From Levilinea sp. (GTDB taxonomy: Bacteria; Chloroflexota; Anaerolineae; Anaerolineales; Anaerolineaceae), in assembly GCA_029975215.1 (NCBI GenBank), contig JARKPO010000005.1, positions 1 through 64,000 of the forward strand: a stretch of DNA of 64,000 bases, in the 5' to 3' direction. Position numbers and translations under genes: made by a program. The first letter of the stretch is position 1. Each line of letters opens with the position of its first letter. Positions 1 to 64,000 of the stretch are shown in pieces. The notes beneath the pieces were generated by a model. It saw only the letters and a program-made list of their open reading frames with translations. It had not been told where the DNA came from and did not search any database.

Positions 1-133
1 GATGCCGGGCGACAATGTCAACATGGAAGTTGAACTGATTGTGCCGGTGGCGCTGGAGCAAGGCTCCAAGTTCGCCATTCGCGAAGGCGGTCTGACCGTT
101 GGCGCTGGCGTGATCACCAAAATTCTGGACTAG
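1..133 (+). CDS. tuf: Elongation factor Tu, C-terminal end (partial)
   Basis: Only the last 44 codons are present; the gene enters from the left edge. The reading frame from base 2 gives [13 protein letters not shown], then [18 protein letters not shown] and a TAG stop, which is the typical end of domain III of bacterial EF-Tu, the GTPase that brings aminoacyl-tRNA to the ribosome. Its position directly before rpmG, tRNA-Trp, secE and nusG is the classic tuf-secE-nusG gene order and supports the call. Confidence 0.95.
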
Positions 134-175
134 GTAAGAGGAGAGCCAGCCGGGTAACTGGCTGCGTGAAACGGT

Positions 176-346
176 ATGGCATCTAAAAAGAAAGATATCC
201 GCCCGGTGATCACGTTCGCGTGCATGGACTGCAAAGAGCGCAACTACACTTCGCAGAAGAACCGCCGCAATGACCCCGGCCGCATGGAACTGAAAAAATA
301 CTGCCCTCGCTGCCGCAAACATACTGCGCACCGCGAGACAAAGTAA
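176..346 (+). CDS. rpmG: 50S ribosomal protein L33
   Basis: The 56-residue protein starts at ATG 176, 42 bases after tuf, and has the basic small L33 fold. Two CxxC pairs (Cys16/Cys19 and Cys43/Cys46) form the zinc ribbon of the C+ type of L33. The sequence runs [10 protein letters not shown] at the start and HTAHRETK at the end. L33 sits near the E site of the large subunit. Length and position before tRNA-Trp and secE match the family. Confidence 0.96.
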
Positions 347-360
347 GGATTGAGAGCGCT

Positions 361-390
361 GGAAACCCGCCGGACAACCAGCGGGTTTCC
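361..390 (+). other. Perfect 10-bp hairpin between rpmG and tRNA-Trp
   Basis: GGAAACCCGC (361-370) pairs fully with GCGGGTTTCC (381-390) across a 10-base loop. No T-tract follows, so it is not a standard intrinsic terminator. Its place 10 bases before the mature tRNA end suggests an RNA-processing or stabilising structure in the rpmG/tRNA-Trp/secE transcript. The role is inferred. Confidence 0.55.
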
Positions 391-400
391 AGCCTCGCAT

Positions 401-473
401 AGGCCAGTAGCTCAATTGGCAGAGCGCCTGTCTCCAAAACAGGAGGTTGTGGGTTCAATTCCTGCCTGGCCTG
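401..473 (+). tRNA. trnW: tRNA-Trp (CCA anticodon)
   Basis: This is a 73-base cloverleaf. The acceptor stem AGGCCAG (401-407) pairs with CTGGCCT (466-472), followed by discriminator G473. The anticodon stem CCTGT/ACAGG encloses TCTCCAAAA with anticodon CCA. The T arm contains GGTTCAATTCC. The 3' CCA is not encoded. A tRNA-Trp between rpmG and secE is a common arrangement in several phyla. Confidence 0.95.
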
Positions 474-535
474 CCTCATCCAAGGCGACGCCGTCTTCAT
501 GGCGGCGTTTTAGCCGTAAAGATAAGGAGTGCTGC

Positions 536-772
536 GTGACAGACAAAACCGAGAAAAAAGAGGCAAAACCGAATTTCTTCGAGCGCATGGGCAATGGCAT
601 CAAGCGCTGGTGGCGTGAGACTGTCGGCGAGCTGCGAAAAGTGACCTGGCCCACCCGCCAGGAGACCGTTCGCCTGACCAAGATCGTTTTGATGGTTTTG
701 GCTGTGATGAGCGTGGCTTTAGGCTTGCTCGATTTTCTGCTTTCGCAGCTCATGGTTTTGATTTTGGCCTAG
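536..772 (+). CDS. secE: Preprotein translocase subunit SecE
   Basis: A 78-aa single-span membrane protein of the SecYEG channel. The GTG start at 536 is preferred because AAGGAG lies just upstream (525-530). A longer in-frame reading would run back through tRNA-Trp and is not credible. The C-terminal half has the SecE signature (GELRKVTWPTRQE) followed by one membrane segment (LTKIVLMVLAVMSVALGLLDFLL). The charged N-terminal part is short, as in most bacteria. nusG follows directly. Confidence 0.95.
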   Translation: MTDKTEKKEAKPNFFERMGNGIKRWWRETVGELRKVTWPTRQETVRLTKIVLMVLAVMSVALGLLDFLLSQLMVLILA

Positions 773-814
773 CCTGGGTGAACTGCCGGGCGTGGACAGC
801 TTTATAAGGAAAAA

Positions 815-1468
815 ATGATGGATGCGTTAAACGAGAATTATCAGGACGACGAAAGCCAGGAAACCCTGCCGGAAAATGCGGCGGGGGATGACGTGCTTCC
901 GGTCCCTGGCGCTTCCAAGGATGAACAGGCTGTCGAAGAAGGCACGGACCGCGCCTGGTATGTGATTCACTGCTATTCGGGGTATGAAAACAAGGTTCGT
1001 CATAACCTGGAGCAGCGAATTGAAACCATGAACATGAAAGACATGATCTTTGACGTGGTCATTCCGACCCAGGAAGAGATCGAAGTCAAAGATGGTAAGC
1101 GCCGTGTGGTCGAGCGCCATGTTTTCCCTGGGTACGTTCTGGTGAACATGATTATGACGGAAGAGTCCTGGTATGTGGTTCGCAACACACCAGGCGTTAC
1201 CGGTTTTGTGGGCATGGGCACCGCGCCCACCGCCCTGCGGCCCGAAGAAGTCAACCAGATTTTGAAGCGCATGGAAGCTGAGGCACCCGTCGTCAAGGTG
1301 ACCTTTAAGGTTGGCGAGCGCGTGCGCATCATTGACGGGCCGTTCAACGACTTCCGCGGCACGGTTTCAGAAATTGACATGGGGCGCACCAAAGTGCGCG
1401 TGATGGTCAATTTCTTTGGTCGTGAAACCCCTGTGGAACTGGACTTCCTGCAGGTGGAAAAGGCTTAG
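815..1468 (+). CDS. nusG: Transcription termination/antitermination factor NusG
   Basis: The 217-aa protein has an acidic 45-residue N-terminal extension. The NGN domain begins at RAWYVIHCYSGYENKVR and the C-terminal KOW domain at FKVGERVRIIDGPFNDFRG. NusG binds the RNA polymerase clamp and links it to Rho or ribosomal S10. Two adjacent ATG codons (815 and 818) follow AAGGA; 818 has the better spacing. The gene lies between secE and rplK as usual. Confidence 0.96.
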   Translation: MMDALNENYQDDESQETLPENAAGDDVLPVPGASKDEQAVEEGTDRAWYVIHCYSGYENKVRHNLEQRIETMNMKDMIFDVVIPTQEEIEVKDGKRRVVERHVFPGYVLVNMIMTEESWYVVRNTPGVTGFVGMGTAPTALRPEEVNQILKRMEAEAPVVKVTFKVGERVRIIDGPFNDFRGTVSEIDMGRTKVRVMVNFFGRETPVELDFLQVEKA

Positions 1469-1504
1469 TTAGCGGGCCTGCGCCCAGCGCAGGCTTGGAC
1501 ATTC

Positions 1505-1542
1505 GTGGGAGGGCGCCCACCCTAATCGCCCGTTATAACCAC
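1505..1542 (+). promoter_or_regulatory. Putative L1-binding site before rplK (copy 1)
   Basis: GTGG (1505-1508) pairs with CCAC (1539-1542) and GGGCG (1511-1515) with CGCCC (1527-1531). This leaves an asymmetric internal loop of GA on the left and GTTATAA on the right. The arrangement resembles helix 76-77 of 23S rRNA, the L1 target, where GTGGGAGGC faces TTGAAA-TACCAC. L1 represses its own operon by binding such an mRNA mimic. It ends just before the AAAGGAG ribosome site of rplK. Confidence 0.7.
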
Positions 1543-1556
1543 AAAGGAGTAAAGCT

Positions 1557-1982
1557 GTGGCAAAGAAACTGAAAGCGATCGTACGTTTACAGCTGCCTGG
1601 CGGAAAAGCAACGCCAGCGCCCCCGGTTGGTCCTGCCCTGGCTGGGCACGGCATCAACATTATGGCGTTTGTGAAAGAATACAACGCTCGGACGGCGAAC
1701 CGGGCCGGGGAAATTGTCCCGGCGGAAATCACGGTGTATACCGATGGTTCCTTCAACTTCATCCTGAAGTCACCCCCGGCTGGCTTCTTGTTGAAGCGGG
1801 CCGCTGGTATTGATAAAGGCTCTGCCACTTCGAACCGCACCAAGGTTGGCAAAGTGACTCGCGCGCAAATTCGTGAGATCGCTGAGCTGAAGATGAAAGA
1901 CCTCAACGCGGTTGATTTGGAAGGCGCCATGCGCCAGATCGAAGGAACGGCCCGCAGCCTTGGGCTGCAGGTGGTCGACTGA
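1557..1982 (+). CDS. rplK: 50S ribosomal protein L11
   Basis: A 141-aa protein of normal family length, with GTG start at 1557 and ribosome site AAAGGAG. The N-terminal domain begins [17 protein letters not shown] and contains the thiostrepton-region prolines ([14 protein letters not shown]). The C-terminal rRNA-binding domain includes the signature near [15 protein letters not shown]11 binds the GTPase-associated centre of 23S rRNA. It is followed by rplA with a second copy of the L1-site hairpin between them. Confidence 0.97.
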
Positions 1983-1988
1983 CACCCC

Positions 1989-2023
1989 GTGGGAGGGCCT
2001 GCTGACAGGCCCGTTTGAACCAC
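1989..2023 (+). promoter_or_regulatory. Putative L1-binding site before rplA (copy 2)
   Basis: GTGG (1989-1992) pairs with CCAC (2020-2023), and GGGCCT (1995-2000) with AGGCCC (2007-2012). The internal loop is GA opposite GTTTGAA. The loop sizes equal those of copy 1 (1505-1542), while the inner stem differs by paired changes, as expected for a conserved RNA structure. It lies directly before the AAAGGAG of rplA. Confidence 0.7.
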
Positions 2024-2035
2024 AAAGGAGTTCGC

Positions 2036-2755
2036 ATGTCTAAGCACGGTAAGAAATATACGGCTGCAAGCGCGCTGGTAAACCCGGCGCAGTATTACGC
2101 CCCCCGCGAAGCCCTGGAATTGGTCCAGAAGGCCAGCTACACCTCGTTTGACGCCACGGTGGAAGTTCACCTGCGCATGGGCTTGGACCCGCGCCAGGCT
2201 GACCAGCAGGTGCGTGACGTGGTGGTGTTGCCCCACGGGTTGGGCAAGACGGTGCGCGTTTTGGTCTTCGCCCAGGGCGAAGGTGTTCAGTTCGCCCAGG
2301 AAGGCGGCGCGGATTACATCGCCGATACCGATGAATGGATCAACAAGATTCAGGGCGGTTGGACGGATTTCGATGTGGCCATCGCCACGCCGGATATGAT
2401 GGGTAAAGCGGGCCGCCTGGGCCGTGTGTTAGGCCCCCGCGGTTTGATGCCGAACCCCAAGGCTGGGACGGTGGTGCAGGCGGTTGACCTGCCGCGCGTG
2501 ATCCAGGAAGCTAAAGCTGGCCGCGTGGAATTCCGCCTGGATAAAACCGCCAACCTGCACGTTCCGATTGGCAAAGTGTCCTTCGATCTGGATAAACTGT
2601 ACGACAACCTGGCTGCGCTGATGGAAGCGATCAAGAAAGCTCGCCCCTCGGCTGCCAAGGGCACCTATATCCGCCGCATGACCGTCACCGCAACGATGGC
2701 CCCAGGCGTCAAAGTGGACGCCAACGCGGCTCAGACCATGTCGGTGCGTGAGTAA
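2036..2755 (+). CDS. rplA: 50S ribosomal protein L1
   Basis: A 239-aa protein starting at ATG 2036 ([11 protein letters not shown]), behind AAAGGAG; an in-frame extension to 2015 would enter the regulatory hairpin and is rejected. The family signature [20 protein letters not shown] is present near the middle. L1 forms the mobile stalk that guides E-site tRNA and also acts as translational repressor of its operon. The two hairpins before rplK and rplA are its likely targets. Confidence 0.97.
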
Positions 2756-2760
2756 ACTTG

Positions 2761-2769
2761 TGGTATAAT
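2761..2769 (+). promoter_or_regulatory. Extended -10 promoter for rplJ-rplL
   Basis: TGGTATAAT at 2761-2769 is a consensus extended -10 (TGn plus TATAAT). The -35 region (about 2741-2746, TCGGTG) is poor, as expected with an extended -10. Transcription would start near 2776 and produce the long L10-type leader. Confidence 0.65.
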
Positions 2770-2775
2770 CGGGTT

Positions 2776-2958
2776 GCCAGGCGGGTTGAACCGGCCTGGC
2801 GCCCGCATCAAAACTGAATAAGCCCGTATCACCGTAGAAAGCTGGTGCCGAGAGGCTCAATATCCTGCCGAGGTGAAGTGCGCGAGAATGTACCCCAGCC
2901 GTTGGGGCTGATTTCCTGCGTCTTTGCCTGGCAGTTTTCGGGCAAAGACGTTTTGTTT
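2776..2958 (+). ncRNA. Ribosomal protein L10 leader with attenuator
   Basis: The 230-base non-coding gap before rplJ contains AAAGCTGGTGCCGAGAGG and CCTGCCGAGGT (2864-2874), which match the conserved core of the bacterial L10 leader bound by the L10-L12 complex. It ends in a perfect 10-bp hairpin, CGTCTTTGCC (2919-2928) with GGCAAAGACG (2941-2950), followed by TTTTGTTT: an intrinsic terminator. This gives autogenous attenuation of rplJ-rplL. Confidence 0.8.
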
Positions 2959-3001
2959 GATCAAGAAGATTTTATCAAGGAAGGAAGGAGGTGAATTCAA
3001 G

Positions 3002-3529
3002 TTGGCTTTCTCAAAGAAGCAAAAAACAGCAATGGTTTCGCAGTACACCGAATGGTTCGACCAGAGTCAAGCGGTCTTCATGCTTTCGTTTTCGAAGATG
3101 TCGATGAAAGAAATCGACGCTTTGCGCGCCAAAGCGCGAGAAGCAGGCGGTGAGGCCCATGTGGTTAAGAACCGGCTGGTCGAAATGGCCCTGCGTGAAC
3201 GAGGTGTAAGTTTTGATAAACCCCTCGAAGGCACGACCCTGATGGGCTTTGCGTTCCAGGATGTACCGGCCCTGGCAAAAGTGTTCTCAGATGCGGCGAA
3301 AGCGGAAACGTTTGAAATCAAGGGCGGCGTTTTGGGCGCTCGGGTGATTTCCGCCGCGGATGTGAAGGCACTGGCGGATATGCCGCCGCTGCCGGTGGTG
3401 CGCGCTCAGCTGCTGGGCACCCTGTTGGCCCCGGCGAGCAAACTGGTGCGTACACTGGCCGAACCTGCGCGTCAGGTTGCGGCAGTCGTCAAGGCATATT
3501 CCGAAAAGGAAGCTGCCCCGGCCGTGTAA
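3002..3529 (+). CDS. rplJ: 50S ribosomal protein L10
   Basis: A 175-aa protein with an unusual TTG start at 3002, chosen because GGAGG lies 10 bases upstream and the product then begins AFSKKQKTAMVSQYTEWF, as in other L10 proteins. In-frame codons further upstream lie inside the leader terminator. The C-terminal helix that binds L7/L12 dimers ends EKEAAPAV. L10 anchors the L7/L12 stalk and represses its own operon through the leader. Confidence 0.94.
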   Translation: MAFSKKQKTAMVSQYTEWFDQSQAVFMLSFSKMSMKEIDALRAKAREAGGEAHVVKNRLVEMALRERGVSFDKPLEGTTLMGFAFQDVPALAKVFSDAAKAETFEIKGGVLGARVISAADVKALADMPPLPVVRAQLLGTLLAPASKLVRTLAEPARQVAAVVKAYSEKEAAPAV

Positions 3530-3618
3530 CCGGCTGGTAATGGAAAACCAAGTGGGTTGGCCTTTGGGCTGCCCGACCTTTTTTGAAAACGAACAAACAT
3601 ACGTAAGGAGTATTTGAA

Positions 3619-4002
3619 ATGGCTGATATCGCGAAGCTGGTTGATGAACTGAGCACCCTCACCGTCCTGGAAGCTGCTGAACTGGTGAAGGCTCTGGAAG
3701 AGAAGTGGGGCGTTTCCGCCGCCGCTCCTGTGGCCATGGCTGCCATGCCCGCCGCTGGCGCCGCTGCTGCTGCCGAACCCGTCGAAGAAAAGACTGAGTT
3801 CGATGTTGTCCTCAAGGACGCTGGTCCCAAGAAGATCGAGACCATCAAGGTCATCCGCCAACTGACCAACCTGGGTCTGGTGGAAGCCAAGACCATGGCC
3901 GAGACCGCTGGCACCAAGGTTCTGTCCGGCGTGGGCAAAGAAGTTGCCAACGATGCCAAGAGCAAGCTCGAAGCTGCTGGCGCCGTGGTTGCGATCGAGT
4001 AA
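3619..4002 (+). CDS. rplL: 50S ribosomal protein L7/L12
   Basis: A 127-aa acidic stalk protein, ATG 3619 with TAAGGAG upstream. It has the N-terminal dimerisation domain ([24 protein letters not shown]), an Ala-rich hinge and the C-terminal factor-binding domain ([20 protein letters not shown] through VEAKTMAE). It recruits translational GTPases. Last gene of the operon; a strong terminator follows. Confidence 0.97.
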
Positions 4003-4024
4003 TTCTCGCTGACCTGCACAACAA

Positions 4025-4061
4025 AAACAGGCCCTCCTGCAAAGGAGAGGCCTGTTTTTTT
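4025..4061 (+). terminator. Rho-independent terminator after rplL
   Basis: AACAGGCC-CTCC and GGAG-A-GGCCTGTT form a long stem around TGCAAA, and seven T residues follow (4055-4061). It lies 22 bases after the rplL stop and also separates the convergent lexA gene. Confidence 0.9.
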
Positions 4062-4104
4062 GATGTGTGATGAAGCAAAAGGCGAAGGTGCTGAAGGGGA
4101 TAGA

Positions 4105-4827
4105 TCAGGCGAATTGGCTTTTCACCTGACGGATGACCATGACCACCTTGCCCATGATGCGCAGCCGTTCGGGGTTGTTGATGTAGATGGGCGACATGGT
4201 GGGGTTGGCAGGCTGTAGGCGGACGCGGTCGTTTTCTTTGAAGAAGTATTTCAGGGTGGTTTCGTCGTTGTCATCTAACCACACAGCCACCATCTCACCG
4301 TTGGCGGCTTGATTGGCCTGTCGCAGGACGACGATGTCTCCGTCGTTGATCATGGCGTCAATCATCGAGTCGCCCTCCACTTCCAGGGCAAAGAGCTCGC
4401 TGATGTTCTCACGAGCGGGAATCAGGCTGCGGGCAATTTCCACGCCGCTTTCGGGGTCGTAGTAAGCCAAGTCGGAGGACGGCACGGGGATGGGTTTGCC
4501 AGCTACGATGCGCCCCAGCAGGGGAACCGAGAAGAAGTCGCTGGCAGCCTGGGCAGCCTGACGGGCCACGCGCTTAACCTCCCCTGTGAAGGAGGGGTAC
4601 ATGGGCCGCAGGATGCGGATGCTGCGCGAGACGTGTTGGTTGCGCTCGATGTATTTGTGCTGTTCCAGGTTTTTAAGATAATAATCCACCAACGAGGTGG
4701 AGGTGACCCCAATGCTGTCGCCGATTTCTCGAATGGAAGGGGAGTACCCGTTTTTATCCTGGAAGGCGGTGAGGAACTCCATGATCTTACGGTGCCGCTC
4801 ACCCAAACCTGCGCTTTTTCGTGCCAT
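4105..4827 (-). CDS. lexA: SOS repressor LexA
   Basis: A 240-aa protein, somewhat longer than E. coli LexA (202 aa). The N-terminal wHTH covers about residues 10-70 (GYSPSIREIGDSIG recognition region). The autocleavage site is Ala109-Gly110 in GRIVAGKP. The catalytic dyad is Ser154 (EGDSM) and Lys193 (TLKYF). RecA filaments trigger self-cleavage and derepression. A perfect GAAC-N4-GTTC site lies upstream at 4882-4893, implying autoregulation. Confidence 0.93.
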   Translation of the reverse strand: MARKSAGLGERHRKIMEFLTAFQDKNGYSPSIREIGDSIGVTSTSLVDYYLKNLEQHKYIERNQHVSRSIRILRPMYPSFTGEVKRVARQAAQAASDFFSVPLLGRIVAGKPIPVPSSDLAYYDPESGVEIARSLIPARENISELFALEVEGDSMIDAMINDGDIVVLRQANQAANGEMVAVWLDDNDETTLKYFFKENDRVRLQPANPTMSPIYINNPERLRIMGKVVMVIRQVKSQFA

Positions 4828-4881
4828 AGCCCTCTCCTTTCAGAGGAACCTCGATCATTTGTACTATTTATTATATTACAC

Positions 4882-4893
4882 GAACATCCGTTC
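4882..4893 (-). promoter_or_regulatory. LexA box of lexA
   Basis: GAACATCCGTTC fits the GAAC-N4-GTTC operator class used by Gram-positive and some Chloroflexota LexA proteins, rather than the E. coli CTGT-N8-ACAG type. It lies 54 bases before the lexA start in an AT-rich promoter region. Confidence 0.75.
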
Positions 4894-4952
4894 TGTGTCA
4901 AGACTCAATTTTTAAGAATCCGGCACCTAACAAAATTCTTAAGAGCTTTTAT

Positions 4953-4981
4953 TTGACGACTGCCGCAAAGCCTTGTATAGT
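4953..4981 (+). promoter_or_regulatory. Sigma-70 type promoter for the response regulator at 5014
   Basis: TTGACG (4953-4958), a 17-base spacer and TATAGT (4976-4981) form a near-consensus housekeeping promoter 32 bases before the ATG. Confidence 0.7.
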
Positions 4982-5013
4982 AAACAGATAAGCCCGCGTG
5001 GAGGATTTGTCGG

Positions 5014-5400
5014 ATGTCGAAAGGCGTTGTGCTGGTCATCGAAGATAATATTGACAACCTGGATCTGGTGCGCTTCTTGTTGGAAGAAGGCGGATTTGAG
5101 GTGCTCACCGCTATGGACGGTCGCGAGGGCCTGAACGCGGCACGGGAAAAAATGCCCGATTTGATCTTGCTGGACCTGGCCATTCCGGAAATTGACGGCT
5201 GGGATGTGGCTCAGTCGCTGAAAAAAGACCCGGCGACCGCGGGCATCTTTGTGGTGGCCATGACCGCCCATATTTTGCCGGGGGACCGCAAACGAGCCTT
5301 GGATGCTGGCTGCGATGCGTACATATCCAAGCCGCTGGATGTGCCCACCTTTGCCGATACCATCGCGGGTTTCATTCGCTCGAAACCTTCAGCGAATTGA
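5014..5400 (+). CDS. Single-domain (CheY/DivK-like) response regulator
   Basis: The 128-aa protein consists only of a receiver domain. The acidic pocket is in VIEDNIDNLD, the phosphoacceptor Asp in ILLDLAIPEIDGWD, the Thr of the switch in AMTAH and the Lys in ISKPLD. It has no output domain, so it must act by protein contact, like DivK or CheY. It is monocistronic: own promoter at 4953 and terminator at 5426. No partner kinase is adjacent. Confidence 0.88.
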   Translation: MSKGVVLVIEDNIDNLDLVRFLLEEGGFEVLTAMDGREGLNAAREKMPDLILLDLAIPEIDGWDVAQSLKKDPATAGIFVVAMTAHILPGDRKRALDAGCDAYISKPLDVPTFADTIAGFIRSKPSAN

Positions 5401-5425
5401 ACCGCCCTTCCACCTGCCCACAAGA

Positions 5426-5451
5426 AAAAATCGCCGTACACGGCGATTTTT
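5426..5451. terminator. Bidirectional terminator between convergent genes
   Basis: AAAAATCGCCG (5426-5436) pairs with CGGCGATTTTT (5441-5451) around TACA. T-tracts flank it on both strands, so it can serve both the response regulator (plus) and the metalloprotease (minus). Confidence 0.88.
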
Positions 5452-5476
5452 TGTTTTCTTGAGAAGAATGTAGAGA

Positions 5477-6076
5477 TCAGCGTTTGCCCAGGGTCTGAAC
5501 AAAGAGGGTGACGGCGTCGCCCTCGTCGCGGGCGTACACATCCCTCCGCAGGAAGTACATCCAGGCCACCACCGCCAGATCGCCCACCGAAGACCCAACA
5601 TTGATGCTGAGGTACAGAGAGGCCGCCAGCATCCACGCGCCGGGGCCCAGCAGCAGGGCGGCCAACCCAGGCAGTGATAACAGCACCACCGGAGCCAGCG
5701 CCACCAGGGCGTAGGCGCGGCGGGCAAAATACCAATTGGGCGCTGCCGCGAAAGCATAGCCGCCGCGGAAGCCGAAGGTGGGCTTCTCACGGCTGAACAG
5801 GTAGAAGAACACCCCGTGGATCAGCTCGTGGACGACCACCATGGCGGCCAGCAGCCCAATCAGCACGGCGGTGAAGACCAGTATATTATCCACCACGAAC
5901 ATCTGCGCGCCGGCTTGCGGGCGCAGCCAACGGATCAGCGCCAGGCAGGCGATTTGCGTCAGGGCGATGAGCCCTAGACCCAGCACGTTCAGGCCAATCT
6001 GTAAGGCCCAATTCTTCTTCATGTCCAGGCGGCCGGCAGATTTGAAGCCAGCGGGAAGGTGGGGCACGGCGAGCAT
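5477..6076 (-). CDS. DUF3267-type membrane zinc metalloprotease
   Basis: The 199-aa protein has about four membrane segments and a zinc-protease motif HELIHGVFF in a hydrophobic stretch (VVVHELIHGVFFYLF), as in DUF3267 relatives of the M50 site-2 proteases. The start at 6076 (MLAVPHLP) is chosen because a TATAAT box (6083-6088, minus strand) ends only 6 bases before it. A longer reading from 6100 would begin upstream of the promoter. Substrate unknown. Confidence 0.75.
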   Translation of the reverse strand: MLAVPHLPAGFKSAGRLDMKKNWALQIGLNVLGLGLIALTQIACLALIRWLRPQAGAQMFVVDNILVFTAVLIGLLAAMVVVHELIHGVFFYLFSREKPTFGFRGGYAFAAAPNWYFARRAYALVALAPVVLLSLPGLAALLLGPGAWMLAASLYLSINVGSSVGDLAVVAWMYFLRRDVYARDEGDAVTLFVQTLGKR

Positions 6077-6082
6077 GGCTTG

Positions 6083-6088
6083 ATTATA
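6083..6088 (-). promoter_or_regulatory. -10 box giving a leaderless mRNA for the metalloprotease gene
   Basis: ATTATA on the plus strand reads TATAAT on the minus strand, 6 bases from the ATG at 6076. Transcription starting about 7 bases after the box would begin at or next to the start codon. No Shine-Dalgarno sequence is present. Confidence 0.55.
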
Positions 6089-6172
6089 GCATAGGCCCAT
6101 CTGTGCGAGATGTGAAGATTTGCCGTTAAAATAGAGAGAAAGCAGATTTCATTTTCCTTTCAAGGAGCGGCC

Positions 6173-7039
6173 ATGCACGCCAGACGCGCATTGATGTACA
6201 TGCCCGGACACGACCGGCGCAAGATTGAGAAGGCCATTGCCCTGCAGGTGGATACCATCTGTATGGATATTGAAGACGGTGTGGCGGCTAACCGCAAAGC
6301 TGACGCCCGCCAGGGGATCGCCGCGGCCCTGGAGGAACTGGACTTTGGCCGCAGTGAAAAGCTGGTGCGCATCAATCCGGTGCAGTCCGGCCTGGCCGAG
6401 GATGATTTGAATGCGGTTTTGCCCCACCGTCCCGACGGCATCGTGGTTCCGAAAATCCAATCGGCGGCGGATGTGCATTGGGTGGAGGCGCGCCTGGAGC
6501 AGGCAGAGCGCCAGCACGGCTGGGAGGCGGGGTCGCTGATCTTGATTGTGCTGATCGAAACGCCCCTGGCGGTCATCCATCTGAACGAGATTTGCCAATC
6601 TTCCGCGCGCCTGCAAGCTTTGATCTTTGGGGCCGACGACCTGGCGGCCTGGATGCAGGCCACACGCACCTCGGCGGCCTGGGAGGTGTTCTACGCGCGC
6701 GGGGCGGTGGCGCTGCACGCAGCGGCCTACGGCCTGCAGAGCATTGATATGGTTAAGATTGATTTCAACGACACCGAGGGGCTGCGCCAGGAGGCTCGCA
6801 TGGGGGCGGAGATGGGTTACACCGGCAAACAAATCATCCACCCTAACCAATGGCCGCTGACGGCAGAGGTCTTCACCCCCAGCCCGGCGCAAATTGAAGA
6901 GGCTCAGCGCCTTTTGGATTCGTTTGACCAGGAAAGCAGCCAGGGCCGCGGGGCCTACGCTGTGGACGGGCGCATGGTGGACATGCCGCTGATCCGCGCC
7001 GCCCGCAATGTCATCGAGCGGGCCAACGCGGCACGCTGA
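6173..7039 (+). CDS. CitE-like CoA-ester lyase (HpcH/HpaI family)
   Basis: The 288-aa protein starts RRALMYMPG, the typical N-terminus of citrate lyase beta / malyl-CoA and citramalyl-CoA lyases. Metal-site acidic residues appear in CMDIEDGV and VLIETPLAV, and GADDLAAW follows. No citrate lyase alpha or gamma subunit is adjacent, so a stand-alone (citra)malyl-CoA lyase or thioesterase is more likely than a citrate lyase subunit. AAGGAG precedes ATG 6173. The exact substrate is not determinable. Confidence 0.8.
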   Translation: MHARRALMYMPGHDRRKIEKAIALQVDTICMDIEDGVAANRKADARQGIAAALEELDFGRSEKLVRINPVQSGLAEDDLNAVLPHRPDGIVVPKIQSAADVHWVEARLEQAERQHGWEAGSLILIVLIETPLAVIHLNEICQSSARLQALIFGADDLAAWMQATRTSAAWEVFYARGAVALHAAAYGLQSIDMVKIDFNDTEGLRQEARMGAEMGYTGKQIIHPNQWPLTAEVFTPSPAQIEEAQRLLDSFDQESSQGRGAYAVDGRMVDMPLIRAARNVIERANAAR

Positions 7040-7060
7040 TGTGAAGCGGTGGGGAGCCGC

Positions 7061-8173
7061 TTAGGGCGCGGATGGCGGGGGGTTGGTGGGCCAGGGCGTC
7101 AGGGTGGCGCCGCCTTCCAGGGGGTCTGGCAGCAGGATGGGCGTGAGGCTGGGGGTCAGGGTGGCCCCCGGCTGCAGTGTGGCTGTCGGCGCAGCGGTGA
7201 GAAGCCCAGGCGCGCCCGGCGGCACAGTCAGGCTTTGCAACGTGGGGGTGGGAATGCCGCGGCGCTGCTGCCACCACAGGGCGCCCAGGATGGCCACGGC
7301 GATGAGGGCCAAAACCAGCACCATTACCATGCAGCCCAGCACCAGCGGCTTAAAGCTGATCTTGCGCGGCGGCGGCGGAGGAACCTCGGCCACCACCAGG
7401 GTGATATTGTCGTGACCGCCGCGGGCATTGGCCAGCTCCACCAGGGCGTCAGCTGCGCCTTGCAGGGGCTGCCGCCGCAAAATATCCTCAATTTCCTCGC
7501 GGCTGACCAGATCCGTCAGACCGTCGCTGCACAGCAGCAGGCGATCTTTGGGCTGAAGGAGCATACCCTGGTTGGACAGCGCGTTCTTGTCGTTCTCAGT
7601 AGCGTTCATGCGCAGGCGGTGATCCAACCGGGGCGGGTTGGGTGAGCCCAGGTAGCGGCGGATGACATGTGAATTGGGGTGCCCTTTGACCTGATCAGGG
7701 CGAATGAAGCCGCCCTCCAGGGCTTCCTGAATCCAGGTGTGGTCCGTGCTGAGCTGGCGCAGGATCCCGCCGCGCAGCAGATAAATGCGCGAATCGCCAA
7801 CGGTGCCGGTGTAGAGGCGTCTGCCCTGCACCCAGGCCAGGGCGCAGGTGGCGCCCATGCCGTGATAGGAGGGGCTGCTTTCGGCCAGCTCGCGGATACG
7901 CTCACTGCTTTCCACAATGGCTTCATCCAAAATCTTCAGGGGGTCTGCTCCGTCACTGTCGGCGACCACTTCACTGATGATCTCTACCGCCAGTTCGGCG
8001 GCCACTTCGCCCGCCTGGTGGCCGCCAATGCCGTCGCACAATACTGCCAGTAGCACCGGTTCTTCTCCAGCCAGAAAAGCCGAAACGGCGTAGCGGTCTT
8101 CGTTGATTTTGCCGGTCATCCCCGGGTGGGTGGCGGCGGCAATGGTCAGGTGGGCGTGCTCGGTGCGGATCAT
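7061..8173 (-). CDS. PP2C-type Ser/Thr phosphatase with membrane anchor
   Basis: The 370-aa protein carries a PP2C domain (residues 1-245) with metal-binding motifs NEDRY, LCDGIGGH, GDSRIYL and GGHDNITLVV. One membrane segment follows (about 278-303, VLGCMVMVLVLALIAVAIL), then a Pro/Thr-rich tail outside the cell. It reverses Ser/Thr kinase phosphorylation. Its ATG overlaps the stop of the upstream FHA gene by 4 bases (ATGA), implying co-translation; FHA domains bind phosphothreonine, so the pair forms a phospho-signalling unit. Confidence 0.92.
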   Translation of the reverse strand: MIRTEHAHLTIAAATHPGMTGKINEDRYAVSAFLAGEEPVLLAVLCDGIGGHQAGEVAAELAVEIISEVVADSDGADPLKILDEAIVESSERIRELAESSPSYHGMGATCALAWVQGRRLYTGTVGDSRIYLLRGGILRQLSTDHTWIQEALEGGFIRPDQVKGHPNSHVIRRYLGSPNPPRLDHRLRMNATENDKNALSNQGMLLQPKDRLLLCSDGLTDLVSREEIEDILRRQPLQGAADALVELANARGGHDNITLVVAEVPPPPPRKISFKPLVLGCMVMVLVLALIAVAILGALWWQQRRGIPTPTLQSLTVPPGAPGLLTAAPTATLQPGATLTPSLTPILLPDPLEGGATLTPWPTNPPPSAP

Positions 8174-10086
8174 TCGAGGGTGTCCTGGTAGGGTTGGGTT
8201 TGGATTTTGCGGGCGCGTCCCGGGCGGCTGAGCTGGAAACGGAACGATACCCGGCCAAAGTGAATCAAATCACCGTGTTCCAAACGGGCGCCCAGGGAGG
8301 AAACCGGGGCGTAATTCAGCCAGGTGCCGGCTACCGAGCCGGCGTCTGCCAGGCGGTAGCCTTCGCTGGTGGTGATCAGACGTGCGTGCAGGGGGCTGAC
8401 GCTGGGCGAATCGATCACTTGAATGGCCTGGGCAGGGTCGGAACCAAAGGTGATTTCGGTTTGGGTGAGGGGGATGATGCTGCCGCTCAACGGATTGCCG
8501 TCTTCGCCCAGGCGCTGCAAGTACGCCTTGGCGGGGGTAGGAACAAGCGTGCGCGGTAGGGAGGGCGAGCCTACGGGGGCATAAGCCGAAGGCGCTTCCT
8601 GGGGGATCCGTACCACCTGGGTGAGCGGGTCGCGGGTGGGTTGACGCTTTTTGGGCAGGCGCGGCAGGGCGCGCAGAATGCGGCGCGCGCTGAGGGCAAA
8701 CACCACCCCCAGCACCAGCACAGCCGCACCAACGGCCAGGCCGGTTTGCAGGCCGCGGTCCGTCATCAGGCGCAGCATCAACCCGCTGGGTTTGGGAGGT
8801 ACAACCACTTCTACGGGGATGTTGATGCTGGCGCGGCGCAGGCCAATTTCGTCCTCCACTTCCACTTTCAGCTGGTGGGTACCGCTTTCGGTGTAGGCAG
8901 TTAACGGCCAGCGGAAAACGTCAAAGGGGGGTTGGGTGTTCTCGGCGGCCACTGCCCCGTCTACGTACAACCGCGACATCCGCAGCTCGCGCGGACGGCC
9001 GTCGGGGAATTCCACCAAAATGCGCAGTTCTACGCTGGGCGGTCCCAGAATGGGGGCCTCGGTGCGCGACACCTGTACCCACTGCTGTTCGAGGCGCACC
9101 GGTGGGGCCAGGAACATGGGGTTGGGGGGCTGAAGCTGCAATTCGAAGGTGGTTTCGGGGCTGACGGCCTGCAGCTGGTCTTGCTGAATCTCAATCTGCA
9201 GGCGGGCTGTGCCGCTTTGCTGCAGCGCAGAGCGGTAGCGCCCCTGATACAAATAGCGCTGCGACCACAAATAGGTTTCCAGGTTGGGTAGCGGCTCGGA
9301 ACCGGTGAAGATGAAGAACTCCCCGCCGGTGCGCCCGGCCATTTCCAAGAGCACGTCCGCTGCGGGCGTGCCGGCAGCGTTGGGCGGCGCCACCATCCAC
9401 ACGTAAATGCGCACGCCCATTTGAGCCGCGCGGTTGGTGAGGTTGGGGATGGCCTGCTGGAGGGCGGTGTTGGGCGGTGTGGTGATGTAGAGGATAGCCC
9501 GCTTCATGTGGGGCGTGGGGTTGGGGTCAGAGGCCAGGTCCAGAGCCTGGGTCAGGCTGACCAGGGCGGCCTGGGCGTTGAGCAAGTCGGGGTTGTAGGC
9601 CCCCAGGGCTTGGGCAAAGGCTGCGGGATCTTTTTCGCGGATGACCTGCAGGCCGGTGTTGGTGGCCAGGCTGTAATCGTTGGGTGCCTCGCTGGACAGA
9701 TTGGTGACCCACACCTGCAAGGCGCCTTGAATCTGTGAATAATGGCTAACCCCGGCCACCTGAGCGGCCATCAGCGGGGCGGGGTTGACCGCTACGATGA
9801 ACTGCAGGCCCGGCTCCAGACGGTCCAGGGCGGTCAGCGGCTGGGGCTGGCCGTTTTCCAGCACGCGCAGCTGATTGGGCTGCAGATCTGGCAGGAATTG
9901 ACCCGAGGCGGTGTAGGCCTCAAAAGTGAATTCGACCTCAGGAAAAGCTTGTGTGTTGGGGGGCAGCAAAATAATCCGGCCCGCTTGCTGTGCGCTGGCG
10001 GGCTGAGGATGGGTCAAGTTCACGCTTAGCGCCAGCAGCGCCAGGCCGATCGTAAGCAGAATACGCCGGTGGGTTTCTGGCTTCAT
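8170..10086 (-). CDS. Exported VWA-like / FHA-domain membrane protein
   Basis: A 638-aa protein. A signal peptide (ILLTIGLALLALSVNLTHPQPASAQQ) leads to a large outer part with a von Willebrand A-like region (LQFIVAVNPAP through RAILYITTPP). A membrane segment (TGLAVGAAVLVLGVVFAL, about residue 465) and a cytoplasmic FHA domain (ITFGSDPAQAIQV, SVSPLHARL, GTWLNY) follow. Start 10086 is favoured because TAAAAT lies 7 bases upstream, suggesting a leaderless mRNA; M at 10122 lies before that box. Likely couples surface sensing to the PP2C phosphatase. Confidence 0.82.
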   Translation of the reverse strand: MKPETHRRILLTIGLALLALSVNLTHPQPASAQQAGRIILLPPNTQAFPEVEFTFEAYTASGQFLPDLQPNQLRVLENGQPQPLTALDRLEPGLQFIVAVNPAPLMAAQVAGVSHYSQIQGALQVWVTNLSSEAPNDYSLATNTGLQVIREKDPAAFAQALGAYNPDLLNAQAALVSLTQALDLASDPNPTPHMKRAILYITTPPNTALQQAIPNLTNRAAQMGVRIYVWMVAPPNAAGTPAADVLLEMAGRTGGEFFIFTGSEPLPNLETYLWSQRYLYQGRYRSALQQSGTARLQIEIQQDQLQAVSPETTFELQLQPPNPMFLAPPVRLEQQWVQVSRTEAPILGPPSVELRILVEFPDGRPRELRMSRLYVDGAVAAENTQPPFDVFRWPLTAYTESGTHQLKVEVEDEIGLRRASINIPVEVVVPPKPSGLMLRLMTDRGLQTGLAVGAAVLVLGVVFALSARRILRALPRLPKKRQPTRDPLTQVVRIPQEAPSAYAPVGSPSLPRTLVPTPAKAYLQRLGEDGNPLSGSIIPLTQTEITFGSDPAQAIQVIDSPSVSPLHARLITTSEGYRLADAGSVAGTWLNYAPVSSLGARLEHGDLIHFGRVSFRFQLSRPGRARKIQTQPYQDTLE

Positions 10087-10189
10087 GCAGTCTATTTTAC
10101 CGACTTTTTGAGGTTTGTGCATCCTTTTTCAGCCTGGCAGCCTACGGCGATTCCTCCCCTGGGCGGATGTCCTGTCCAAGGGGATGATG

Positions 10190-10195
10190 TATAAT
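10190..10195 (+). promoter_or_regulatory. -10 box for the nfeD-stomatin operon
   Basis: TATAAT at 10190-10195. It lies 58 bases before the preferred nfeD start (10254). An ATG inside the box (10194) is in frame but cannot be in the transcript. Confidence 0.6.
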
Positions 10196-10253
10196 GATCT
10201 TGGAAAGTAATTTGCCCAAATCTGCAGTTTCCGGCTGGAAAGGGTCGGGAAAA

Positions 10254-10862
10254 ATGAATCTCCTTTTGGATCCCAATGTTGCGTATTTGCTGCTGGTGGC
10301 TGGCTCTGTGCTGGTTTTGCTGGCGCTGCTTTCGCCGGGCACGGGTGTATTGGAGGCAGCGGCTCTGGTGATTTTGGTGCTGGCGGGGTACAGCCTGGCC
10401 AGCCTGCCAATCAACATCTGGGCGCTGCTGCTCCTGGTGGGGGCGATTTACCCCTTCTGGCTGGCGGTGCGCCGAAAAAAACAGATTCCGTATTTGCTGC
10501 TGTCCATGGCAGCTCTGGTGGTGGGGTCGGTGTTCATGTTCCGCGGAGCCGACGGCAGTCTTTCGGCGGTCCATCCTGCATTGGCGGGCGTGGTTTCGGT
10601 GTTGGTGCTGCTGCTGTTGTGGCTGGTGGCGCGCCGCGGCCTGGAGGCTGTGGGCATTCAGCCGGTGCATTCCCTGGATCCGCTGATCGGCATGGAAGCC
10701 GAGGTGCGGGCCAGTTTTAAGGGGGATGGGGCGGTTTATGTACGCGGTGAAGAATGGACTGCGCGCTGCCCGGTGATGGTGAAGAGCGGGGCACGGGTGC
10801 GCGTGGTGGGTCGAGAGGGTTTGGTCTTGTTGGTGACGCCCATTGAGGCAGACCCGAATTAA
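10254..10862 (+). CDS. NfeD-family membrane protein
   Basis: The 202-aa protein has four to five membrane segments in its first 135 residues. The C-terminal OB-like NfeD domain (LIGMEAEVRASFKGDG, VYVRGEEWTARC, ARVRVVGREGLVLLV) follows. Start 10254 (MNLLLDPN) is chosen because the longer reading begins inside the -10 box. NfeD partners with stomatin-like proteins in membrane microdomains, and the next gene, 57 bases on, is exactly such a protein. It lacks the N-terminal ClpP-like protease of long NfeD forms. Confidence 0.85.
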   Translation: MNLLLDPNVAYLLLVAGSVLVLLALLSPGTGVLEAAALVILVLAGYSLASLPINIWALLLLVGAIYPFWLAVRRKKQIPYLLLSMAALVVGSVFMFRGADGSLSAVHPALAGVVSVLVLLLLWLVARRGLEAVGIQPVHSLDPLIGMEAEVRASFKGDGAVYVRGEEWTARCPVMVKSGARVRVVGREGLVLLVTPIEADPN

Positions 10863-10919
10863 TCCGGCGGGCGCGCTGCGGCGGTCTGTCGGTGCAGAAA
10901 CTCAGCAAGGAGGAGACAA

Positions 10920-11798
10920 ATGCAAGAAGGTGCGATGTCTGTATTATGCCTGATCGGTGTGGTCGGCCTGGTGTTTGTGGTGTTTTTGTCCACAGCATTG
11001 CGCATTGTTCCCGAATATCAGCGCTTGGTGGTGTTCCGCCTGGGCCGCTGCATCGGCAGCCGCGGGCCGGGTTTGATCATCCTGATCCCATTCATTGATC
11101 GGGCGGTCAAAGTGGACTTGCGCGAGCAGGTGCGCGAGATTCCGGCGCAAACCTCCATCACCGCCGATAACGCCCCCATCTCGATTGACTTCCTGTGGTA
11201 CTACAAGGTGTTTGATCCGATGAACACTGTGCTGCAAGTGGGCAATTTCGAACTGGCAGCACAGGGTATTGCTACCACCACGCTGCGCGCGGTGATCGGT
11301 GGCATTATGCTGGACGGCGTGTTATCGGAACGTGAGAAAATTAACCTGGCCCTGCGCACCCGTTTGGATGAGGTCACCGAACGATGGGGTGTCAAAGTGA
11401 CCAATGTTGAAATTCGCGAGATCATCCCTCCGCGTGATGTGCAGGAAGCGATGAACCGCCAGCTTTCGGCGGAACGCAACCGCCGCGCCGTGGTGACTGA
11501 ATCCACCGGTACGCGTGAAGCCGCTGTCAACGTGGCAGAAGGCCAGCGCCAGGCCGCCATTCTGCAGGCGGAAGGTGAGAAGCAGGCCCAACTGCTGCGT
11601 GCCGAAGGTTATGCGGCGGCCCTGGAGCGCATCTTCTCTGTGGCAGGGAAAATTGATCATCAGACGATCACCCTGCAGTACTTTGAGACCTTGAAGACCA
11701 TGTCGGCCAACCCGGCCACCAAGTTCGTCTTCCCGTTGGAGTTTACATCCATGCTGACCGACTTCATACGTGTCCGCGAGGAGAAGAAATCTGCGTAG
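10920..11798 (+). CDS. SPFH/stomatin-like membrane scaffold protein
   Basis: The 292-aa protein has one N-terminal membrane segment (LCLIGVVGLVFVVFLSTALRI). The SPFH domain begins VPEYQRLVVFRLGRC and the conserved PPRDVQEAMNRQLSAERNRRA helix is present. A long helical oligomerisation region (VAEGQRQAAILQAEGEKQ) follows. AGGAGGAG precedes ATG 10920. With NfeD it forms the widely conserved stomatin-STOPP operon that organises membrane domains and protein quality control. A terminator follows at 11825. Confidence 0.9.
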   Translation: MQEGAMSVLCLIGVVGLVFVVFLSTALRIVPEYQRLVVFRLGRCIGSRGPGLIILIPFIDRAVKVDLREQVREIPAQTSITADNAPISIDFLWYYKVFDPMNTVLQVGNFELAAQGIATTTLRAVIGGIMLDGVLSEREKINLALRTRLDEVTERWGVKVTNVEIREIIPPRDVQEAMNRQLSAERNRRAVVTESTGTREAAVNVAEGQRQAAILQAEGEKQAQLLRAEGYAAALERIFSVAGKIDHQTITLQYFETLKTMSANPATKFVFPLEFTSMLTDFIRVREEKKSA

Positions 11799-11824
11799 TG
11801 GGTTCGCTGGAAATGACGCTATTC

Positions 11825-11857
11825 CGGTGCAGACAGGATTGTCTGCACCGGTTTTTT
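11825..11857 (+). terminator. Rho-independent terminator after the stomatin gene
   Basis: CCGGTGCAGAC and GTCTGCACCGG pair around AGGATT, followed by TTTTTTATT. Confidence 0.9.
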
Positions 11858-11881
11858 ATTCCATTGGCGGTGAAAAGCGTT

Positions 11882-11887
11882 TAGAAT
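11882..11887 (+). promoter_or_regulatory. -10 box giving a leaderless mRNA for the GNAT gene
   Basis: TAGAAT (11882-11887) is followed after 7 bases by ATG 11895. An earlier in-frame ATG at 11886 overlaps the box and is not usable. Confidence 0.5.
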
Positions 11888-11894
11888 GGGAAAT

Positions 11895-12374
11895 ATGACG
11901 ACAGAACCTGCCTTATTCACCATTCAGCCCGCCGGCCTCTTTGACCTGAATGATCTGCGCCGCCTGGAATCGCTTTGTTTTCAGGAGGACGCCTGGCCGG
12001 TGTTAGACCTCGTGGGGGTGCTGACGCTGCCGGGGATTGTTCGCTTGAAGGCTGTCATCAGCGGACGGATGGTTGGTTTTGTAGCCGGAGATAAGCGGGA
12101 TTCGCTGGGGATTGGTTGGATTACCACCCTGGGGGTGGACCCCGAATTCCGCCATCGGGGGGTGGGGTGGGCACTGTTGGCGGCCTGTGAAGAACAGATG
12201 TGTTTGCCACGGGTGCGGTTAACCCTTCGCCGCAGCAATCAAGACGCGTACCGCCTGTACCAGGCAGCCGGATACACCCGCTATGAAGTGTGGCCGCAGT
12301 ATTATTCCGGGGGAGAAGACGGCATTGTGATGCAGAAGGTGCTGGGAGAATTCAAGAAAACAGAAATTGGGTAA
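11895..12374 (+). CDS. GNAT N-acetyltransferase (RimI-like)
   Basis: The 159-aa protein has the GNAT fold. The acetyl-CoA pyrophosphate loop is HRGVGWALLAACEEQM, preceded by the beta-4 strand (GWITTLGVDPEFR), with a late RLYQAAGYTRYEVWPQYY as in RimI-type acetyltransferases. Start 11895 follows from the leaderless promoter. The substrate is not evident; no ribosomal S18 or tsaB/tsaD gene is adjacent. A strong SOS-like promoter begins at its stop codon. Confidence 0.8.
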   Translation: MTTEPALFTIQPAGLFDLNDLRRLESLCFQEDAWPVLDLVGVLTLPGIVRLKAVISGRMVGFVAGDKRDSLGIGWITTLGVDPEFRHRGVGWALLAACEEQMCLPRVRLTLRRSNQDAYRLYQAAGYTRYEVWPQYYSGGEDGIVMQKVLGEFKKTEIG

Positions 12375-12418
12375 TTGACAAACTAGAATATCTGTTCTAT
12401 AATGTGTTCAATTAGAAC
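12375..12418 (+). promoter_or_regulatory. Consensus promoter with LexA-like operator pair
   Basis: TTGACA (12375-12380), 17 bases and TATAAT (12398-12403) make a perfect sigma-70 promoter. Its spacer contains GAAT-ATCT-GTTC (12386-12397), one base from the GAAC-N4-GTTC LexA site of this genome. TGTTC-AATTA-GAACA (12405-12419) is an inverted half-site pair over the start region. Such overlap implies tight repression, probably by LexA. Confidence 0.65.
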
Positions 12419-12456
12419 AAATATTCAGTATTACCCTGCCTGAAAGGAGAATTTCC

Positions 12457-13209
12457 ATGAATCTCACCGGTACCCGCACTGGTCGTTTTTCGCCCTCCCA
12501 ACTGTTTCGGAATGTGTCGGTCAACCCATCCGTGGTGTTTGGGTTGATCATCCTCACAGCGCTGGGCGCGTTCGAAATGTTCAACTACTCCACCACGGAT
12601 TATGCCCTGCGAGATTTGTTGGGCAATTTGAAATTCGCTGGAATTCCCTGGGCGACCATCCTGGCCGTGGCCTTTTGCGGCATTGACTTTGCGGGGATTG
12701 CGCGCCTGTTTACCCCCGAACAGGGTAGTGAAGAGCCGAAAGAGGTGTGGTATTTGTTCGGTGCCTGGCTGCTTGCAGCCACGATGAATGCCATTCTGAC
12801 CTGGTGGGGTGTATCCATGGCAATTGCAACCCACAACGTGCAGAGTGCAGCTGTGCTGGATTCAAAAATCATTATGAATGTGGTGCCTGCCTTTGTGGCT
12901 ATCATGGTGTGGGTGATCCGCATCCTCATCATCGGCACGATCTCGGTTGCCGGAGACCGTCTGGTCTGGGGGACGCAGCGCCGCGGAGTAAGCCGCCGCC
13001 CAACAGCCAGCCTGCCCGCCACCAGCCGCACGGTCTCGACACCCCTGGGCACCAGCACCCCGATGCCGCGTCCCACCTTCTCCCGCACGGTGGAAGCCGC
13101 TGCCTCTCCCCGACCTGAACCCACTTATCACAGTGTCTCGGCCAGCTCGCGGGCGGTACCGCGTTCGAACGAAAGCAGCAGCGGATCTTCAGCCCCCCGC
13201 CGGTTCTAA
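12457..13209 (+). CDS. Four-span membrane protein of unknown function, possibly SOS-controlled
   Basis: The 250-aa protein has four predicted membrane segments: about residues 23-43, 65-80, 100-122 and 135-160. A Ser/Pro/Arg-rich cytoplasmic tail of about 85 residues follows (RRPTASLPATSRTVST and on). No family is recognised. AAAGGAG precedes ATG 12457. Its strong promoter overlaps LexA-like half-sites, so a DNA-damage-inducible membrane role such as a division inhibitor is conceivable but only inferred. Confidence 0.7.
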   Translation: MNLTGTRTGRFSPSQLFRNVSVNPSVVFGLIILTALGAFEMFNYSTTDYALRDLLGNLKFAGIPWATILAVAFCGIDFAGIARLFTPEQGSEEPKEVWYLFGAWLLAATMNAILTWWGVSMAIATHNVQSAAVLDSKIIMNVVPAFVAIMVWVIRILIIGTISVAGDRLVWGTQRRGVSRRPTASLPATSRTVSTPLGTSTPMPRPTFSRTVEAAASPRPEPTYHSVSASSRAVPRSNESSSGSSAPRRF

Positions 13210-13242
13210 AGCGCGTTCACTGCGCAGGGTAAACTTATGAAG

Positions 13243-13270
13243 AGGCCTCCCCCAATCGCGGGGGAGGCCT
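13243..13270. terminator. Terminator between convergent genes
   Basis: AGGCCTCCCC(C) at 13243-13253 pairs with (G)GGGGAGGCCT at 13260-13270, and TTTGATTT follows. It sits between the membrane-protein gene (plus) and the histidine kinase (minus). Confidence 0.85.
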
Positions 13271-13275
13271 TTGAT

Positions 13276-14655
13276 TTATAGAGTGGAATTGGGCGGCCCG
13301 CTGAGTGGCAGCCACACGCAGAAGGTGGTGCCCTGGCCCACACGGGAGCTTACCTCGATGCGCCCGCCGTGACTGCGGGTGATCCAATTGGCAATGGACA
13401 GGCCCAGGCCGAAACCTGTACCGGAGCCGCGCGTACGCGATTTCTCGGCGCGGTAGAAGCGCTCAAAGATGTGCGGCAAATCCTCGGCGGGGATGCCAGG
13501 GCCGGTATCGGTGACCAGGATTTGGGCCATTTGGTCCGATTTGCGCAGGGAAAGAATGATCTCGCCGCCGTTAGGGGTGTATTGGATGGCATTGCCGCCC
13601 AGATTCAACAACACTTGCTTGATGCGGTCATAGTCCGCGATAATTTCCACCTGATCAATTTCTGCAATACGCAGGCTCAACCGGTCACCGGCGATAGTGC
13701 GCATTTGCTGGAAGACTTCCAGCAAGATGGTGTCCAGCGAGACAGGCATAAGGTTTAGCGGCAGGCGTCCTGATTCGGCCTGAGCCAGGATGAGCAGATC
13801 TCCCACCAGGCGGGTGAGGCGGTCTACCTCGGATTCGATGCTGGTCAGCGATTCCTCATCCAGCTCTTTCATGCGGCGCATCAGCCCAACATTACCGCGG
13901 ATAACGGTCAGAGGCGTGCGCAGCTCATGGGAGACATCTGCCAGGAAGCGGCGCTGGCTGGTGAACAGCTTTTCCAGACGTTCCAGCACTTGATTGAACG
14001 AAGCGATCAGCGCACCCACTTCATCATCCCCCACCCCCGTCATGGGAATGCGGCGCTGTAGATCGTCTGCACGGGTGATCTGGGCGGCCACACGCGTAAC
14101 GGTTGCCAGGGGCGCCAGAGTCTGGCCAATGACCAACCAGGCCGAAAGCCCGGAAAAGACCACCCCCAGGGCTAGCACAAGCACCAGGATGAGCGAAAGG
14201 GTGGAGAGGATGACGTCCACCAGGGTGATATTTTGGCCGATTTGCAGAACGCCGACGGGGCCGCGGATGGTTTTGAGGGGGATAGAGAGTACTCGCAGGC
14301 TTTTGCCGGACTGGCGGATGGTTTGGTAGCGGGGTTCATCAGCCCAGCGCCCGGCGTTATCCAACGGGTCGCGTAAGGTGGGAGGCTTGGCCAGGAGCAG
14401 CTTGCGGTCAATGCTCCACACCTGAAATTCCACCGTTTCCGTGGTGCGCAGATCAATCAGACCGCGCGGGTCAAAGGTGTTGGCAGTGTTCATCCGCAGG
14501 CGGGAGATAATGGCGGTGGAGTTTTGGGCCAGGGTGCGGTCTACCTGGTCCAGAAGGATCACATTCACCAGACCGTACACCAGAGCTGAAACCAGCAGCA
14601 TGGTGCCCCCCAGCAGGCTGGTGTACAGCAGGGTCAGACGTAAACGCAGCGACAT
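13276..14655 (-). CDS. Sensor histidine kinase (OmpR-partner type)
   Basis: A 459-aa protein. Membrane segment 1 (about 8-33), an outer sensor of about 120 residues, membrane segment 2 (about 148-175) and a HAMP linker (QTLAPLATVTRVAAQI). HisKA has H-box FLADVSHELRTPLTVIRG. The HATPase domain has the N box (NLGGNAIQYTP), G1 (VTDTGPGIP) and F/G2 (RGSGTGFGLGLSI). Its start overlaps the response regulator stop by one base (TAATG), so the two are translationally coupled. Signal unknown. Confidence 0.93.
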   Translation of the reverse strand: MSLRLRLTLLYTSLLGGTMLLVSALVYGLVNVILLDQVDRTLAQNSTAIISRLRMNTANTFDPRGLIDLRTTETVEFQVWSIDRKLLLAKPPTLRDPLDNAGRWADEPRYQTIRQSGKSLRVLSIPLKTIRGPVGVLQIGQNITLVDVILSTLSLILVLVLALGVVFSGLSAWLVIGQTLAPLATVTRVAAQITRADDLQRRIPMTGVGDDEVGALIASFNQVLERLEKLFTSQRRFLADVSHELRTPLTVIRGNVGLMRRMKELDEESLTSIESEVDRLTRLVGDLLILAQAESGRLPLNLMPVSLDTILLEVFQQMRTIAGDRLSLRIAEIDQVEIIADYDRIKQVLLNLGGNAIQYTPNGGEIILSLRKSDQMAQILVTDTGPGIPAEDLPHIFERFYRAEKSRTRGSGTGFGLGLSIANWITRSHGGRIEVSSRVGQGTTFCVWLPLSGPPNSTL

Positions 14656-15332
14656 TATGCCGTCTCGCGCATGACATACCCCACACCGCGCACGGTGTAG
14701 ATCAGCCGCGATTCCTTTTCCCCTTCCAACTTCTGGCGCAGGTAGCGAATATACACATCCAAAACGTTGCTCTCACCGCCAAAATCATAGCCCCACACCC
14801 GGTCGAAGATCATTTCACGGGTGAGCACCTGGCGGGGGTGGCGCATGAACAGCTCCAGCAGGTCGTATTCTTTGGCGGTGAGCGAGATCACCCGCCCATT
14901 GCGTTCGGCCTGACGGGTGGAGGTATCCAGATTGAGATCCATGAAGCTCAGCACAGGGGTGCGATCCTGCTGCGTACGGCGCAGCAGTGCGCGGATGCGC
15001 GCGGTCAACTCGTCTAACTGGAAGGGCTTCACCACATAGTCGTCTGCGCCGGCGTCCAGGCCCTGCACCCGGTCGTGGAGGGTGTCTTTGGCGGTCAGCA
15101 TCAGCACGGGCACGTTGCTCAGGCTGCGCAGGCGCTGGCAGACTTCCAGTCCATCCATGCCGGGCAGCATCCAATCCAGGATGATTAGATCGGGCTGCCG
15201 GTCTCGCGCCAGGGACAGGCCGCTTTCCCCGTCTAACGCCGCATCCACCTGATAGCCCTCGTAGGCTAAGGAGCGGCGCAGCAGCTTCACAATGGCTTCA
15301 TCATCCTCAATGATCAATACTTTCTCATTCAT
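14655..15332 (-). CDS. OmpR/PhoB-family response regulator
   Basis: The 225-aa protein has a receiver with [11 protein letters not shown], phosphoacceptor Asp in [13 protein letters not shown] and the KPF Lys. A winged-helix Trans_reg_C domain follows ([25 protein letters not shown]). Start 15332 ([11 protein letters not shown]) is chosen for its strong GGGAGG upstream; a longer in-frame reading to 15416 adds 28 atypical residues. First gene of a two-gene operon with the kinase. Confidence 0.94.
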
Positions 15333-15355
15333 AATGCCTCCCAGCCGAAAAAACT

Positions 15356-15373
15356 GTTCCAGGTTGTTGGAAC
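15356..15373. promoter_or_regulatory. Palindrome upstream of the OmpR-type operon
   Basis: GTTCCA-GGTTGT-TGGAAC is a perfect 6-6-6 inverted repeat 23 bases before the regulator start. Possible operator or 5' hairpin; the binding factor is unknown. Confidence 0.3.
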
Positions 15374-15456
15374 CGAAAATATCTAGTTTATTCTTTAATT
15401 TTAGCTGTTTTTTCAAAAAAGCAATTCGGATTCGGGAATTTGATCTGAGTTTGCGC

Positions 15457-15462
15457 TATAAT
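15457..15462 (+). promoter_or_regulatory. -10 box giving a leaderless mRNA for the RNase D gene
   Basis: TATAAT (15457-15462), seven bases, then ATG 15470. The in-frame ATG at 15461 lies inside the box. No Shine-Dalgarno sequence is possible in such a short leader. Confidence 0.6.
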
Positions 15463-15469
15463 GACCCGC

Positions 15470-16597
15470 ATGGCATCCTCTTTAATGCAGCCGCCTGTGT
15501 GGATTGACCGTTATGCCGCCCTGGAACGTTTGGCCAGCCAACTGCTGCGCGAAACGCGGGTGGCGGTGGATACGGAATCGAACTCGTTGTACGCCTATCA
15601 AGAACAGGTGTGTCTGATTCAAATTTCCACCATTGAAAAAGATTACCTGATCGATCCCCTGGCCATCGACAGCCTGGACCCTTTGGCGGGTGTGTTTTCG
15701 CGCTCAGAGGTTGAAAAGATCTTCCACGCGGCTGAATATGACATCATCTGCCTGAAACGCGATTTTGGCTTTGAGATTCACCACCTGTTTGACACCATGC
15801 ACGCCAGCCGCATTTTAGGACGGGAAAACGTGGGCCTGGCCGGCATTTTGGAACAGGAATTTCAAATTGAGCTGAATAAGCAATACCAGCGCGCCAATTG
15901 GGGCCGACGCCCGCTGCCGCCGGAGATGTTGGCCTACGCCCGCCTGGACAGCCATTACCTGATTGACCTGCGCGCCCGTTTGGAGGCGGAACTGCGCCAG
16001 CGCGGACGCTGGGAGCTGGCCCAGGAGGATTTTTGCCGCCTGGAGAACACCGAAGTGCCCCCGCAGGAGAACGGCAACGCCGTCTGGCGCATTCCCGGCG
16101 CGCACGACCTGAACGCTTCCCAATTGGCGGTGCTGAAATCTCTGGTACAGTACCGCGATCAGCAGGCACGGATGGCCAATTTGCCTGTGTTTAAGGTGCT
16201 GAGCAACCAGGTGCTGTACGAGATTGCCCGCAGCCTGCCGCAAACCCGGTCGGCATTGGAGGGCCTGGGGATTCTCAACGGCCGCCTGCTGCAGCGGCAT
16301 GGCGACTCATTACTGCAGGCTGTGCAGCGCGGTCTGCGCGAGCCCCCCTTGACCCGTACCCACAATCAGCGCCCCAGCGACGCGTACCTGACGCGCCTGG
16401 ACGCCCTGCGCAGCTGGCGCAAACAGACTGCGGAATCGCTGGAAGTGCCTTCGGATGTAGTGCTGCCGCGCGATGTGCTGGAATGTATTGCCCAGAGCTG
16501 CCCGAACTCTCTGGAGGAGCTGCGCGGCTTGATGAACACCATTCCCTGGCGCTACCAGAACTTTGGAAACGAGATCCTGCGCGTTATTCATCCCTAG
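15470..16597 (+). CDS. rnd: RNase D-like 3'-5' exonuclease with HRDC domain
   Basis: The 375-aa protein has a DEDDy exonuclease domain. Motif I is VAVDTESNSLYAYQEQ, motif II appears near IFHAAEYDIICLKRDFG and motif III includes YARLDSHYLIDLR. The HRDC domain begins near LNASQLAVLKSLVQYRDQQA, and a second HRDC-like region ends the protein. RNase D matures tRNA 3' ends. Its stop overlaps the AGGAGG of the next gene, so it forms an operon with a beta-CASP RNase-like protein. Confidence 0.9.
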   Translation: MASSLMQPPVWIDRYAALERLASQLLRETRVAVDTESNSLYAYQEQVCLIQISTIEKDYLIDPLAIDSLDPLAGVFSRSEVEKIFHAAEYDIICLKRDFGFEIHHLFDTMHASRILGRENVGLAGILEQEFQIELNKQYQRANWGRRPLPPEMLAYARLDSHYLIDLRARLEAELRQRGRWELAQEDFCRLENTEVPPQENGNAVWRIPGAHDLNASQLAVLKSLVQYRDQQARMANLPVFKVLSNQVLYEIARSLPQTRSALEGLGILNGRLLQRHGDSLLQAVQRGLREPPLTRTHNQRPSDAYLTRLDALRSWRKQTAESLEVPSDVVLPRDVLECIAQSCPNSLEELRGLMNTIPWRYQNFGNEILRVIHP

Positions 16598-16606
16598 GAG
16601 GCTGTC

Positions 16607-18004
16607 ATGAAGCTGCATATCTTGGGCGCAGCCCATACGGTTACTGGATCGGAATATCTGCTTGAAGTGAACGGACACCGCCTGCTGTTGGAATGCGGCT
16701 TGTTTCAGGGCCGGCGCAGCGATACCTACGAGAAGAACCTGCACTTCAGCTATAACCCCAAAGATGTGGATGCGATGATCCTTTCGCATGCCCACATTGA
16801 TCACAGCGGCAATTTGCCCAACCTGGTGAAGAACGGCTTCAACGCGCCCATCTACGCCACGCCGGCCACGGTGGAATTGACAGATATCATGCTGCAGGAT
16901 TCGGCACATGTGCAGGAGATGGACGTTGCTTTTGTGAACAAAAAGCGCAGCCAACGCCGCGAACCCCTGGCGGAGCCGCTGTATACCGTGCAGGACGCCA
17001 TCGACGTGCGCCCGTTGTTCGTGAAGAAGAATTACAACGAGACTTTCACCCCCATCCCTGGCGTGCTCGCTCAGTTGGTGGATGCCGGCCACATTCTAGG
17101 CTCGGCCAGCGTGTGTTTGGACGTGAAGGAAGACGGGCGCAGCTACCGCTTTTGGTTCTCCGGTGATATCGGCCGCTACCAGCTGCCCCTGCTGAAAGAC
17201 CCCACGATGCCGCAGGACGTGGATTACCTGTTGATGGAAAGCACCTATGGGGATAAGGTGCACGGCGACCCCGAAGTCGCCTTCCGCGAATTTCGCGATG
17301 TGGTCAAGCGCACGGTGGCGCGCGGCGGTAAGGTGATCGTTCCGGCCTTTGCGGTAGGCCGCACCCAGGAACTGGTGTACGCGCTCAACCGTATGATCAC
17401 CAGTGGCGAGCTGCCCGCCATCCCTGTGTTTGTCGACAGTCCCCTGGCGGTGCGCGCCACCAATGTGTTTAAAGAGTTTGCGGATGATTTTGATGAGGAA
17501 ACTCGCGCCTTTGTGCTCAGCGGTAAGCACCCGGCCCTGACCTTTAAGACCCTCACCTATATTCAGTCGGTGGATGAATCCAAAGCGCTGAACGAACGCA
17601 GCGACCCCATGGTGATCATCTCAGCCTCGGGCATGGCGGAAGCCGGTCGGATTCTACACCATTTGCGCAACAACATCGAAAACCCGCGCAATACCATCGC
17701 AATTGTCTCCTGGCAGGCCCCCGACACCCTCGGCCGCCGCCTGGCAGACCGCGAGCCGCATGTGCGCATCTTTGGCGAAAAATTCACCCGCCGCGCCGAA
17801 GTGGCCACCATCGGCGGCCTGTCGGCCCACGCCGACCAGGCCCTGCTGATGCGCTACGCCCAGGCCAGCAACGGACGCCTGAAGAAACTGGTGGTGGTGC
17901 ACGGCGAGCCGCGCTCTTCGGGTGTGCTGATTGAAAAGCTGCGGCCGGCCCTGCCCGAGACGGAAATCATTTACCCAATTCAGGACGAGATTGTGGATAT
18001 TTAA
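16607..18004 (+). CDS. Beta-CASP metallo-beta-lactamase RNA nuclease
   Basis: A 465-aa protein of the CPSF73/Ysh1-like family. Motif 2 is SHAHIDHSGNLP, followed by VDAGHILGSASV and FSGDIGRY. The beta-CASP motifs are STYGDKVHGD, VPAFAVGRTQELVY, SASGMAEAGRI and GGLSAHADQ. This architecture is typical of bacterial endo/exoribonucleases. Placement 9 bases after an RNase D gene supports an RNA-processing role. Confidence 0.92.
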   Translation: MKLHILGAAHTVTGSEYLLEVNGHRLLLECGLFQGRRSDTYEKNLHFSYNPKDVDAMILSHAHIDHSGNLPNLVKNGFNAPIYATPATVELTDIMLQDSAHVQEMDVAFVNKKRSQRREPLAEPLYTVQDAIDVRPLFVKKNYNETFTPIPGVLAQLVDAGHILGSASVCLDVKEDGRSYRFWFSGDIGRYQLPLLKDPTMPQDVDYLLMESTYGDKVHGDPEVAFREFRDVVKRTVARGGKVIVPAFAVGRTQELVYALNRMITSGELPAIPVFVDSPLAVRATNVFKEFADDFDEETRAFVLSGKHPALTFKTLTYIQSVDESKALNERSDPMVIISASGMAEAGRILHHLRNNIENPRNTIAIVSWQAPDTLGRRLADREPHVRIFGEKFTRRAEVATIGGLSAHADQALLMRYAQASNGRLKKLVVVHGEPRSSGVLIEKLRPALPETEIIYPIQDEIVDI

Positions 18005-18011
18005 GCCAGTC

Positions 18012-19670
18012 TCAGGTATAATGAACCCGCTTGGAGAGGTGCCGGAGTGGCCGATCGGGGCGGTCTCGAAAACCGTTGTGGCGCTCGTCGTCACCGTGGG
18101 TTCGAATCCCACCCTCTCCGCAGCTACAACTTTTTTGTTCGACAAGAGGTGAAAACGCTTCCGTTGGTTGAAGAGCCACAAACGCGTCGCCTCGGATGAA
18201 AGCTGCCCGGATGGCCGTCCGGAGCAGCTTTTTTCTTTCGGTTGGTAAAGTACTGTCCCAAGCCTCTACACCTGTCAAAATCGCCTGGGCCAATGTCATT
18301 GTAGCATTGATATTGGTGTTTTGCAAGCTATTTAAGGTCTTTTCGTACCTGTTTTTCTCCTCGGCGAATATTTCGCGGGTGATTTCACCATCGATGTAAA
18401 GTTCCTTCGCTCGTTCCATTCTGCTCTCTGCATCCAGCTCTTTTTGGTGCTGATCGTAGATTTCGCGCGAATTTTGCCAGTTGTAGCTGTTGTCTCGTAT
18501 CCATGACAACAGCTGCAACTCCAGTTCATTCGCTCGAGTTGATTTCTGTTGGCAGGTATGCGTCCGATCAATCAATGCGGAATCTCGATAGTATCGCCGT
18601 CCTTCGGAAGAAACGCCGCGCACCGTGGAACCGCAGTAACCACAGAAAAGGGATCCGGTCAGAGGGTAGACCTGAACTCCTCTTTCTCCCTTTTTCTTGC
18701 AATTGAATCCATTGAGAGACCGAAGTTCAGCAGCTCTTTGGAAATCTTCCGGTGAAATAATCGCCGGATGTTTCCCATCGAAGAGTTCCATTTCCCCCAA
18801 TTCGCTTCGTTTCGTATGGCGGCTGCCCAACTTTTTGGAGCTTAGGTATGGAACTTTTCCGATATAGAAAACACGAACCATGGTATTGCGCACCGTATCT
18901 TTCGTGAATGCACCCGGGTTTGAAAATCCCGGATGACCACGCTGCCGAATTTTTACAGAGTAACCATCCGGAAGTGTAAGGGTGTAGTCATTCAACCGAT
19001 CCGCGATATCCATGAAGGAGGTGTTGCCTTCGAGATACCATTTGAAGATGAGCTTCACCACCTCTGAATCGATGGGGTGAACGATCAAGCGTTTTCCATC
19101 GGTTTTATTCGGTGTACCATATTCCGGGCAGTAATCTTTTCCGTTTGGTTCGGTACATTCGGCACAAAGCCCACGGCAGTACCCTAAAGGAGCAAAGCCA
19201 TTCCATAATCCTTCCCTGGCTCTTTGGCGTTTCCCTTTGATTGTTTCCTGACGTAAATTGTCCAGATAAATTTCGGCCAGGATGCCCAAAACGGTGAGCA
19301 TGAGTTTGCCCCAAGGGGATGTAAAATCAAGGCGTTCTTGGACCGACACGAAAGAAACGTCAAAGCCGCGTAGTTCATCCAATGCGGTCAACAAGCCAGC
19401 CAGGTGACGATAGAAGCGGTCTACCTTATCGACAATCACCACATCGAATTTCCCGGCTTCTGCGTTCTGCATCAATTGAGCCAAAGCTGGGCGGTGACTG
19501 TCCTTTTTGGCGGAAATACCCGCATCGGTATAAAGTTCAATCAATTCCCAATCATTATGCTTTGCATAATCTCGAATATTCTTCTCCTGTGCGTCTAAAC
19601 TGTGACCATCCACCTGTTCCCGCATGGAAACCCGACGATAACCAACTGCTCTTAGCCTATCTTTCTCCAT
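18012..19670 (-). CDS. Large serine recombinase (integrase) reading into tRNA-Ser
   Basis: The 552-aa protein has a resolvase catalytic domain (residues 5-150, nucleophile Ser in GYRRVSMREQ, helix in VDKVDRFYRHL). A Cys-rich insertion near 180 (CRGLCAECTEPNGKDYC) is followed by a recombinase domain, a zinc ribbon (FCGYCGS, then C) and a coiled coil. The last ~32 residues (GEGGIRTHGDDERH and on) are merely the antisense of tRNA-Ser, so the frame crosses the attachment junction. The element-encoded protein proper likely ends near LVEQKSCSC. AGGAG precedes the ATG. Confidence 0.9.
   Translation of the reverse strand: MEKDRLRAVGYRRVSMREQVDGHSLDAQEKNIRDYAKHNDWELIELYTDAGISAKKDSHRPALAQLMQNAEAGKFDVVIVDKVDRFYRHLAGLLTALDELRGFDVSFVSVQERLDFTSPWGKLMLTVLGILAEIYLDNLRQETIKGKRQRAREGLWNGFAPLGYCRGLCAECTEPNGKDYCPEYGTPNKTDGKRLIVHPIDSEVVKLIFKWYLEGNTSFMDIADRLNDYTLTLPDGYSVKIRQRGHPGFSNPGAFTKDTVRNTMVRVFYIGKVPYLSSKKLGSRHTKRSELGEMELFDGKHPAIISPEDFQRAAELRSLNGFNCKKKGERGVQVYPLTGSLFCGYCGSTVRGVSSEGRRYYRDSALIDRTHTCQQKSTRANELELQLLSWIRDNSYNWQNSREIYDQHQKELDAESRMERAKELYIDGEITREIFAEEKNRYEKTLNSLQNTNINATMTLAQAILTGVEAWDSTLPTERKKLLRTAIRAAFIRGDAFVALQPTEAFSPLVEQKSCSCGEGGIRTHGDDERHNGFRDRPDRPLRHLSKRVHYT
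18017..18022 (+). promoter_or_regulatory. -10 box of tRNA-Ser
   Basis: TATAAT at 18017-18022, 10 bases before the mature tRNA 5' end. Confidence 0.6.
18033..18120 (+). tRNA. trnS: tRNA-Ser (CGA anticodon), element attachment site
   Basis: This is an 88-base class II tRNA. The acceptor GGAGAGG (18033-18039) pairs with CCTCTCC (18113-18119), followed by discriminator G. The anticodon loop TCTCGAAAA gives CGA, and there is a long variable arm (GTTGTGGCGCTCGTCGTCACC). CCA is not encoded. The foreign serine-recombinase frame begins immediately downstream and runs antisense through the tRNA, marking the 3' end as the likely attachment site. Confidence 0.95.
18201..18236 (+). terminator. Terminator-like hairpin downstream of tRNA-Ser
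   Basis: AAGCTGC-CCGGA and TCCGG-AGCAGCTT pair around TGGCCG and are followed by TTTTTTC. It can end the tRNA-Ser transcript although it lies inside the antisense recombinase frame. Confidence 0.6.
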
Positions 19671-19687
19671 ATAGAGACTCCTAATGC

Positions 19688-19693
19688 TATAAT
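19688..19693 (+). promoter_or_regulatory. -10 box for the XRE regulator
   Basis: TATAAT at 19688-19693 in the 83-base divergent gap between recombinase 1 (minus) and the XRE gene (plus). The arrangement permits the regulator to control both directions. Confidence 0.5.
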
Positions 19694-19753
19694 GGAATTG
19701 ATGTTATGTAATTGTACCCCATAGTTCGTTATTTTGTTCTATTGAGGAAATCC

Positions 19754-20170
19754 ATGGAAGAACCAATTGCTAAAGCTCGTCGAGAAGCGATCCACGCCAC
19801 TTTTGATCCTGAACCGCTGATCGCCAGAATAAAAGAGCTGCTCAAGAAACATAATGAGAGTTATCGGGAGGCATCCCTTCGATCTGGACTTGATCATCAG
19901 GCGATCCGGCGTATCCTTTCAGGTCAAAAACCTCAGATGCATATCTGCATTTTGCTGGCCGATCACTTTGGGGTCAACCCTAACGAGATACTCCATTTGG
20001 CCGGCTGGCCAACATTGAAAGCATTTGATGTTAGTGTGGTCGATGCGGTTAATCTTCCCCCAGAAGCGACAGAAGTAGCTCTTGCTGTGGCAAAGATTTC
20101 TGAACCAGGCGTCCGCAGAGAAGTCACAGATGCGATTCTGATCCTGATGAAAAAATATTTTACTGAATAA
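19754..20170 (+). CDS. XRE-family HTH transcriptional regulator
   Basis: The 138-aa protein has a Cro/CI-type helix-turn-helix at about residues 20-75 (SYREASLRSGLDHQAIRRILSG, ADHFGVNPNEILHLAG). A C-terminal helical part (PEATEVALAVAKISEPGVRRE) may dimerise. Start 19754 (MEEPIAKAR) is chosen for GAGGAAA upstream. It lies divergent from recombinase 1 and is the likely repressor of the element's integration module. Confidence 0.8.
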   Translation: MEEPIAKARREAIHATFDPEPLIARIKELLKKHNESYREASLRSGLDHQAIRRILSGQKPQMHICILLADHFGVNPNEILHLAGWPTLKAFDVSVVDAVNLPPEATEVALAVAKISEPGVRREVTDAILILMKKYFTE

Positions 20171-20284
20171 CAACCGAGGATCCGATAAGCATCTTACATA
20201 GGTCGCTCTGTCAGTGATATAAAACAATGCAAAAGATTTCTGCATACCCCTAATAGGGTAAAAGTTTCAATAGGGTGAATCTCC

Positions 20285-21925
20285 ATGCCAATTGAAGACG
20301 ACCTGATCGATTTTTTCGCGCAAAATGAACGGGGTAAATTTGATCGAAATGTCGAGGCGTTTTTGTTTCGTTTCGGCTTTTTTCGAGCCGCAATCTGGCC
20401 GACATTGGAAGAAATCGGTAAAGAATATATGTCGGAGGAAGGAGATGCACGAAGTAAGCGAGAGCTTGTTCGGCAGAAAATGGAGGATAAAATAAATACG
20501 CTTTTAGCTTCACCTCCCCTGCCATCCGTTCAACTTTTGGTTAATACATTTACCACCACTCAATTTGTTCGCTGGTCGGTACTGGCTCACCGTTTGTTTG
20601 AATTGGGGCTGGTCGGACAAACGGAAGAATGCAACATCCGGGGCTTGTTAAATTTAACCCAAGCTCTGAATACTTGTCAACATTTGGAAATCTATGATTT
20701 GAGACTTAGTAATGTAAGGCGGGTGGATTACAAATTAGGACAAGAATATTTCATTGTTGATCAAGGTTTGATTGAAAAACTGAAACATGCCATTGATCTT
20801 GCGGACACAATATCCGGGGATTTTGGATTGGTTCCCTTTTCTTTTCTACGTGAAAATTTGGGGGCACTTATAGATATAGCAGACATTGTCTTTGAAGCCG
20901 TTCAGTTCAATCCCGATGTAATCTGGGTCAAAGATAGTAAAGGCGAAACCTATTATCACTTTATTCATAAAAAAGATGGGTTTGTTTCCTGTTTAGGCCG
21001 AATTTTTTCGGTTACAGATCGAGTTCATCTCAATGATCTTGTCGAAGCCATGCGCCGTTCTGTCGTCAGGAGGCAGGGCAAAAAAGCTCGCCAGCTTTTA
21101 AAACCTGATGCTATTGTAAACTTTATCCGAGCTTATCGTCCTCTTCAGCTTACCGGGGATTGGGTGACTTTTTCTGGGGAACGACAGTCCGTACGTGATA
21201 TTGAGTCGGTTGCGGTAAAACTCTTACGGGAAAAAAGCCCGGTGGTCTATCATGACCTTTATAAAACTTTGCGGGATAAGGGATATGGAGAAGCCAGCAT
21301 CGATGATGTGATTTATCATTCCCCCATTATCAGTATGGATGTCAGTAAAGGCTATGGAAATTATCAGTATTCATTGATCGGTCAGGGTTCCGGCGCCTTT
21401 GTCCCAGAAGATGTGCAAGATGAACACGAAGATTGGCGCAACATTTCGCCCCAAGATTTTAAGGAGAAGCAGGATGAAGCAGATTCTATCGGGCAATTGG
21501 GGGAGGAATATGTGAATGCCTTTTTGACCGATGAAATCAGAAAAGAAAGAATTCTCAGTTTTGAGTGGGTTTCTCAAAAACATCCCACAGCGCCGTTTGA
21601 TTTTCAGGTATGTACTAAGGATGGCAATGAAATGTTCATTGATGTGAAATCAACCGGATGGGGATTTGCCGCTAACCTCCACATTTCATATGGAGAGCTA
21701 TGCAAGATGGGGGCGAGCCAGAATTACCATATTTTCCGCGTCTACGATGTGCGTCCTGATGTTGCGAAACTCAGAATTTCGGTCAATCTGAATCAATTCG
21801 CCAATAAGATCATACCTTACATTGAGCAAATGCCTTTCGAGATTTATCCTGATAGCATTGTTCTGGATCCCTCTCTGATACATTTCGACAGGGAGATTGT
21901 GCTCATAGAGGGGAGACATAATTAA
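20285..21925 (+). CDS. DUF3883-type nuclease-like protein with sigma-4-like HTH
   Basis: A 546-aa protein. Near residues 36-65, WPTLEEIGKEYMSEEGDARS followed by RELVRQKMEDKI resembles the region-4 helix-turn-helix of sigma factors. The middle (about 170-370) has no recognised family. The C-terminal part (400-500) looks like DUF3883: GQLGEEYVNAFL, PFDFQV, then MFIDVKST, which together form a PD-(D/E)xK-like D...DxK core. Such proteins occur in restriction and anti-phage loci. Function is inferred; the gene is AT-rich relative to the host. Confidence 0.6.
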   Translation: MPIEDDLIDFFAQNERGKFDRNVEAFLFRFGFFRAAIWPTLEEIGKEYMSEEGDARSKRELVRQKMEDKINTLLASPPLPSVQLLVNTFTTTQFVRWSVLAHRLFELGLVGQTEECNIRGLLNLTQALNTCQHLEIYDLRLSNVRRVDYKLGQEYFIVDQGLIEKLKHAIDLADTISGDFGLVPFSFLRENLGALIDIADIVFEAVQFNPDVIWVKDSKGETYYHFIHKKDGFVSCLGRIFSVTDRVHLNDLVEAMRRSVVRRQGKKARQLLKPDAIVNFIRAYRPLQLTGDWVTFSGERQSVRDIESVAVKLLREKSPVVYHDLYKTLRDKGYGEASIDDVIYHSPIISMDVSKGYGNYQYSLIGQGSGAFVPEDVQDEHEDWRNISPQDFKEKQDEADSIGQLGEEYVNAFLTDEIRKERILSFEWVSQKHPTAPFDFQVCTKDGNEMFIDVKSTGWGFAANLHISYGELCKMGASQNYHIFRVYDVRPDVAKLRISVNLNQFANKIIPYIEQMPFEIYPDSIVLDPSLIHFDREIVLIEGRHN

Positions 21926-21963
21926 TCCAAGTTGCCGCCTTGGGGTGGCAACTTGGATTAATT
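21920..21963. terminator. 17-bp perfect inverted repeat between convergent genes
   Basis: The arm at 21920-21936 (AATTAATCCAAGTTGCC) pairs perfectly with 21947-21963 around a 10-base loop. It overlaps the stop of the DUF3883 gene and ends beside the stop of recombinase 2. A bidirectional terminator is most likely, although the T-tracts are short. Confidence 0.6.
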
Positions 21964-23767
21964 AACTGTACGAATAGCATGGCAGTAATCTGTCAAAAGG
22001 TTCGTGGGCCAGGATGAGCCGAATTTTGGAAGTTGGGTCAAAGTAAATAGAGAGAAACATGACCTTTAGCAGCTTTTTCCGTTCGGTCATATTGAAGGTT
22101 GCCCAGATCTTTGGAAATTCCTTCAATAAACCCATGATTTCGCGCGCTTCCGGCTGTGAAGTGGGTTGGTAAGTCTCAAGATTTTTACCGATCGTCAATG
22201 CTTTTTCCTGGAAATCGGGCAGGCTAATAAAGCCATTGGAGTACAGTTCCTTCGCCCGGTTCAGTTCCTGGCGCAAGTTGTAGCTTTCCCGTTCGAACTC
22301 CGCCATCCCGTCGTCGCTAAGGTAATAGGCAGCGATCATCTCGTACCAGGCTTCAGGGATAGAAAACTGGGAGACCAGGTGGTCGACTTGAGCTTCAGCG
22401 ATCTTTGCTCTCAGATTTGTATCGTGCGCATCGACCAGTTCACGCCAGTTCTCATCCTCAACGGTCTGGATGCCGTCATTTTCTAGAACTTCCCCTAATA
22501 CCACTTTACTGGAGTTTCCTTTCCGTTTGTCCAGCATCACCGCGCAGCGATAATATTGGTTCTGGCTCCCGCCCAGTGAACCCCGCAGACCAACTTTATG
22601 ATGTCCGTGTTCATAACATACCCAGCAGCGACCAATGCCGCTTAAGAGATATTCGTGATGTTGTCTTGTTCGATCTGTTGTGGGCGTATTCGCTTTGGCC
22701 TGACGGCGTTGCATATTCCGCTTCCACAAATCAGCAGAATAGAGCGGTTCATGGACACCCTGTGTCAGAACCTGGGGATTACGCCGATTCTCCAGGGCAA
22801 TACTGGTATTGCGTTTCTTGGGATTTTCCGGGTCGTCTTCCATATCCAACGGGCGGGTAGGGTAGTGCGCCACCAGGCCAACGTAATACGGGCTTCGAAT
22901 AATCACACGGATGCTATCTCTACTGAAAGCTCCAGGCCTTTTCTGGTTTGGTAGACCCTTGGTGCGGAAATGGATCAGCGATCCATCTGGTAAACGGAAC
23001 AGGTGACGGTTCAGGTCGTCGGCAACTTCCAGATCGCTCTTTCCCTGGGCGTACAGGTTGACCGCCAGTCGAACCCCATGCGCTTCGACTGGATGGGGAA
23101 CTGCGATCCGGCCGCGCTGACTTTCGACTCTATCCGGTTTGCCATATTGTGGGCAGTAATCTTTGCCGTTCGGATCGGAACAAGTTGAGCACAGACCATT
23201 GCAGTAACCGAAGCGAAAGGATGCATTGGACAGCCCACGCATCACCCGCTCGAGTTTTGCCTCCCGAGTACGGGCAGAGGATTGCCAAATGTACATTTCA
23301 GCCAGGGCGCCAAGAACGTAGAGCACCAGACGCCCCCACCAGTTATCGGTATCAATCTGTTCTGTCACCGATACCAGGCGCACGCGATAACGCTTGATCA
23401 TTCTCAGAAAGCGCAGAAGCGATTCCAGGTTTCGATACAGACGGTCCAGACGATGGACAACCACGATCGTGATGCGTCCGGCCTTGATGTCATTGATCAT
23501 GTGCTGCAGTTCGGGCCGGCGGCTATTCCGTCCGGTTCTAGCCGGGTCTTCGTACACCTGGTAGATTTGCCAACCCTTTGTTTTGGCATACTCCTCAGAG
23601 CGATCCGGCTGAATATCCAACGAATATCCGTGAGCGCGATGATCGATCCGGGACACGCGCGTGTAAATCCCTGCCATTTCCGATCCATCAGGCCGGTTCA
23701 ATTCTTTTACGTATCCCTGGATTTTCTTGTTCAAATCATCCAGGCTGTTTGGGATGAAATCCAACAT
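21962..23767 (-). CDS. Second large serine recombinase
   Basis: The 601-aa protein has its catalytic domain at about residues 32-175 (IYTRVSRIDH with nucleophile Ser; VHRLDRLYRNLESLL). A Cys-rich insert (CNGLCSTCSDPNGKDYC) matches that of recombinase 1. A recombinase domain, a Cys/His zinc site (GRCWVCYEHGHH...YRCAVM) and a coiled coil follow. A 30-residue extension precedes the catalytic domain. It is the last gene of a three-gene operon whose promoter carries ComA-box-like operators (24503-24560). Confidence 0.9.
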   Translation of the reverse strand: MLDFIPNSLDDLNKKIQGYVKELNRPDGSEMAGIYTRVSRIDHRAHGYSLDIQPDRSEEYAKTKGWQIYQVYEDPARTGRNSRRPELQHMINDIKAGRITIVVVHRLDRLYRNLESLLRFLRMIKRYRVRLVSVTEQIDTDNWWGRLVLYVLGALAEMYIWQSSARTREAKLERVMRGLSNASFRFGYCNGLCSTCSDPNGKDYCPQYGKPDRVESQRGRIAVPHPVEAHGVRLAVNLYAQGKSDLEVADDLNRHLFRLPDGSLIHFRTKGLPNQKRPGAFSRDSIRVIIRSPYYVGLVAHYPTRPLDMEDDPENPKKRNTSIALENRRNPQVLTQGVHEPLYSADLWKRNMQRRQAKANTPTTDRTRQHHEYLLSGIGRCWVCYEHGHHKVGLRGSLGGSQNQYYRCAVMLDKRKGNSSKVVLGEVLENDGIQTVEDENWRELVDAHDTNLRAKIAEAQVDHLVSQFSIPEAWYEMIAAYYLSDDGMAEFERESYNLRQELNRAKELYSNGFISLPDFQEKALTIGKNLETYQPTSQPEAREIMGLLKEFPKIWATFNMTERKKLLKVMFLSIYFDPTSKIRLILAHEPFDRLLPCYSYS

Positions 23768-23779
23768 GGTCAGCCTATC

Positions 23780-23995
23780 CTAATCGTCTGTTTTATTTTC
23801 CGATGGTGTTTCATTTTGGGTGTCGGTTGGATGATCTTTCTCATCGCTCAAAAAGTCCAGATCGTTTTCAACCACCTTACCGGTAATCCTCCGGAGTGCT
23901 AAAGCCAGCTCATAGCAAAACTCGCGGATTTTCTCCTGTGAGGCGCGATCTGCTCGGGGGCTTTGCGGTTTGTCATCTGGCGCATTTGCATTCAC
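23780..23995 (-). CDS. Small protein of the recombinase operon
   Basis: A 71-aa protein of unknown family. The GTG start at 23995 is chosen because GGAGG lies just upstream within the end of the preceding gene, giving a 23-base overlap. The central part is helical (KIREFCYELALALRRITGKVVE) and the ends are acidic/polar. Its place between the 142-aa protein and recombinase 2, 12 bases before the latter, suggests an accessory such as a recombination directionality factor, but this is inference only. Confidence 0.55.
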   Translation of the reverse strand: MNANAPDDKPQSPRADRASQEKIREFCYELALALRRITGKVVENDLDFLSDEKDHPTDTQNETPSENKTDD

Positions 23996-24401
23996 CGGCC
24001 ACCTCCAAGAGCTTCTCAGCAAATTGCTTCAGCGCTTCATCAATTGTTCGCTCCTGATCCGATTGATCCACCCGCCTGGCTTGCACAGAACGCACACTTT
24101 GAGCCAGATACTTCACTGCTACATGCAGTCCGTCGATCTGGCGAAGGAGTGTGGTATGGTCGTTGCCGTTAGGCGCGATAACGCTTGTTGACATTGCGTC
24201 AACCACATTTTCGATCGTTGTGCTGACGAACAGCGAACTCCAGGCGATCCGCTGAAGCTCTACGCTCATTGCCTTCAGATGAGATGAATTAAGGTTTGCA
24301 TTTTCTTGATCAAATTGGTCCGCAAGTTTATGCAGTGACTCGGACACTCCTGATACCTTGGTGTTCAGTACCTGGTCGATATCAAAAACACGATCGTTCA
24401 T
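23973..24401 (-). CDS. Helical protein leading the recombinase-2 operon
   Basis: The 142-aa protein is almost wholly alpha-helical with heptad-like spacing (VSESLHKLADQFDQENANL; IDEALKQFAEKLLEVAG). No family is recognised. GAGGAAT precedes ATG 24401. It is first in the operon with the 71-aa protein and recombinase 2, directly downstream of a TATAAT box and a ComA-box-like array, so it is expected to be expressed with the recombinase under quorum control. Confidence 0.6.
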   Translation of the reverse strand: MNDRVFDIDQVLNTKVSGVSESLHKLADQFDQENANLNSSHLKAMSVELQRIAWSSLFVSTTIENVVDAMSTSVIAPNGNDHTTLLRQIDGLHVAVKYLAQSVRSVQARRVDQSDQERTIDEALKQFAEKLLEVAGECKCAR

Positions 24402-24463
24402 GGATTCCTCGATGAGTAGGGTAGTGGTTTTGACGGGAAGCTTTCTCGTTTCAACCGGACGAG

Positions 24464-24469
24464 ATTATA
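24464..24469 (-). promoter_or_regulatory. -10 box of the recombinase-2 operon
   Basis: TATAAT on the minus strand, with no good -35 hexamer 17 bases upstream (CTAGCA). It lies 33 bases from the proximal half-site of the ComA-like array, the layout of an activator-dependent promoter. Confidence 0.65.
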
Positions 24470-24502
24470 GGATCAGGCGTCGATTTTGCTAGCTGTCCAA
24501 AC

Positions 24503-24560
24503 CCGCAAGAAACGTTGCGGATTCCCGCAAAAAAACGGTTTTCATTGCGGAAACCCGCAA
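24503..24560 (-). promoter_or_regulatory. ComA-box-like operator array upstream of the recombinase operon
   Basis: Half-site CCGCAA (24503-24508), six bases GAAACG, palindrome TTGCGGATTCCCGCAA (24515-24530), 14 bases, then palindrome TTGCGGAAACCCGCAA (24545-24560). TTGCGG-N4-CCGCAA is the ComA recognition dyad known from Bacillus srfA. The half-site lies nearest the promoter. The layout is identical to the array before the comX-like gene (28849-28906). Confidence 0.85.
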
Positions 24561-24569
24561 AACGACAGG

Positions 24570-24598
24570 TAAATAAAAACCCCGGCAAGAAGCCGGGG
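24570..24598 (-). terminator. Terminator of the com-like operon
   Basis: On the minus strand CCCCGGC and GCCGGGG pair around TTCTT, followed by TTTTTATTT (24579-24571). It lies 24 bases after the regulator stop. Confidence 0.85.
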
Positions 24599-24621
24599 CC
24601 TGAGTTTGTTATTCGTCTCAA

Positions 24622-25254
24622 CTAAAGTAAGCCGTGTTCTTGAGCCCAAATCACCGCACTGGGTCTGGTGGTGACCCCTAACTTGTCGTAGATGTTGGAT
24701 ATGTGGAATTCGACGGTTCGCTCTGCCATATGGAGGCGTGAAGCGATGTCTTTTGTGGTTAAGCCATCTGCAATCAGCCGGATTACTTCACACTCTTTTT
24801 CCGTCAGAACGCCGGAATTCGTTTGCGATGGATTATCGCGAAATTTCCCCATCATCATAGTTGCTACGGAAGGTCCTACCCAATTTCTGCCTTTAATAAC
24901 AGAACGGACCGCTTCTGGAACGACGAATGGATCTTCTTCCTTCAAAACGTAGCCGTGCGCGCCGGCTTTCAGCATGGATGTAACAGTACCTTTATCCCCA
25001 TGAGCCGTCAGCACCAACACTTTTATAGCGGGATGGGATTTCCCCAGCCGTCTGATAACCTCCACTGCTTTGATCCCTGGCATGCTGATATCCAGGATCA
25101 CCACATCAACCGGCGCTTCATTGACTTTCACAATCACCTCGTCGCCATCGACCGCCTCACCCGCGATTTCAAAATCGGCATGACGGGACAATTCGGCTTT
25201 CAAGCCGGAGCGAAAAATCGGATGATCATCCGCTATCAAAATACGCGTTCTCAA
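24622..25254 (-). CDS. ComA-like NarL/LuxR-family response regulator
   Basis: The 210-aa protein is close to Bacillus ComA (214 aa). The receiver starts ILIADDHPIFRSGL, with phosphoacceptor Asp in VVILDISMPG, switch Thr in LTAHGD and Lys in LKEEDP. The C-terminal LuxR HTH is TEKECEVIRLIADGLTTKDI and ERTVEFHISNIYDKLGV. A TTG start at 25254 is chosen because GGAGG lies 5 bases upstream; the longer frame would overlap the kinase gene. Likely phosphorylated by the adjacent kinase and binds the two TTGCGG-N4-CCGCAA arrays. Confidence 0.88.
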   Translation of the reverse strand: MRTRILIADDHPIFRSGLKAELSRHADFEIAGEAVDGDEVIVKVNEAPVDVVILDISMPGIKAVEVIRRLGKSHPAIKVLVLTAHGDKGTVTSMLKAGAHGYVLKEEDPFVVPEAVRSVIKGRNWVGPSVATMMMGKFRDNPSQTNSGVLTEKECEVIRLIADGLTTKDIASRLHMAERTVEFHISNIYDKLGVTTRPSAVIWAQEHGLL

Positions 25255-25274
25255 ATCTACCTCCGATAAAGTTG

Positions 25275-27620
25275 TTAAATTGGAACCTGGGCGGACAGAA
25301 TGCAGCCCTGGCCCGGGCTCGATGAAATCGACAAACAACCATTCACAGCTTCAACCATTTCTTTTATGCCTATCAGACCGTAGTGCCGATTCGGGACCAA
25401 AAGCTCCAGCCGGTCAGGCACCGTGAAACCCTTTCCGTTATCCGTTACCATCACGGAAACCTGTTCCGATGTGACTTTGACCCACACCTCCACATGATCA
25501 GCGTGGGCATGTTTATAGATATTGATCAGGCTTTCCTGGACCAAACGGTAGATGCATAGCTTGACATCCTCGCCCATTTCCTGGTTTTCATTTCCCTCGA
25601 TGAGAACGCGAACCTTGAAATCAGCGTTTTCTTCAACTTCATAAATTTTGGACTGTATGGCTTCAAAGAAATTGAGCACGTCAAGCGTTGGTGGACGCAA
25701 ATCATCACAAATCTGCCTCAACACGCCGATCATCTCCTGAATTTCTGTCTGCACTTTCACGAGATTATCAGTTTGCGCGCCATTCAATTGGCTTCGAATC
25801 CCAGCCATCTGGTAATTCAGGCCGGCTAACGATTGGATGACCAGATCGTGCAGGTCGCGCGCCAACCGCTTGCGCTCCTCTTCGCGGCCGCGCAAAACTT
25901 GCCGGTGGAGCCGGCTTATCTTTTCCAAATGCGTTTGGGCTTCTTCCAACAGCTTTGCGTTCTCTAGAGTCATCTGGGCCTGGTGGATTACGACCTTCAG
26001 AATTTCAAAATCGGGCTCGCTCAGCGGTTCTCCATCCCGTTTTACACCAAGTAAAAGAACACCTGACAAGCGGGCGTCGTCCCCTTTTAGGGGAACCACG
26101 TGTGTTGGATGGACCCCATTTTTCGAGGCCCATGGATAGGCAGCGGCATATTCTTGTTTCCAGGGCAGAAAATCGTTGGGTTTGTTCGTAAAAAGTACTT
26201 CAAAATCGCCAAGATCACATTTCTGGTCATCCGGTAGCGTTTCTGTCCGGACGGTAAGGCCGTGTTCATACGTAAACCTGATCTTGTCAGGCAAGATAAG
26301 ATAGGCTGTTTCCAGACGCATGGATTGCCCAATCACCTGGGTCAGGGATGCCCCGATCGATATTTGATTTTGCTCGGTTGTGGTCAAGGAGTGCCTCGTT
26401 TGTTCGACTACGGTGCGGAAATCGTACCATCCACCATACAGGAGCTGGTTGACAAAGCGGGTCAGGACGCCATAAAGTTTGACCGCGGAACCAGCAAGGA
26501 TGACGGTCGTGACCAGCCCCCAGACCGGAGAGTGGGTCAGCGATGGTGAAATAAACGTTGATGTGAGTGAAAAACAAAGCGAATAAATGCCGGTTAGAAG
26601 CAAACCCACGAGAACAATTGCCAGGCCCCGGTTAATGGTGTCTTTTACGCCGACCAGTCGGTAGCGGTAAATCGCAAAACCATAACCTAAGGGCAGAGTT
26701 AACAATGCAAGAAAAGCCAATTCGAACGATACGACGGGATGCCCGCTAATCACCTGCGGGATGATGACCAGAGTAATCACGGGAACGATTCCGATCAGGC
26801 CGCTCAGAACGATCAACCCGACCTGGTATCGTTCCAGTGCAGTCGTGGCATTTCTGAACGAGCGGGTCAGGAGATAAATTACCGCGAGCATGTCAATGGC
26901 AAATATCGTGAAGATAATATTTGACACGATATGATCCTGGAGGAGTCCGACGCCTGCGAATGAGTTCCAAACATTTAGAAGACAGAACAGAATACTTGCT
27001 GCCACCAAGGCGTATCCTGCCCTGGGACTAAAATTACGAACCTTGACGGGAAATACCACATGAAGGTGAACGGCCAAAGTCCCCAACCAAAGGATGCCGC
27101 AATGGAACCCCACCTTCGTCCAATCGGGGCCATATGTGCTGATCGCACCACACGTGAGTGAAACCACCGCGCTTTGACTAACCAGGAAAAAGAGGATCGA
27201 TTGGACACGCGCCCGGCTGAAGGCCAGCACATAACCACCCACAAGCCAGAAACCGAAAGCGACAAGGAATGCTGGTAAACGATTGAGAATGGCTCGGAAA
27301 CTTGATGGTGTGACCTGGACCGCCAAATTCTGTATCTGGCCATCGCGCTCAACATCGATCCGGATAGTCTGATCAATTTCAGTTCTCGTCAATTTGTATA
27401 AATCCGCTGCCGATTTATCGCCAGCCGAGATGATCCTGTCACCAATTTGGAATGTCTTGGATGAAGGATGGCCGGCGTCGACATCATAGACGACGCCGGA
27501 CCGATAACCCCAATAGGCGCCAATGCTTGGCTTCTGTACGGCTAGCAATACCGACCATCCGATCCAGACCAATGTAATTACCGATATTCCGTGCAGAAGC
27601 ACAAGCAAGGCTTTTTTCAA
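25275..27620 (-). CDS. ComP-like polytopic sensor histidine kinase
   Basis: The 781-aa protein starts with a membrane segment, then a PDZ-like outer domain (about 40-105, FQIGDRIISAGDKSAADLY). Eight or nine further membrane segments run to about 400, followed by a GAF-like region. HisKA_3 has H-box RKRLARDLHDLVIQSLAGL and the HATPase ends VTDNGKGFTVP and HYGLIGIKEM. The polytopic N-terminus with a PDZ-like loop is the layout of Bacillus ComP. Start overlaps the ComQ-like stop by 4 bases (ATGA). Confidence 0.88.
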   Translation of the reverse strand: MKKALLVLLHGISVITLVWIGWSVLLAVQKPSIGAYWGYRSGVVYDVDAGHPSSKTFQIGDRIISAGDKSAADLYKLTRTEIDQTIRIDVERDGQIQNLAVQVTPSSFRAILNRLPAFLVAFGFWLVGGYVLAFSRARVQSILFFLVSQSAVVSLTCGAISTYGPDWTKVGFHCGILWLGTLAVHLHVVFPVKVRNFSPRAGYALVAASILFCLLNVWNSFAGVGLLQDHIVSNIIFTIFAIDMLAVIYLLTRSFRNATTALERYQVGLIVLSGLIGIVPVITLVIIPQVISGHPVVSFELAFLALLTLPLGYGFAIYRYRLVGVKDTINRGLAIVLVGLLLTGIYSLCFSLTSTFISPSLTHSPVWGLVTTVILAGSAVKLYGVLTRFVNQLLYGGWYDFRTVVEQTRHSLTTTEQNQISIGASLTQVIGQSMRLETAYLILPDKIRFTYEHGLTVRTETLPDDQKCDLGDFEVLFTNKPNDFLPWKQEYAAAYPWASKNGVHPTHVVPLKGDDARLSGVLLLGVKRDGEPLSEPDFEILKVVIHQAQMTLENAKLLEEAQTHLEKISRLHRQVLRGREEERKRLARDLHDLVIQSLAGLNYQMAGIRSQLNGAQTDNLVKVQTEIQEMIGVLRQICDDLRPPTLDVLNFFEAIQSKIYEVEENADFKVRVLIEGNENQEMGEDVKLCIYRLVQESLINIYKHAHADHVEVWVKVTSEQVSVMVTDNGKGFTVPDRLELLVPNRHYGLIGIKEMVEAVNGCLSISSSPGQGCILSAQVPI

Positions 27621-28561
27621 TTTACAGCCACTCCTAACCAGGATAAATGGTTCAGCATTTTCAGGATTCTCTCGTGAGGCTCTTTTGCTAGCGGTATTGC
27701 GCGGAGTTCACTCCTGCCAATTTCGGCGTACTTCATCGCTTCCAGCCTCAGATAGAGGATCAGGCTGTTCTGTAGCGAATCTGTTTGTGCTTTTGGCCCG
27801 AATCCCAAGTAAATGGGATCTTGACCGCTCAAGCCCAGGTAGCTCAAGTAGGCGTTTGCCATTGGACTGAGAGTGTGGTTTCCTGCCTGTTTGATGGCAT
27901 CCGCCTCAAGATCCTTTAGATCATCCGATATCTGTACAATTGTCCCAACGGCAGTTCCGAATTTGTCGAAATGCAGAAGTCGATCGGTTTGATTGGTCGC
28001 AACGCGTGCGCCAACGTAGCAGCCCAGGCCAAAGGCCGAGCCGGATTTCTTTTGCGCAATTTCCCAACAAGTTGCCAGATCTGGCAAGGGGACAGAGAGA
28101 TCAAGATGTTGCCCCGAACATACGGAAAGGACGGTTTCGTGAAACGCCCTTTGGATATCCCAGGCTGCGCCGGCATCTATGCAATCTAACTCGAGATGGT
28201 TGAGAATCCATTCGGCGACGAATATCATCCCGGTCGACAGGTTGGTACAAATCCCCTGACCGTAGGGAGATAAGCCAGGAAGCGCGGGCTCATGATCTTC
28301 AACCTTGTCCAACACGTGCGCAGCGGTTTGAAGCAGAAACCAGGAAGTGGTCACTCCAATTGCGCGCAGGGGATTCACTCCGTTTGCCTCGCAACACAAA
28401 AAAGGAAGACAAACTGGAGGCTCGCTGGCTTTAAAACGATGAAATTGCATTTGCAGGTAATCTTGCCCAACCGACAACAGCAAATTTCGATAAGATGGCG
28501 CGAGATCGATCCGCCGCAGCGCAAGCGCCAGGCGGTCGCAAATCATAGCTTCTGCGTCCAT
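27617..28561 (-). CDS. ComQ-like isoprenyl transferase (polyprenyl synthase fold)
   Basis: The 314-aa protein has the all-helical isoprenoid synthase fold. The first Asp motif is degenerate (DKVEDHE) and the second is good (QISDDLKDLEAD), as in ComQ enzymes that prenylate a Trp of the ComX peptide rather than elongate prenyl chains. Genes for carotenoid or quinone synthesis are absent nearby. It lies 3 bases after the ComX-like peptide and overlaps the ComP-like gene, so the order is X-Q-P-A. Confidence 0.82.
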   Translation of the reverse strand: MDAEAMICDRLALALRRIDLAPSYRNLLLSVGQDYLQMQFHRFKASEPPVCLPFLCCEANGVNPLRAIGVTTSWFLLQTAAHVLDKVEDHEPALPGLSPYGQGICTNLSTGMIFVAEWILNHLELDCIDAGAAWDIQRAFHETVLSVCSGQHLDLSVPLPDLATCWEIAQKKSGSAFGLGCYVGARVATNQTDRLLHFDKFGTAVGTIVQISDDLKDLEADAIKQAGNHTLSPMANAYLSYLGLSGQDPIYLGFGPKAQTDSLQNSLILYLRLEAMKYAEIGRSELRAIPLAKEPHERILKMLNHLSWLGVAVN

Positions 28562-28564
28562 CGC

Positions 28565-28771
28565 TTAGGCAGCCCAGGGTTCGGTCGTGAGCATGAAATT
28601 GCCTGCTTTGGAAATGGATTCCGGCAGCGCCAGCAGGGCTTCCAGGGCCTTTTTCTCGGTCTTTTCCAGGGCAATGCCGGCCAGTTGGAGAGCTACTTCC
28701 GCATTCATTTGCAGCGATTCGGCGAACGAAACATCCGTGGAAATCCGATAGGCAACAGTAGCGAGTGTCAT
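28565..28771 (-). CDS. ComX-like pre-pheromone peptide
   Basis: A 68-aa precursor with no signal peptide. It ends GNFMLTTEPWAA, with a single Trp third from the C-terminus, where Bacillus ComX peptides carry their prenylated Trp near the end. The start at 28771 (MTLATVAYR) has AGAGG 7 bases upstream; a frame extending to 29020 would run through the operator array and is rejected. Its position directly before the ComQ-like enzyme is the main support. Sequence similarity to known ComX is not expected, as the family is hypervariable. Confidence 0.78.
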   Translation of the reverse strand: MTLATVAYRISTDVSFAESLQMNAEVALQLAGIALEKTEKKALEALLALPESISKAGNFMLTTEPWAA

Positions 28772-28809
28772 TTCTATACCTCTCAAAGTGGATTTGGAAT
28801 TACTCGCCA

Positions 28810-28815
28810 AGTTTA
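28810..28815 (-). promoter_or_regulatory. Inferred -10 box of the comX-like operon
   Basis: TAAACT on the minus strand lies exactly 33 bases from the proximal half-site, the same distance as TATAAT in the recombinase promoter. It is a weak -10 without a good -35, consistent with dependence on an activator. Confidence 0.45.
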
Positions 28816-28848
28816 TCCGCGCCCTTTGAAATCGATAACTGGGATAAT

Positions 28849-28906
28849 CCGCAAGAATCGTTGCGGATTCCCGCAAAATTCGGCGCCTGATTGCGGATTC
28901 CCGCAA
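28849..28906 (-). promoter_or_regulatory. ComA-box-like operator array upstream of comX-like gene
   Basis: Half-site CCGCAA (28849-28854), six bases GAATCG, TTGCGGATTCCCGCAA (28861-28876), 14 bases, and TTGCGGATTCCCGCAA again (28891-28906). Every spacing equals that of the array at 24503-24560, while the 14-base spacers differ in sequence. It implies positive autoregulation of the pheromone operon. Confidence 0.85.
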
Positions 28907-29026
28907 CATCCAACTGAAATCAAAATTGGCCAAGCACGGCGTAACCGGATTGGTCTTCGGGATAACAGGTTGTTCAGTTAATTTCTTTTCTTGATTGGGA
29001 ACGATTACTGCTGGCACCAATAAAAA

Positions 29027-29371
29027 CTAATCCTCGTTTTCTGCCAGGACCCCAACCAGCTTGACCGCTCTCTTTCGGTCTCGTTCAGAGAGCTTTCCGT
29101 AAGAAAATTTTAAGTGCTCGAAATCCGGGTCCAATTCAGGGGGATACGGAAGTAAACCGGCTGCGCAAAAGACTTCAACCGGATCGATCCGTAAAGCACG
29201 GGCAATTTTTAGGCATATGTCCCACCTGGGGAGAACACCTTTATTCCGAGCCTTGCTGAAATTCGTGTGGGAAATGTCCGCTCTTATGGCAAGTTGATTG
29301 TCGGTAAGATTATATTCAGCAAGTACGCTGTCCAACCATTTAACGAATACTGCGGCTTTGTCTTCTGTCAT
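29027..29371 (-). CDS. XRE-family HTH regulator upstream of the com-like operon
   Basis: The 114-aa protein (MTEDKAAVFVKW) has a Cro/CI-type HTH at about residues 18-65 (LTDNQLAIRADISHTNFSKARN). This is followed by RIDPVEVFCAAGLLPYPPE and a helical tail. ATG 29371 is preferred to a TTG seven codons upstream. It resembles the XRE protein at 19754 in its DPVEV...AAGL / NPNEI...LAG segment. It probably regulates its own or neighbouring element genes. Confidence 0.75.
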   Translation of the reverse strand: MTEDKAAVFVKWLDSVLAEYNLTDNQLAIRADISHTNFSKARNKGVLPRWDICLKIARALRIDPVEVFCAAGLLPYPPELDPDFEHLKFSYGKLSERDRKRAVKLVGVLAENED

Positions 29372-29515
29372 AATCTGTCCCTGATGGAACAAATTATGAC
29401 ATTCAAGGTTGTCATTGGTAGAACAGGATATGTTACCGGAGTGACATTTTCAATTTACCATGCATACACTAGATCAATGTGCTCCCCGGATTCTCAGCAA
29501 GTACTATGGAAATTT

Positions 29516-29842
29516 CTAATTCGATGGCGAGGATTGGTCTTTTGACGTTTCTTTACGTATCTTCCGTTCAGCTTTCTTTTCCCGTTGATCCTGAACCATC
29601 TCTTCGATACTCCTCACTACTTCAGGCATCGATCGACCAAAGCGCTTAAAATAAATTTCTTCGATAAATTCCGGCAAAGGCTTTTTCCACGGTTCCTGTT
29701 TCTCATTGGCCAGCTTCCCAAACTTATTCGGATTTAGTCCTAATTCCCTAGCCATCTGAACTTGCGCATCGGTGAGACGATAGTGCTTTCGTGCGTCGAT
29801 CCACACTTGATATTTCTGTGGTATCGCAACTTTCTTTACCAT
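29516..29842 (-). CDS. Conserved hypothetical protein (HTH-like)
   Basis: The 108-aa protein starts MVKKVAIPQKYQVWIDARKH with GCAGGAGG upstream; a frame extending to 30007 includes a spurious hydrophobic stretch. The central part (LTDAQVQMARELGLNPNKFGKL) looks like a helix-turn-helix. WKKPLPEFIEEIYFKRFG is a motif seen in small conserved proteins often encoded near mobile DNA. The C-terminus is highly charged. Function unknown. Divergent from the excisionase-type gene. Confidence 0.65.
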   Translation of the reverse strand: MVKKVAIPQKYQVWIDARKHYRLTDAQVQMARELGLNPNKFGKLANEKQEPWKKPLPEFIEEIYFKRFGRSMPEVVRSIEEMVQDQREKKAERKIRKETSKDQSSPSN

Positions 29843-30005
29843 GCGCAGACCTCCTGCAAAATTGTGAGAAATATAATTGGTTTCTTTGAGGAGCACGAGA
29901 TCCATCTTGAAAGATAATAATACAAAACTGAACAATAATGACAATATCAGATAGCTATTTCTAGTCAAAGTGTATAATAAATTCATCTTCCTAACCGAGG
30001 ATCCC

Positions 30006-30230
30006 ATGGAAAATCACCTGCCGGAAATCATGACCATTGAAGAAGTTGCTGAATATCTTCGCGTCCCAGTTTCTTCGCTGTACAAGCTGGCCCAACAAGG
30101 GAAAATTCCGGCTTCCAAGGTGGGTCGCCACTGGCGTTTCCGACGCGAGTTCATCGACCGTTGGATCAATGACCAGGCGCGTGGTATGAAGCCGGAAAGA
30201 ACAAGTCAAAGAGGCTCAGAGGGGGAATAA
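30006..30230 (+). CDS. Excisionase-type HTH_17 DNA-binding protein
   Basis: The 74-aa protein has the MerR-like/excisionase winged HTH: EIMTIEEVAEYLRVPVSSLY, then GKIPASKVGRHWRFRREFID. The ATG at 30006 follows GAGGATCCC. Such proteins act as Xis factors or small regulators. It precedes the defence island in the same orientation. The following 236 bases hold only a possible 24-codon frame (30233-30307) and short AT-rich inverted repeats. Confidence 0.8.
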   Translation: MENHLPEIMTIEEVAEYLRVPVSSLYKLAQQGKIPASKVGRHWRFRREFIDRWINDQARGMKPERTSQRGSEGE

Positions 30231-30466
30231 GGATGCGCACAATTGCTGAAATCCAAAGTCTAATGGAAGAATTGAGAGTCCGACTGAAATATAGGATTCG
30301 AGTATAAAATGACAAATGACCATTCATTACGCCAAATAAAGCCGAATAATGGCACAACGAATGGCGCAAATCCATTATGGTCCATTGTCAATATAAAACG
30401 GGGCTGCAATGCACCATTGGATAAATTCTTACCGGCTAAAATATTCGAACAGGAATCCATTCCTCA

Positions 30467-33109
30467 ATGCACCTTTACGAGCTCCTCGCCGACAAAGTAA
30501 CCGAATGGCGTAAAAAGGGTTATGCCACCCCAGATCATCCTGCGATAGCGGAGATCCTGGACTATGCCTGGTTAACGCCTAGCGAGCAGCCGCGCGCCCT
30601 GCGCCTGGCGCAAATTCGTGCCCTCGAAACGTATTGGTATCTGCGGCTCATCGATGGCACGCCTCACATCACCCAGCTCTACAAGCGCCTTTTCCCCAAA
30701 AAGAGCGACCGGGCCAAAGCGTTCGGCATGGACCACCCTGACATGTTGCAAATGCTGATCGACTATGACCTGGACGATCTGCTCGAGCAGGTGCGGACGG
30801 ATGACGCGATGGTCAAGAAATATCGCCTCGAAGCCCTGCGCGAGACACTGGCGCTCGATTATCCTAGCTACATCCTGGCGCTGGCCATGGGCGCAGGCAA
30901 GACCATGCTGATTGGGACAATTATTGCTACCGAGTTTGCGATGGCGTTAGAAACACCCGATGGGCCTTTTATCCAAAATGCCCTGGTCTTCGCTCCCGGA
31001 AAAACCATCCTTGATGCGCTGCGGGAACTGGCCGATGTGCCATACGATCAAATCCTGCCGCCGCGGCTCTACAAGCAGTTCATCACCAACTATAAGCTAA
31101 CTTTCACCCGCGATGGGGAGAAAGACCTGCCTATCATCCGCGGCAGCCGCTACAATATTGTTGTAACCAACACAGAGAAAATTCGTATTCAAAAGCGCTC
31201 TGTGCGCTCGCGCCAGGGCTGGACCCAGCTTAAGTTAAACGAGCTGGAGAAACAGGAAGAGGAAATCGCCAATCTGCGCCTGCAGGCGGTGGCCAGCCTG
31301 CCTCACCTGGGGATTTTTTCGGACGAAGCCCACCATACTTACGGCCAGGCGATGGAAGCCGACTTAAAACGCGTCCGACAGACGGTCAACTATCTCCACG
31401 AGAACACAAATCTGATCGCCGTGGTTAACACCACTGGCACGCCCTATTACCAGAAGCAGCTCCTGAAGGACGTGATCGTCTGGTACAGCCTGTCACAGGG
31501 CATCCGCGACGATATTCTCAAAGATTTGTCGGGTAACATCTACAGCTACCGTTTCAACGATGAAAACACCGACGCTTTTGTGGCTGAAGTGGTGCGCGAC
31601 TTCTTCCAGACTTACGGCGATGTGGCGTTGCCGGATAGATCGCCGGCCAAGCTGGCCATGTACTTCCCCCAGGAAGATGACCTACAAACCCTGAGGCCTG
31701 TCATCGAAGGCGTGCTGGTTGAGTTGGGACGCGATCCGGCGATGGTGCTGCGCAATACCTCTCAGTCTTCCCAGGCCGAATTGGATGCTTTCGCCCGCCT
31801 GAACGAACCCGGTGCGACCCACCGAATTATTCTGCTAGTCAACAAGGGTACGGAGGGCTGGAATTGCCCCAGCCTGTTTGCGACGGCTCTGGCACGCAAG
31901 CTGCGATCCAGTAACAACTTCGTTTTACAGGCTGCCACGCGCTGCCTGCGCCAGGTGCCCGGCAATACTCATAAGGCTCGCGTATATCTTTCTCAGGATA
32001 ATTACAGCACACTAGACGCCCAACTTCAGGAGACATACGGCGAGCGCCTGGCCGACCTGAACCAGACTGCCGCCCAGTCACGGACGGTCCGTTTGGTGGT
32101 ACGTAAAGTGGATATCCCGCCCCTGGTGGTCCGCCGCCTGGTGCAGACCATAGTGCCGATTGAAGGGGTGAAGAGGCCTGCTCTGCACCTGAGCAAGGTC
32201 GCCGCTCGCACGACGGAAGAGCTGATCCGAGAACGCGCCACCCTCACAAGCGCGGACACTCCCGGTACAGGCGAAAGGAATGTGCTGACCTTTGTGGACA
32301 AAACCGTCATCGATGGCGCTCCACAGGAGATCGACTTGTATCAGGCTTCCACCCAATTGGGCGCCACCTACCGACTTGACGCAGGTGACTTATACCGCCA
32401 ACTGCGACAAGTTTACGCGCCTGAGCGCAAGATTCCGGAAGCTCATCTGTTGGAACTGGCCGGTCAGATTGAAGCCCAGGTGCAGCTCTATGCGGTTCAG
32501 ACCGAGACGGTCGAGGACGCGCTGGCGCTGGTCCGGCTGGATGGCTTCGAACAGGCCGTCGAGCAGGGAGAAGTGGTATACACAACGACCATCAGCGTGC
32601 CGGTGGATCGTTTCCATCTAATCGCCGATGGGAAGGGCAGAGATCGCTACGGTTTCCACTACAGCCCCTACAATTTCGACTCGGGCGCGGAAAGATCTTT
32701 CTTCTCCTGGCTGCTGCAGCGCCTGGGAGAAGACCCGGACGATATTCAGGATGTGTATTTCACCGGCGGCCTGACTGCCGAGAAGCATTCCGACTTTTAT
32801 GTCGAGTACAAGGGCGTCGATGGCCGCCCGCACCGCTACGTTCCGGACTTCCTGTTGCGCAAACGCGACGGTCGCAGCTTGATTGTCGAGATCAAAGATG
32901 CTCGCTGGCAGGAGTCGGTCGAACAGGATTTGCAGCGCGCCGGCCAGGGACAGGAAGCCTTGAGCGTGGAGGGGCGCAAACTGATCGCACTCGACCGCTG
33001 GACGCAGCTCTCGCCGGAACAGTTGGCTTACCATGTCATCTTCGCGGCCAGTGAAAACTTACCTCATGATGACCTGGCGCAGATAAATCTCTTCTTCTTG
33101 CGTGAGTAG
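30467..33109 (+). CDS. Type III restriction-like helicase/nuclease (Res subunit)
   Basis: An 880-aa protein. The SF2 helicase core has Walker A (ALAMGAGKTMLIG) at about residue 145, Walker B SDEAHHTYG at about 285, VNTTGTPYY (motif III) and VNKGTEGWNCPSLF with QAATRCLRQ (motifs V/VI). The C-terminal PD-(D/E)xK endonuclease shows RYVPDFLLRKRDGRSLIVEIKD at about 785-806. This is the layout of type III restriction subunits. The methyltransferase partner lies at 35322, with two genes between, which is unusual. GC-rich. Confidence 0.85.
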   Translation: MHLYELLADKVTEWRKKGYATPDHPAIAEILDYAWLTPSEQPRALRLAQIRALETYWYLRLIDGTPHITQLYKRLFPKKSDRAKAFGMDHPDMLQMLIDYDLDDLLEQVRTDDAMVKKYRLEALRETLALDYPSYILALAMGAGKTMLIGTIIATEFAMALETPDGPFIQNALVFAPGKTILDALRELADVPYDQILPPRLYKQFITNYKLTFTRDGEKDLPIIRGSRYNIVVTNTEKIRIQKRSVRSRQGWTQLKLNELEKQEEEIANLRLQAVASLPHLGIFSDEAHHTYGQAMEADLKRVRQTVNYLHENTNLIAVVNTTGTPYYQKQLLKDVIVWYSLSQGIRDDILKDLSGNIYSYRFNDENTDAFVAEVVRDFFQTYGDVALPDRSPAKLAMYFPQEDDLQTLRPVIEGVLVELGRDPAMVLRNTSQSSQAELDAFARLNEPGATHRIILLVNKGTEGWNCPSLFATALARKLRSSNNFVLQAATRCLRQVPGNTHKARVYLSQDNYSTLDAQLQETYGERLADLNQTAAQSRTVRLVVRKVDIPPLVVRRLVQTIVPIEGVKRPALHLSKVAARTTEELIRERATLTSADTPGTGERNVLTFVDKTVIDGAPQEIDLYQASTQLGATYRLDAGDLYRQLRQVYAPERKIPEAHLLELAGQIEAQVQLYAVQTETVEDALALVRLDGFEQAVEQGEVVYTTTISVPVDRFHLIADGKGRDRYGFHYSPYNFDSGAERSFFSWLLQRLGEDPDDIQDVYFTGGLTAEKHSDFYVEYKGVDGRPHRYVPDFLLRKRDGRSLIVEIKDARWQESVEQDLQRAGQGQEALSVEGRKLIALDRWTQLSPEQLAYHVIFAASENLPHDDLAQINLFFLRE

Positions 33110-33119
33110 GAGCTGAACA

Positions 33120-34019
33120 ATGTCAGTTTCGAGTGTTGAAGAAAATGCTTTTCAGATGGTTCGTTATATGGTTGAAGTCGGCCGTAAGGTATATTCGTGG
33201 GGCGATGTCAGGCAAGAATTGGAAATACCCCCCACCGATTTTGAAGCTGCTTACAACTATCTTTATGGAAACGACTGCTGTCATGCTGCCGGGCAATTAG
33301 GAGATGATGCGACAATATTGATAGACAAAGGTGGCTATTCCTTTTATGGAAAATTTAAAGAGCAGAGGATCAATTTTCCGAGAGAAGCTGAGAAACTGCT
33401 TAAATACCTCGTGGAAGCTCAAAAGCCCGGGTTTCCATTTAATAACGGTGATGCTGTTATGAAAGCATTCGGATGGGATAAAGACCTATTCATGCAAGCG
33501 GCACAAGCATTAGGTGATGAGGGTTTAGTTCGTGGACAGGCTGCAGACAATAACCCTTATTGGTTAATCAGCGTAACATCGGAAGGAAGAAATATTGTGA
33601 GATCGAATTTTCGACGATCTGGTATGAACAGTGGCGTTCACACCGGAGATATCACTACCCATATACATGGAAATAACAACGTGCTTTCGATTGGCTCGAT
33701 TCTGACATCTGCCAGCCAGTCTATTCAAATAAGTTCCGCTATTAACGATTCTGATAAAGCGGCGATTGGGGATCTGCTGGATCGGTTGAACAATGATTTA
33801 CAAGAGGTGCCGGAAGATCGCGCCGATGATGCAGAAGCGGTGGCTGAAACAGCAAAAAGCTTGGTTGAAAGTGCATCCAAAGAAAAACCTAACAAAAGAT
33901 TGCTAGCGATAAATATCGAAGGACTGAAGAAGGCGGCTGAAAACATTGCAGCGATCACTCCCCGGGTTCTCACCACTGCACTTGCTATCATTTCATTTGT
34001 TGAGAAATTGCCTAAATAG
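33120..34019 (+). CDS. Double winged-helix protein in the restriction locus
   Basis: The 299-aa protein has two predicted winged-helix regions: about residues 5-85 (VYSWGDVRQELEIPPTDFEAAYNYL) and 90-165 (EAEKLLKYLVEAQ, DEGLVRGQAADN). A Gly/Asn-rich link (THIHGNNNVLSIGSI) like those before effector modules in conflict systems follows. The helical C-terminus ends in a hydrophobic stretch (VLTTALAIISFVEKL). Family unknown. It starts 10 bases after the Res stop, so it is co-expressed. Confidence 0.55.
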   Translation: MSVSSVEENAFQMVRYMVEVGRKVYSWGDVRQELEIPPTDFEAAYNYLYGNDCCHAAGQLGDDATILIDKGGYSFYGKFKEQRINFPREAEKLLKYLVEAQKPGFPFNNGDAVMKAFGWDKDLFMQAAQALGDEGLVRGQAADNNPYWLISVTSEGRNIVRSNFRRSGMNSGVHTGDITTHIHGNNNVLSIGSILTSASQSIQISSAINDSDKAAIGDLLDRLNNDLQEVPEDRADDAEAVAETAKSLVESASKEKPNKRLLAINIEGLKKAAENIAAITPRVLTTALAIISFVEKLPK

Positions 34020-34044
34020 CATCTTCAATTGCTGAGGACCACAA

Positions 34045-35211
34045 ATGAATCGTCACGAATTTGAAAATTCCACGGCAGGTAAAGTCATTCAAGCTGGACA
34101 AGGTGAAACGGCCTACTGGGCTTTCGTTCCCAACCCTTTACCTCCCGACCTGGCGGCCGATTGGGACCTGACCAGACTGCTCTCTGACGCAGACCGGGCA
34201 GTCAGTGAATTGGCCGGGTTAGGAAGGCTGTTGCCAAATCCTGATCTTTTTGTTTCGCCATTCCTACGCCGCGAGGCGGTCCTGTCATCGCGCATTGAGG
34301 GGACGCAGTCGGATTTGACGGATCTTTACCTTTACGAGGCTGGTCAAATGCCGTTGCCTGGATTTGAAAAAACACCCCCCTCAGAAGCAGATGTTCGCGA
34401 AGTCTTTAACTATGTTGTGGCATTAAAGTTTGGCTTGAACCGGTTGGACATCCTTCCAGTCAGCCTGAGGCTGATCAAGGAAACGCATGAGGTATTGTTG
34501 AAGGGTGTGCGCGGTGAGTTCGCCACGCCAGGGGAATTTCGTACCCGACAGAACTGGATCGGTGGCGCTACAATTAACAGCGCTATCTACGTTCCCCCGC
34601 CGGTTCCTGAGATGAAAGTTGCTTTGGATGCCTTTGAGAAGTATTTGCATATCCAAGATCTATTCCCACCGCTCATCCGCCTGGCATTTATTCATTACCA
34701 GTTTGAATCGATCCATCCTTTTGTGGACGGGAATGGGCGCATCGGCCGGCTGCTGCTTTCGTTGCTAATGGTAAACTGGGGAATACTCCCCCTCCCGTTG
34801 CTCTACCTGAGCGCGTATTTTGAAAAAAACCGCCAGATGTATTATGAACGCCTCCTGGCGGTTAGCCAGTCAGGCGAGTGGCGTGAATGGGTGGTCTTTT
34901 TCCTGCAAGGTATCCAACAACAAGCAGTAGATACCGCTCAACGGGCCAAGCAAATGCAAGATCTCCATGCAGACTGGCGCGAAAAACTCCAGCAAATCCG
35001 TTCATCGATGCTGGCCATGCGTGTGGCCGATCTGCTTTTTGAGATTCCGGCAGTGTCAGCCAATCAGGTGGCGAAGTATTGCCAGGTGTCGCATCAATCG
35101 GCGATGCAGGCGCTTCGAAAACTGGAGGGTCTGGGCTGGGTGCATGAGATTACCGATCATAAACGAAACCGGATCTATCTTGCCGACCCGATTGTTTCGA
35201 TTATGCAATAA
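34045..35211 (+). CDS. Fic-family AMPylator with C-terminal winged helix
   Basis: A 388-aa protein. The Fic core motif HPFVDGNGRIGRLLLS supplies the catalytic His and the phosphate-binding loop. An N-terminal inhibitory helix SSRIEGTQ matches the (S/T)xxxE(G/N) motif, so it is a self-inhibited class II Fic. The Fic_N domain begins YWAFVPNPLPPDL. The C-terminal winged helix (ANQVAKYCQVSHQSAMQALR) suggests DNA binding. Inserted between Res-like and Mod-like genes. Confidence 0.9.
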   Translation: MNRHEFENSTAGKVIQAGQGETAYWAFVPNPLPPDLAADWDLTRLLSDADRAVSELAGLGRLLPNPDLFVSPFLRREAVLSSRIEGTQSDLTDLYLYEAGQMPLPGFEKTPPSEADVREVFNYVVALKFGLNRLDILPVSLRLIKETHEVLLKGVRGEFATPGEFRTRQNWIGGATINSAIYVPPPVPEMKVALDAFEKYLHIQDLFPPLIRLAFIHYQFESIHPFVDGNGRIGRLLLSLLMVNWGILPLPLLYLSAYFEKNRQMYYERLLAVSQSGEWREWVVFFLQGIQQQAVDTAQRAKQMQDLHADWREKLQQIRSSMLAMRVADLLFEIPAVSANQVAKYCQVSHQSAMQALRKLEGLGWVHEITDHKRNRIYLADPIVSIMQ

Positions 35212-35230
35212 GAATGGGGTAAGCGAACCG

Positions 35231-35293
35231 TTATGTAAGTTTTCTCCGAAATATTTACATAAAAAATTCCCTATGTAAGCGGGTTTACATAGG
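35231..35293 (+). promoter_or_regulatory. Paired TATGTAA palindromes before the methyltransferase gene
   Basis: TTATGTAA (35231-35238) with TTACATAA (35255-35262), then CCTATGTAA (35270-35278) with TTACATAGG (35285-35293). Four copies of the same heptamer alternate in orientation within 63 bases, directly before the ribosome site of the methyltransferase. They probably form an operator; the winged-helix of the Fic protein just upstream is a candidate binder. Confidence 0.6.
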
Positions 35294-35321
35294 ACAATGA
35301 TTGCCAGAAAAGGATGATTGC

Positions 35322-37277
35322 ATGCCCGAAGGAAAACCCATCAAACTAACCCCCGCCAAGGGCCGGCCTATGCTGCAATGGGTGGGTAAGCGCCCCCTGG
35401 ACCGTGTGACAGCATTTCCCGCCCAACTCATTGAGCGGTTTTCTCCGGTCCTCGACGCCCAGGGAGAGGGCCTGATCTTCCACGGCGACAATAAGGATGT
35501 GCTGGCCTGGCTGCTGGCCAACGGCTACCGGGGAAAGATCAACCTGGTGTACATCGATCCGCCGTTTGACAGTGGGGCTGACTATGTCCGAAAAATTGAG
35601 TTGAGGGGGCTTAGCTCAACTCGTTTAGATGGCGAAATGTATTCTTTGGGGGAGCAAGTTCAGTATACGGATATTTGGGCCAATGATAATTACCTCCAAT
35701 TTATGTATGAGCGTTTGTTGATGCTCAAGGAGCTACTTACAGAAGACGGAAGTCTCTATTTGCATTGTGATTGGAATAAAAGTCATTTACTTCGTTGCAT
35801 TTTGGAGGAAGTTTTTAGTCCGGAATTCTTACGAAATGAGGTGGTTTGGAAGAGAACATCCGCAAGAAGCGATTCAAAGACCTACAACCATATCCATGAC
35901 ACTATATACCTGGTAACAAAGGGCGATCAATTCACCTGGAATAAGCTAAAACTTCCTTATAGTCAAGAGTATATAGATCGTTATTTCACGATGGTTGACA
36001 AAGTAAATGGAAAACGTTTTTCAGGCACGGATTTAACTGCCCGAGGATTACGCAACGGATCAACTGGCAAACCTTGGAAAGGTTTTGACCCCTCCACAAA
36101 GGGAAACCACTGGAAATATACTATCGAAAAACTTAATGAGCTGAATGCTGAGGGAAGAATCTATTGGCCGGAGGCTGGTGGATGGCCGAGACAAAAACAA
36201 TATCTAGAAGATGCTGAAGGGGTAGCAATTCAATCAATTTGGACTGACTTGTATGTGATTAATAGCCAAGCTCAGGAACGAACAGATTATCCTACTCAAA
36301 AGCCAGAGGATATTTTAGAGAGAATTATTGGATCATCCTCTAACCCGGGCGATTTGATTCTCGATTGTTTCGCTGGTTCCGGTACAACCGCCGCAGTCGC
36401 CCAAAAGTTGGGCCGCCGCTGGATCATCGCCGACATCAACAAGGGCGCTGTCCAGACCGCCAGCAAGCGCCTGCAGCGCATCATCCAGGAGCAGGTTGAG
36501 GGCAGGGAGAAAAGCACCCAGTTAGCCCTGCTGCCTGAAGACACCAAGGGCGAGCCCCAACCGGCGCAGCTCGCGTTTGCGGTCTACCGGGTCAACGACT
36601 ACGACCTGCAGATCCAGCACAACGAGGCCCTTAACCTGGCCATCGAGCACGTAGGCATCGAGCGGCTGAAGGGCGATCCTTTCTTTGAGGGCACGCTGGG
36701 AAAGCGCCTGGTGAAAATCATCCCGTTCAACCATCCACTCACGCGCCTGGATCTGCAAATGATCCAGGATGAGTTGAAAAAGCGCTCGAGCGAAGATCGC
36801 GATATTATTGCCGTCTGCCTTGGTAAAGAACTGGCCGCCGATGCCTGGCTGGCCGAATACAACCACCACCATCCGGTCAACAAAATCAGCGTGATTGAGC
36901 TGCGCACCGATCCGCGCTACGGCAAGTTCTTCGAGCACCAGCCGGCCAGCGCCGAGGTCCACGTTATGCGGAAAGACGGGAAAATTGTCGTTGACATTGA
37001 GGATTTCATCTCTCCCACGATTCTTGAACGGCTAGAAATGGATTCGGGTATGTTCAAGGCCAAAATTACCGACTGGCGGGCAATGGTGGACACCGTGCTC
37101 ATCGATGTGGCTTATGATGGAGAGGTGTTCAACGTGGCGCTAAGCGACGTGCCGGAGCGCAAGGCGGATCTGGTGGTCGGGCATTACGAGCTGCCCGCAC
37201 CGGCGGACGCGACGACGGTAGCAGTTAAGATTATCGATATGCTGGGTGAGGAGTTGCTTGAAATACATGATGTGTGA
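35322..37277 (+). CDS. Type III-like DNA adenine methyltransferase (Mod)
   Basis: A 651-aa protein. The catalytic motif IV is YIDPPFDSGADYV at about residue 80 and motif I DCFAGSGTTAAVAQ at about 350, the order of beta-class N6-adenine methyltransferases. The target-recognition region lies between. A C-terminal extension of about 250 residues is present. ATG 35322 follows AAGGA; an in-frame TTG at 35301 is less likely. The central block (about 35,575-36,360) is AT-rich while both flanks are GC-rich. Confidence 0.88.
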   Translation: MPEGKPIKLTPAKGRPMLQWVGKRPLDRVTAFPAQLIERFSPVLDAQGEGLIFHGDNKDVLAWLLANGYRGKINLVYIDPPFDSGADYVRKIELRGLSSTRLDGEMYSLGEQVQYTDIWANDNYLQFMYERLLMLKELLTEDGSLYLHCDWNKSHLLRCILEEVFSPEFLRNEVVWKRTSARSDSKTYNHIHDTIYLVTKGDQFTWNKLKLPYSQEYIDRYFTMVDKVNGKRFSGTDLTARGLRNGSTGKPWKGFDPSTKGNHWKYTIEKLNELNAEGRIYWPEAGGWPRQKQYLEDAEGVAIQSIWTDLYVINSQAQERTDYPTQKPEDILERIIGSSSNPGDLILDCFAGSGTTAAVAQKLGRRWIIADINKGAVQTASKRLQRIIQEQVEGREKSTQLALLPEDTKGEPQPAQLAFAVYRVNDYDLQIQHNEALNLAIEHVGIERLKGDPFFEGTLGKRLVKIIPFNHPLTRLDLQMIQDELKKRSSEDRDIIAVCLGKELAADAWLAEYNHHHPVNKISVIELRTDPRYGKFFEHQPASAEVHVMRKDGKIVVDIEDFISPTILERLEMDSGMFKAKITDWRAMVDTVLIDVAYDGEVFNVALSDVPERKADLVVGHYELPAPADATTVAVKIIDMLGEELLEIHDV

Positions 37278-37368
37278 AATTCGGTATGATCTGATCTAAA
37301 TGAAAAGATTACCCTTACCACAACAAGAAAATTCATTGAGCCATTGATGGAACGATATAGGAGGAAAT

Positions 37369-40086
37369 ATGTCATCTGGGCTTCACTTCTGCAATGTGGA
37401 CCTCCATGTTCATACCCCAAAATCTGAATGTTTTATCGAGCCAGATGTTTCTCCTGCAATGATAGTTTCCGAAGCACTACATGCTGGGATGAAAGCAATC
37501 GCGATCACTGACCATAATAGTGCTGATTGGGTCGATCTAATTAAAGAAGCAGCGATAGGTACTGGTCTAACGGTATTTCCGGGAGTCGAAATAACTGTTC
37601 AACCAGGTGTGCATGTTCTAGCGATTTTTCCTGAGGATCGTGCCACTACCAATGTTAATGACCTTTTATCGGATTTGGGCTTGAGGGCAGATGATCGAGG
37701 AAAAAATGACTCTCTAGTAAAGGACTTTAGCATTCAAAAAACAGTGTCATTTATCAGAAACCATAATGCATTACCTATTTTGGCTCATATAGATGATGAA
37801 AAAGGCGCCTGGAAGGTGCTTTGCGGATCAGGTCAAACATTTATTCAATTCTGGGAAACTGGAGAATTTGCGGCGGTCGAGATAGTTGGTGACCGGTTGC
37901 CGGATGGAGTTGGTAAAGACCCTTACAATCGACTGCCAGCCTTTTTCTGGTCGTCGGATAATCCGCATCCAGAAAATCCCACCAAGCACTCTCATAAAGG
38001 GATTGGCAAACGACACTCTCAGTTTAAATTAAGTGAACCCATTACATTTGAGGGATTGCGTCTTTGTTTCCAAGACCCTTCTACTCGGATACGTCCAGCG
38101 GCCCCACAGCCGATAACACATCCGGTGATAGAAAGAGTATCCATTGACGGCGGCTTTTTAAACGAGTTTGATATAGAGTTGAATCCTAATTTGAATTGTT
38201 TTATTGGCGGACGAGGCACTGGTAAATCATGTCTATTTGAAGTCGTTCGGCATACTTTTGGAATTAATCCTAAAACGAGCCAAAATCAGACACAAGCTCA
38301 AGGTATTATAGATAACACTTTCCCCGCCGGATCCACTGCATCCGTTCAAATTCGATTCGATGCAGATACGGCTTATAGGGTTGAAAGAACCGCAAAGGCC
38401 ACACCCAAGGTGTATCGCTTAGGAGAGGATGAACCTTTAGGCCTTGAACCAGCGGATTTACTACCTATTCAAGTTTACGGACAGAAAGAAGTGTATGAAA
38501 TCTCAAGGGATTCAACCTTCCAATTGAGGTTGCTGGATAATTACCTGGAAGAAACCTTACGCCCATTGAAAAAGGACGAGAGTGAAATCCTTAATCGTCT
38601 TACTGAAAATGCAAACCAGATACAAATCCGAGCGCAAGAAATCGAAAGTATTCAAATCGAAGTAGAGAAACTGGGGGCGGTTACGGAGCAGTTACATCGT
38701 ATGGAACGGGAGAACTTTACCACCCGACTCCAGCAGAAAAGTTATTTTGATCGAGAGAAGGAGCTGTTAGATTTTGCCGCTAAAAAGATTGGTGATTTAA
38801 CAGCCGCATTATCATTGTTCCTGGCAAAAAACAGTATCGAGACTGATAGATTTGATCCAAATAAAATTGACGGATTGCCTAACAAAGCATTGCTAGAACA
38901 ACGAAAAGCTGCCTTAGAAGAAATTGATCGAACCCTCGAAAATAGGATTAGCCAGGTAATCGCGGAAATTAAAGGCATCGATCAAAGAGACGGTCCCGGA
39001 TTAGGCCAGTGGACGAAGGATTATTCTGAGCAAGAGGAAGCATACCAGGCCTTGCTACTCGAATTCCAAACAGACGAAACAGGGTTGAAACCGGAGCGTT
39101 ATATTCAACTCCAACGAGAGCAAAGGCGGTTACAAGGATTGTCTGACACATTAGTTGATCTCAGCAACCAACTAGATGAAGTGAAAATTGCCCGCATGAG
39201 TCTCCTTCAACAGCTAAAGAGCAATAGACGGGCACAATATGAACTCCGTCAAATGAAAGCAGAGGAGCTGTCGCAGAAACTAGGACAACGGGTTCGTATT
39301 ACGATTTGGCCTCAGGGCAATCGAGCTGAATATCAGAAACAGCTTGGATTGATTTTGGAAGGAACCCGTACCAGGAAAGATGTAATCGACCAGATAGGAA
39401 AGATCAAAGCCGAACACCCAGAGAGGCCTGCGCAACGCCCAATTAATTATCGCGGTGAAACAAGATACCTGATTCCAGAAATACCACTATTTCTGGATCC
39501 AATTGACCTGGCAGATGCTATCCGGAAAGAAGCTCAAGGGGTTCCTGAAGAAGAATCAGTGTTGATCCAAACATATGGAATTGAATCTGCGGCGATGAGG
39601 CGAAATTTGTCCGGTCTCTCCACAGAGAAACTATTTGAGCTGGAATTAGTTTCTATCCCTGATTTACCCATAATTGAGCTTAAAGTGGGTAACGGCGCAC
39701 TTGGTTACAAACAACTCGACTCATTATCAATAGGTCAAAAATGCACTGCATTACTTTCCCTTGTTCTCCTGGAAAGCCCCGCCTCGTTGCTTATTGATCA
39801 ACCAGAAGACGATCTAGATAATCATTTCATTTTTGATCAGATTGTCACTACATTAAGAAGCGCAAAAGAAAAAAGGCAATTCTTAATTGCCACCCACAAT
39901 GCGAACATTCCGGTATCCGGTGATGCCGAGTTGATCGTGGTCTTAAACGCTGATGAGCGTCGAGGTTGGATTGAAGAAGATGGAATTGGTTCAATCGATA
40001 CAAAATCCATCAAACAATATGTTGAGCATATCCTTGAGGGTGGGGAGAATGCATTTAAGATTCGGAAAGAAAAATACGGAATATAA
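37369..40086 (+). CDS. PHP-domain / SMC-like AAA ATPase (TrlF-like)
   Basis: A 905-aa protein. The N-terminal PHP phosphoesterase has VDLHVHTPKSE, IAITDHNSADW, FPGVEITVQPG and ILAHIDD. The ABC/SMC-type ATPase then has Walker A (FIGGRGTGKSCLFE, about 280), a long coiled coil (about 400-640), a signature-like LDSLSIGQKC and Walker B LLIDQPEDDLDNH, and ends with the ATHNANIP switch. The architecture matches anti-phage PHP-ATPases. AGGAGG precedes ATG 37369. AT-rich, unlike the Res gene. Confidence 0.8.
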   Translation: MSSGLHFCNVDLHVHTPKSECFIEPDVSPAMIVSEALHAGMKAIAITDHNSADWVDLIKEAAIGTGLTVFPGVEITVQPGVHVLAIFPEDRATTNVNDLLSDLGLRADDRGKNDSLVKDFSIQKTVSFIRNHNALPILAHIDDEKGAWKVLCGSGQTFIQFWETGEFAAVEIVGDRLPDGVGKDPYNRLPAFFWSSDNPHPENPTKHSHKGIGKRHSQFKLSEPITFEGLRLCFQDPSTRIRPAAPQPITHPVIERVSIDGGFLNEFDIELNPNLNCFIGGRGTGKSCLFEVVRHTFGINPKTSQNQTQAQGIIDNTFPAGSTASVQIRFDADTAYRVERTAKATPKVYRLGEDEPLGLEPADLLPIQVYGQKEVYEISRDSTFQLRLLDNYLEETLRPLKKDESEILNRLTENANQIQIRAQEIESIQIEVEKLGAVTEQLHRMERENFTTRLQQKSYFDREKELLDFAAKKIGDLTAALSLFLAKNSIETDRFDPNKIDGLPNKALLEQRKAALEEIDRTLENRISQVIAEIKGIDQRDGPGLGQWTKDYSEQEEAYQALLLEFQTDETGLKPERYIQLQREQRRLQGLSDTLVDLSNQLDEVKIARMSLLQQLKSNRRAQYELRQMKAEELSQKLGQRVRITIWPQGNRAEYQKQLGLILEGTRTRKDVIDQIGKIKAEHPERPAQRPINYRGETRYLIPEIPLFLDPIDLADAIRKEAQGVPEEESVLIQTYGIESAAMRRNLSGLSTEKLFELELVSIPDLPIIELKVGNGALGYKQLDSLSIGQKCTALLSLVLLESPASLLIDQPEDDLDNHFIFDQIVTTLRSAKEKRQFLIATHNANIPVSGDAELIVVLNADERRGWIEEDGIGSIDTKSIKQYVEHILEGGENAFKIRKEKYGI

Positions 40087-40115
40087 GAATCGATGCAGAA
40101 AAGATCGGGGGAACA

Positions 40116-42758
40116 ATGCCAGAGCCATTTGAGTTGGTTTCAAAAGGTTTAGAACTTGTTGAACAGAAAAAATTCCTCGAGGCTGAACAATACATCCTGA
40201 AGGGGATTAAAACCTACGAAAAACAAAAAGATCGAGAAGGTGTCACCTTTGCACTCGGGCGACTGGGATATTGTTACGAACAAGCCGGCGAGGATGGAAA
40301 GGCAAGAGAGGCTTATGAAAAAGCTGTTCAGATCGGAACAGACATCCCAGCAATCTATTATGGGTTGATATCTATCCTTATCTTCGCGACAGAAGTAGAT
40401 CAAGCATTTAAGATCGCAGAAATCTGGCAGCAAAAAGGTACACAGCATGTATCTGGGGCTACACAAGAGATATTTATCGAGTTATCCTCTCGACTAGTCA
40501 GACAGGAACGCTATAACGAAGCCGTCCAACTACTGAATCGAACCATTAATTACTTCCCTAAGAGTCAGTCTCCACAAGTGTATTGGCGTATCCGCGGACT
40601 GGTAGGAAGCGCATATGAACAAGAGGGTAATTTAGACGAGGCCATCCAGCTTTATGGCAACGCGATATCAGAGGGGAGTACCGATTCATTTACGTTCAAT
40701 CGGTATCTGATTAACCTTGAAAAACAAAAAAACTACTCAGTCGCTCTTACTATTATTGAAAAAGCGTTAAAAAATCAAATAGATGCGGCGTGGGAAGCGG
40801 ATCTCAAGAAGCGTAAACAACGACTAGAACAAAAAACCGGAGCAGTGCCTAAAGGAACTCCTAAAGCGCTTATTCCGGATTTTACAATTCGTTCGGGAGA
40901 ACGGAATCTGTCCCTACTTCAGCAGATCCAATTCTCACCTCAGCTTTCTAACCTTGCCAGTTTAGGTGACCGTTTTTGGGGGACTACAGGAGGAAAAACC
41001 CCAAAATTGTTTTGTTATCGATTGGATGAAATCGAGCGCAGCTGGGAAATTCCGTTCGAGGGGGCACCTGCAGGATTGATGGCAGTTAATGATCGGGTGA
41101 TCGTTTACACCCGCGATGGAAGAATTGGCGAGGGTGAAACAAAGATCTTTTTTTATGATGCGAAAGGGAATTTGATATCTAATCAAATCCTACCTGATGT
41201 ACCTTCTGAAGTTGTGTCTACTACCGACCGCATCTATGCTGGTTGTCGTGATGGAAACCTATATGCCTTTTCCTTGGACGGGAATAGTATTTGGTCCTTT
41301 AAAGTGCCAGGCAGTTCAGAACCTCAAGATGACAATTACTCTCGTCCATGCCCATACTATGTTGCAGCAGGAAAAGATATTGTTGCATTCACCAGTTTTG
41401 GAACATTGTATGTGTTAAATTCCCAAGGAAAGTTACAATACACTTGGGGGATGCCAGAACATAATGAAACAATTAAATCGGAATTCATGACAATTAGGAT
41501 TTCAACAGGAGCGCCATCAGTTGTTGCTTTAGCAGCCGCACCCGTTGGTCGAAATATACTGGCAGCATCTAGTGATACGGTTTATGAATTGGCTGATGGG
41601 AAAGAAGTGCGCAAAATTAAGGCAAAACTTGAATCGATCAATCGCATTTATTGGGTTGACACGGGAAGCATAGGGGTATGCGACTCGGAAAAAATGATTA
41701 TATATGACAACGGAAAGGTCACAGCTAAAATCCCAGTCAAAGGCTTTAGTCAGATCGCAATTAACCGGTCCGCTAATAGATTAGTAGTCTGGTCTGGAAA
41801 TAATCTGGATGTTGCGACCCTTGGCGGGAAACTCCTTGCTGAGATCGAATTTGTAAAAAGTGTTCATTCCGTTACATGCTTTGACAATGGCCAATTATTG
41901 ATCGGCACACGTTATGCGATGTTGTTTGATACGAACCCAGACCATCCAAAAGGGGATGATATCGAAACCAACCAAGCTTCAAAAAATATATCAGTGACAG
42001 ACAAGCCATCGATCTCAACTAGGTCTCAACGGTCGATTGAGGAAAACAACATTCCGATTCATTGGATCGAAGCGCAAAAATTAACGATTGGTCCAGGGAA
42101 AGCGTATTATAAAGGCCCACTAGGAAAGGAGATCACTATTGAGCAGGTAGCATTAAACGACTACGTTTCTCGGGGGTTTCGAGGAATCTGGGCTGAAAAT
42201 AATTATTGGTGGGAAATCATGGCTTTATTATTCTGGGATGTGATTTTTGCTAAGTTGCCAGGCGTTTACACTACACAATTCGGTGAATTCCCAAGCAGAT
42301 TACAAGATATGCCACTGGATTTCTTTCAACCCGAGTTTTATTCGCGCCGAAAGCAACTGATCGAAAAACGGATGCATGAATTTGGCGCAACGAAGCTGTT
42401 CGGATTGGTAAAAAATACCCCCGAGGCTGAGTTGAGGTCTGCCTATAATCGATTTTTTGGAAAACCTTGCCGGGCAATTGAAGATTGGCAGCATTTTTCA
42501 CTTGATGAATTAGTTATCTCGACCCAGGTTCTACAAAAGGATCAGCTTCTACTAATTCTGAAAAGATTGCTAGAGAACTTCAACGACAATCGGAAAGGTT
42601 TGCCGGATTTATTCCTGGTTGATGCAAACGGAAAGGCGTTATTTGTTGAAGTCAAAGGTGAAAGGGAAAAAGTAGCGGATCACCAGGTGAAATGGCATCA
42701 TTTTCTAAGAAATCAGGTTCAAGTTCCAAGTGAAATCTGCAGGGTGATCAATGACTGA
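40116..42758 (+). CDS. TPR / beta-propeller / VRR-NUC nuclease protein
   Basis: An 880-aa protein. N-terminal TPR-like helices (about 1-230, YCYEQAGEDGKAREAYEKAV). The middle is a PQQ/WD-like propeller (about 270-620) with repeated blades such as YAGCRDGNLYAFSLDGNSIW and AFTSFGTLYVLNSQG. The C-terminal VRR-NUC domain has LPDLFLVDANGKALFVEVKG, a PD...D/ExK core, then DHQVKWHHFL. This combination is unusual. Its stop overlaps the next gene by 8 bases. It probably senses something through the propeller and cuts nucleic acid. Confidence 0.78.
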   Translation: MPEPFELVSKGLELVEQKKFLEAEQYILKGIKTYEKQKDREGVTFALGRLGYCYEQAGEDGKAREAYEKAVQIGTDIPAIYYGLISILIFATEVDQAFKIAEIWQQKGTQHVSGATQEIFIELSSRLVRQERYNEAVQLLNRTINYFPKSQSPQVYWRIRGLVGSAYEQEGNLDEAIQLYGNAISEGSTDSFTFNRYLINLEKQKNYSVALTIIEKALKNQIDAAWEADLKKRKQRLEQKTGAVPKGTPKALIPDFTIRSGERNLSLLQQIQFSPQLSNLASLGDRFWGTTGGKTPKLFCYRLDEIERSWEIPFEGAPAGLMAVNDRVIVYTRDGRIGEGETKIFFYDAKGNLISNQILPDVPSEVVSTTDRIYAGCRDGNLYAFSLDGNSIWSFKVPGSSEPQDDNYSRPCPYYVAAGKDIVAFTSFGTLYVLNSQGKLQYTWGMPEHNETIKSEFMTIRISTGAPSVVALAAAPVGRNILAASSDTVYELADGKEVRKIKAKLESINRIYWVDTGSIGVCDSEKMIIYDNGKVTAKIPVKGFSQIAINRSANRLVVWSGNNLDVATLGGKLLAEIEFVKSVHSVTCFDNGQLLIGTRYAMLFDTNPDHPKGDDIETNQASKNISVTDKPSISTRSQRSIEENNIPIHWIEAQKLTIGPGKAYYKGPLGKEITIEQVALNDYVSRGFRGIWAENNYWWEIMALLFWDVIFAKLPGVYTTQFGEFPSRLQDMPLDFFQPEFYSRRKQLIEKRMHEFGATKLFGLVKNTPEAELRSAYNRFFGKPCRAIEDWQHFSLDELVISTQVLQKDQLLLILKRLLENFNDNRKGLPDLFLVDANGKALFVEVKGEREKVADHQVKWHHFLRNQVQVPSEICRVIND

Positions 42759-45498
42759 CGTTGCCGAACCAGATGATTCGAATATTCCTCGCCAGTGGTT
42801 TGATCGCGGAGAAGCGTTAAAAGTAATCCGCTACCACTTTATGTGTGGAACGAAATTAATCCGTATTGCGACTGGTTTCTTTACTGTCCGTGGATATAAC
42901 CTGATCAGAGGGTCAGCTCGTGGAAAGCAAATGTATATCCTGGTTGGCGTAGATGACCCAGGAAAAGATCGTGTTCGTAAAGCGCTAGTTGAAGAAATTA
43001 TGCGTGATCTGCGAACGGGATTAGATGTAGATCGTCGAAAAGCTGTTCAAGAGCTTGTTGAGAAGATGGAAGGTGGCGAATTCCGCATAATTGATGCGCG
43101 GGCAAAAGACCACCATGCCAAGCTTTTCTTAGTTGATGATGCGATAGCACTGGTTGCTTCATCTAATGTCTCTCAACGAGGGATGATTGATGCGATTGAA
43201 GCTGGTACTGTTGTTGATGATCCAGCTGCTTTGAGTCTTTTTCTCAAACAATTTGATCATCATTTCTTTTCCCCTGATAGTATCGATATCACGCAAGAAT
43301 TAATCGAGCAGTTAAGACGCTGGTTGGGATTATCTACTCCATGGGAGGTGTATCTTAAGACCCTGATAGCGATTAAATCATTAGATGATATTGAATTGCA
43401 AAGGCCATCCTATCGAAAACCTGTTGGATATCAAACGGATGTTATTGCCCGTATCTTACGCCAAATGGATGACTTTGATGGAGCTATCCTGATCGCCTCG
43501 ACTGGGTTGGGGAAAACAGTGATCGCTTCTGATGTCGCTCTTCGTCTAAAGCAGACTGGCTTGATTGACAACGTTTTGGTGATTGGGCCAGATCCAGTAC
43601 GAAAAGAGTGGAATGATCATCTTCGTCCAACCGGGGTTTGGCTGGAATACTATAATCATCTTGCTCTCAACGCCGCCAAACTTGATCATAATCGTCATGC
43701 AGAAGAACTGGTCAACACACTTGAGAAATTGTTAGATGATCGTTGGCTAGTTATAATCGATGAAAGCCACAATCTGCGTAATAGATATCATAAATCGCTG
43801 CAAAACGGAAAAATTAACCATACAGAGCATACTGCTTTTATTCGGTTTCGCCAGGCAGTTATTAAAAGCCAATGCAAAGTTCTGCTTCTCACAGCAACGC
43901 CGTTTGCAAAGGAAATAGAAAACGTCAACAATCAGTTATTCTTGTTACCTCATGTTGGCCCTAATCGAACACTTTTTCAAGATATTATTGATGATGCCCA
44001 CGCCTGGCATATCAATGATTTGAGCCATTTAAAAGAGCTCCCGCCAAGTTCGGTAATTACGACTCCATATGTAGCAAAGCATTATGGCCAGAAAAGTGAA
44101 GATGGCGTATTTGTCGATTTTAATGGCCAAAAAATGTATATTCCACGAGTTATCTTGTATGGCGTTCGCGCTCCAATGGTTTTAGAAGATGAAATGACAA
44201 GGATACTTGATCATCGAATTCTTGCAAGAAAATCTAAACGGGCACGGAACCAACCAATAGAAAATCATGCTCGGATTGCATGGGGAAGTTCGCCTTGGGC
44301 GATTCGAGAAGTAATTGAAAAGTCAATCCGATCTCCTGAAGATGGGGGATACAGAATAAAAGATTTCATACTCGATGAGGAAACTCGCCAGGAATTGCTA
44401 ATTCCTACTTTGGAACGCCTAAAACAGATGACATACGAAGAGGATGAAAAGCTTCAGGCAGTGCTCGCGGCTCTTGATCATCGTTGTAGAAATGGGAACA
44501 AGGTTATTGTTTATTCTGAGCGCCGTGCGACAATCGCATATCTTGAAACAGCGTTGAAGAATCTCAGACCCTCCATACGAGTAGCTAGTACCATTGAGCT
44601 TGTAAACACAGGGAATTACAAACTAAAATCTAAAAAAGTTATCAGGAAAATGCTGGAAAATTTCGCGCCAGTGTCGAATAAAAATCACAACCCGACTGAA
44701 GAGTATGATGTGCTGCTCGCGACAGACGCTTACGGGGTAGGTATTAATTTACAGGATGCTGAAACTGTTATTAATTACGATCTTGCATGGACACCTATCG
44801 AGCCCGATCAAAGGGCGGGAAGAATTTTACGTTTTTGGAAAATGCCACGTTCTGTAAATTTATACGTTTTTGTTCCTACATTCATGCTTGGATCCATTCA
44901 TAAACACCAATCTATGCTCGCTCTCAGCCGATGGGAGAAACTTACAAACCGTCATTCCCAGGCCAGAACAATCTTAGAAATGCCGACAATTACACACCAA
45001 CAACTGGTTGAAATTGATTTGCAATCCATCGCTAACGGACAGCGGATAACAGAAATTGGTGAGTTGGATCTTCAAGCTGTAGAAGATCGAGATTCATCAG
45101 CAATTTTTGAGCATACGGCAACATTGGTTCGATATCGAGACTTCGCTCATAAAATCCCAGATGACATCATCAGTGCAAAAGAGTACGATGGTAAAGATGC
45201 GCTCATATTCGTACTATTCAAGCGATTGGATAAAATTGATTGGGCCATTTACAACCTTTCTAGAAAGAAATTATTGCCAATGAAATTAGACATTGAAATG
45301 TTGAGGGTTATTCAAAGCACTGAGACAACAGCGACGGCCGGCGTTGATCCGAACACTATTGAACAAGCAAGTGATCGATGTATTCAGGCTTGGTGTTCAT
45401 TGACTGGTAATTCACCTAATGAGATATACAGAATATGCGCGTTATACCTTGCTCCTCGACAATCTGAGAGTATGTTCCAAAACCTGTTTGATAATTGA
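42751..45498 (+). CDS. PLD-domain SNF2/SF2 helicase
   Basis: A 915-aa protein. The N-terminal phospholipase D-like domain has HHAKLFLVDDAIALVASSN (HxKx4D type, one copy). The SF2 helicase follows: Walker A ASTGLGKTVIASD at about 250, DEAH-like IIDESHNLRN, LTATPFAKEI, ATDAYGVGINLQDAE and DQRAGRILRFWK. PLD-helicases occur in several anti-phage systems. It overlaps the VRR-NUC gene and ends at a strong terminator, completing a three-gene set. Confidence 0.85.
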   Translation: MTDVAEPDDSNIPRQWFDRGEALKVIRYHFMCGTKLIRIATGFFTVRGYNLIRGSARGKQMYILVGVDDPGKDRVRKALVEEIMRDLRTGLDVDRRKAVQELVEKMEGGEFRIIDARAKDHHAKLFLVDDAIALVASSNVSQRGMIDAIEAGTVVDDPAALSLFLKQFDHHFFSPDSIDITQELIEQLRRWLGLSTPWEVYLKTLIAIKSLDDIELQRPSYRKPVGYQTDVIARILRQMDDFDGAILIASTGLGKTVIASDVALRLKQTGLIDNVLVIGPDPVRKEWNDHLRPTGVWLEYYNHLALNAAKLDHNRHAEELVNTLEKLLDDRWLVIIDESHNLRNRYHKSLQNGKINHTEHTAFIRFRQAVIKSQCKVLLLTATPFAKEIENVNNQLFLLPHVGPNRTLFQDIIDDAHAWHINDLSHLKELPPSSVITTPYVAKHYGQKSEDGVFVDFNGQKMYIPRVILYGVRAPMVLEDEMTRILDHRILARKSKRARNQPIENHARIAWGSSPWAIREVIEKSIRSPEDGGYRIKDFILDEETRQELLIPTLERLKQMTYEEDEKLQAVLAALDHRCRNGNKVIVYSERRATIAYLETALKNLRPSIRVASTIELVNTGNYKLKSKKVIRKMLENFAPVSNKNHNPTEEYDVLLATDAYGVGINLQDAETVINYDLAWTPIEPDQRAGRILRFWKMPRSVNLYVFVPTFMLGSIHKHQSMLALSRWEKLTNRHSQARTILEMPTITHQQLVEIDLQSIANGQRITEIGELDLQAVEDRDSSAIFEHTATLVRYRDFAHKIPDDIISAKEYDGKDALIFVLFKRLDKIDWAIYNLSRKKLLPMKLDIEMLRVIQSTETTATAGVDPNTIEQASDRCIQAWCSLTGNSPNEIYRICALYLAPRQSESMFQNLFDN

Positions 45499-45536
45499 AA
45501 TTCGTGAATTGGTTTTCATTGCTTTTGGAAAAAACG

Positions 45537-45568
45537 AAAGGAGCTGGGAAAATCCAGCTCCTTTTTTT
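45537..45568. terminator. Terminator closing the defence island
   Basis: AAAGGAGCTGG (45537-45547) pairs with CCAGCTCCTTT (45554-45564), followed by TTTT. It serves the PLD-helicase gene and also lies at the end of the convergent minus-strand helicase gene. Confidence 0.9.
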
Positions 45569-48500
45569 CATATGCCCAATCCCATCTGAGCCTCGGGTAC
45601 CACCTCCTTTCTTTTCGATTTCCTCACAATCACCGTCCTCTGCGTCACCCACTCATCCCATGTGAGTACCTTCGGACCCGGCATGATCGTCGCACTCGGC
45701 GTTGTCAGGCTCCCCATCGGGTTGTGACTCACCTGCAGATCATCGGCAAACAGGGTCTGCAGATCCGGCAGCTTCGCTCCATCCAATACATCACGCGCCA
45801 ACTGCGTCAAGAAATCGCCTTCATCCTCTGGCACGATTGCACCGCCAACCTCATCGCCGTAGACGAGCTGCGCGGCCTTCATCTTGCGCCCCATCAACCG
45901 GAGCGCGGTTGCTTCCATGGTGGAGTTGTAGACCGAGAAGATGGCCTTGACCGGCTGTGTTTGTCCCAACCGCCACACCCGTCGGACGCTCTGCCATAAG
46001 GTGTAGAGCGAATATTCCGGCTCGAAAAAGATGACGGTTGAGAACTGGACCAGATCCAGGCCGGTTTCCACCAGGCGCGGGTTGCAGATCATCACGTCGA
46101 TGCCGTTGACTCGTTTGGCGATCCATTCTTCGCGTTTGCGCGGATTGATGTTTCCACCCAGGATGGTCACGCGCAGTCCAGCCGCTTGCAGTGGCAGCTC
46201 TACTCGATCCTGTATATCTCGGGTACCGGTTTGGCGCAGGTACACCAACACTTTTCGCCCCTGTTGTTTTTCGGCCTTGCAGAAGCTGGCCAGCCAGTTT
46301 TCTTTCGGTAACCATTTATGCCCATTCGGGTTGATTGCCGGTAGTTCCATCAACGTTACTTTTCGCACCGCTTCGCCATCTTCGCTGTCCACCTCATCAA
46401 CCATCACCGCTTCATCCCGGAAGGCCGAGTTTGGCCGCGCCAGGGTCCATTGCAGCCAGGTCGAGAGATAACGCCGGGATTGAATGGCGAGTTGCTTGAG
46501 TGCGGTATCCATGCCGCGGTACTGATCACCCTGATCCTGGAACATGTCGAGCGATACCACTTCCTCCTTGTAAGCCGGGAGCGCCAGGTTCAGATCCTTG
46601 AGGCTCAAGAACACGGTCGTGTCCAGCAACCGGCTGACGATCGCCGGGCTGACGCCTGGCTGTTCTTTGGCCTGGTTGCGATAGCGCCGGTTTCCCGTGA
46701 ACACGCCATCATCGTCATCTTCATCTCGCCGCCGGCGGCGCTGTGTTTCCAATACGCCGTACAGCCGTGCCCAGCGTTTTTCGTCTTGGAAGGCGAAGTC
46801 GCGCCGGACACCTGCGTTCAAGCGATGCAGCAGCCAGAAGATTGACGTGCTCTTGCCGCCGAAGAACGTGCCGGTGAGGGTCAGCGTGCTTTTGCAGGAT
46901 GTGACCAACTGGTGAAATGCTACGCCTCGGTCAGAGGCCTTGGCCTGGAATTGGTGGACTTCGTCCGCGATCAGCAGCTTGAAGGCTCCCTTTGCGTGTT
47001 TGGCGATGTATTCGGCAATCGAATGCCGGCGGGCGCCGGAGAACTCAAACAGGGCTTGGCCGCATTTCCGCGTTCCCCAGATCGGATTCCCATTGTCATC
47101 CAATTTCCTTTGTTGGCGGCTATCTAACTGCCAGCCAGGGATCTGGTTGGTGCAGAAGCGCCGTTTATCGGCCAGGTCTTTCAGATCCGTGACCGGTACT
47201 TCGAAGCCATCTTCTTCCTTTGTGATGATCTTTCCACATGCCGGGCAGGCGCAGGCATCGACTCGTTTACCGGTCAGTGGGTGTTCTGTCTTGCGCATCA
47301 CCACCGCCGGCTGCCAACCCGCCCCGAATTTGGCCGAGGTATGAGCCACGACCGCCACCCACCTGGGCGCAGGCAAACCCTTCTCCTTTGCGTTTCGAGT
47401 TGCCACCTGGTATTGCTCCAGGAAATCGCGTACGTCATTTACATCGGCCATCTCATTCGCGTTTCGTCCGATCCGGCGCAGTTCTCGCGCGTGTGCGCCA
47501 GGAATGACTTCCTCGATCTCGCGAATCCACTTGGGAACCAGGTGCGGTGGGCAGACAATCAGGGCCGGGTAGGCGTGAAGCAAAGCTATAACTGCCGCTC
47601 CGATGCTGGTCTTTCCGATCCCCATTTCGCCTTGCATGTTTCCCACACCGTTCTTACGCACAGACCGCGCCATTGCGGTAGCTGCGTGCCGCTGTGTTGG
47701 CAGCAATCCCGGCCGTTCTTGCCCGGGCAGCGGCTTTCGCCCTGTTCCGAGTGTATCCAGGATCACAGTTTCATCAGCAGTTGGATCCAGATTGTAGAGC
47801 GGCCGGTAGGTTTCCAATACGTGCCCGGCGATCTTCTCGCCGTGCGCCTTCATGAAGTCCGATAGCCCCTTTACGTCCTTGATCACCTGCACGCCGTCTT
47901 GTTTGAGCACGGCCACCGTGGTAACAAACCGGTCCTTGTAGGTTTCCACTACCACGCCGCTGTCTTTGCTGTCAGTTTCCTCGCTTTTCTCGACGACTTT
48001 GATCACCCGCCCTTTGATCAACACCGGGCGGCCTTCTTCGTCGGTCAGCCGAACCGTTCCCATCATCCCGGACGCCATCAGCATCGCCACGTGGCCCTTC
48101 TTGAGCGGCATCACCGGTTGGGTGAGCTGCGCCAAGCCGCGGGAAGGATTGATGAGATCCAGCCATTCGGACGTGGTCTGCACGCCGGCTTTCTGAGTCG
48201 CTTCCACCACCTCCTCCGGTTCCCAGTCCATGCGCTTGAACACCACCGGCCGGCTGTTTGCACCGCGGATAGGGGCTGGAACGAGCGGATAGACCGGCTG
48301 CGGAACAGACTGTATTGGTGCGATCTCGCCTTGTGACTGGCTTGTGATTTCGCCGACTTCTCGATCTCCGGGGATCTTGTAAGCCAGCCGACGAGTGGCG
48401 AACACCACCACCTGCTGGAATTTTTCGAACAGGCCGTCTGGAAAGCGGTAGATGCGTGTGTTCTCGTAATGCCCTCCCAACAGCCGGGCAACTTCGGGCA

Positions 48501-48921
48501 TGCCCAGGATACGCTGAGGGATGATGTAGACCAATAACCCGCCGCGAGCCAACTTTGGCGTTGTGGATTTCAGAAACTCCAATTCGAGCCGTTTTTGATC
48601 GTCAAAGCGGTCGTACTCGTAAGGCGGGTTCAAAAAGAGGCATGAGATGCTTTCATCGGTCAGGAAGCAGGCTTGCCAGGGGGCCTGATAAACCTTATCC
48701 ATGACTTGCTCAGCTTTTGCCGCGCGTTCCGGCGACAGCTCCACGCCCCAGGTTTCGCAGTTGAGAGCCTGGCCAAGCTGTGAAGCCGCCCAGCCCTCGC
48801 CCGCGCAAGGATCAAATAGTCGAGCTCGAGTTTCGGCAGGCGCAATATAATTTTGAATGACTTCGATCACAGGTTGGTCGGTGGGGTAATACCCCATCTT
48901 TTCGATGGCTGGTGGACGCAT
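45568..48921 (-). CDS. DNA methylase-helicase fusion protein
   Basis: A 1117-aa protein. N-terminal methyltransferase: motif I DPCAGEGWAASQLG (about 34), motif IV NPPYEYDRF (about 95). A SNF2-type helicase follows with Walker A GEMGIGKTSIGAAV (about 440) and DEVH box LLIADEVHQF. A zinc-like set sits between (CACPACGK, CTNQ, RKCGQ). The C-terminal helicase half ends GLDLVQFSTV and VRRVWRLGQTQP. Start 48921 (MRPPAIEK) is chosen for AAAGGAG. Likely epigenetic or anti-restriction function in the element; similar fusions occur in large integrative elements. Confidence 0.82.
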   Translation of the reverse strand: MRPPAIEKMGYYPTDQPVIEVIQNYIAPAETRARLFDPCAGEGWAASQLGQALNCETWGVELSPERAAKAEQVMDKVYQAPWQACFLTDESISCLFLNPPYEYDRFDDQKRLELEFLKSTTPKLARGGLLVYIIPQRILGMPEVARLLGGHYENTRIYRFPDGLFEKFQQVVVFATRRLAYKIPGDREVGEITSQSQGEIAPIQSVPQPVYPLVPAPIRGANSRPVVFKRMDWEPEEVVEATQKAGVQTTSEWLDLINPSRGLAQLTQPVMPLKKGHVAMLMASGMMGTVRLTDEEGRPVLIKGRVIKVVEKSEETDSKDSGVVVETYKDRFVTTVAVLKQDGVQVIKDVKGLSDFMKAHGEKIAGHVLETYRPLYNLDPTADETVILDTLGTGRKPLPGQERPGLLPTQRHAATAMARSVRKNGVGNMQGEMGIGKTSIGAAVIALLHAYPALIVCPPHLVPKWIREIEEVIPGAHARELRRIGRNANEMADVNDVRDFLEQYQVATRNAKEKGLPAPRWVAVVAHTSAKFGAGWQPAVVMRKTEHPLTGKRVDACACPACGKIITKEEDGFEVPVTDLKDLADKRRFCTNQIPGWQLDSRQQRKLDDNGNPIWGTRKCGQALFEFSGARRHSIAEYIAKHAKGAFKLLIADEVHQFQAKASDRGVAFHQLVTSCKSTLTLTGTFFGGKSTSIFWLLHRLNAGVRRDFAFQDEKRWARLYGVLETQRRRRRDEDDDDGVFTGNRRYRNQAKEQPGVSPAIVSRLLDTTVFLSLKDLNLALPAYKEEVVSLDMFQDQGDQYRGMDTALKQLAIQSRRYLSTWLQWTLARPNSAFRDEAVMVDEVDSEDGEAVRKVTLMELPAINPNGHKWLPKENWLASFCKAEKQQGRKVLVYLRQTGTRDIQDRVELPLQAAGLRVTILGGNINPRKREEWIAKRVNGIDVMICNPRLVETGLDLVQFSTVIFFEPEYSLYTLWQSVRRVWRLGQTQPVKAIFSVYNSTMEATALRLMGRKMKAAQLVYGDEVGGAIVPEDEGDFLTQLARDVLDGAKLPDLQTLFADDLQVSHNPMGSLTTPSATIMPGPKVLTWDEWVTQRTVIVRKSKRKEVVPEAQMGLGI

Positions 48922-48948
48922 ATTCGGCTCCTTTGGGGAAAATAAAAA

Positions 48949-49004
48949 GACCCCGCAGGAGTCGCGATTCACCCCTGGAGGGGAAAGCGCGCCCCTCCGG
49001 GGTC
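48949..49004 (-). other. Two-stem hairpin before the methylase-helicase gene
   Basis: GACCCC (48949-48954) pairs with GGGGTC (48999-49004) and GGAGGGG (48977-48983) with CCCCTCC (48992-48998). There is no U-tract. It belongs to the series of intergenic hairpins in this operon. Confidence 0.5.
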
Positions 49005-49032
49005 AGTTGGGTGAAATGATTGTCGGGTGCGA

Positions 49033-50100
49033 TCAGGCGGTGAGTTGGAGCGTTTCCTGCTGGAGCAAATCGGTGATTAAGCCTATCCAATCCGCTTGCA
49101 GATCGATTCGCGCTCCCAGAATGCAGTCGCCGCCGGTGGTGAGGTCATGTACGTACCGCTGGTTGCGAGCCTGTTTCCACAGCTCAGCACCCCATTCGTC
49201 GAGGATGGGGATTTCTAGGGCATCTTTGAGCCGGTCGATGAATAACCGCTTCAAATCCTGATCCGGGTTAAATGATCCTTTGAAAACGAGCAGGTATGCG
49301 TAAAGGTCTTCCGGTTCCCACTTGCGGGGCAACGCATTCCGTGCGATGAATGCCGCATGGTGGCTGGTGTAGTCCGGCATCGGCTGCCAGGCCTGTTCGT
49401 ACTTTTCGGCCGGCAGCAGGCTGACGTCGCCCATATTGTCCTGAGACATGCTTATCGGCTTATTTGCCATCAACGTTACCCGTAACGATTCCAGACTGGT
49501 TTTATAGCCGGTCAGACCGACATACACCAGATTATGATCACTGTCGTAGGCAAAACCGCTGACGTAGCCCATGGCCTGTCCATTGCGCAGCTTGGGTACC
49601 GCTCCTGGAAATAGCCGCTCCTGCAAAGCCACACTCTGGTTCTCCTTTTTGGTGATCTTCCACACCACAATACCAGCATCAGTGCGCAGCAGCTCTTCAT
49701 TCATTTCGCGCAGGATTTCGTACAGCCCTTTCCAGGGGTGCGCGCCAGTGAACGTAACCAACGTCTCACCGGTTTTGATCTGAATGGTTCGCGTTTCGGC
49801 GTCCAGCGTTGCTTCGCCCAGGGTAATGCGCCGGTATTTGGCAAGAACCGGTGGCAGTTTTGCACCTTCCTTTGCAGTAAAGAGGTAGGCCCCGAGTTCC
49901 GAGTCGTACTTGAGATACCCGAAACTGCCAACACTGTAATCGTATGGGTAAGCAGCCCGGTCAAGAGCTGCGCCGAGATCTTCGCGCGCCGGTAGGCCGC
50001 TGCCGTCTTTGTATGCCGCGATGATGACCTTGCCCTCTCGCTGCTTTGCAATGATGCGGTTCACTTTTTCACGCAGGTATTTATCTTCGTAAACGTTCAT
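49033..50100 (-). CDS. Hypothetical protein of the element backbone
   Basis: The 355-aa protein matches no family I recognise. It starts MNVYEDKYLREKVNRI behind AAAGGAG and is soluble, with mixed alpha/beta character and no membrane segments. Notable stretches include KTGETLVTFTGAHPWKGLY and HHAAFIARNALPRKW. It precedes the methylase-helicase gene in the same orientation and is probably co-transcribed with it, separated by a hairpin. Confidence 0.6.
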   Translation of the reverse strand: MNVYEDKYLREKVNRIIAKQREGKVIIAAYKDGSGLPAREDLGAALDRAAYPYDYSVGSFGYLKYDSELGAYLFTAKEGAKLPPVLAKYRRITLGEATLDAETRTIQIKTGETLVTFTGAHPWKGLYEILREMNEELLRTDAGIVVWKITKKENQSVALQERLFPGAVPKLRNGQAMGYVSGFAYDSDHNLVYVGLTGYKTSLESLRVTLMANKPISMSQDNMGDVSLLPAEKYEQAWQPMPDYTSHHAAFIARNALPRKWEPEDLYAYLLVFKGSFNPDQDLKRLFIDRLKDALEIPILDEWGAELWKQARNQRYVHDLTTGGDCILGARIDLQADWIGLITDLLQQETLQLTA

Positions 50101-50239
50101 ATGTTTCTCCTTTGAGTTTTCGACATGGATTTAATAACCAAGGTTGAGACGAACTTGAAATCACCGGCCAACGTTGATACGCTGCTGTATGCGAATGCAT
50201 TACAGAACAGCAAACATAAGGTATCCAGAGGTTTGAATA

Positions 50240-50275
50240 CTTTGTGTTTACTGTTGTCTACTATTCAACACAAAG
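50240..50275. repeat. Inverted repeat in the 360-base gap 50101-50460
   Basis: CTTTGTGTT (50240-50248) pairs with AACACAAAG (50267-50275). The gap holds no convincing gene; an 83-codon plus-strand frame (50125-50376) has no family, no clear ribosome site and lies opposite to every neighbour. The repeat may be an operator for the gene starting at 50100. Confidence 0.35.
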
Positions 50276-50460
50276 GTGTGAATCGGAGAGAATTAGGGCA
50301 ATTTCTTAGTGCAGGGATCTACCCCTGTTTCAGACTGCCGCGATTTCACATGGGCAAGGAGCACCCATTCTGCTAGATCCGATGGCGTTTCACGGGATAT
50401 TGAATTGACGACTTTTTGTAAAAGGGAATGATCAGGCGAGTTACTGATCTCTACAGTGAA

Positions 50461-51027
50461 TTAAATATTATTGCGGATTTCCTTAACCAGTTCGTTGTAA
50501 CAAATCCCAGAGAAGTCGGTAGTATCGACGATACGGTATAAATTGCCCACTTTAAGCTGTGGAGCATTGCGACCTTGGAGAAGAATAGTTCGCGCCTGAT
50601 CTAGCGCAGTGTGATCGACATGACCAGGGTGGCGTTCGCCAGTCTGTATGCGATTCTGCCAGCGCTGATAGAGGATCTCTCCGTCGGCAATACATTCAAC
50701 CACGAAAGAACGAAAGGGAGTTCGTGCTTGGATCGCCTCAAATTCTGCTTTTGCCATCTCGGGCCGAAAGTAAGTTTCGGCAATGACGGGAATGCCGGCT
50801 TGGAGAAGGTTTTCAACTAATTGATATAGCAGTTGAATTGTTGCACGTCCAAGCTTTATCGACCAATCTCGATCAGACCAACCAAGAGAGTCGAACAAGC
50901 TTTCTTTCAAATCGTCTTTAGCAATTATCGGGATATGTATATCGTGAGCCAAGCGATGAGCGAGAACCGTCTTTCCTGTGCATGGCAATCCAGTAACGAT
51001 GACAAGAAGCGGCGGTGATTGCGACAT
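50461..51027 (-). CDS. P-loop kinase (AAA_33 / zeta-toxin-like)
   Basis: The 188-aa protein has Walker A GLPCTGKTVLAHRLA at its start, a KDDLKESLFDSLG segment typical of small-molecule kinases and a lid region (YQRWQNRIQTGERHPGH). Such kinases phosphorylate nucleosides, antibiotics or UDP-sugars (zeta toxins). The substrate is unknown; no epsilon-type antitoxin is adjacent. It is the first of a minus-strand cluster with PIN and partner genes. Confidence 0.75.
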   Translation of the reverse strand: MSQSPPLLVIVTGLPCTGKTVLAHRLAHDIHIPIIAKDDLKESLFDSLGWSDRDWSIKLGRATIQLLYQLVENLLQAGIPVIAETYFRPEMAKAEFEAIQARTPFRSFVVECIADGEILYQRWQNRIQTGERHPGHVDHTALDQARTILLQGRNAPQLKVGNLYRIVDTTDFSGICYNELVKEIRNNI

Positions 51028-51062
51028 AAGGGTAGTTATCCAAATATTATTGCTTAGATATA

Positions 51063-51557
51063 TTATCGGTTAATAAGGCGAGCCTGGAGAACATGGGGTT
51101 CGCAAATTGGTATGCCAATCATCGGTCCATATTTTTTAAGATCTTCGTCATATGTTTGAATTTCAGAAATGGGCTGGACGGCATTGTTTATCCAAGATGC
51201 AGTTGCTAAATGGATAGCATCGTTTGGTTTCAATATCCATGAATTTGGTAAGGCCGACCGCATTAAGCCCCTTGCGATCCTGGCAATTTCGGGATGGAGT
51301 TCTGAAACCATTACAGAAGCGTCTTCCCACATAGTATCGATTTTGTCTTCAATACCCTGATCTATTATCCGCCGGTCTCTTTCAATGCTGGCATAAGCCA
51401 CCTCTGTTAAAGTAATGACAGAGGTGTAAATGGTCCCATTACTCTCGGTTATTTCATCCCACAATGTTTCAATGACTTGCAAACGGTCTTCGGGGCCATT
51501 TACATACGAAAGGAAGACACAACTATCCCAGTAAACAAGGCGTGGTTTATTGATCAT
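51063..51557 (-). CDS. PIN-domain ribonuclease (toxin-like)
   Basis: A 164-aa PIN domain. Acidic residues of the metal site are seen in VYWDSCVFLSYV, TLTEVAYAS, LKPNDAIHLATA and IQTYDEDLKKYG. It overlaps the upstream 250-aa gene by 11 bases, the tight coupling expected for a toxin-antitoxin pair, but the partner is much larger than usual VapB antitoxins. The native RNA target is unknown. Confidence 0.85.
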   Translation of the reverse strand: MINKPRLVYWDSCVFLSYVNGPEDRLQVIETLWDEITESNGTIYTSVITLTEVAYASIERDRRIIDQGIEDKIDTMWEDASVMVSELHPEIARIARGLMRSALPNSWILKPNDAIHLATASWINNAVQPISEIQTYDEDLKKYGPMIGIPICEPHVLQARLINR

Positions 51558-52299
51558 CGCGTTCTTGCCTGATTATTTTTTCGGGTAATGCATCGCCATT
51601 TTTCCAGGGAAGAACGCCCCTTGCTCGTTTATGAATGTCCATGGATTTCTCATTTAAGACAGCGATCCTATTTATGTTCCGAACTTCAATTGGTTTACCT
51701 GAAAATGGTTCCCGGTAAATTTTCCCAGTGACGGAAACTTGTTTTCCCCAAAGATCACGCATCAGTTCTTCCTGTTCCTTATCAATGAAACAGGTTACGG
51801 CACGATCAAATGTGTCGTCATATAAAATAAATCGAAGACTGCGACGCATAGACAACGTCTCAACAAGGCCTGTGATTGTCCCTATCGATCCCATTTTCTT
51901 TAGCTCCTGGTCTGAAGCAAATGGTTCGGAAATTCGGGATTGACTGCTATCTGTAATTAATTGAATCCCTGTGATTTTTCCACCAATGATTGTGGTGAGT
52001 GCGTATGCTTCGGTTGCCACATTAGTCGAATAAGGGATAGGTTTTTTATGTTCTAGTGCATCTCCAACGACTGAGTAGGCTTCAACAACCTTCTCAACCA
52101 TTTCAACATCTTGATAAAATCCCCTAACTACAGCTGTCGCACTTCCACTCTCCAGACCAATAATTTCCCATTCAATATGATTACCACTAATTTCGGAGGA
52201 AAGCGCATTAACCAAAGCAGAAAAGCGCCCAACAGCCTGAGCAAAATCAGACAGCGGCACTTCTCCGGTTAATTTAAGAGTAAGCGTATCTTTTGACAC
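51547..52299 (-). CDS. Partner of the PIN protein, putative large antitoxin
   Basis: The 250-aa protein has no recognised family. Its N-terminus (TLTLKLTGEVPLSDFAQAVGRF) resembles small alpha/beta domains, and the C-terminal part (KQVSVTGKIYREPFSGKPIEV) suggests an OB- or SH3-like barrel. It precedes and overlaps the PIN gene by 11 bases, so a neutralising role is inferred. Moderately AT-rich relative to dnaN just upstream. Confidence 0.55.
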   Translation of the reverse strand: MSKDTLTLKLTGEVPLSDFAQAVGRFSALVNALSSEISGNHIEWEIIGLESGSATAVVRGFYQDVEMVEKVVEAYSVVGDALEHKKPIPYSTNVATEAYALTTIIGGKITGIQLITDSSQSRISEPFASDQELKKMGSIGTITGLVETLSMRRSLRFILYDDTFDRAVTCFIDKEQEELMRDLWGKQVSVTGKIYREPFSGKPIEVRNINRIAVLNEKSMDIHKRARGVLPWKNGDALPEKIIRQERDDQ

Positions 52300-52383
52300 A
52301 TAACACCTGTCAAAAATTATTATATAACGGATATGGAAAATGATCTTTCTAAATAGTGCGATAGGTGGAAATAAACTACAGAT

Positions 52384-52408
52384 ATGGGGGAGCTATGCGC
52401 TCCCCCAT
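52384..52408. terminator. Hairpin after the sliding-clamp gene
   Basis: ATGGGGGAGC (52384-52393) pairs with GCTCCCCCAT (52399-52408) around TATGC. The T-run (TTTTTT) lies on the plus-strand side only, so it is a clear terminator for plus transcripts and a hairpin without U-tract for dnaN. Confidence 0.6.
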
Positions 52409-52411
52409 TTT

Positions 52412-53572
52412 TTACTTACCGTCCACGTGCATCGGCATCAAGATGTACTGATAATCCTCCTCTCTCGCTGTCTGGGATGTTCCACTACCCGCCGGGCGGA
52501 TCACCGCCGGCGTTTTGTGTGAATTAGTTTCAATGACCACATTCTGTGTGCGGATCGCCTCCAGTCCATCCTGCAAGAACTTTACGTTGAAAGCGATCGT
52601 CAGTTCCGGCCCGGTCACGGTCGCCGGCAGTTCAACCTCGCTCTCACCGGTATCGCCGGACTCGGCCAGGACAGTCACTTTCCCAGTCTGATCCGCGCCA
52701 GGTGTCAGGCGTAGCTGGATCACATTGCCGCCCTCGCGGGCGATGATGCCGGCTTGCTTGCAGGCTTTGAGCAGATCCGTAGTGGCAATCACGGTGCGTG
52801 TCTTGTAACCTTTCGGTACGATCACCTGATAATCTGGAAAACGGCCGTCGATCAACTGCGACACGAGTTGCACATTTTCGGTGCGCAACACCACCTGCGA
52901 GCCGGTCGGCGGGATATACAACTTGACCTGCTCGGGTTTGGTGGCGCTCAGAACCCGGACTACCTCCTTGAGAGAAGACGCCGGGATGATCACTTGTTTC
53001 TTTGTCACCGCAGATGGCAGAGGCGCCCGCTTGATCGCCAGGCGGAAGCCGTCGGTCGCAGCCATCGAAAGCGTATTGCCGTCGAAGGAGATCTGTACTC
53101 CTTCCAGCACAGGCCGGGCTTCGTCTGAAGCGGCGGCAAAGGCGGTTCCCTGGATCATTTCACGCAGCAAGGATGCTGGCAGTGATACTCCCTCAGAGAC
53201 ATCATGTTCAGGGAGGGGAGGGAACTCAGATGCTTCAGTCCCACGCACCACACCCTTAAACGTACCGCTCTTCAAGGTCGCTTCCGGTTTACCATTTACC
53301 GAAAACTGCACTTCGTTATCCGCCAGTGAATTGACGATATCGGTCAGCGTTTTGGCCGGCAGGGTCAATGCAATCTGCCCATCCAACCGCGCGTCCATCC
53401 AGGTGGATACACCCAGGGTCAGGTTCGTCGCCGCGAGCCGCAACTGCCCACCTTCGCTGGTAATCAGAATGTTCGCCAGGATCTGCAGGTGCGGGCTAGA
53501 TGCCACCGCCCGTCCCACAATGGACAGGCTTTCTGCGAAAGCGCTTTTTTCAACGATCACTTTACTGCTCAT
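52412..53572 (-). CDS. dnaN: DNA polymerase III sliding clamp (beta), element-borne
   Basis: The 386-aa protein has three clamp domains. The N-terminus is KVIVEKSAFAESLSIVGRAV. Typical segments are LAATNLTLGVS, MAATDGFRLAIKRA and the C-terminal KTPAVIRPAG...YQYILMPMHV. It tethers polymerase to DNA. Surrounded by SSB, Rad52-like, exonuclease and RadC genes, it is likely a second, element-encoded clamp rather than the host copy. AAAGGAGGA precedes ATG 53572. Confidence 0.9.
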   Translation of the reverse strand: MSSKVIVEKSAFAESLSIVGRAVASSPHLQILANILITSEGGQLRLAATNLTLGVSTWMDARLDGQIALTLPAKTLTDIVNSLADNEVQFSVNGKPEATLKSGTFKGVVRGTEASEFPPLPEHDVSEGVSLPASLLREMIQGTAFAAASDEARPVLEGVQISFDGNTLSMAATDGFRLAIKRAPLPSAVTKKQVIIPASSLKEVVRVLSATKPEQVKLYIPPTGSQVVLRTENVQLVSQLIDGRFPDYQVIVPKGYKTRTVIATTDLLKACKQAGIIAREGGNVIQLRLTPGADQTGKVTVLAESGDTGESEVELPATVTGPELTIAFNVKFLQDGLEAIRTQNVVIETNSHKTPAVIRPAGSGTSQTAREEDYQYILMPMHVDGK

Positions 53573-53604
53573 CGTTTGGTCCTCCTTTGAATTCCTCGTG
53601 TACG

Positions 53605-54177
53605 TTACTTTGTTTCGGTTATCGAGTTATCAAGCCAGGCGCACAGCGCCTGGACGGCTGCCCGGTCTTCGGACATCCGGGTCATCACATCCTGGTTGGA
53701 TGGCGGCTGCCATTGCTCCGCGATTCTTTTGATCACAGCTTCCAGATCGTCCAGAGAAAGGACTTGTGGTACGGCCGGTTGGTTGTTCCCTTCCCATTGC
53801 GCAGCCAGCAACCTGCTGGCCTGACTGGGTGGAAGGATGTAAGCAGCCCGGTCTACGCGATCGATCACCAGCCGGCAGTCTGCCTCACACTCCGAAGAGC
53901 CCAGGTTGAAACCGACCAGGTGCGGGTAAATGTTCCGGTGTTGAACGTAGGCCAGGTAACCCGGCCAGTGGCCGGTGAAGGAAATGTAGCCATCCGAAAC
54001 CATTACCTCGTCGCCACACGGCTCCCACCATAAGGCCAGATATCGCGCCTCTTCGCCTCGCCGGTAACCCACCGCCTGTTCTAACAAGGGCGCAGGCGGA
54101 ACCGGAATTGGGAGCGGGATGAGATTCCATCCATTGGATTGAGCCAGGTCTTGTATCTTTGCATCTGAAACAGCCAT
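53605..54177 (-). CDS. Hypothetical protein next to dnaN
   Basis: The 190-aa soluble protein has no recognised family. It starts MAVSDAKIQDLAQSNGW with GGAGAA upstream. It contains DGYISFTGHWPGYLAYVQ and PPSQASRLLAAQWEGNNQ. It lies 32 bases before dnaN in the same direction and may be part of the element's replication operon. Function unknown. Confidence 0.6.
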   Translation of the reverse strand: MAVSDAKIQDLAQSNGWNLIPLPIPVPPAPLLEQAVGYRRGEEARYLALWWEPCGDEVMVSDGYISFTGHWPGYLAYVQHRNIYPHLVGFNLGSSECEADCRLVIDRVDRAAYILPPSQASRLLAAQWEGNNQPAVPQVLSLDDLEAVIKRIAEQWQPPSNQDVMTRMSEDRAAVQALCAWLDNSITETK

Positions 54178-54218
54178 TTGTATTCTCCAGGTTCAAATTT
54201 TGAGAGGTTACAACAGCG

Positions 54219-54247
54219 AACCTCAGGAAGGAATTCATCCTGAGGTT
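54219..54247 (-). other. Intergenic hairpin, 10 bp
   Basis: AACCTCAGGA (54219-54228) pairs perfectly with TCCTGAGGTT (54238-54247). No U-tract on the transcribed (minus) strand. Confidence 0.5.
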
Positions 54248-54275
54248 ACTTTGCTTTCTTTTGAATGCTGCTACC

Positions 54276-54683
54276 CTACTCGTCGAAGAAGCCGGCCGAT
54301 TCGCCGCCATCCACCCAGTACGACTCGTCGTCACCCAGGCGGGTGGCATTTTCGTACTGTTCTACCAGGGGGCCTTCGTCCGGCTCATAGTCCGGTTCCC
54401 ACAGCGCCGGGTTGATTGCTCTGCAGGTCATCACCCGGTCGAGCACAACTTCGCGCCAGTTAAGCGGGTCGATTTCCAACAGGTCCCGCCGGATAGTGTC
54501 CGCCAGGATCACCGTGGTTTCCTCGGTCAGCGTATCGGTGGGCAGGTTGTGAGACAAAACCGTCTGTGCGATGGCTTCGGCGATCTGTCCCCAGGTGACT
54601 GCAAATGCGGGAGCATCTGCCGGGTAACCATTGTAGGCCAGCAGCTTCGATACTTCAAATCCCAGCTCCAGGTTCTCATTCAT
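54276..54683 (-). CDS. Acidic hypothetical protein
   Basis: A 135-aa acidic protein (MNENLELGFEVSKLLAYNGY) with no recognised family, rich in Glu/Asp toward the C-terminus (EPDYEPDEGPLVEQ, DGGESAGFFDE). AAGGAGAAA precedes the ATG. It sits between the DEDD exonuclease and the hypothetical at 53605. An acidic DNA-mimic or helper role is possible but unsupported. Confidence 0.6.
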   Translation of the reverse strand: MNENLELGFEVSKLLAYNGYPADAPAFAVTWGQIAEAIAQTVLSHNLPTDTLTEETTVILADTIRRDLLEIDPLNWREVVLDRVMTCRAINPALWEPDYEPDEGPLVEQYENATRLGDDESYWVDGGESAGFFDE

Positions 54684-54701
54684 CTGTGTTTCTCCTTGTG
54701 A

Positions 54702-55373
54702 TTAGCGCGGCAGAAAGGCCGGCTGGAAGGATTCCAGCGCCGGCAGGTATACGCCGCACATGCGTTTGTACAGTTCGATTACCAACGCCAGGTCATTTCC
54801 GGCGTATTTGCGCAGCGTGTCGCGATCCATGTTGGCCACCTGCGATCCATCCAGATCAGGCATCGGGTTCGGAATTCCATAGCGCTTGCAGACCCATTTC
54901 AGGCCGCGCGGGTTGCCCCAGTTGTAGAGAATTCCCATCAGATCCACGACCGGCTCAGTCTGATACTTCGCCAGGCGCGGCACCAACGGAACATCGATGT
55001 TCAAGGCAAACGAGCGGCGCAGCAGGTACGGCAGATCGAAGCCCAGGATGTTGTAGCCGCACACACGCCCATTCAGCTGGGCGAAATTACTCCAGAAGAA
55101 GCGCAGTAACGCCTCTTCATCCGATGTGTCAGGGTCGCCCACCAGGCAGACTTCCGCGGCATTTTCCAAACCGCGCTGCATCGCGATGGCGATTACTATC
55201 CCCAGGTCGGCGTCCAAGGGCGCCGGCTGAAGTTGTTCGACTTTCTTTTCGGTGACATATTGCGCGATTTTGTCGGCATCTTTGTAATTGGCCGGAGCAG
55301 CGGGTTCCGGGAGGAACCCAATTGCATCCGGGTTGGTGGCCGTTTCAATATCAAAGAATAAAACCGGTTGCAT
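54702..55373 (-). CDS. DEDD 3'-5' exonuclease (PolB-exonuclease-like)
   Basis: The 223-aa protein has an RNase H-like exonuclease fold. Exo I is VLFFDIETATNP, Exo II VCGYNILGFDLPYLLRR and Exo III YAGNDLALVIELYKRM, giving the DEDD residues. It resembles stand-alone proofreading domains of the family-B polymerase type. AAAGGAG precedes ATG 55373. Probably acts in the element's replication or recombination with clamp, SSB and the Rad52-like protein. Confidence 0.82.
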   Translation of the reverse strand: MQPVLFFDIETATNPDAIGFLPEPAAPANYKDADKIAQYVTEKKVEQLQPAPLDADLGIVIAIAMQRGLENAAEVCLVGDPDTSDEEALLRFFWSNFAQLNGRVCGYNILGFDLPYLLRRSFALNIDVPLVPRLAKYQTEPVVDLMGILYNWGNPRGLKWVCKRYGIPNPMPDLDGSQVANMDRDTLRKYAGNDLALVIELYKRMCGVYLPALESFQPAFLPR

Positions 55374-55398
55374 CTGTTTCTCCTTTGCTTAGTTGGGT

Positions 55399-55432
55399 GC
55401 ACACCAGAGCAAAAGCTATCGCTCTGGTGTGC
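55399..55432 (-). other. Intergenic hairpin, 12 bp
   Basis: GCACACCAGAGC (55399-55410) pairs perfectly with GCTCTGGTGTGC (55421-55432) between radC and the exonuclease gene. No U-tract follows on the minus strand (ACCCAACTAAG). Confidence 0.55.
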
Positions 55433-55437
55433 GATGA

Positions 55438-56157
55438 TTACGAAAATCCCATCCCTTTTTCTTTTAGCGATACCCAGCGGGAAAGGCCGATCACCAGGTG
55501 ATCCAGCACCGAAATGTCCAGCAGTTTGCCTGCCTGAACGATGGCGCGGGTCACGCTGACGTCCTCTGGGCTGGGGGTTGGGTCAGTCGAGGGATGGTTG
55601 TGTGCGATGACCACTCCAGCGGCATTGCGCTGCAGGGCCGGCTTGAACAATTCTCCGACACGGACCATCGAGGAATTCAGGCTGCCGTGATAGACCTCCA
55701 CCACGTCCAGCACGCGGTTGCGCGTGTCAAGCGCTATCACCACCAGGTATTCTTGCTCGCGATGGGCTAGCAGCGGCATCAGGATCTGCGCCGCGTCGGA
55801 TGGGGAGTGGATCACTGGACGATCATCTTCCGGCTGGAGCAGCTTTCGCCCCAGCGCCAGCGCAGCCTTGATCCGCAGCGCGGTCTGGTTGCCAATGCCG
55901 TCTACCCGGGCGATCTCACTGACGTGCGCCTGGGCGATCTTCTGCATGGTGCCAAACTGGCTGATCAGGCGTTCGGCGTGCTCGATCTGGTTGGAGCCTC
56001 CGATGATCACTGCCAGCAGCTCAGGTAGATTGCAGGCATCCGGATCTTTAGCGACCCGGTAGCCTGGCTGCTCGCGTACTGGCAGTAGTTTCAATCGCGG
56101 AAGCGCGTAAGCCTGGTCTCTGGGGTCTTGCAATAAGGGCATTTGGGTTTGAGTCAT
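55438..56157 (-). CDS. radC: RadC-family JAB1/MPN metalloprotease-like protein
   Basis: The 239-aa protein has an N-terminal HhH-like region (ISEIARVDGIGNQTALRIKAAL). The RadC JAMM domain has VIAHNHPSTDPTPSPEDVSVT (HxH-x7-S-x2-D) and ends LDISVLDHLVIGL. Start 56157 (MTQTQMPLL) is chosen over 56196 as the better match to family length. RadC genes are typical passengers of plasmids and integrative elements; the biochemical role is unsettled. Confidence 0.9.
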   Translation of the reverse strand: MTQTQMPLLQDPRDQAYALPRLKLLPVREQPGYRVAKDPDACNLPELLAVIIGGSNQIEHAERLISQFGTMQKIAQAHVSEIARVDGIGNQTALRIKAALALGRKLLQPEDDRPVIHSPSDAAQILMPLLAHREQEYLVVIALDTRNRVLDVVEVYHGSLNSSMVRVGELFKPALQRNAAGVVIAHNHPSTDPTPSPEDVSVTRAIVQAGKLLDISVLDHLVIGLSRWVSLKEKGMGFS

Positions 56158-56178
56158 TTGTCTGTCTCCACTGAATGA

Positions 56179-56225
56179 GACGTGGGAGACAGCCACCCCC
56201 GCGTGGGGACAACGTCTCCCACGTC
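56179..56225 (-). other. Intergenic hairpin, 12 bp with inner stem
   Basis: GACGTGGGAGAC (56179-56190) pairs with GTCTCCCACGTC (56214-56225); CCACCCCC/GTGGGG form an inner stem. No U-tract. Confidence 0.55.
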
Positions 56226-56243
56226 TGGGGTCGGGTAACTGCG

Positions 56244-56822
56244 TCAGGCAGTCGGGTCATAGCCGGTCTCTTCGAATACCCGGCGACTGATCGCCGCGCA
56301 CTCTTCCCAGGTCATGATTTCATCTCGCCGCACGCCGGGATATCCGGGCACGGGCGGGAAGAGCCATGGGTTTTCTGCCAGGTTCTTTTGGATGCGCTGC
56401 GCTTTGGCTTGCAGAAAGTGCCTTAACCCACCAGTCTGACAGCGCCAACCGGGAGTCTTGGTGAACTTTCCGTCCCATTTCGGATCCCGGAACGTTTTCG
56501 CGCCGCAGATTGGGCAGGCAGCAGGGTCAAGTGGTTCTGGCGCGCGCGAACCGCCGGCTTGTAAATATCGCCGGACCGCGTCGATCGCATCGCAGTATGG
56601 TGCACCGCAAGAGCAGGTCTTGTCTTTGCTTACCCGGTGATAGCGGGGATTGTCTTGCCGGCCCAAGTCCACCAGGTATTGGTATCCCTGAATGGAAACG
56701 GTGGGATCCGGTGGATCTGGGCCGCGGATTGGAGCCGTGGACAGACCCTTTCGAAATGCAGCGCGCAGGTTTTGCCTCCTTTCTTCTGAGCGCGAATCAA
56801 TCGATGCAGGTGCGGTCTTCAT
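56244..56822 (-). CDS. Zinc-binding hypothetical protein
   Basis: The 192-aa protein starts MKTAPASIDSRSEERR at 56822, overlapping the preceding gene by 26 bases; the longer frame is a shadow. Cys clusters KTCSCGAPYCDAI and AACPICGAKTF imply one or two zinc sites, the first resembling a degenerate SWIM motif. The same operon contains a real SWIM domain (57655). Function unknown; it could bind DNA or RNA in the replication module. Confidence 0.62.
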   Translation of the reverse strand: MKTAPASIDSRSEERRQNLRAAFRKGLSTAPIRGPDPPDPTVSIQGYQYLVDLGRQDNPRYHRVSKDKTCSCGAPYCDAIDAVRRYLQAGGSRAPEPLDPAACPICGAKTFRDPKWDGKFTKTPGWRCQTGGLRHFLQAKAQRIQKNLAENPWLFPPVPGYPGVRRDEIMTWEECAAISRRVFEETGYDPTA

Positions 56823-57132
56823 AGGCCATTTCCAGGAACCAATCCACAGGGATGTGTCGATCGGGTGCAGGCTCAACTTGCTCAACCGGCGTAAGATCGA
56901 TTGCCAGCGGCTGCTCTTCCTCGGCCACGACTTGCACGTTGCGTACGTGCGGGATCGACCAGACCGCTGTGTCATCCTGATAAGGCCCGCCGTGGCTCAT
57001 CTTTGTAAAGGGGGCGAGATTATTCAAGGCCCGCACCCAGACCGTTCCGGGACGCGGCCCTTTGGCAAAGATCTCGACTGGGATATTTGCATCCCCATAA
57101 CAGGTTCTCACGGTGATTTCGCCCGTGACCAT
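56797..57132 (-). CDS. Small hypothetical protein
   Basis: A 111-aa protein (MVTGEITVRTCYGDANIPVE) starting at 57132 behind AAAGGAGG. It is beta-rich in the first half (GTVWVRALNNLAPF) and acidic in the second (LTPVEQVEPAPDR). No family recognised. Lies between SSB and the zinc-binding protein in the same operon. Confidence 0.62.
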   Translation of the reverse strand: MVTGEITVRTCYGDANIPVEIFAKGPRPGTVWVRALNNLAPFTKMSHGGPYQDDTAVWSIPHVRNVQVVAEEEQPLAIDLTPVEQVEPAPDRHIPVDWFLEMAYEDRTCID

Positions 57133-57158
57133 GTGATCCTCCTTTGGTGTAGAAACGG

Positions 57159-57192
57159 TCAAAGGGCACGCCTATTCGGCAATGCCCTTTGA
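57159..57192 (-). other. Intergenic hairpin, 10 bp
   Basis: TCAAAGGGCA (57159-57168) pairs perfectly with TGCCCTTTGA (57183-57192) between ssb and the next gene. Only CCGTTTCT follows on the minus strand, too poor for a terminator. Confidence 0.5.
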
Positions 57193-57222
57193 TCCTCTGG
57201 TGGTTATCGGTTGACGGTTGGG

Positions 57223-57627
57223 TTAGAAGGGAATGTCGCTGTCGGCCAGACCAGCGCCGATGGCTTCACCTTCCTCTCCGTCCTCACGGCTGGACAGGAA
57301 GCGAACGGTCGAAGCGGTCACTTCATAGGAAGCGCCATGCTTGCTGTTGTTTTCCCATACGTGCGGCCCGCCCGTTTCCGGGTCCGGCGTCAGCCGGCCT
57401 TCGACCAGCACCTTGCTCCCCTTGTGGAGGAACTGATTGCAGGTTTCCGCTTGCTTCCCCCAGATGGTCACGCGGAACCATGCGGTTTCCTTCACCGGCT
57501 GGCCGTTAGCGCCAGAATAGCGACGGTTGGTAGCGACGGACAGCGTAGTCACGGGCTGCCCAGAGGGGGTGAAGCGCATTTCTGGCTCTTTCCCCAGGTT
57601 TCCGATCAGAATCAGCGTTTGAAACAT
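57223..57627 (-). CDS. ssb: Single-stranded DNA-binding protein
   Basis: The 134-aa protein has the OB fold: LILIGNLGKEPEMRFTPSGQ, ATNRRY, ETAWFRVTIWGKQAE, GSKVLVEGRL. The acidic C-terminal tip DSDIPF recruits repair and replication proteins. It is shorter than most host SSBs and sits in the replication/recombination operon, so it is probably element-specific. Confidence 0.94.
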   Translation of the reverse strand: MFQTLILIGNLGKEPEMRFTPSGQPVTTLSVATNRRYSGANGQPVKETAWFRVTIWGKQAETCNQFLHKGSKVLVEGRLTPDPETGGPHVWENNSKHGASYEVTASTVRFLSSREDGEEGEAIGAGLADSDIPF

Positions 57628-57654
57628 TAGGTTTTCCTTTCCTTGACTTCGAGT

Positions 57655-58719
57655 TTATGCAGCAGTTGGGATGCGGTTGGCGGAAATCCAGTTCCGCAGG
57701 TCGGCCTTGGAGGCCGGCTGTTTGCCCATCTTCTTGATGTAAGCGTCGTAAGCTTCCTGCTCGGGCGCATTGCCGTTCACATTCGTGCCATCCATGTACA
57801 GGCGAGCAGGCGCAGCCGGTGCCGATCCATTCGCAGGACGATGATCGGAGGTTCCAGTGTTGCCTGTGTGGCTCTGTTCCGTCCCGGCAATCTGGGCAAT
57901 TTCCTTGTCGTACAGCGTATTGCCAAACTGGTCACCCAGCTGGCGGAAACAGCGCTTCAGGCAGTCGGTCACTGAACCGGCCAGAGCCATATCCAGCGCC
58001 TCGGGTGTATCGCCGGAAAAGACACATCGCCCAAGATCGGCATGGGAATAAACCGAGCCGTTCAAGGTGATGCTGACTTTGCCAGTCGCGTACACAATAC
58101 CCACATCCTCGACTTGAAAATTGCCATTCGCGTCCATTTGCGGAACCTTGCGCCGTTCTTGCTGGTTCCAGACCATGATTTTCTTTTGCCAGCGCACGAC
58201 CACCGGCTCGCCCAGCAGATCGAACGACCAGGCGAAGTCGAAAATGGCGTTGGCGCGATCAATCACGTCATAACCTTCCAAATATGGAACAGTTCCCTGG
58301 CCTGGCGCCTGGCGGCGCTTGACTCGGGTCATATCCAGCGGCTGGCGCAGTTCCCACAAGACACGATCCAACCGGTCCTGCAAGCTTTCTTCTGTGTTTA
58401 CGTTCGTCTGGTCCATTTGCGTCTCCTGTTGCGATATTTGTTGTTGTGCCGCCTCTGAAAGGCGCACACCTTCGATATGTTTGCAGCGCAAGTCTGGCCC
58501 GCGCTGCTGGAAGTCTTTACAGGTGCAGCTCCACGTTTCGCCCTGCAGGGAAACCACGTAGGGCAGCTTGTCACCGTTCCTGACCGTCCATTGGAATGGA
58601 CTGGTGCGGGTAATTTGAAAGCTGCCAGCGTGTATTGCAGCGTAAGCGCGTTCAGTCCGTTCGGTTTGAGCCTGTTCCTGCAAATGCTTTGCGGTGTCCT
58701 TGCCATCCTGATCCGTCAT
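57655..58719 (-). CDS. SWIM zinc finger / Rad52-like annealing protein
   Basis: A 354-aa protein. An N-terminal SWIM domain (about 35-85) has WSCTCKDFQQRGPDLRCKHI (CxC...CxH). A Rad52/Rad22-type single-strand annealing domain then spans about 115-290 (YLEGYDVIDRANAIFDFAWSFD; AGSVTDCLKRCFRQLGDQFGN). Start 58719 (MTDQDGKD) has AAAGGAGGA upstream. With SSB, RadC, clamp and exonuclease it makes a recombination module. The SWIM fusion is unusual. Confidence 0.82.
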   Translation of the reverse strand: MTDQDGKDTAKHLQEQAQTERTERAYAAIHAGSFQITRTSPFQWTVRNGDKLPYVVSLQGETWSCTCKDFQQRGPDLRCKHIEGVRLSEAAQQQISQQETQMDQTNVNTEESLQDRLDRVLWELRQPLDMTRVKRRQAPGQGTVPYLEGYDVIDRANAIFDFAWSFDLLGEPVVVRWQKKIMVWNQQERRKVPQMDANGNFQVEDVGIVYATGKVSITLNGSVYSHADLGRCVFSGDTPEALDMALAGSVTDCLKRCFRQLGDQFGNTLYDKEIAQIAGTEQSHTGNTGTSDHRPANGSAPAAPARLYMDGTNVNGNAPEQEAYDAYIKKMGKQPASKADLRNWISANRIPTAA

Positions 58720-58880
58720 GTTCCTCCTTTGGTGTGTAAAATCCAACGTTGAATAAGACTGATGTTTGAACAACAACCCAGGTAACTTCAACCACTCTGA
58801 ATTGGGAATTCAGAGCAGCAAACGCCAGCCGGCTAGAAAACTAAGCAGCTCGCATTTGTTGCTCTGGAAAATCGTTGTGA

Positions 58881-58914
58881 GGTGAGTTGCCCCGTAGATT
58901 TGGGGCAACTCACC
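58881..58914. other. 13-bp perfect hairpin in the 445-base gap 58720-59164
   Basis: GGTGAGTTGCCCC (58881-58893) pairs with GGGGCAACTCACC (58902-58914). No gene is seen in the rest of this gap, which also holds the terminator at 58997-59049 and a shorter repeat (CTGAATTgggAATTCAG near 58797). Confidence 0.5.
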
Positions 58915-58996
58915 CATATCTTTGTTTTCGTATGTGATATGAGCCTTCCAGACACATTTCTGGCGAACAAGGCTGTTTGTTAAAGTGCGGAATCAA

Positions 58997-59049
58997 AAAG
59001 GAGGAACCACAAACCACCCGATAAACGGGTATGCCTGTGTTCCTCCTTT
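58997..59049 (-). terminator. Terminator after the OB-fold gene
   Basis: On the minus strand AAAGGAGGAA-CACA pairs with TGTGGTTCCTCCTTT, enclosing an inner CCCG/CGGG stem, and TTTTTG follows. One arm contains a ribosome-binding-like AAAGGAGG, so it could also mask translation. Confidence 0.6.
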
Positions 59050-59164
59050 GACCCCGAAGCGCTGTGCTTCAGGTAGAAAAACCGAACCGGATCCGCGCGA
59101 GGTTAGGTTTTATCGCATATGCGGCCGAGACCTGGTTTCCCAGGGATTGCGACCCGCGGCGAGA

Positions 59165-59602
59165 TTATTCAGCGGTTAGGGATGGTTTCGGCTTTTTCTC
59201 TGTGTTATTGCCGTTGTCCATGACGATCAAACGGCGGGCAACGATCTCGATGGCGTTGCGGTCAATCTGCACCTGGTTCGGCTTGAGCCCGGTGGCTTCC
59301 ACCTGAAACTCGTTATTGCTTTGCTTGTGAGCCTTTTCGAGAAACTCTTCCAGGCTCTCCTTGAAATCGCGGGATTGGATGAATCCGTGCACCCGCAGGC
59401 GCATCCCGCGGTGGATCTGGATCAGCCCGTTTGCGCCGCCGTTCACACGCACGTTGACGTAGTCGCCGCTGTCGCGTTCGGCATCCAGTTTCTTTGCGGG
59501 CATATCGCTGTCGCGATACACACCCAGACGGAAGAAGAGATCATCCGTGTACTTCCACGGTTCCCGGACGACAATACCTTCTAAAATGACTTCGTTGATC
59601 AA
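59165..59602 (-). CDS. OB-fold single-stranded DNA-binding-like protein
   Basis: The 145-aa protein has SSB-like strands: MINEVILEGIVVREPWKYTDD, LFFRLGVYRD, DYVNVRVNGG and RGMRLRVHGFIQSRD. A basic C-terminal tail replaces the usual acidic tip (KKPKPSLTAE). It is a divergent second SSB or primosomal-type OB protein. It leads the replication operon behind a promoter and leader hairpin (59652-59747). Confidence 0.7.
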   Translation of the reverse strand: MINEVILEGIVVREPWKYTDDLFFRLGVYRDSDMPAKKLDAERDSGDYVNVRVNGGANGLIQIHRGMRLRVHGFIQSRDFKESLEEFLEKAHKQSNNEFQVEATGLKPNQVQIDRNAIEIVARRLIVMDNGNNTEKKPKPSLTAE

Positions 59603-59651
59603 TCGCTCCTCCAGTTAGCGGCTTATTGGGCCATGAAAATCGGTTAAACAG

Positions 59652-59695
59652 GTTGGCCGGACGGTTGCTCAGGGGATAAGCAATGTCCGGCCAAC
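59652..59695 (-). promoter_or_regulatory. Leader hairpin A in front of the OB-fold gene
   Basis: GTTGGCCGGAC (59652-59662) pairs with GTCCGGCCAAC (59685-59695), with inner TTGCT/AGCAA. It lies between a -10 box (TATAAT, minus strand, 59742-59747) and the start at 59602. On the minus strand its GGCCGGACATT...GTCCGGCC frame matches hairpin B at 61377-61410. Confidence 0.55.
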
Positions 59696-59741
59696 GGGGA
59701 AAATAGCGTGCAATAGAAGGGGTATTCAGTTGTTCGAGATC

Positions 59742-59747
59742 ATTATA
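59742..59747 (-). promoter_or_regulatory. -10 box of the replication operon
   Basis: TATAAT on the minus strand, about 140 bases before the OB-fold gene. Confidence 0.5.
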
Positions 59748-59789
59748 GCGATCTATCTGATCTCATCCTAGATAGCCCAGGAAAACAGG

Positions 59790-60230
59790 TCAGTGTGTCA
59801 GTGCTCTCAGTTTGGCGATCCCAGTTTGGGAGACAATCACGTCTGGGACTACGGAGGGGAAGAGTATGGAAAGGTCGGCGGAAACCGTGACCTGCACCAT
59901 GTTTTCCCCGCCACTCACCTGAATGCCGGTGACATATGCATGGACGCCCTTGTTGGAGAGGCCGGCTGAATTGAGCGAGGCATAGGATTGGGCGTTCGAC
60001 CAGGTCTTTCCAGTGGGTACAAGGCTGCCACTGTCTTGAAACGTGCGCGCATTGATTTCAGCCGATGCTGCCACGGCAGCCGCATCCGCGGCTTTTGCCA
60101 CTTCGGAGATGGCATAGAAATACCGGCCCAGTTCAATGGCAAGCGCAAAGGTTGGCACAAGCACAAAGCCAATGAACACCGCCCAAAAGGTCATGGTGTA
60201 CCCGCGCCGGTCACGCTGCAGCCGGTTCAC
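59790..60230 (-). CDS. TadG-like pilus assembly protein
   Basis: The 146-aa protein begins NRLQRDRRGYTMTFWAVFIGFVLVP, a prepilin-like N-terminus with one membrane helix. KAADAAAVAAS follows, typical of Flp-pilus TadG N-terminal regions. No VWA domain is present, so it is a minimal form. GTG start overlaps the TadE stop by one base (TAGTG). Confidence 0.8.
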   Translation of the reverse strand: MNRLQRDRRGYTMTFWAVFIGFVLVPTFALAIELGRYFYAISEVAKAADAAAVAASAEINARTFQDSGSLVPTGKTWSNAQSYASLNSAGLSNKGVHAYVTGIQVSGGENMVQVTVSADLSILFPSVVPDVIVSQTGIAKLRALTH

Positions 60231-60640
60231 TACCAGCCTTCCTGGCGGAAAGTTGACTCAGCCCTGACAATAAAGGTCTGGCCGGGAAGTCCGGGGAATA
60301 GGCTCGTTAGTGGCGAAAGGAAATTGGTCACCGAACCGCTGACCTGGATCTGGAGAATACTGCCGGCGCTGCCACCGGGCGCGAGTACCGAAACAGAGGG
60401 ATTCTGGACTATCCCCGCCGCTGAGATGGATGACCGGGCCGCGCTGGTGGCGTAACAGGCCGGGCAGGTTTGGGCCACGCTGCCCATTCGAGCGCCGTGT
60501 CGTGCGGCAGCCTGAACTGCCTGTTGGGCATAAATTACCATTCCCAGGTTGACGATCGCCAGCATGACCAGAATCGCAATCGGGGTCGTGATAGCCGCCT
60601 CCAGCATCTCAATCCCGCGATGATCATTTAGGAAACGCAT
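60230..60640 (-). CDS. TadE-like pseudopilin
   Basis: The 136-aa protein starts MRFLNDHRGIEMLEAAITTP. The prepilin site G^IEMLE has Glu at +5, followed by a hydrophobic helix and QAVQAAARHGARMGS, as in TadE. Start 60640 is chosen because GGAGG lies 6 bases upstream; a GTG at 60679 lies in the loop of the preceding hairpin. It shares its leader peptide RFL(K/N)DHRGIE with the Flp pilin. Confidence 0.82.
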   Translation of the reverse strand: MRFLNDHRGIEMLEAAITTPIAILVMLAIVNLGMVIYAQQAVQAAARHGARMGSVAQTCPACYATSAARSSISAAGIVQNPSVSVLAPGGSAGSILQIQVSGSVTNFLSPLTSLFPGLPGQTFIVRAESTFRQEGW

Positions 60641-60653
60641 AAACCTCCGTTTG

Positions 60654-60689
60654 GGTTCTGCCGGCGTTTTTTCTTTCACCGGCAGAACC
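60654..60689 (-). other. 11-bp hairpin between pilin and TadE genes
   Basis: GGTTCTGCCGG (60654-60664) pairs perfectly with CCGGCAGAACC (60679-60689). No U-tract on the minus strand. A processing or stabilising hairpin could raise pilin mRNA above that of tadE. Confidence 0.6.
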
Positions 60690-60696
60690 GCTGGGA

Positions 60697-60843
60697 TTAG
60701 ATCTTGCCGGCAATGTCGGTGACGATTGCGGCGATGTTGGCGCCGAGCAGGCGATACGCGCCATAGGCGACTAGAACGACCACTGCGATGATCAGAGCAA
60801 CTTCGGTCGACTCGATGCCCCGATGGTCTTTCAAGAAACGCAA
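60697..60843 (-). CDS. flp: Flp-type pilin, 48 aa
   Basis: This very short gene uses a TTG start at 60843 behind AAAGGAGGTGA. The product RFLKDHRGIESTEVALIIAV, then a hydrophobic helix and GANIAAIVTDIAGKI, is a typical type IVb Flp pilin. Cleavage is expected after Gly in HRG^IESTE (Glu +5). The prepilin peptidase gene lies 16 bases upstream. Confidence 0.85.
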   Translation of the reverse strand: MRFLKDHRGIESTEVALIIAVVVLVAYGAYRLLGANIAAIVTDIAGKI

Positions 60844-60859
60844 ATCAGATCACCTCCTT

Positions 60860-61354
60860 TCATTTCAGGGTGAGGGGAACGATGGTGTAAAGCAGGGTTC
60901 CCAAGAAAATAGAGAAAACGTAGGGGACGGATGTTTGCTTGCGAAAGTACGCTACCAGGCCTTGAATTCCGCCAACCAGGGTGATGGGAAGCAGGACAAT
61001 CGGATTGCCAGATGCCAGAATGACTGCGGCCATCAGCTTCATATCCGCTCCACCCATTTTGTCCAGATCCCATAGAAACCAGATGAATAAGAGCGTCAGG
61101 CAGAGTATCGTGGAAGCGGGTTCGAAAATCGCCGCGAAGACTGACAAAACGACCGCAAAGGATCGCCGCTGAGTTGTGATTGTCATTTCTGCAACCAAGC
61201 AGAGAATAACAGTCAGGAGTGCCGGCATCCAAAGGCCACGGAAAACAGCATATGCTCCCGATCCAAGCAGCGTAGTTAGCGTCAGCCAGGCTGGAACTTC
61301 GCGGAAGCGCAGATCAAAGTATGTGGCGATAAGAAGGAGAGCGCATATCAGCAT
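60860..61354 (-). CDS. TadV/CpaA-type prepilin peptidase (A24)
   Basis: The 164-aa polytopic protein has about five membrane segments. The two catalytic Asp motifs are YFDLRFREVP and GGADMKLMA, as in A24 aspartic prepilin peptidases. It lacks the N-methylation domain of PilD, as TadV does. It would process the Flp, TadE and TadG-like proteins encoded directly downstream. No TadA ATPase or TadB/C is visible in the window. Confidence 0.85.
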   Translation of the reverse strand: MLICALLLIATYFDLRFREVPAWLTLTTLLGSGAYAVFRGLWMPALLTVILCLVAEMTITTQRRSFAVVLSVFAAIFEPASTILCLTLLFIWFLWDLDKMGGADMKLMAAVILASGNPIVLLPITLVGGIQGLVAYFRKQTSVPYVFSIFLGTLLYTIVPLTLK

Positions 61355-61376
61355 AGGATGGGCCTTAAAAAATATA

Positions 61377-61410
61377 GGCCAGACACCACCTGGGTGGTAA
61401 ATGTCTGGCC
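61377..61410 (-). promoter_or_regulatory. Leader hairpin B / attenuator before the prepilin peptidase gene
   Basis: GGCCAGACA (61377-61385) pairs with TGTCTGGCC (61402-61410), with inner ACCACC/GGTGGT. On the minus strand TATATTTTTT follows, making a terminator between the promoter and the gene, hence a possible attenuator. Outer frame matches hairpin A (59652-59695). Confidence 0.6.
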
Positions 61411-61433
61411 GACGATTTGGTAGATGCGTCTAT

Positions 61434-61439
61434 ATTATA
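61434..61439 (-). promoter_or_regulatory. -10 box of the pilin operon
   Basis: TATAAT on the minus strand about 80 bases before the prepilin peptidase start. Confidence 0.5.
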
Positions 61440-61529
61440 GAGATCAAAATTGCCTTATCCTAGCAGGAGCATATTAATATTTATGGCCAATTCTTTTCCC
61501 AACCAAAAATGATCTTAAAAAATTTGGTA

Positions 61530-61748
61530 CTATACGCTCATCCACGGCAAATTTAAGTTTGGACCATATATGTGATTATTGTGAATGTAAAATTTTCCTG
61601 AATCTTTTGGTCCATAAATATATCCATTTTGAATATAGTAACGTCCACTATTTAACGGGCCAAAAATGTATCCGTTCTGAATATAGAATTCTCCAGACAT
61701 TTTTGAGCCGTATATGTAATTATTGTTAATGTAATAACCGGTGTACAT
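61530..61748 (-). CDS. Four-repeat beta-flower-like protein
   Basis: The 72-aa protein consists almost wholly of four 16-residue repeats of the form (Y/F)YI-x-N-x-YI(Y/F)G-xxxSG: YYINNNYIYGSKMSGE, FYIQNGYIFGPLNSGR, YYIQNGYIYGPKDSGK, FYIHNNHIYGPN. This is the pattern of the small 4-fold beta-flower fold. GGGAGG precedes the ATG. Very Tyr/Asn-rich and AT-rich. No signal peptide. Function unknown. Confidence 0.75.
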   Translation of the reverse strand: MYTGYYINNNYIYGSKMSGEFYIQNGYIFGPLNSGRYYIQNGYIYGPKDSGKFYIHNNHIYGPNLNLPWMSV

Positions 61749-61807
61749 CCCATCCTCCCATAGCGTTAACCAGTATTCTGAAAAAAAGGTTTTATAGCCA
61801 AGATTTT

Positions 61808-62218
61808 TTAAATCCGTTTATCTAGGAGCTTGCTTGAACGAGGCATAGATGAAATCCCAAGTTTCCTTTTTTGAGATTTAGTGAGAGGCAATGATCTTTG
61901 TACGATGGTTACAATAATCAAAACGAGAAAAGACAGGAAAATTGATGTGTTCACAGGCGTGGTAGAAAGACCAACGTGTAAGCGGGCTGGCATGCGACCG
62001 AAAGCATATAAGACAACTTCCCAAGAAGAGAAAATCAACGCGGCAACCAGCGAAGCGGAGAGAAAAGGGTAAAAGTGTTTTCTGCGGTCCACGATGTAAG
62101 CAGCCAGGCGCATAATCGTTGCAAATGTGAGCCATAAAAGGAGGATGGCAAATAGAGGTGAAATTTCCCAACCTGATTCGATCAATGGTAGCAGCCAGTA
62201 CTGATTAGGGGCAAACAT
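61808..62218 (-). CDS. Small three-span membrane protein
   Basis: The 136-aa protein has three membrane segments (about 20-42, 52-72, 88-108) and a basic cytoplasmic tail (LTKSQKRKLGISS). GGAGGAAAA precedes ATG 62218. No family recognised. Lies between two small hypothetical genes in the element. Confidence 0.65.
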   Translation of the reverse strand: MFAPNQYWLLPLIESGWEISPLFAILLLWLTFATIMRLAAYIVDRRKHFYPFLSASLVAALIFSSWEVVLYAFGRMPARLHVGLSTTPVNTSIFLSFLVLIIVTIVQRSLPLTKSQKRKLGISSMPRSSKLLDKRI

Positions 62219-62240
62219 ATTTTTCCTCCTGATCGATTGA

Positions 62241-62465
62241 TTAGCGAACCTTCTTCACTTTTACCCGATCGTTCATACCACTCACCTGAAGGTAAAAACT
62301 ACCCTGATCTTCGATGATCTGAGCAGCTGGTCGATAGGCATAGTGGTAATGGTATTTGTATTCGGCCTGTTCCCATATTTGCCCAGTGGTGAATTTGAAC
62401 ACGCGACCGCCATCGAAACCATGAAACGAACCTTCGAGATTACTATCTACTATGATCCTCATCAT
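62241..62465 (-). CDS. Small conserved hypothetical protein
   Basis: The 74-aa beta-rich protein (GRVFKFTTGQIWEQAEYKYHYH) has aromatic- and His-rich strands. AAAGGAG precedes adjacent ATG codons 62465 and 62462. Similar short proteins occur alone in many bacteria; function unknown. It lies 45 bases after the E1-like gene. Confidence 0.6.
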   Translation of the reverse strand: MMRIIVDSNLEGSFHGFDGGRVFKFTTGQIWEQAEYKYHYHYAYRPAAQIIEDQGSFYLQVSGMNDRVKVKKVR

Positions 62466-62510
62466 TTCTCCTTTGGTTGGACCTGCTTCAGACTAGAAGC
62501 TCTCGAGGCC

Positions 62511-63893
62511 TTATATGTGGATCAGTCCAGGGTTGAACAAATCCAGACAGGATCGATTTGGAACCACGCAGCTCAATATAGAAGAAGAGCGCAAATCACC
62601 ATCGATTAGCTCATCGATGCTCTCGCCGATGATGAGGCGGAGGACTTGGGCAATCACGAGCGTCGAAGCGACAGCCCCTACAAAAGAAGCGCCTACGCTG
62701 TGACCCGCCAGTTCTATCAAGCCGCAACGATCTGCCCCCTTTTCAAGGAGATCCTGGTAGGCCGGCTGCGTGATGAGGGGGACGGGTGAATAGCTCCCTT
62801 CATTTGTGGATTTCCAGCATTGATCAGCCGGTCGGCTTCCAGGAAAGGTATGGATCTTCAACGCCAAGTATTCTTGGGTTCCCTTTCCTAGACCTGCCTC
62901 GATGATCCGTTTAAACCCCACTTTATCCAGCACCCGGCGTGCCTCAATATTGTCGACGCCGCACAGGACTAAAGCCGGCTCACTGTCACTGATGTTGAAA
63001 TCTCCAGCAAATATACGTTCGATGAGCGACGTCTGGAAGCCGCGTTCTTCGCACCAGGCTGCCATTGCCCTCGTTTTCTTTACTCCAACGAGCGCTGAGT
63101 TGGTTAAAAGGGAGGTGCTATCATTTGCATCTTCTAGTGAATCAATGTCCTGCAAAACGAGATTTACTTTACTCCCCACTGGATAGGGCAGGAAGCCTAG
63201 CGTCCACAAATACGCCTGCCCAAGATGACCGAGACCGATCAGCCATAATTTGGCGGGTAGATATTCTAATCTTGGGCCTGGCTCTGCGGTTTGCCAGTTG
63301 GCCGTTGCGCTGGGCTGCCATAAAGATAATCCAACTGAGCGATACCCCGCCAATGGGCTGTCGCCGCGGATCCATTGGAAAGCCTCTGAAACTGCCATCG
63401 CGCCGGCCAGAACGCCTGCGGGCGTGAAGGTTTCTTCCATTGAGAAGGAGATTGGATCACAGGCTGGGAGTACGCCGCCATTCCAACCCTGAACTACCGG
63501 CCGGATGGCAAACCCGGTCGAGGTGTTTTTCGGGATGCCATCACCGAAATAGATCCACGGCAAGCCGGCTGGTAGCTCACTGACAATCTGCCCTTGAAGA
63601 TCTTGAGTAGCCTCGGCCAGCGTAGAACAACCCCGCCAGGGAATGGATAATGGAATATCCAGATCCCCAGCAACCTGCACGCCGCCCAGAAAGCAGCGCC
63701 GGCCTGTGTTGACTGCGGTGAGAAGAGCAGCTTGATATGCGGGTGAGGCAGCAGACCCACGGCGCACCTGTATTCCCATCCGGTATTGCGCCAATATTTG
63801 TTGTGCTTCTTCGACCGATTTTGCTTCGCCCGAATCCATCATCAACTTAACCAACCGGTGCAGACGATTGCTTTGAATCATGTTCTCTGCCAT
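62511..63893 (-). CDS. E1/ThiF-like adenylyltransferase-fold protein
   Basis: At least 460 aa. A Rossmann ATP-binding core begins at KLWLIGLGHLGQAYLW, with QDIDSLEDANDSTSLLT corresponding to the E1/ThiF Asp and Arg-finger region and VLCGVDNIEARR. An N-terminal 200-residue domain is unassigned. The CxxC zinc pairs of ThiF are not evident. Start 63893 (MAENMIQSN) has GGAG 6 bases upstream, but the frame stays open to the window edge, so a longer protein is possible. E2- or JAB-like partners may lie beyond 64,000. Confidence 0.68.
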   Translation of the reverse strand: MAENMIQSNRLHRLVKLMMDSGEAKSVEEAQQILAQYRMGIQVRRGSAASPAYQAALLTAVNTGRRCFLGGVQVAGDLDIPLSIPWRGCSTLAEATQDLQGQIVSELPAGLPWIYFGDGIPKNTSTGFAIRPVVQGWNGGVLPACDPISFSMEETFTPAGVLAGAMAVSEAFQWIRGDSPLAGYRSVGLSLWQPSATANWQTAEPGPRLEYLPAKLWLIGLGHLGQAYLWTLGFLPYPVGSKVNLVLQDIDSLEDANDSTSLLTNSALVGVKKTRAMAAWCEERGFQTSLIERIFAGDFNISDSEPALVLCGVDNIEARRVLDKVGFKRIIEAGLGKGTQEYLALKIHTFPGSRPADQCWKSTNEGSYSPVPLITQPAYQDLLEKGADRCGLIELAGHSVGASFVGAVASTLVIAQVLRLIIGESIDELIDGDLRSSSILSCVVPNRSCLDLFNPGLIHI

Positions 63894-64000
63894 GCTAACT
63901 CCATCTACCGATATAAAAGAACGTCGCTGCATCTCGACCCAGATGGGATCGCCACTTGTGATTGCCCTGATATTCGTATACGCCCAGCTGGTTTGTCGCG

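Follow-up and report, generated by a model that had tools for sequence, protein, structure and literature searches.

Is prenylated-peptide quorum sensing, as described in Firmicutes, also present in Chloroflexota, and what would it control there? The question is raised by four genes in the window (the whole 64,000-nucleotide stretch of DNA analysed here), which an initial annotation read as a ComQXPA-type operon in a putative mobile element of Chloroflexota; this context is supported, the lineage having Chloroflexota relatives, and the accessible part of a 2014 census records ComQXPA in no phylum other than Firmicutes (PMC4008528). We consider it probable that X-Q-P-A is a prenyl-tryptophan peptide quorum system of the ComQXPA/PalQX kind, located in a likely integrative element and likely controlling a serine recombinase. 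Checking of ORFs and translations reproduced the four genes, all on the minus strand, at the coordinates first described (Table 1), together with their spacing (a 3-nt gap between X and Q, a 4-nt overlap of Q and P, and a 20-nt gap between P and A), and the set is likely a single operon. Like the Bacillus loci examined, it lacks genes for an exporter or a protease, and the ORF list and Pfam matches revealed no immunity or transporter gene inside it. A promoter scan gave no more sites than shuffled sequences; a TATAAT at 24464-24469, past the downstream boxes, was noticed by eye only.

Table 1. Features of the X-Q-P-A locus and the surrounding element (window coordinates).
Feature	Position	Strand	Description
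tRNA-Ser (CGA)	18033-18121	plus	likely left end of element
Second serine recombinase of element	18012-19670	minus	reading frame overlaps tRNA-Ser
Large serine recombinase	21962-23767	minus	Resolvase and Recombinase domains; predicted signal target
80-aa ORF	23780-24022	minus	unknown function; conserved in L002-L004
142-aa protein	23973-24401	minus	unknown function; first gene past downstream boxes; conserved in L002-L004
ComA-type box 2 before recombinase set	24515-24530	minus	TTGCGGGAATCCGCAA; extra TTGCGG at 24503-24508
ComA-type box 1 before recombinase set	24545-24560	minus	TTGCGGGTTTCCGCAA
Terminator-like hairpin	24577-24601	minus	3' of A; consensus match only, site count in scan not above shuffles
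A	24622-25254	minus	210 aa, TTG start preceded by GGAGG; NarL/LuxR-type response regulator
P	25275-27620	minus	781 aa, TTG start; PDZ and polytopic sensor histidine kinase
Q	27617-28561	minus	314 aa; trans-isoprenyl-diphosphate-synthase-like; predicted tryptophan prenyltransferase
X	28565-28771	minus	68-aa precursor peptide, NHLP-like leader; Trp66 is the predicted prenylation site
ComA-type box 2 before X	28861-28876	minus	TTGCGGGAATCCGCAA; extra TTGCGG at 28849-28854
ComA-type box 1 before X	28891-28906	minus	TTGCGGGAATCCGCAA
XRE-type regulator gene	29027-29371	minus	upstream of X; conserved in L002-L004
Excisionase/Mad1-like HTH protein	29970-30230	plus	conserved in L003 and L004

The peptide X ends in ...MLTTEPWAA, which confirms the annotated Trp at the third position from the end (Trp66 of 68). 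Its database relatives form 29 clusters (57-99% identical, one containing the window's own X), the Trp is kept in 29 of 30 aligned rows and the Glu-Pro-Trp core is conserved. X has no Pfam match at E up to 1, ComX (PF05952) included, whereas two control ComX proteins matched PF05952 at 72.4 and 25.6 bits. X alone scored 26 bits against an NHLP profile with a family cut-off of 40. The Os1348-family NHLP-clan profile (NF038399) matched the leader of nine of ten distant precursors tested (E up to 0.01), with relatives reaching 46 bits and two of the distant precursors, closely related to each other, exceeding its cut-off; the Trp-bearing tails lie outside the matched stretch. Alignment of ComX with the X leader family by hhalign gave P 0.0024 and topped all 30 column shuffles, yet only 12% probability. 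A leader-only profile recovered 23 precursors in 40 loci, all 23 with a tail Trp, against 52 of the 110 small ORFs taken as a control, and Trp made up 6.3% of tail residues versus 0.27% of leader residues in the precursors, some of which, among the relatives, carry repeated cores (e.g., GPNGPWGWQF).

Q, annotated as an isoprenyl-synthase homologue with a degenerate first Asp motif, indeed matched PF00348 (7.9e-11) and carries DKVED as its first and QISDDLKD as its second Asp motif (candidate active-site residues D85-x3-D89, Q210, D213 and D217). Its relatives fall into 77 database clusters, one being the window's own, so that X and Q alike recur beyond what chance would give; tblastn against plasmids returned zero matches, and viral contigs held no relative. 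In a 61-row tree, Q belongs to a 48-row clade (99/99) apart from canonical synthases, with ComQ (4 rows, 100/100) also falling outside it, and the same genome encodes two canonical synthases (Pfam 210 and 219 bits versus 42 for Q). Membership of Q among canonical isoprenyl diphosphate synthases is not supported, given the separate clade and DKVED instead of a DDxxD first motif; the overall fold is shared. The predicted structure, compared with the PDB by Foldseek/VIA-align, has the general isoprenyl-synthase fold with canonical synthases as best matches, and since the tryptophan prenyltransferase Ord1 (9v4g) ranked only 42nd (E 1e-6), beneath many canonical synthases, the substrate cannot be read from the fold. 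Moreover, the scores of ComQ against the Q family model (49-83 bits) do not surpass those of canonical synthases (38-109 bits), so the substrate assignment rests on context.

Pfam placed PDZ_2, HisKA_3 and HATPase_c in P and Response_reg and GerE in A, in agreement with the annotated PDZ-HisKA_3 kinase and LuxR-type regulator. The P sensor profile scored 89 and 79 bits against the ComP proteins from Anoxybacillus and Priestia, where 200 shuffles did not exceed 2.1 bits, and all four of 305 ORFs above the inclusion line were ComP or ComP pieces; at the level of sequence profiles, the PDZ and transmembrane sensor of P is homologous to that of ComP. Searching the genome with P's sensor returned P as the sole match, which is no proof of uniqueness, as diverged paralogues may be missed and a query with one ComP sensor, from Anoxybacillus, gave no match there, not even P itself. 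A scored closer to VraR than to ComA overall, and its best solved relatives by sequence are VraR-type. The recognition helix motif R-[ST]-[VI]-E was present in 3/3 ComA and in the regulators of 4/4 box-bearing loci and in 0/31 other readable regulators, a post hoc correlation. A is predicted to be ComA-like from its context and this helix.

The same neighbourhood recurred in related loci, which contain a Trp-containing small ORF: among 41 loci, a P-type kinase lies directly downstream of Q in 34 by profile (29 by the window's P sensor alone) and an X homologue upstream of Q in 28. Neither outcome that the initial annotation named as fatal to the ComX/ComQ reading, Q grouping with canonical synthases or related loci without the small Trp-bearing ORF, was observed. 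The 35 matches of the P-sensor profile (8 new, including a 19-bit piece in L057) are not independent, because the profile was built from 27 Q-adjacent kinases found with the window's P, which are 27 of those 34 loci. Three kinase-domain ORFs were missed by the profile (two sensor-less fragments and a 556-aa unlinked kinase in L005), and at one locus Q (residues 59-233) is fused in a single frame to the kinase (297-1065). Seven loci lack the kinase. Three of them (L064, L066 and L073) fall among the canonical synthases and a fourth, L065, is placed outside the main clade; L053, L058 and L068 belong to Q's clade, L068 being at a contig end and L058, in a 4.7-Mb contig, a true exception. Profile X was missing at 8 of the 34 kinase-linked loci. 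The best reading is that a ComQXPA/PalQX-like system is spread in Anaerolineae. Compared with the related locus L002, A (92%), the kinase half of P (82-97%) and the XRE regulator (92%) are conserved, whereas Q (59%) and P residues 181-240 (28%) have diverged; X, at 79%, has changed less than Q, which is not the pattern of ComX. Among Bacillus pherotypes, the variable parts are ComQ, ComX and the sensor portion of ComP. The accessible part of the census gives the order of conservation as ComA>ComP>ComQ>ComX (PMC4008528).

We further identified TTGCGG-N4-CCGCAA, the B. subtilis ComA binding consensus, in five exact copies in the 4.3-Mb genome, four of them at this operon (reversed-pattern control, 0), arranged as one pair before X and another ahead of a set of genes whose last member is a serine recombinase. 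Both pairs are present in L002 and L003, with no further copy in either genome, and Longilinea arvoryzae (L004) carries one exact box ahead of X and one with a single mismatch behind A; with Q and P nearly identical between L002 and L003 (94-95%), this amounts to about three independent loci. Exact boxes are absent from more distant loci, and a short-palindrome scan before X in 28 X-bearing loci found TTGCGG boxes only in the four box-bearing ones. The flanking boxes, the link to the recombinase and the class-wide spread went without mention in the initial annotation.

X-Q-P-A likely sits in an integrative element, which has two serine recombinases, a conserved core and cargo differing between relatives. 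Colinearity with the same-genus genome G400 stops at the tRNA-Ser (Table 1), bar a 50-bp patch; the right end and a clean empty site were not found, and no repeat of the tRNA-Ser end that could serve as right attachment site occurs in the window plus 20 kb. The element carries defence cargo and is predicted to be under X-Q-P-A control, with the large serine recombinase, from its position, as the inferred signal target. Mechanistically, X would serve as the precursor, its leader being NHLP-like (with a score for X that stays under the family cut-off) and its core Glu-Pro-Trp; Q, for which structure prediction gives a trans-isoprenyl-synthase fold, would place a prenyl chain on the Trp of that core. 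The core would then be cut and exported by host functions, and the signal may be bound by P, with phosphorylation of A to follow. A would bind the paired boxes and raise expression of X-Q-P-A and of the 142-aa protein, the 80-aa ORF and the recombinase, which lie in that order past the boxes, and excision or integration of the element would thereby be tied to carrier density. Given boxes both before X and before the genes leading to the recombinase, the element would likely switch itself on according to the number of nearby carriers.

Other readings of these data deserve consideration. The operon may instead make an outward-acting prenylated RiPP (antimicrobial, surfactant or membrane-active) that P-A merely regulates, making it a PalQX-type cluster and no quorum system. 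PalX/PalQ/PalP is built from the same types of component, for which the available portion of that report (PMC10853753) demonstrates no signalling role; the precursor belongs to the NHLP class of RiPPs, and the repeated cores of some relatives would be unusual for a pheromone. We nevertheless regard this as unlikely, given the ComP-like sensor of P, which diverges jointly with Q while A does not, an operon free of immunity and transporter genes, and a placement of boxes, before both X and the recombinase set, that resembles a feedback loop. It is far less plausible still, indeed very improbable, that Q functions as an ordinary short-chain isoprenyl diphosphate synthase or other small-isoprenoid enzyme beside a chance or unrelated ORF X, with P-A sensing something else: the PF00348 match, the best structural matches and two largely kept Asp-rich regions would fit, but the genome already has two canonical synthases, Q groups in its own well-supported clade, as noted above, and X, with its Trp conserved, lies next to Q class-wide.

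The boxes themselves could belong to the XRE-type regulator or be transposition-related repeats, with A acting elsewhere. The XRE gene is likewise conserved beside them, and the VraR-type affinities of A point the same way. This seems quite unlikely, since the XRE regulator of L003 is only 53% identical to that of the window against 91% for A, with the boxes unchanged, the XRE start has an inverted repeat of its own (29366-29401) that differs from the boxes, and the box sequence is the ComA consensus. We retain the prenyl-tryptophan quorum system as the preferred reading. A broader version, for which we see somewhat less than an even chance, holds that this is the first prenyl-peptide quorum system outside Firmicutes and the resident switch of a defence-carrying integrative element (a prenylated EPW peptide, by which carriers would count one another, turning on the serine recombinase through ComA boxes), and that the X-Q-P module is Anaerolineae-wide, its Trp cores varying greatly and some precursors bearing several cores in tandem. 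Given that spread, Bacillus ComQXPA would represent a single branch within a far larger superfamily of prenyl-Trp signalling. A non-exhaustive search of the open-licence PMC literature, preprints excluded, returned no title on such a system in Chloroflexota. If true, prenyl-peptide quorum sensing would be widespread in a phylum distant from Firmicutes, numerous new candidates for Trp prenyltransferases would become available together with their natural substrates, and it could be tested whether a mobile element times its own movement by a prenylated-peptide count of carriers.

Compared with ComQXPA of Bacillus and other Firmicutes, the locus shares a Trp near the precursor C-terminus, a trans-isoprenyl-synthase-like enzyme, a PDZ and polytopic HisKA_3 kinase with a homologous sensor, a NarL-type regulator, the TTGCGG-N4-CCGCAA box, and divergence of Q and the P sensor. 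The annotated match to ComQXPA accordingly stands for a ComX/ComQ/ComP/ComA-like set with a ComP-homologous sensor and exact ComA boxes, and falls short of strict identity: X has an NHLP-like leader and no PF05952 match, Q falls outside the ComQ clade and combines DKVED as first motif with an intact second one, and the order X-Q-P-A differs, as annotated, from the Q-X-P-A seen in annotated Bacillus loci. ComQ, in the available text, keeps the first Asp motif and lacks the second (PMC10853753). By sequence, the set is not ComQXPA by descent throughout, as X, the Q clade and gene order differ. PalQ/PalX is an equally close biochemical model; the accessible part of the report on this Paenibacillus alvei system describes an NHLP-type precursor with a conserved Trp, a trans-IDS-like Trp prenyltransferase, an adjacent histidine kinase (PalP) and D-x3-D and Q-x2-D-x3-D spacing (PMC10853753). 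In a comparison of the named residues, all five active-site residues of PalQ have counterparts in Q with the same spacing within each motif. PalQ requires a C-terminal Trp, its activity being abolished when residues follow, whereas X has two residues past the Trp; the second-motif Asp residues of PalQ are not essential, and a response regulator and DNA box are not described in that part of the report (PMC10853753). The Os1348-family NHLP-clan precursors (NF038399) resemble X in the leader, with X itself beneath the cut-off. In ICEBs1 of B. subtilis, a quorum regulator with TTGCGG elements likewise acts on integrative-element genes, but there, according to the available text, ComA uses a direct repeat to act on the promoters of rapI-phrI and yddK (PMC4797271), whereas here the whole predicted signalling set would reside on the element and face the recombinase set through inverted repeats.

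The four minus-strand genes, comprising a putative precursor peptide (X), an isoprenyl-synthase-like enzyme (Q), a sensor histidine kinase (P) and a NarL/LuxR-type regulator (A), lie as the initial annotation had placed them: X and Q are 3 nt apart, Q and P overlap by 4 nt, and P and A are 20 nt apart. Its reading of P as a PDZ and HisKA_3 kinase and of A as a LuxR-type regulator was borne out by Pfam (PDZ_2, HisKA_3 and HATPase_c; Response_reg and GerE). X is 68 aa long and its C-terminus reads MLTTEPWAA. Q matched polyprenyl synthetase weakly and X had zero Pfam matches, while the Os1348-family NHLP-clan leader model (NCBIfam) matched X at E 7e-6, under the model's cut-off.

X and Q are conserved together and represented by 29 and 77 database clusters, respectively (each including the window's own; identity down to 57% for X). 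The X alignment revealed invariant leader residues (MTLAT.AYRIS.DVSFA) and a Trp retained in 29 of 30 rows, the sole exception having a different tail. Across the Q clusters, Asp motif 1 is mostly LDKVED and motif 2 mostly Q-I-x-D-D-x-x-D. The metal-binding and Trp-recognising residues described for PalQ, the Trp prenyltransferase of Paenibacillus alvei (D89, D93, Q197, D200 and D204; PMC10853753), correspond to D85, D89, Q210, D213 and D217 of Q with identical spacing inside each motif; in an alignment of 34 sequences, D217 of Q is almost invariant and the other four residues do not vary. Activity is reported to have remained in PalQ after a double change of D200 and D204 (PMC10853753). The predicted structure of Q is good (mean pLDDT 87), and its modelled fold is that of a trans-isoprenyl synthase.

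We further compared these proteins with reference ComQ, ComX, ComP and ComA from annotated Bacillaceae plasmid loci. The proposed identity of Q with ComQ was rejected, as the ComQ sequences make up a separate clade, which falls outside the 48-row one to which Q belongs (99/99). Q also stands apart from the canonical synthases of its own genome, which form a separate clade together with three other loci, so that its distinction from housekeeping enzymes held. Likewise, X as ComX was rejected by the family model; in profile-profile comparison, ComX aligned with the leader family in register and beat 30 of 30 shuffles, yet weakly. The P sensor-half profile (27 rows) detected ComP of Anoxybacillus (89 bits) and Priestia (79 bits), and two further matches above inclusion (27 and 13 bits) are fragments of a broken ComP in a B. 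velezensis record. No non-ComP ORF among 305 passed the inclusion line, and 200 shuffled sensors scored at most 2.1 bits.

Searching the Q alignment against 396 genomes of the class Anaerolineae (E <=1e-10) yielded matches in 84, the weak ones including ordinary synthases. The 41 loci examined comprised 36 stretches from this search, the window itself and four loci of named genomes (Longilinea arvoryzae, two Chloroflexi/Anaerolineaceae MAGs and one other Chloroflexota MAG). A P-type kinase lies immediately 3' of Q in 34 of 41 loci by a sensor profile partly trained on its own matches (some kinases truncated at contig ends, one a 19-bit piece), or in 29 with the window's P sensor as sole query, and an X homologue lies 5' of Q in 28. 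The small Trp-bearing ORF expected in related loci was also found, as a leader-only profile detected 23 precursors in 40 loci, all with a tail Trp (control: 52 of 110 other small ORFs from the same places). Trp accounts for 6.3% of precursor tail residues versus 0.27% of leader residues; the tails are otherwise highly dissimilar (EPWAA, QQWVP, LWVPPNLP, GKWG, PWG, GWGPGFWGA). The NHLP-clan model matched 9 of 10 distant precursors tested, two exceeding its cut-off. In one locus (L057:11178-14381), a single 1067-aa open frame joins a Q-type synthase domain (59-233) to a ComP-like sensor kinase (297-1065). Exceptions include L058, in Q's clade on a 4.7-Mb contig, with neither kinase nor X, and L053 and L068, with X and no kinase within the stretch examined.

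Three loci (L044:1517-1945, L045:9846-10184, L046:7488-8042) encode precursors with 3-5 tandem Trp-rich cores (GPNGPWGWQF, GPNGPWDWQF) beside Q-type enzymes, which are candidate multi-core prenylated RiPPs. Q-like enzymes at L071:791-1723 and L060:7938-8900 adjoin P-type kinases yet fall outside the main clade, perhaps representing a second lineage with the same logic; L071 also has a small ORF ending YGWF.

Between the window and the related locus L002, identity is high for A and the XRE gene (92% each), the kinase half of P (82-97%) and the recombinase (81%), and falls to 59% in Q and just 28% in P residues 181-240; X (79%) drops less than Q. Such a local drop in Q and the P sensor, with A and the kinase kept, would be expected of private-signal specificity variants.

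Features of the operon and the surrounding element in the window
Feature	Position	Strand	Remark
Second serine recombinase	18012-19670		start of conserved core
NO VEIN C-terminal domain protein	20285-21925		between both serine recombinases
Recombinase	21962-23767		conserved core
Exact box	24515-24530		3' of A, 5' of next gene set
Exact box	24545-24560		3' of A, 5' of next gene set
A	24622-25254	minus	
P	25275-27620	minus	
Q	27617-28561	minus	
X	28565-28771	minus	
Exact box	28861-28876		5' of X
Exact box	28891-28906		5' of X
XRE gene	29027-29371	minus	upstream of X
Inverted repeat	29366-29401		spans XRE gene start
HTH gene	29970-30230		conserved core
Defence-like cargo	30467-48972		restriction-type helicases, DNA methylase, SoFic, PHP/SMC protein, PLD-helicase

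TTGCGG-N4-CCGCAA is described as the canonical B. subtilis ComA site (PMC4797271). The window contains four exact copies, in two pairs with 30-bp spacing within each pair and an extra TTGCGG after it, of five in the entire 4.3-Mb genome, where the reversed-pattern control gave 0. The fifth lies at G000:C31:56674-56689. L002 and another related locus, L003, have the same two box pairs and no further exact copy genome-wide, and Longilinea has an exact box 5' of X and a one-mismatch box 3' of A. In all four box-bearing loci the A recognition helix reads ERTVE, and R-[ST]-[VI]-E is common to these and 3 of 3 ComA proteins and absent from all 31 of the other readable regulators neighbouring Q, a post hoc correlation. 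The DNA-binding domain of A gives a better score with VraR than with ComA. Separately, the inverted repeat TGTCATAAT...ATTATGACA is a possible autoregulatory operator of the XRE gene.

Both recombinases, A-P-Q-X and the XRE gene form a core kept in L002 and Longilinea; the HTH gene belongs to it as well but gave no match in L002. The genes between and outside core members vary. L002 has no room for the NO VEIN protein. The same-genus genome G400 is colinear with the window (89%, 8.3 kb) as far as the 3' end of tRNA-Ser(CGA) (18033-18121), with a short patch continuing to 18238, and Q was found in 0 of 8 relatives searched (E <=1e-20). The cargo at 30-49 kb is defence-like, also including a Mad1-like HTH; up to about 45.5 kb it is unlike that of the L002 element. 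Sliding-clamp, RadC, Rad52 and UvrD genes follow to its right, and from roughly position 74,000 of the contig onward the genes resemble housekeeping ones; a search for the right end of the element did not find it.

The simplest account is that X-Q-P-A is a predicted prenyl-Trp peptide quorum system, whose placement would let it govern its own expression and the recombinase gene set. We infer that the peptide is prenylated, secreted and sensed and that the regulator binds DNA and controls the recombinase, and our confidence in the quorum reading is slightly lower because the kinase profile is partly self-trained and the own-genome search for uniqueness may miss diverged paralogues. In B. subtilis, ComA is reported to act on ICEBs1 genes (PMC4797271), which makes the proposed logic plausible by analogy and is no evidence for the window's element. 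Together, the system is most simply described as related to ComQXPA in its kinase, regulator site and logic and to PalQX in its type of precursor.
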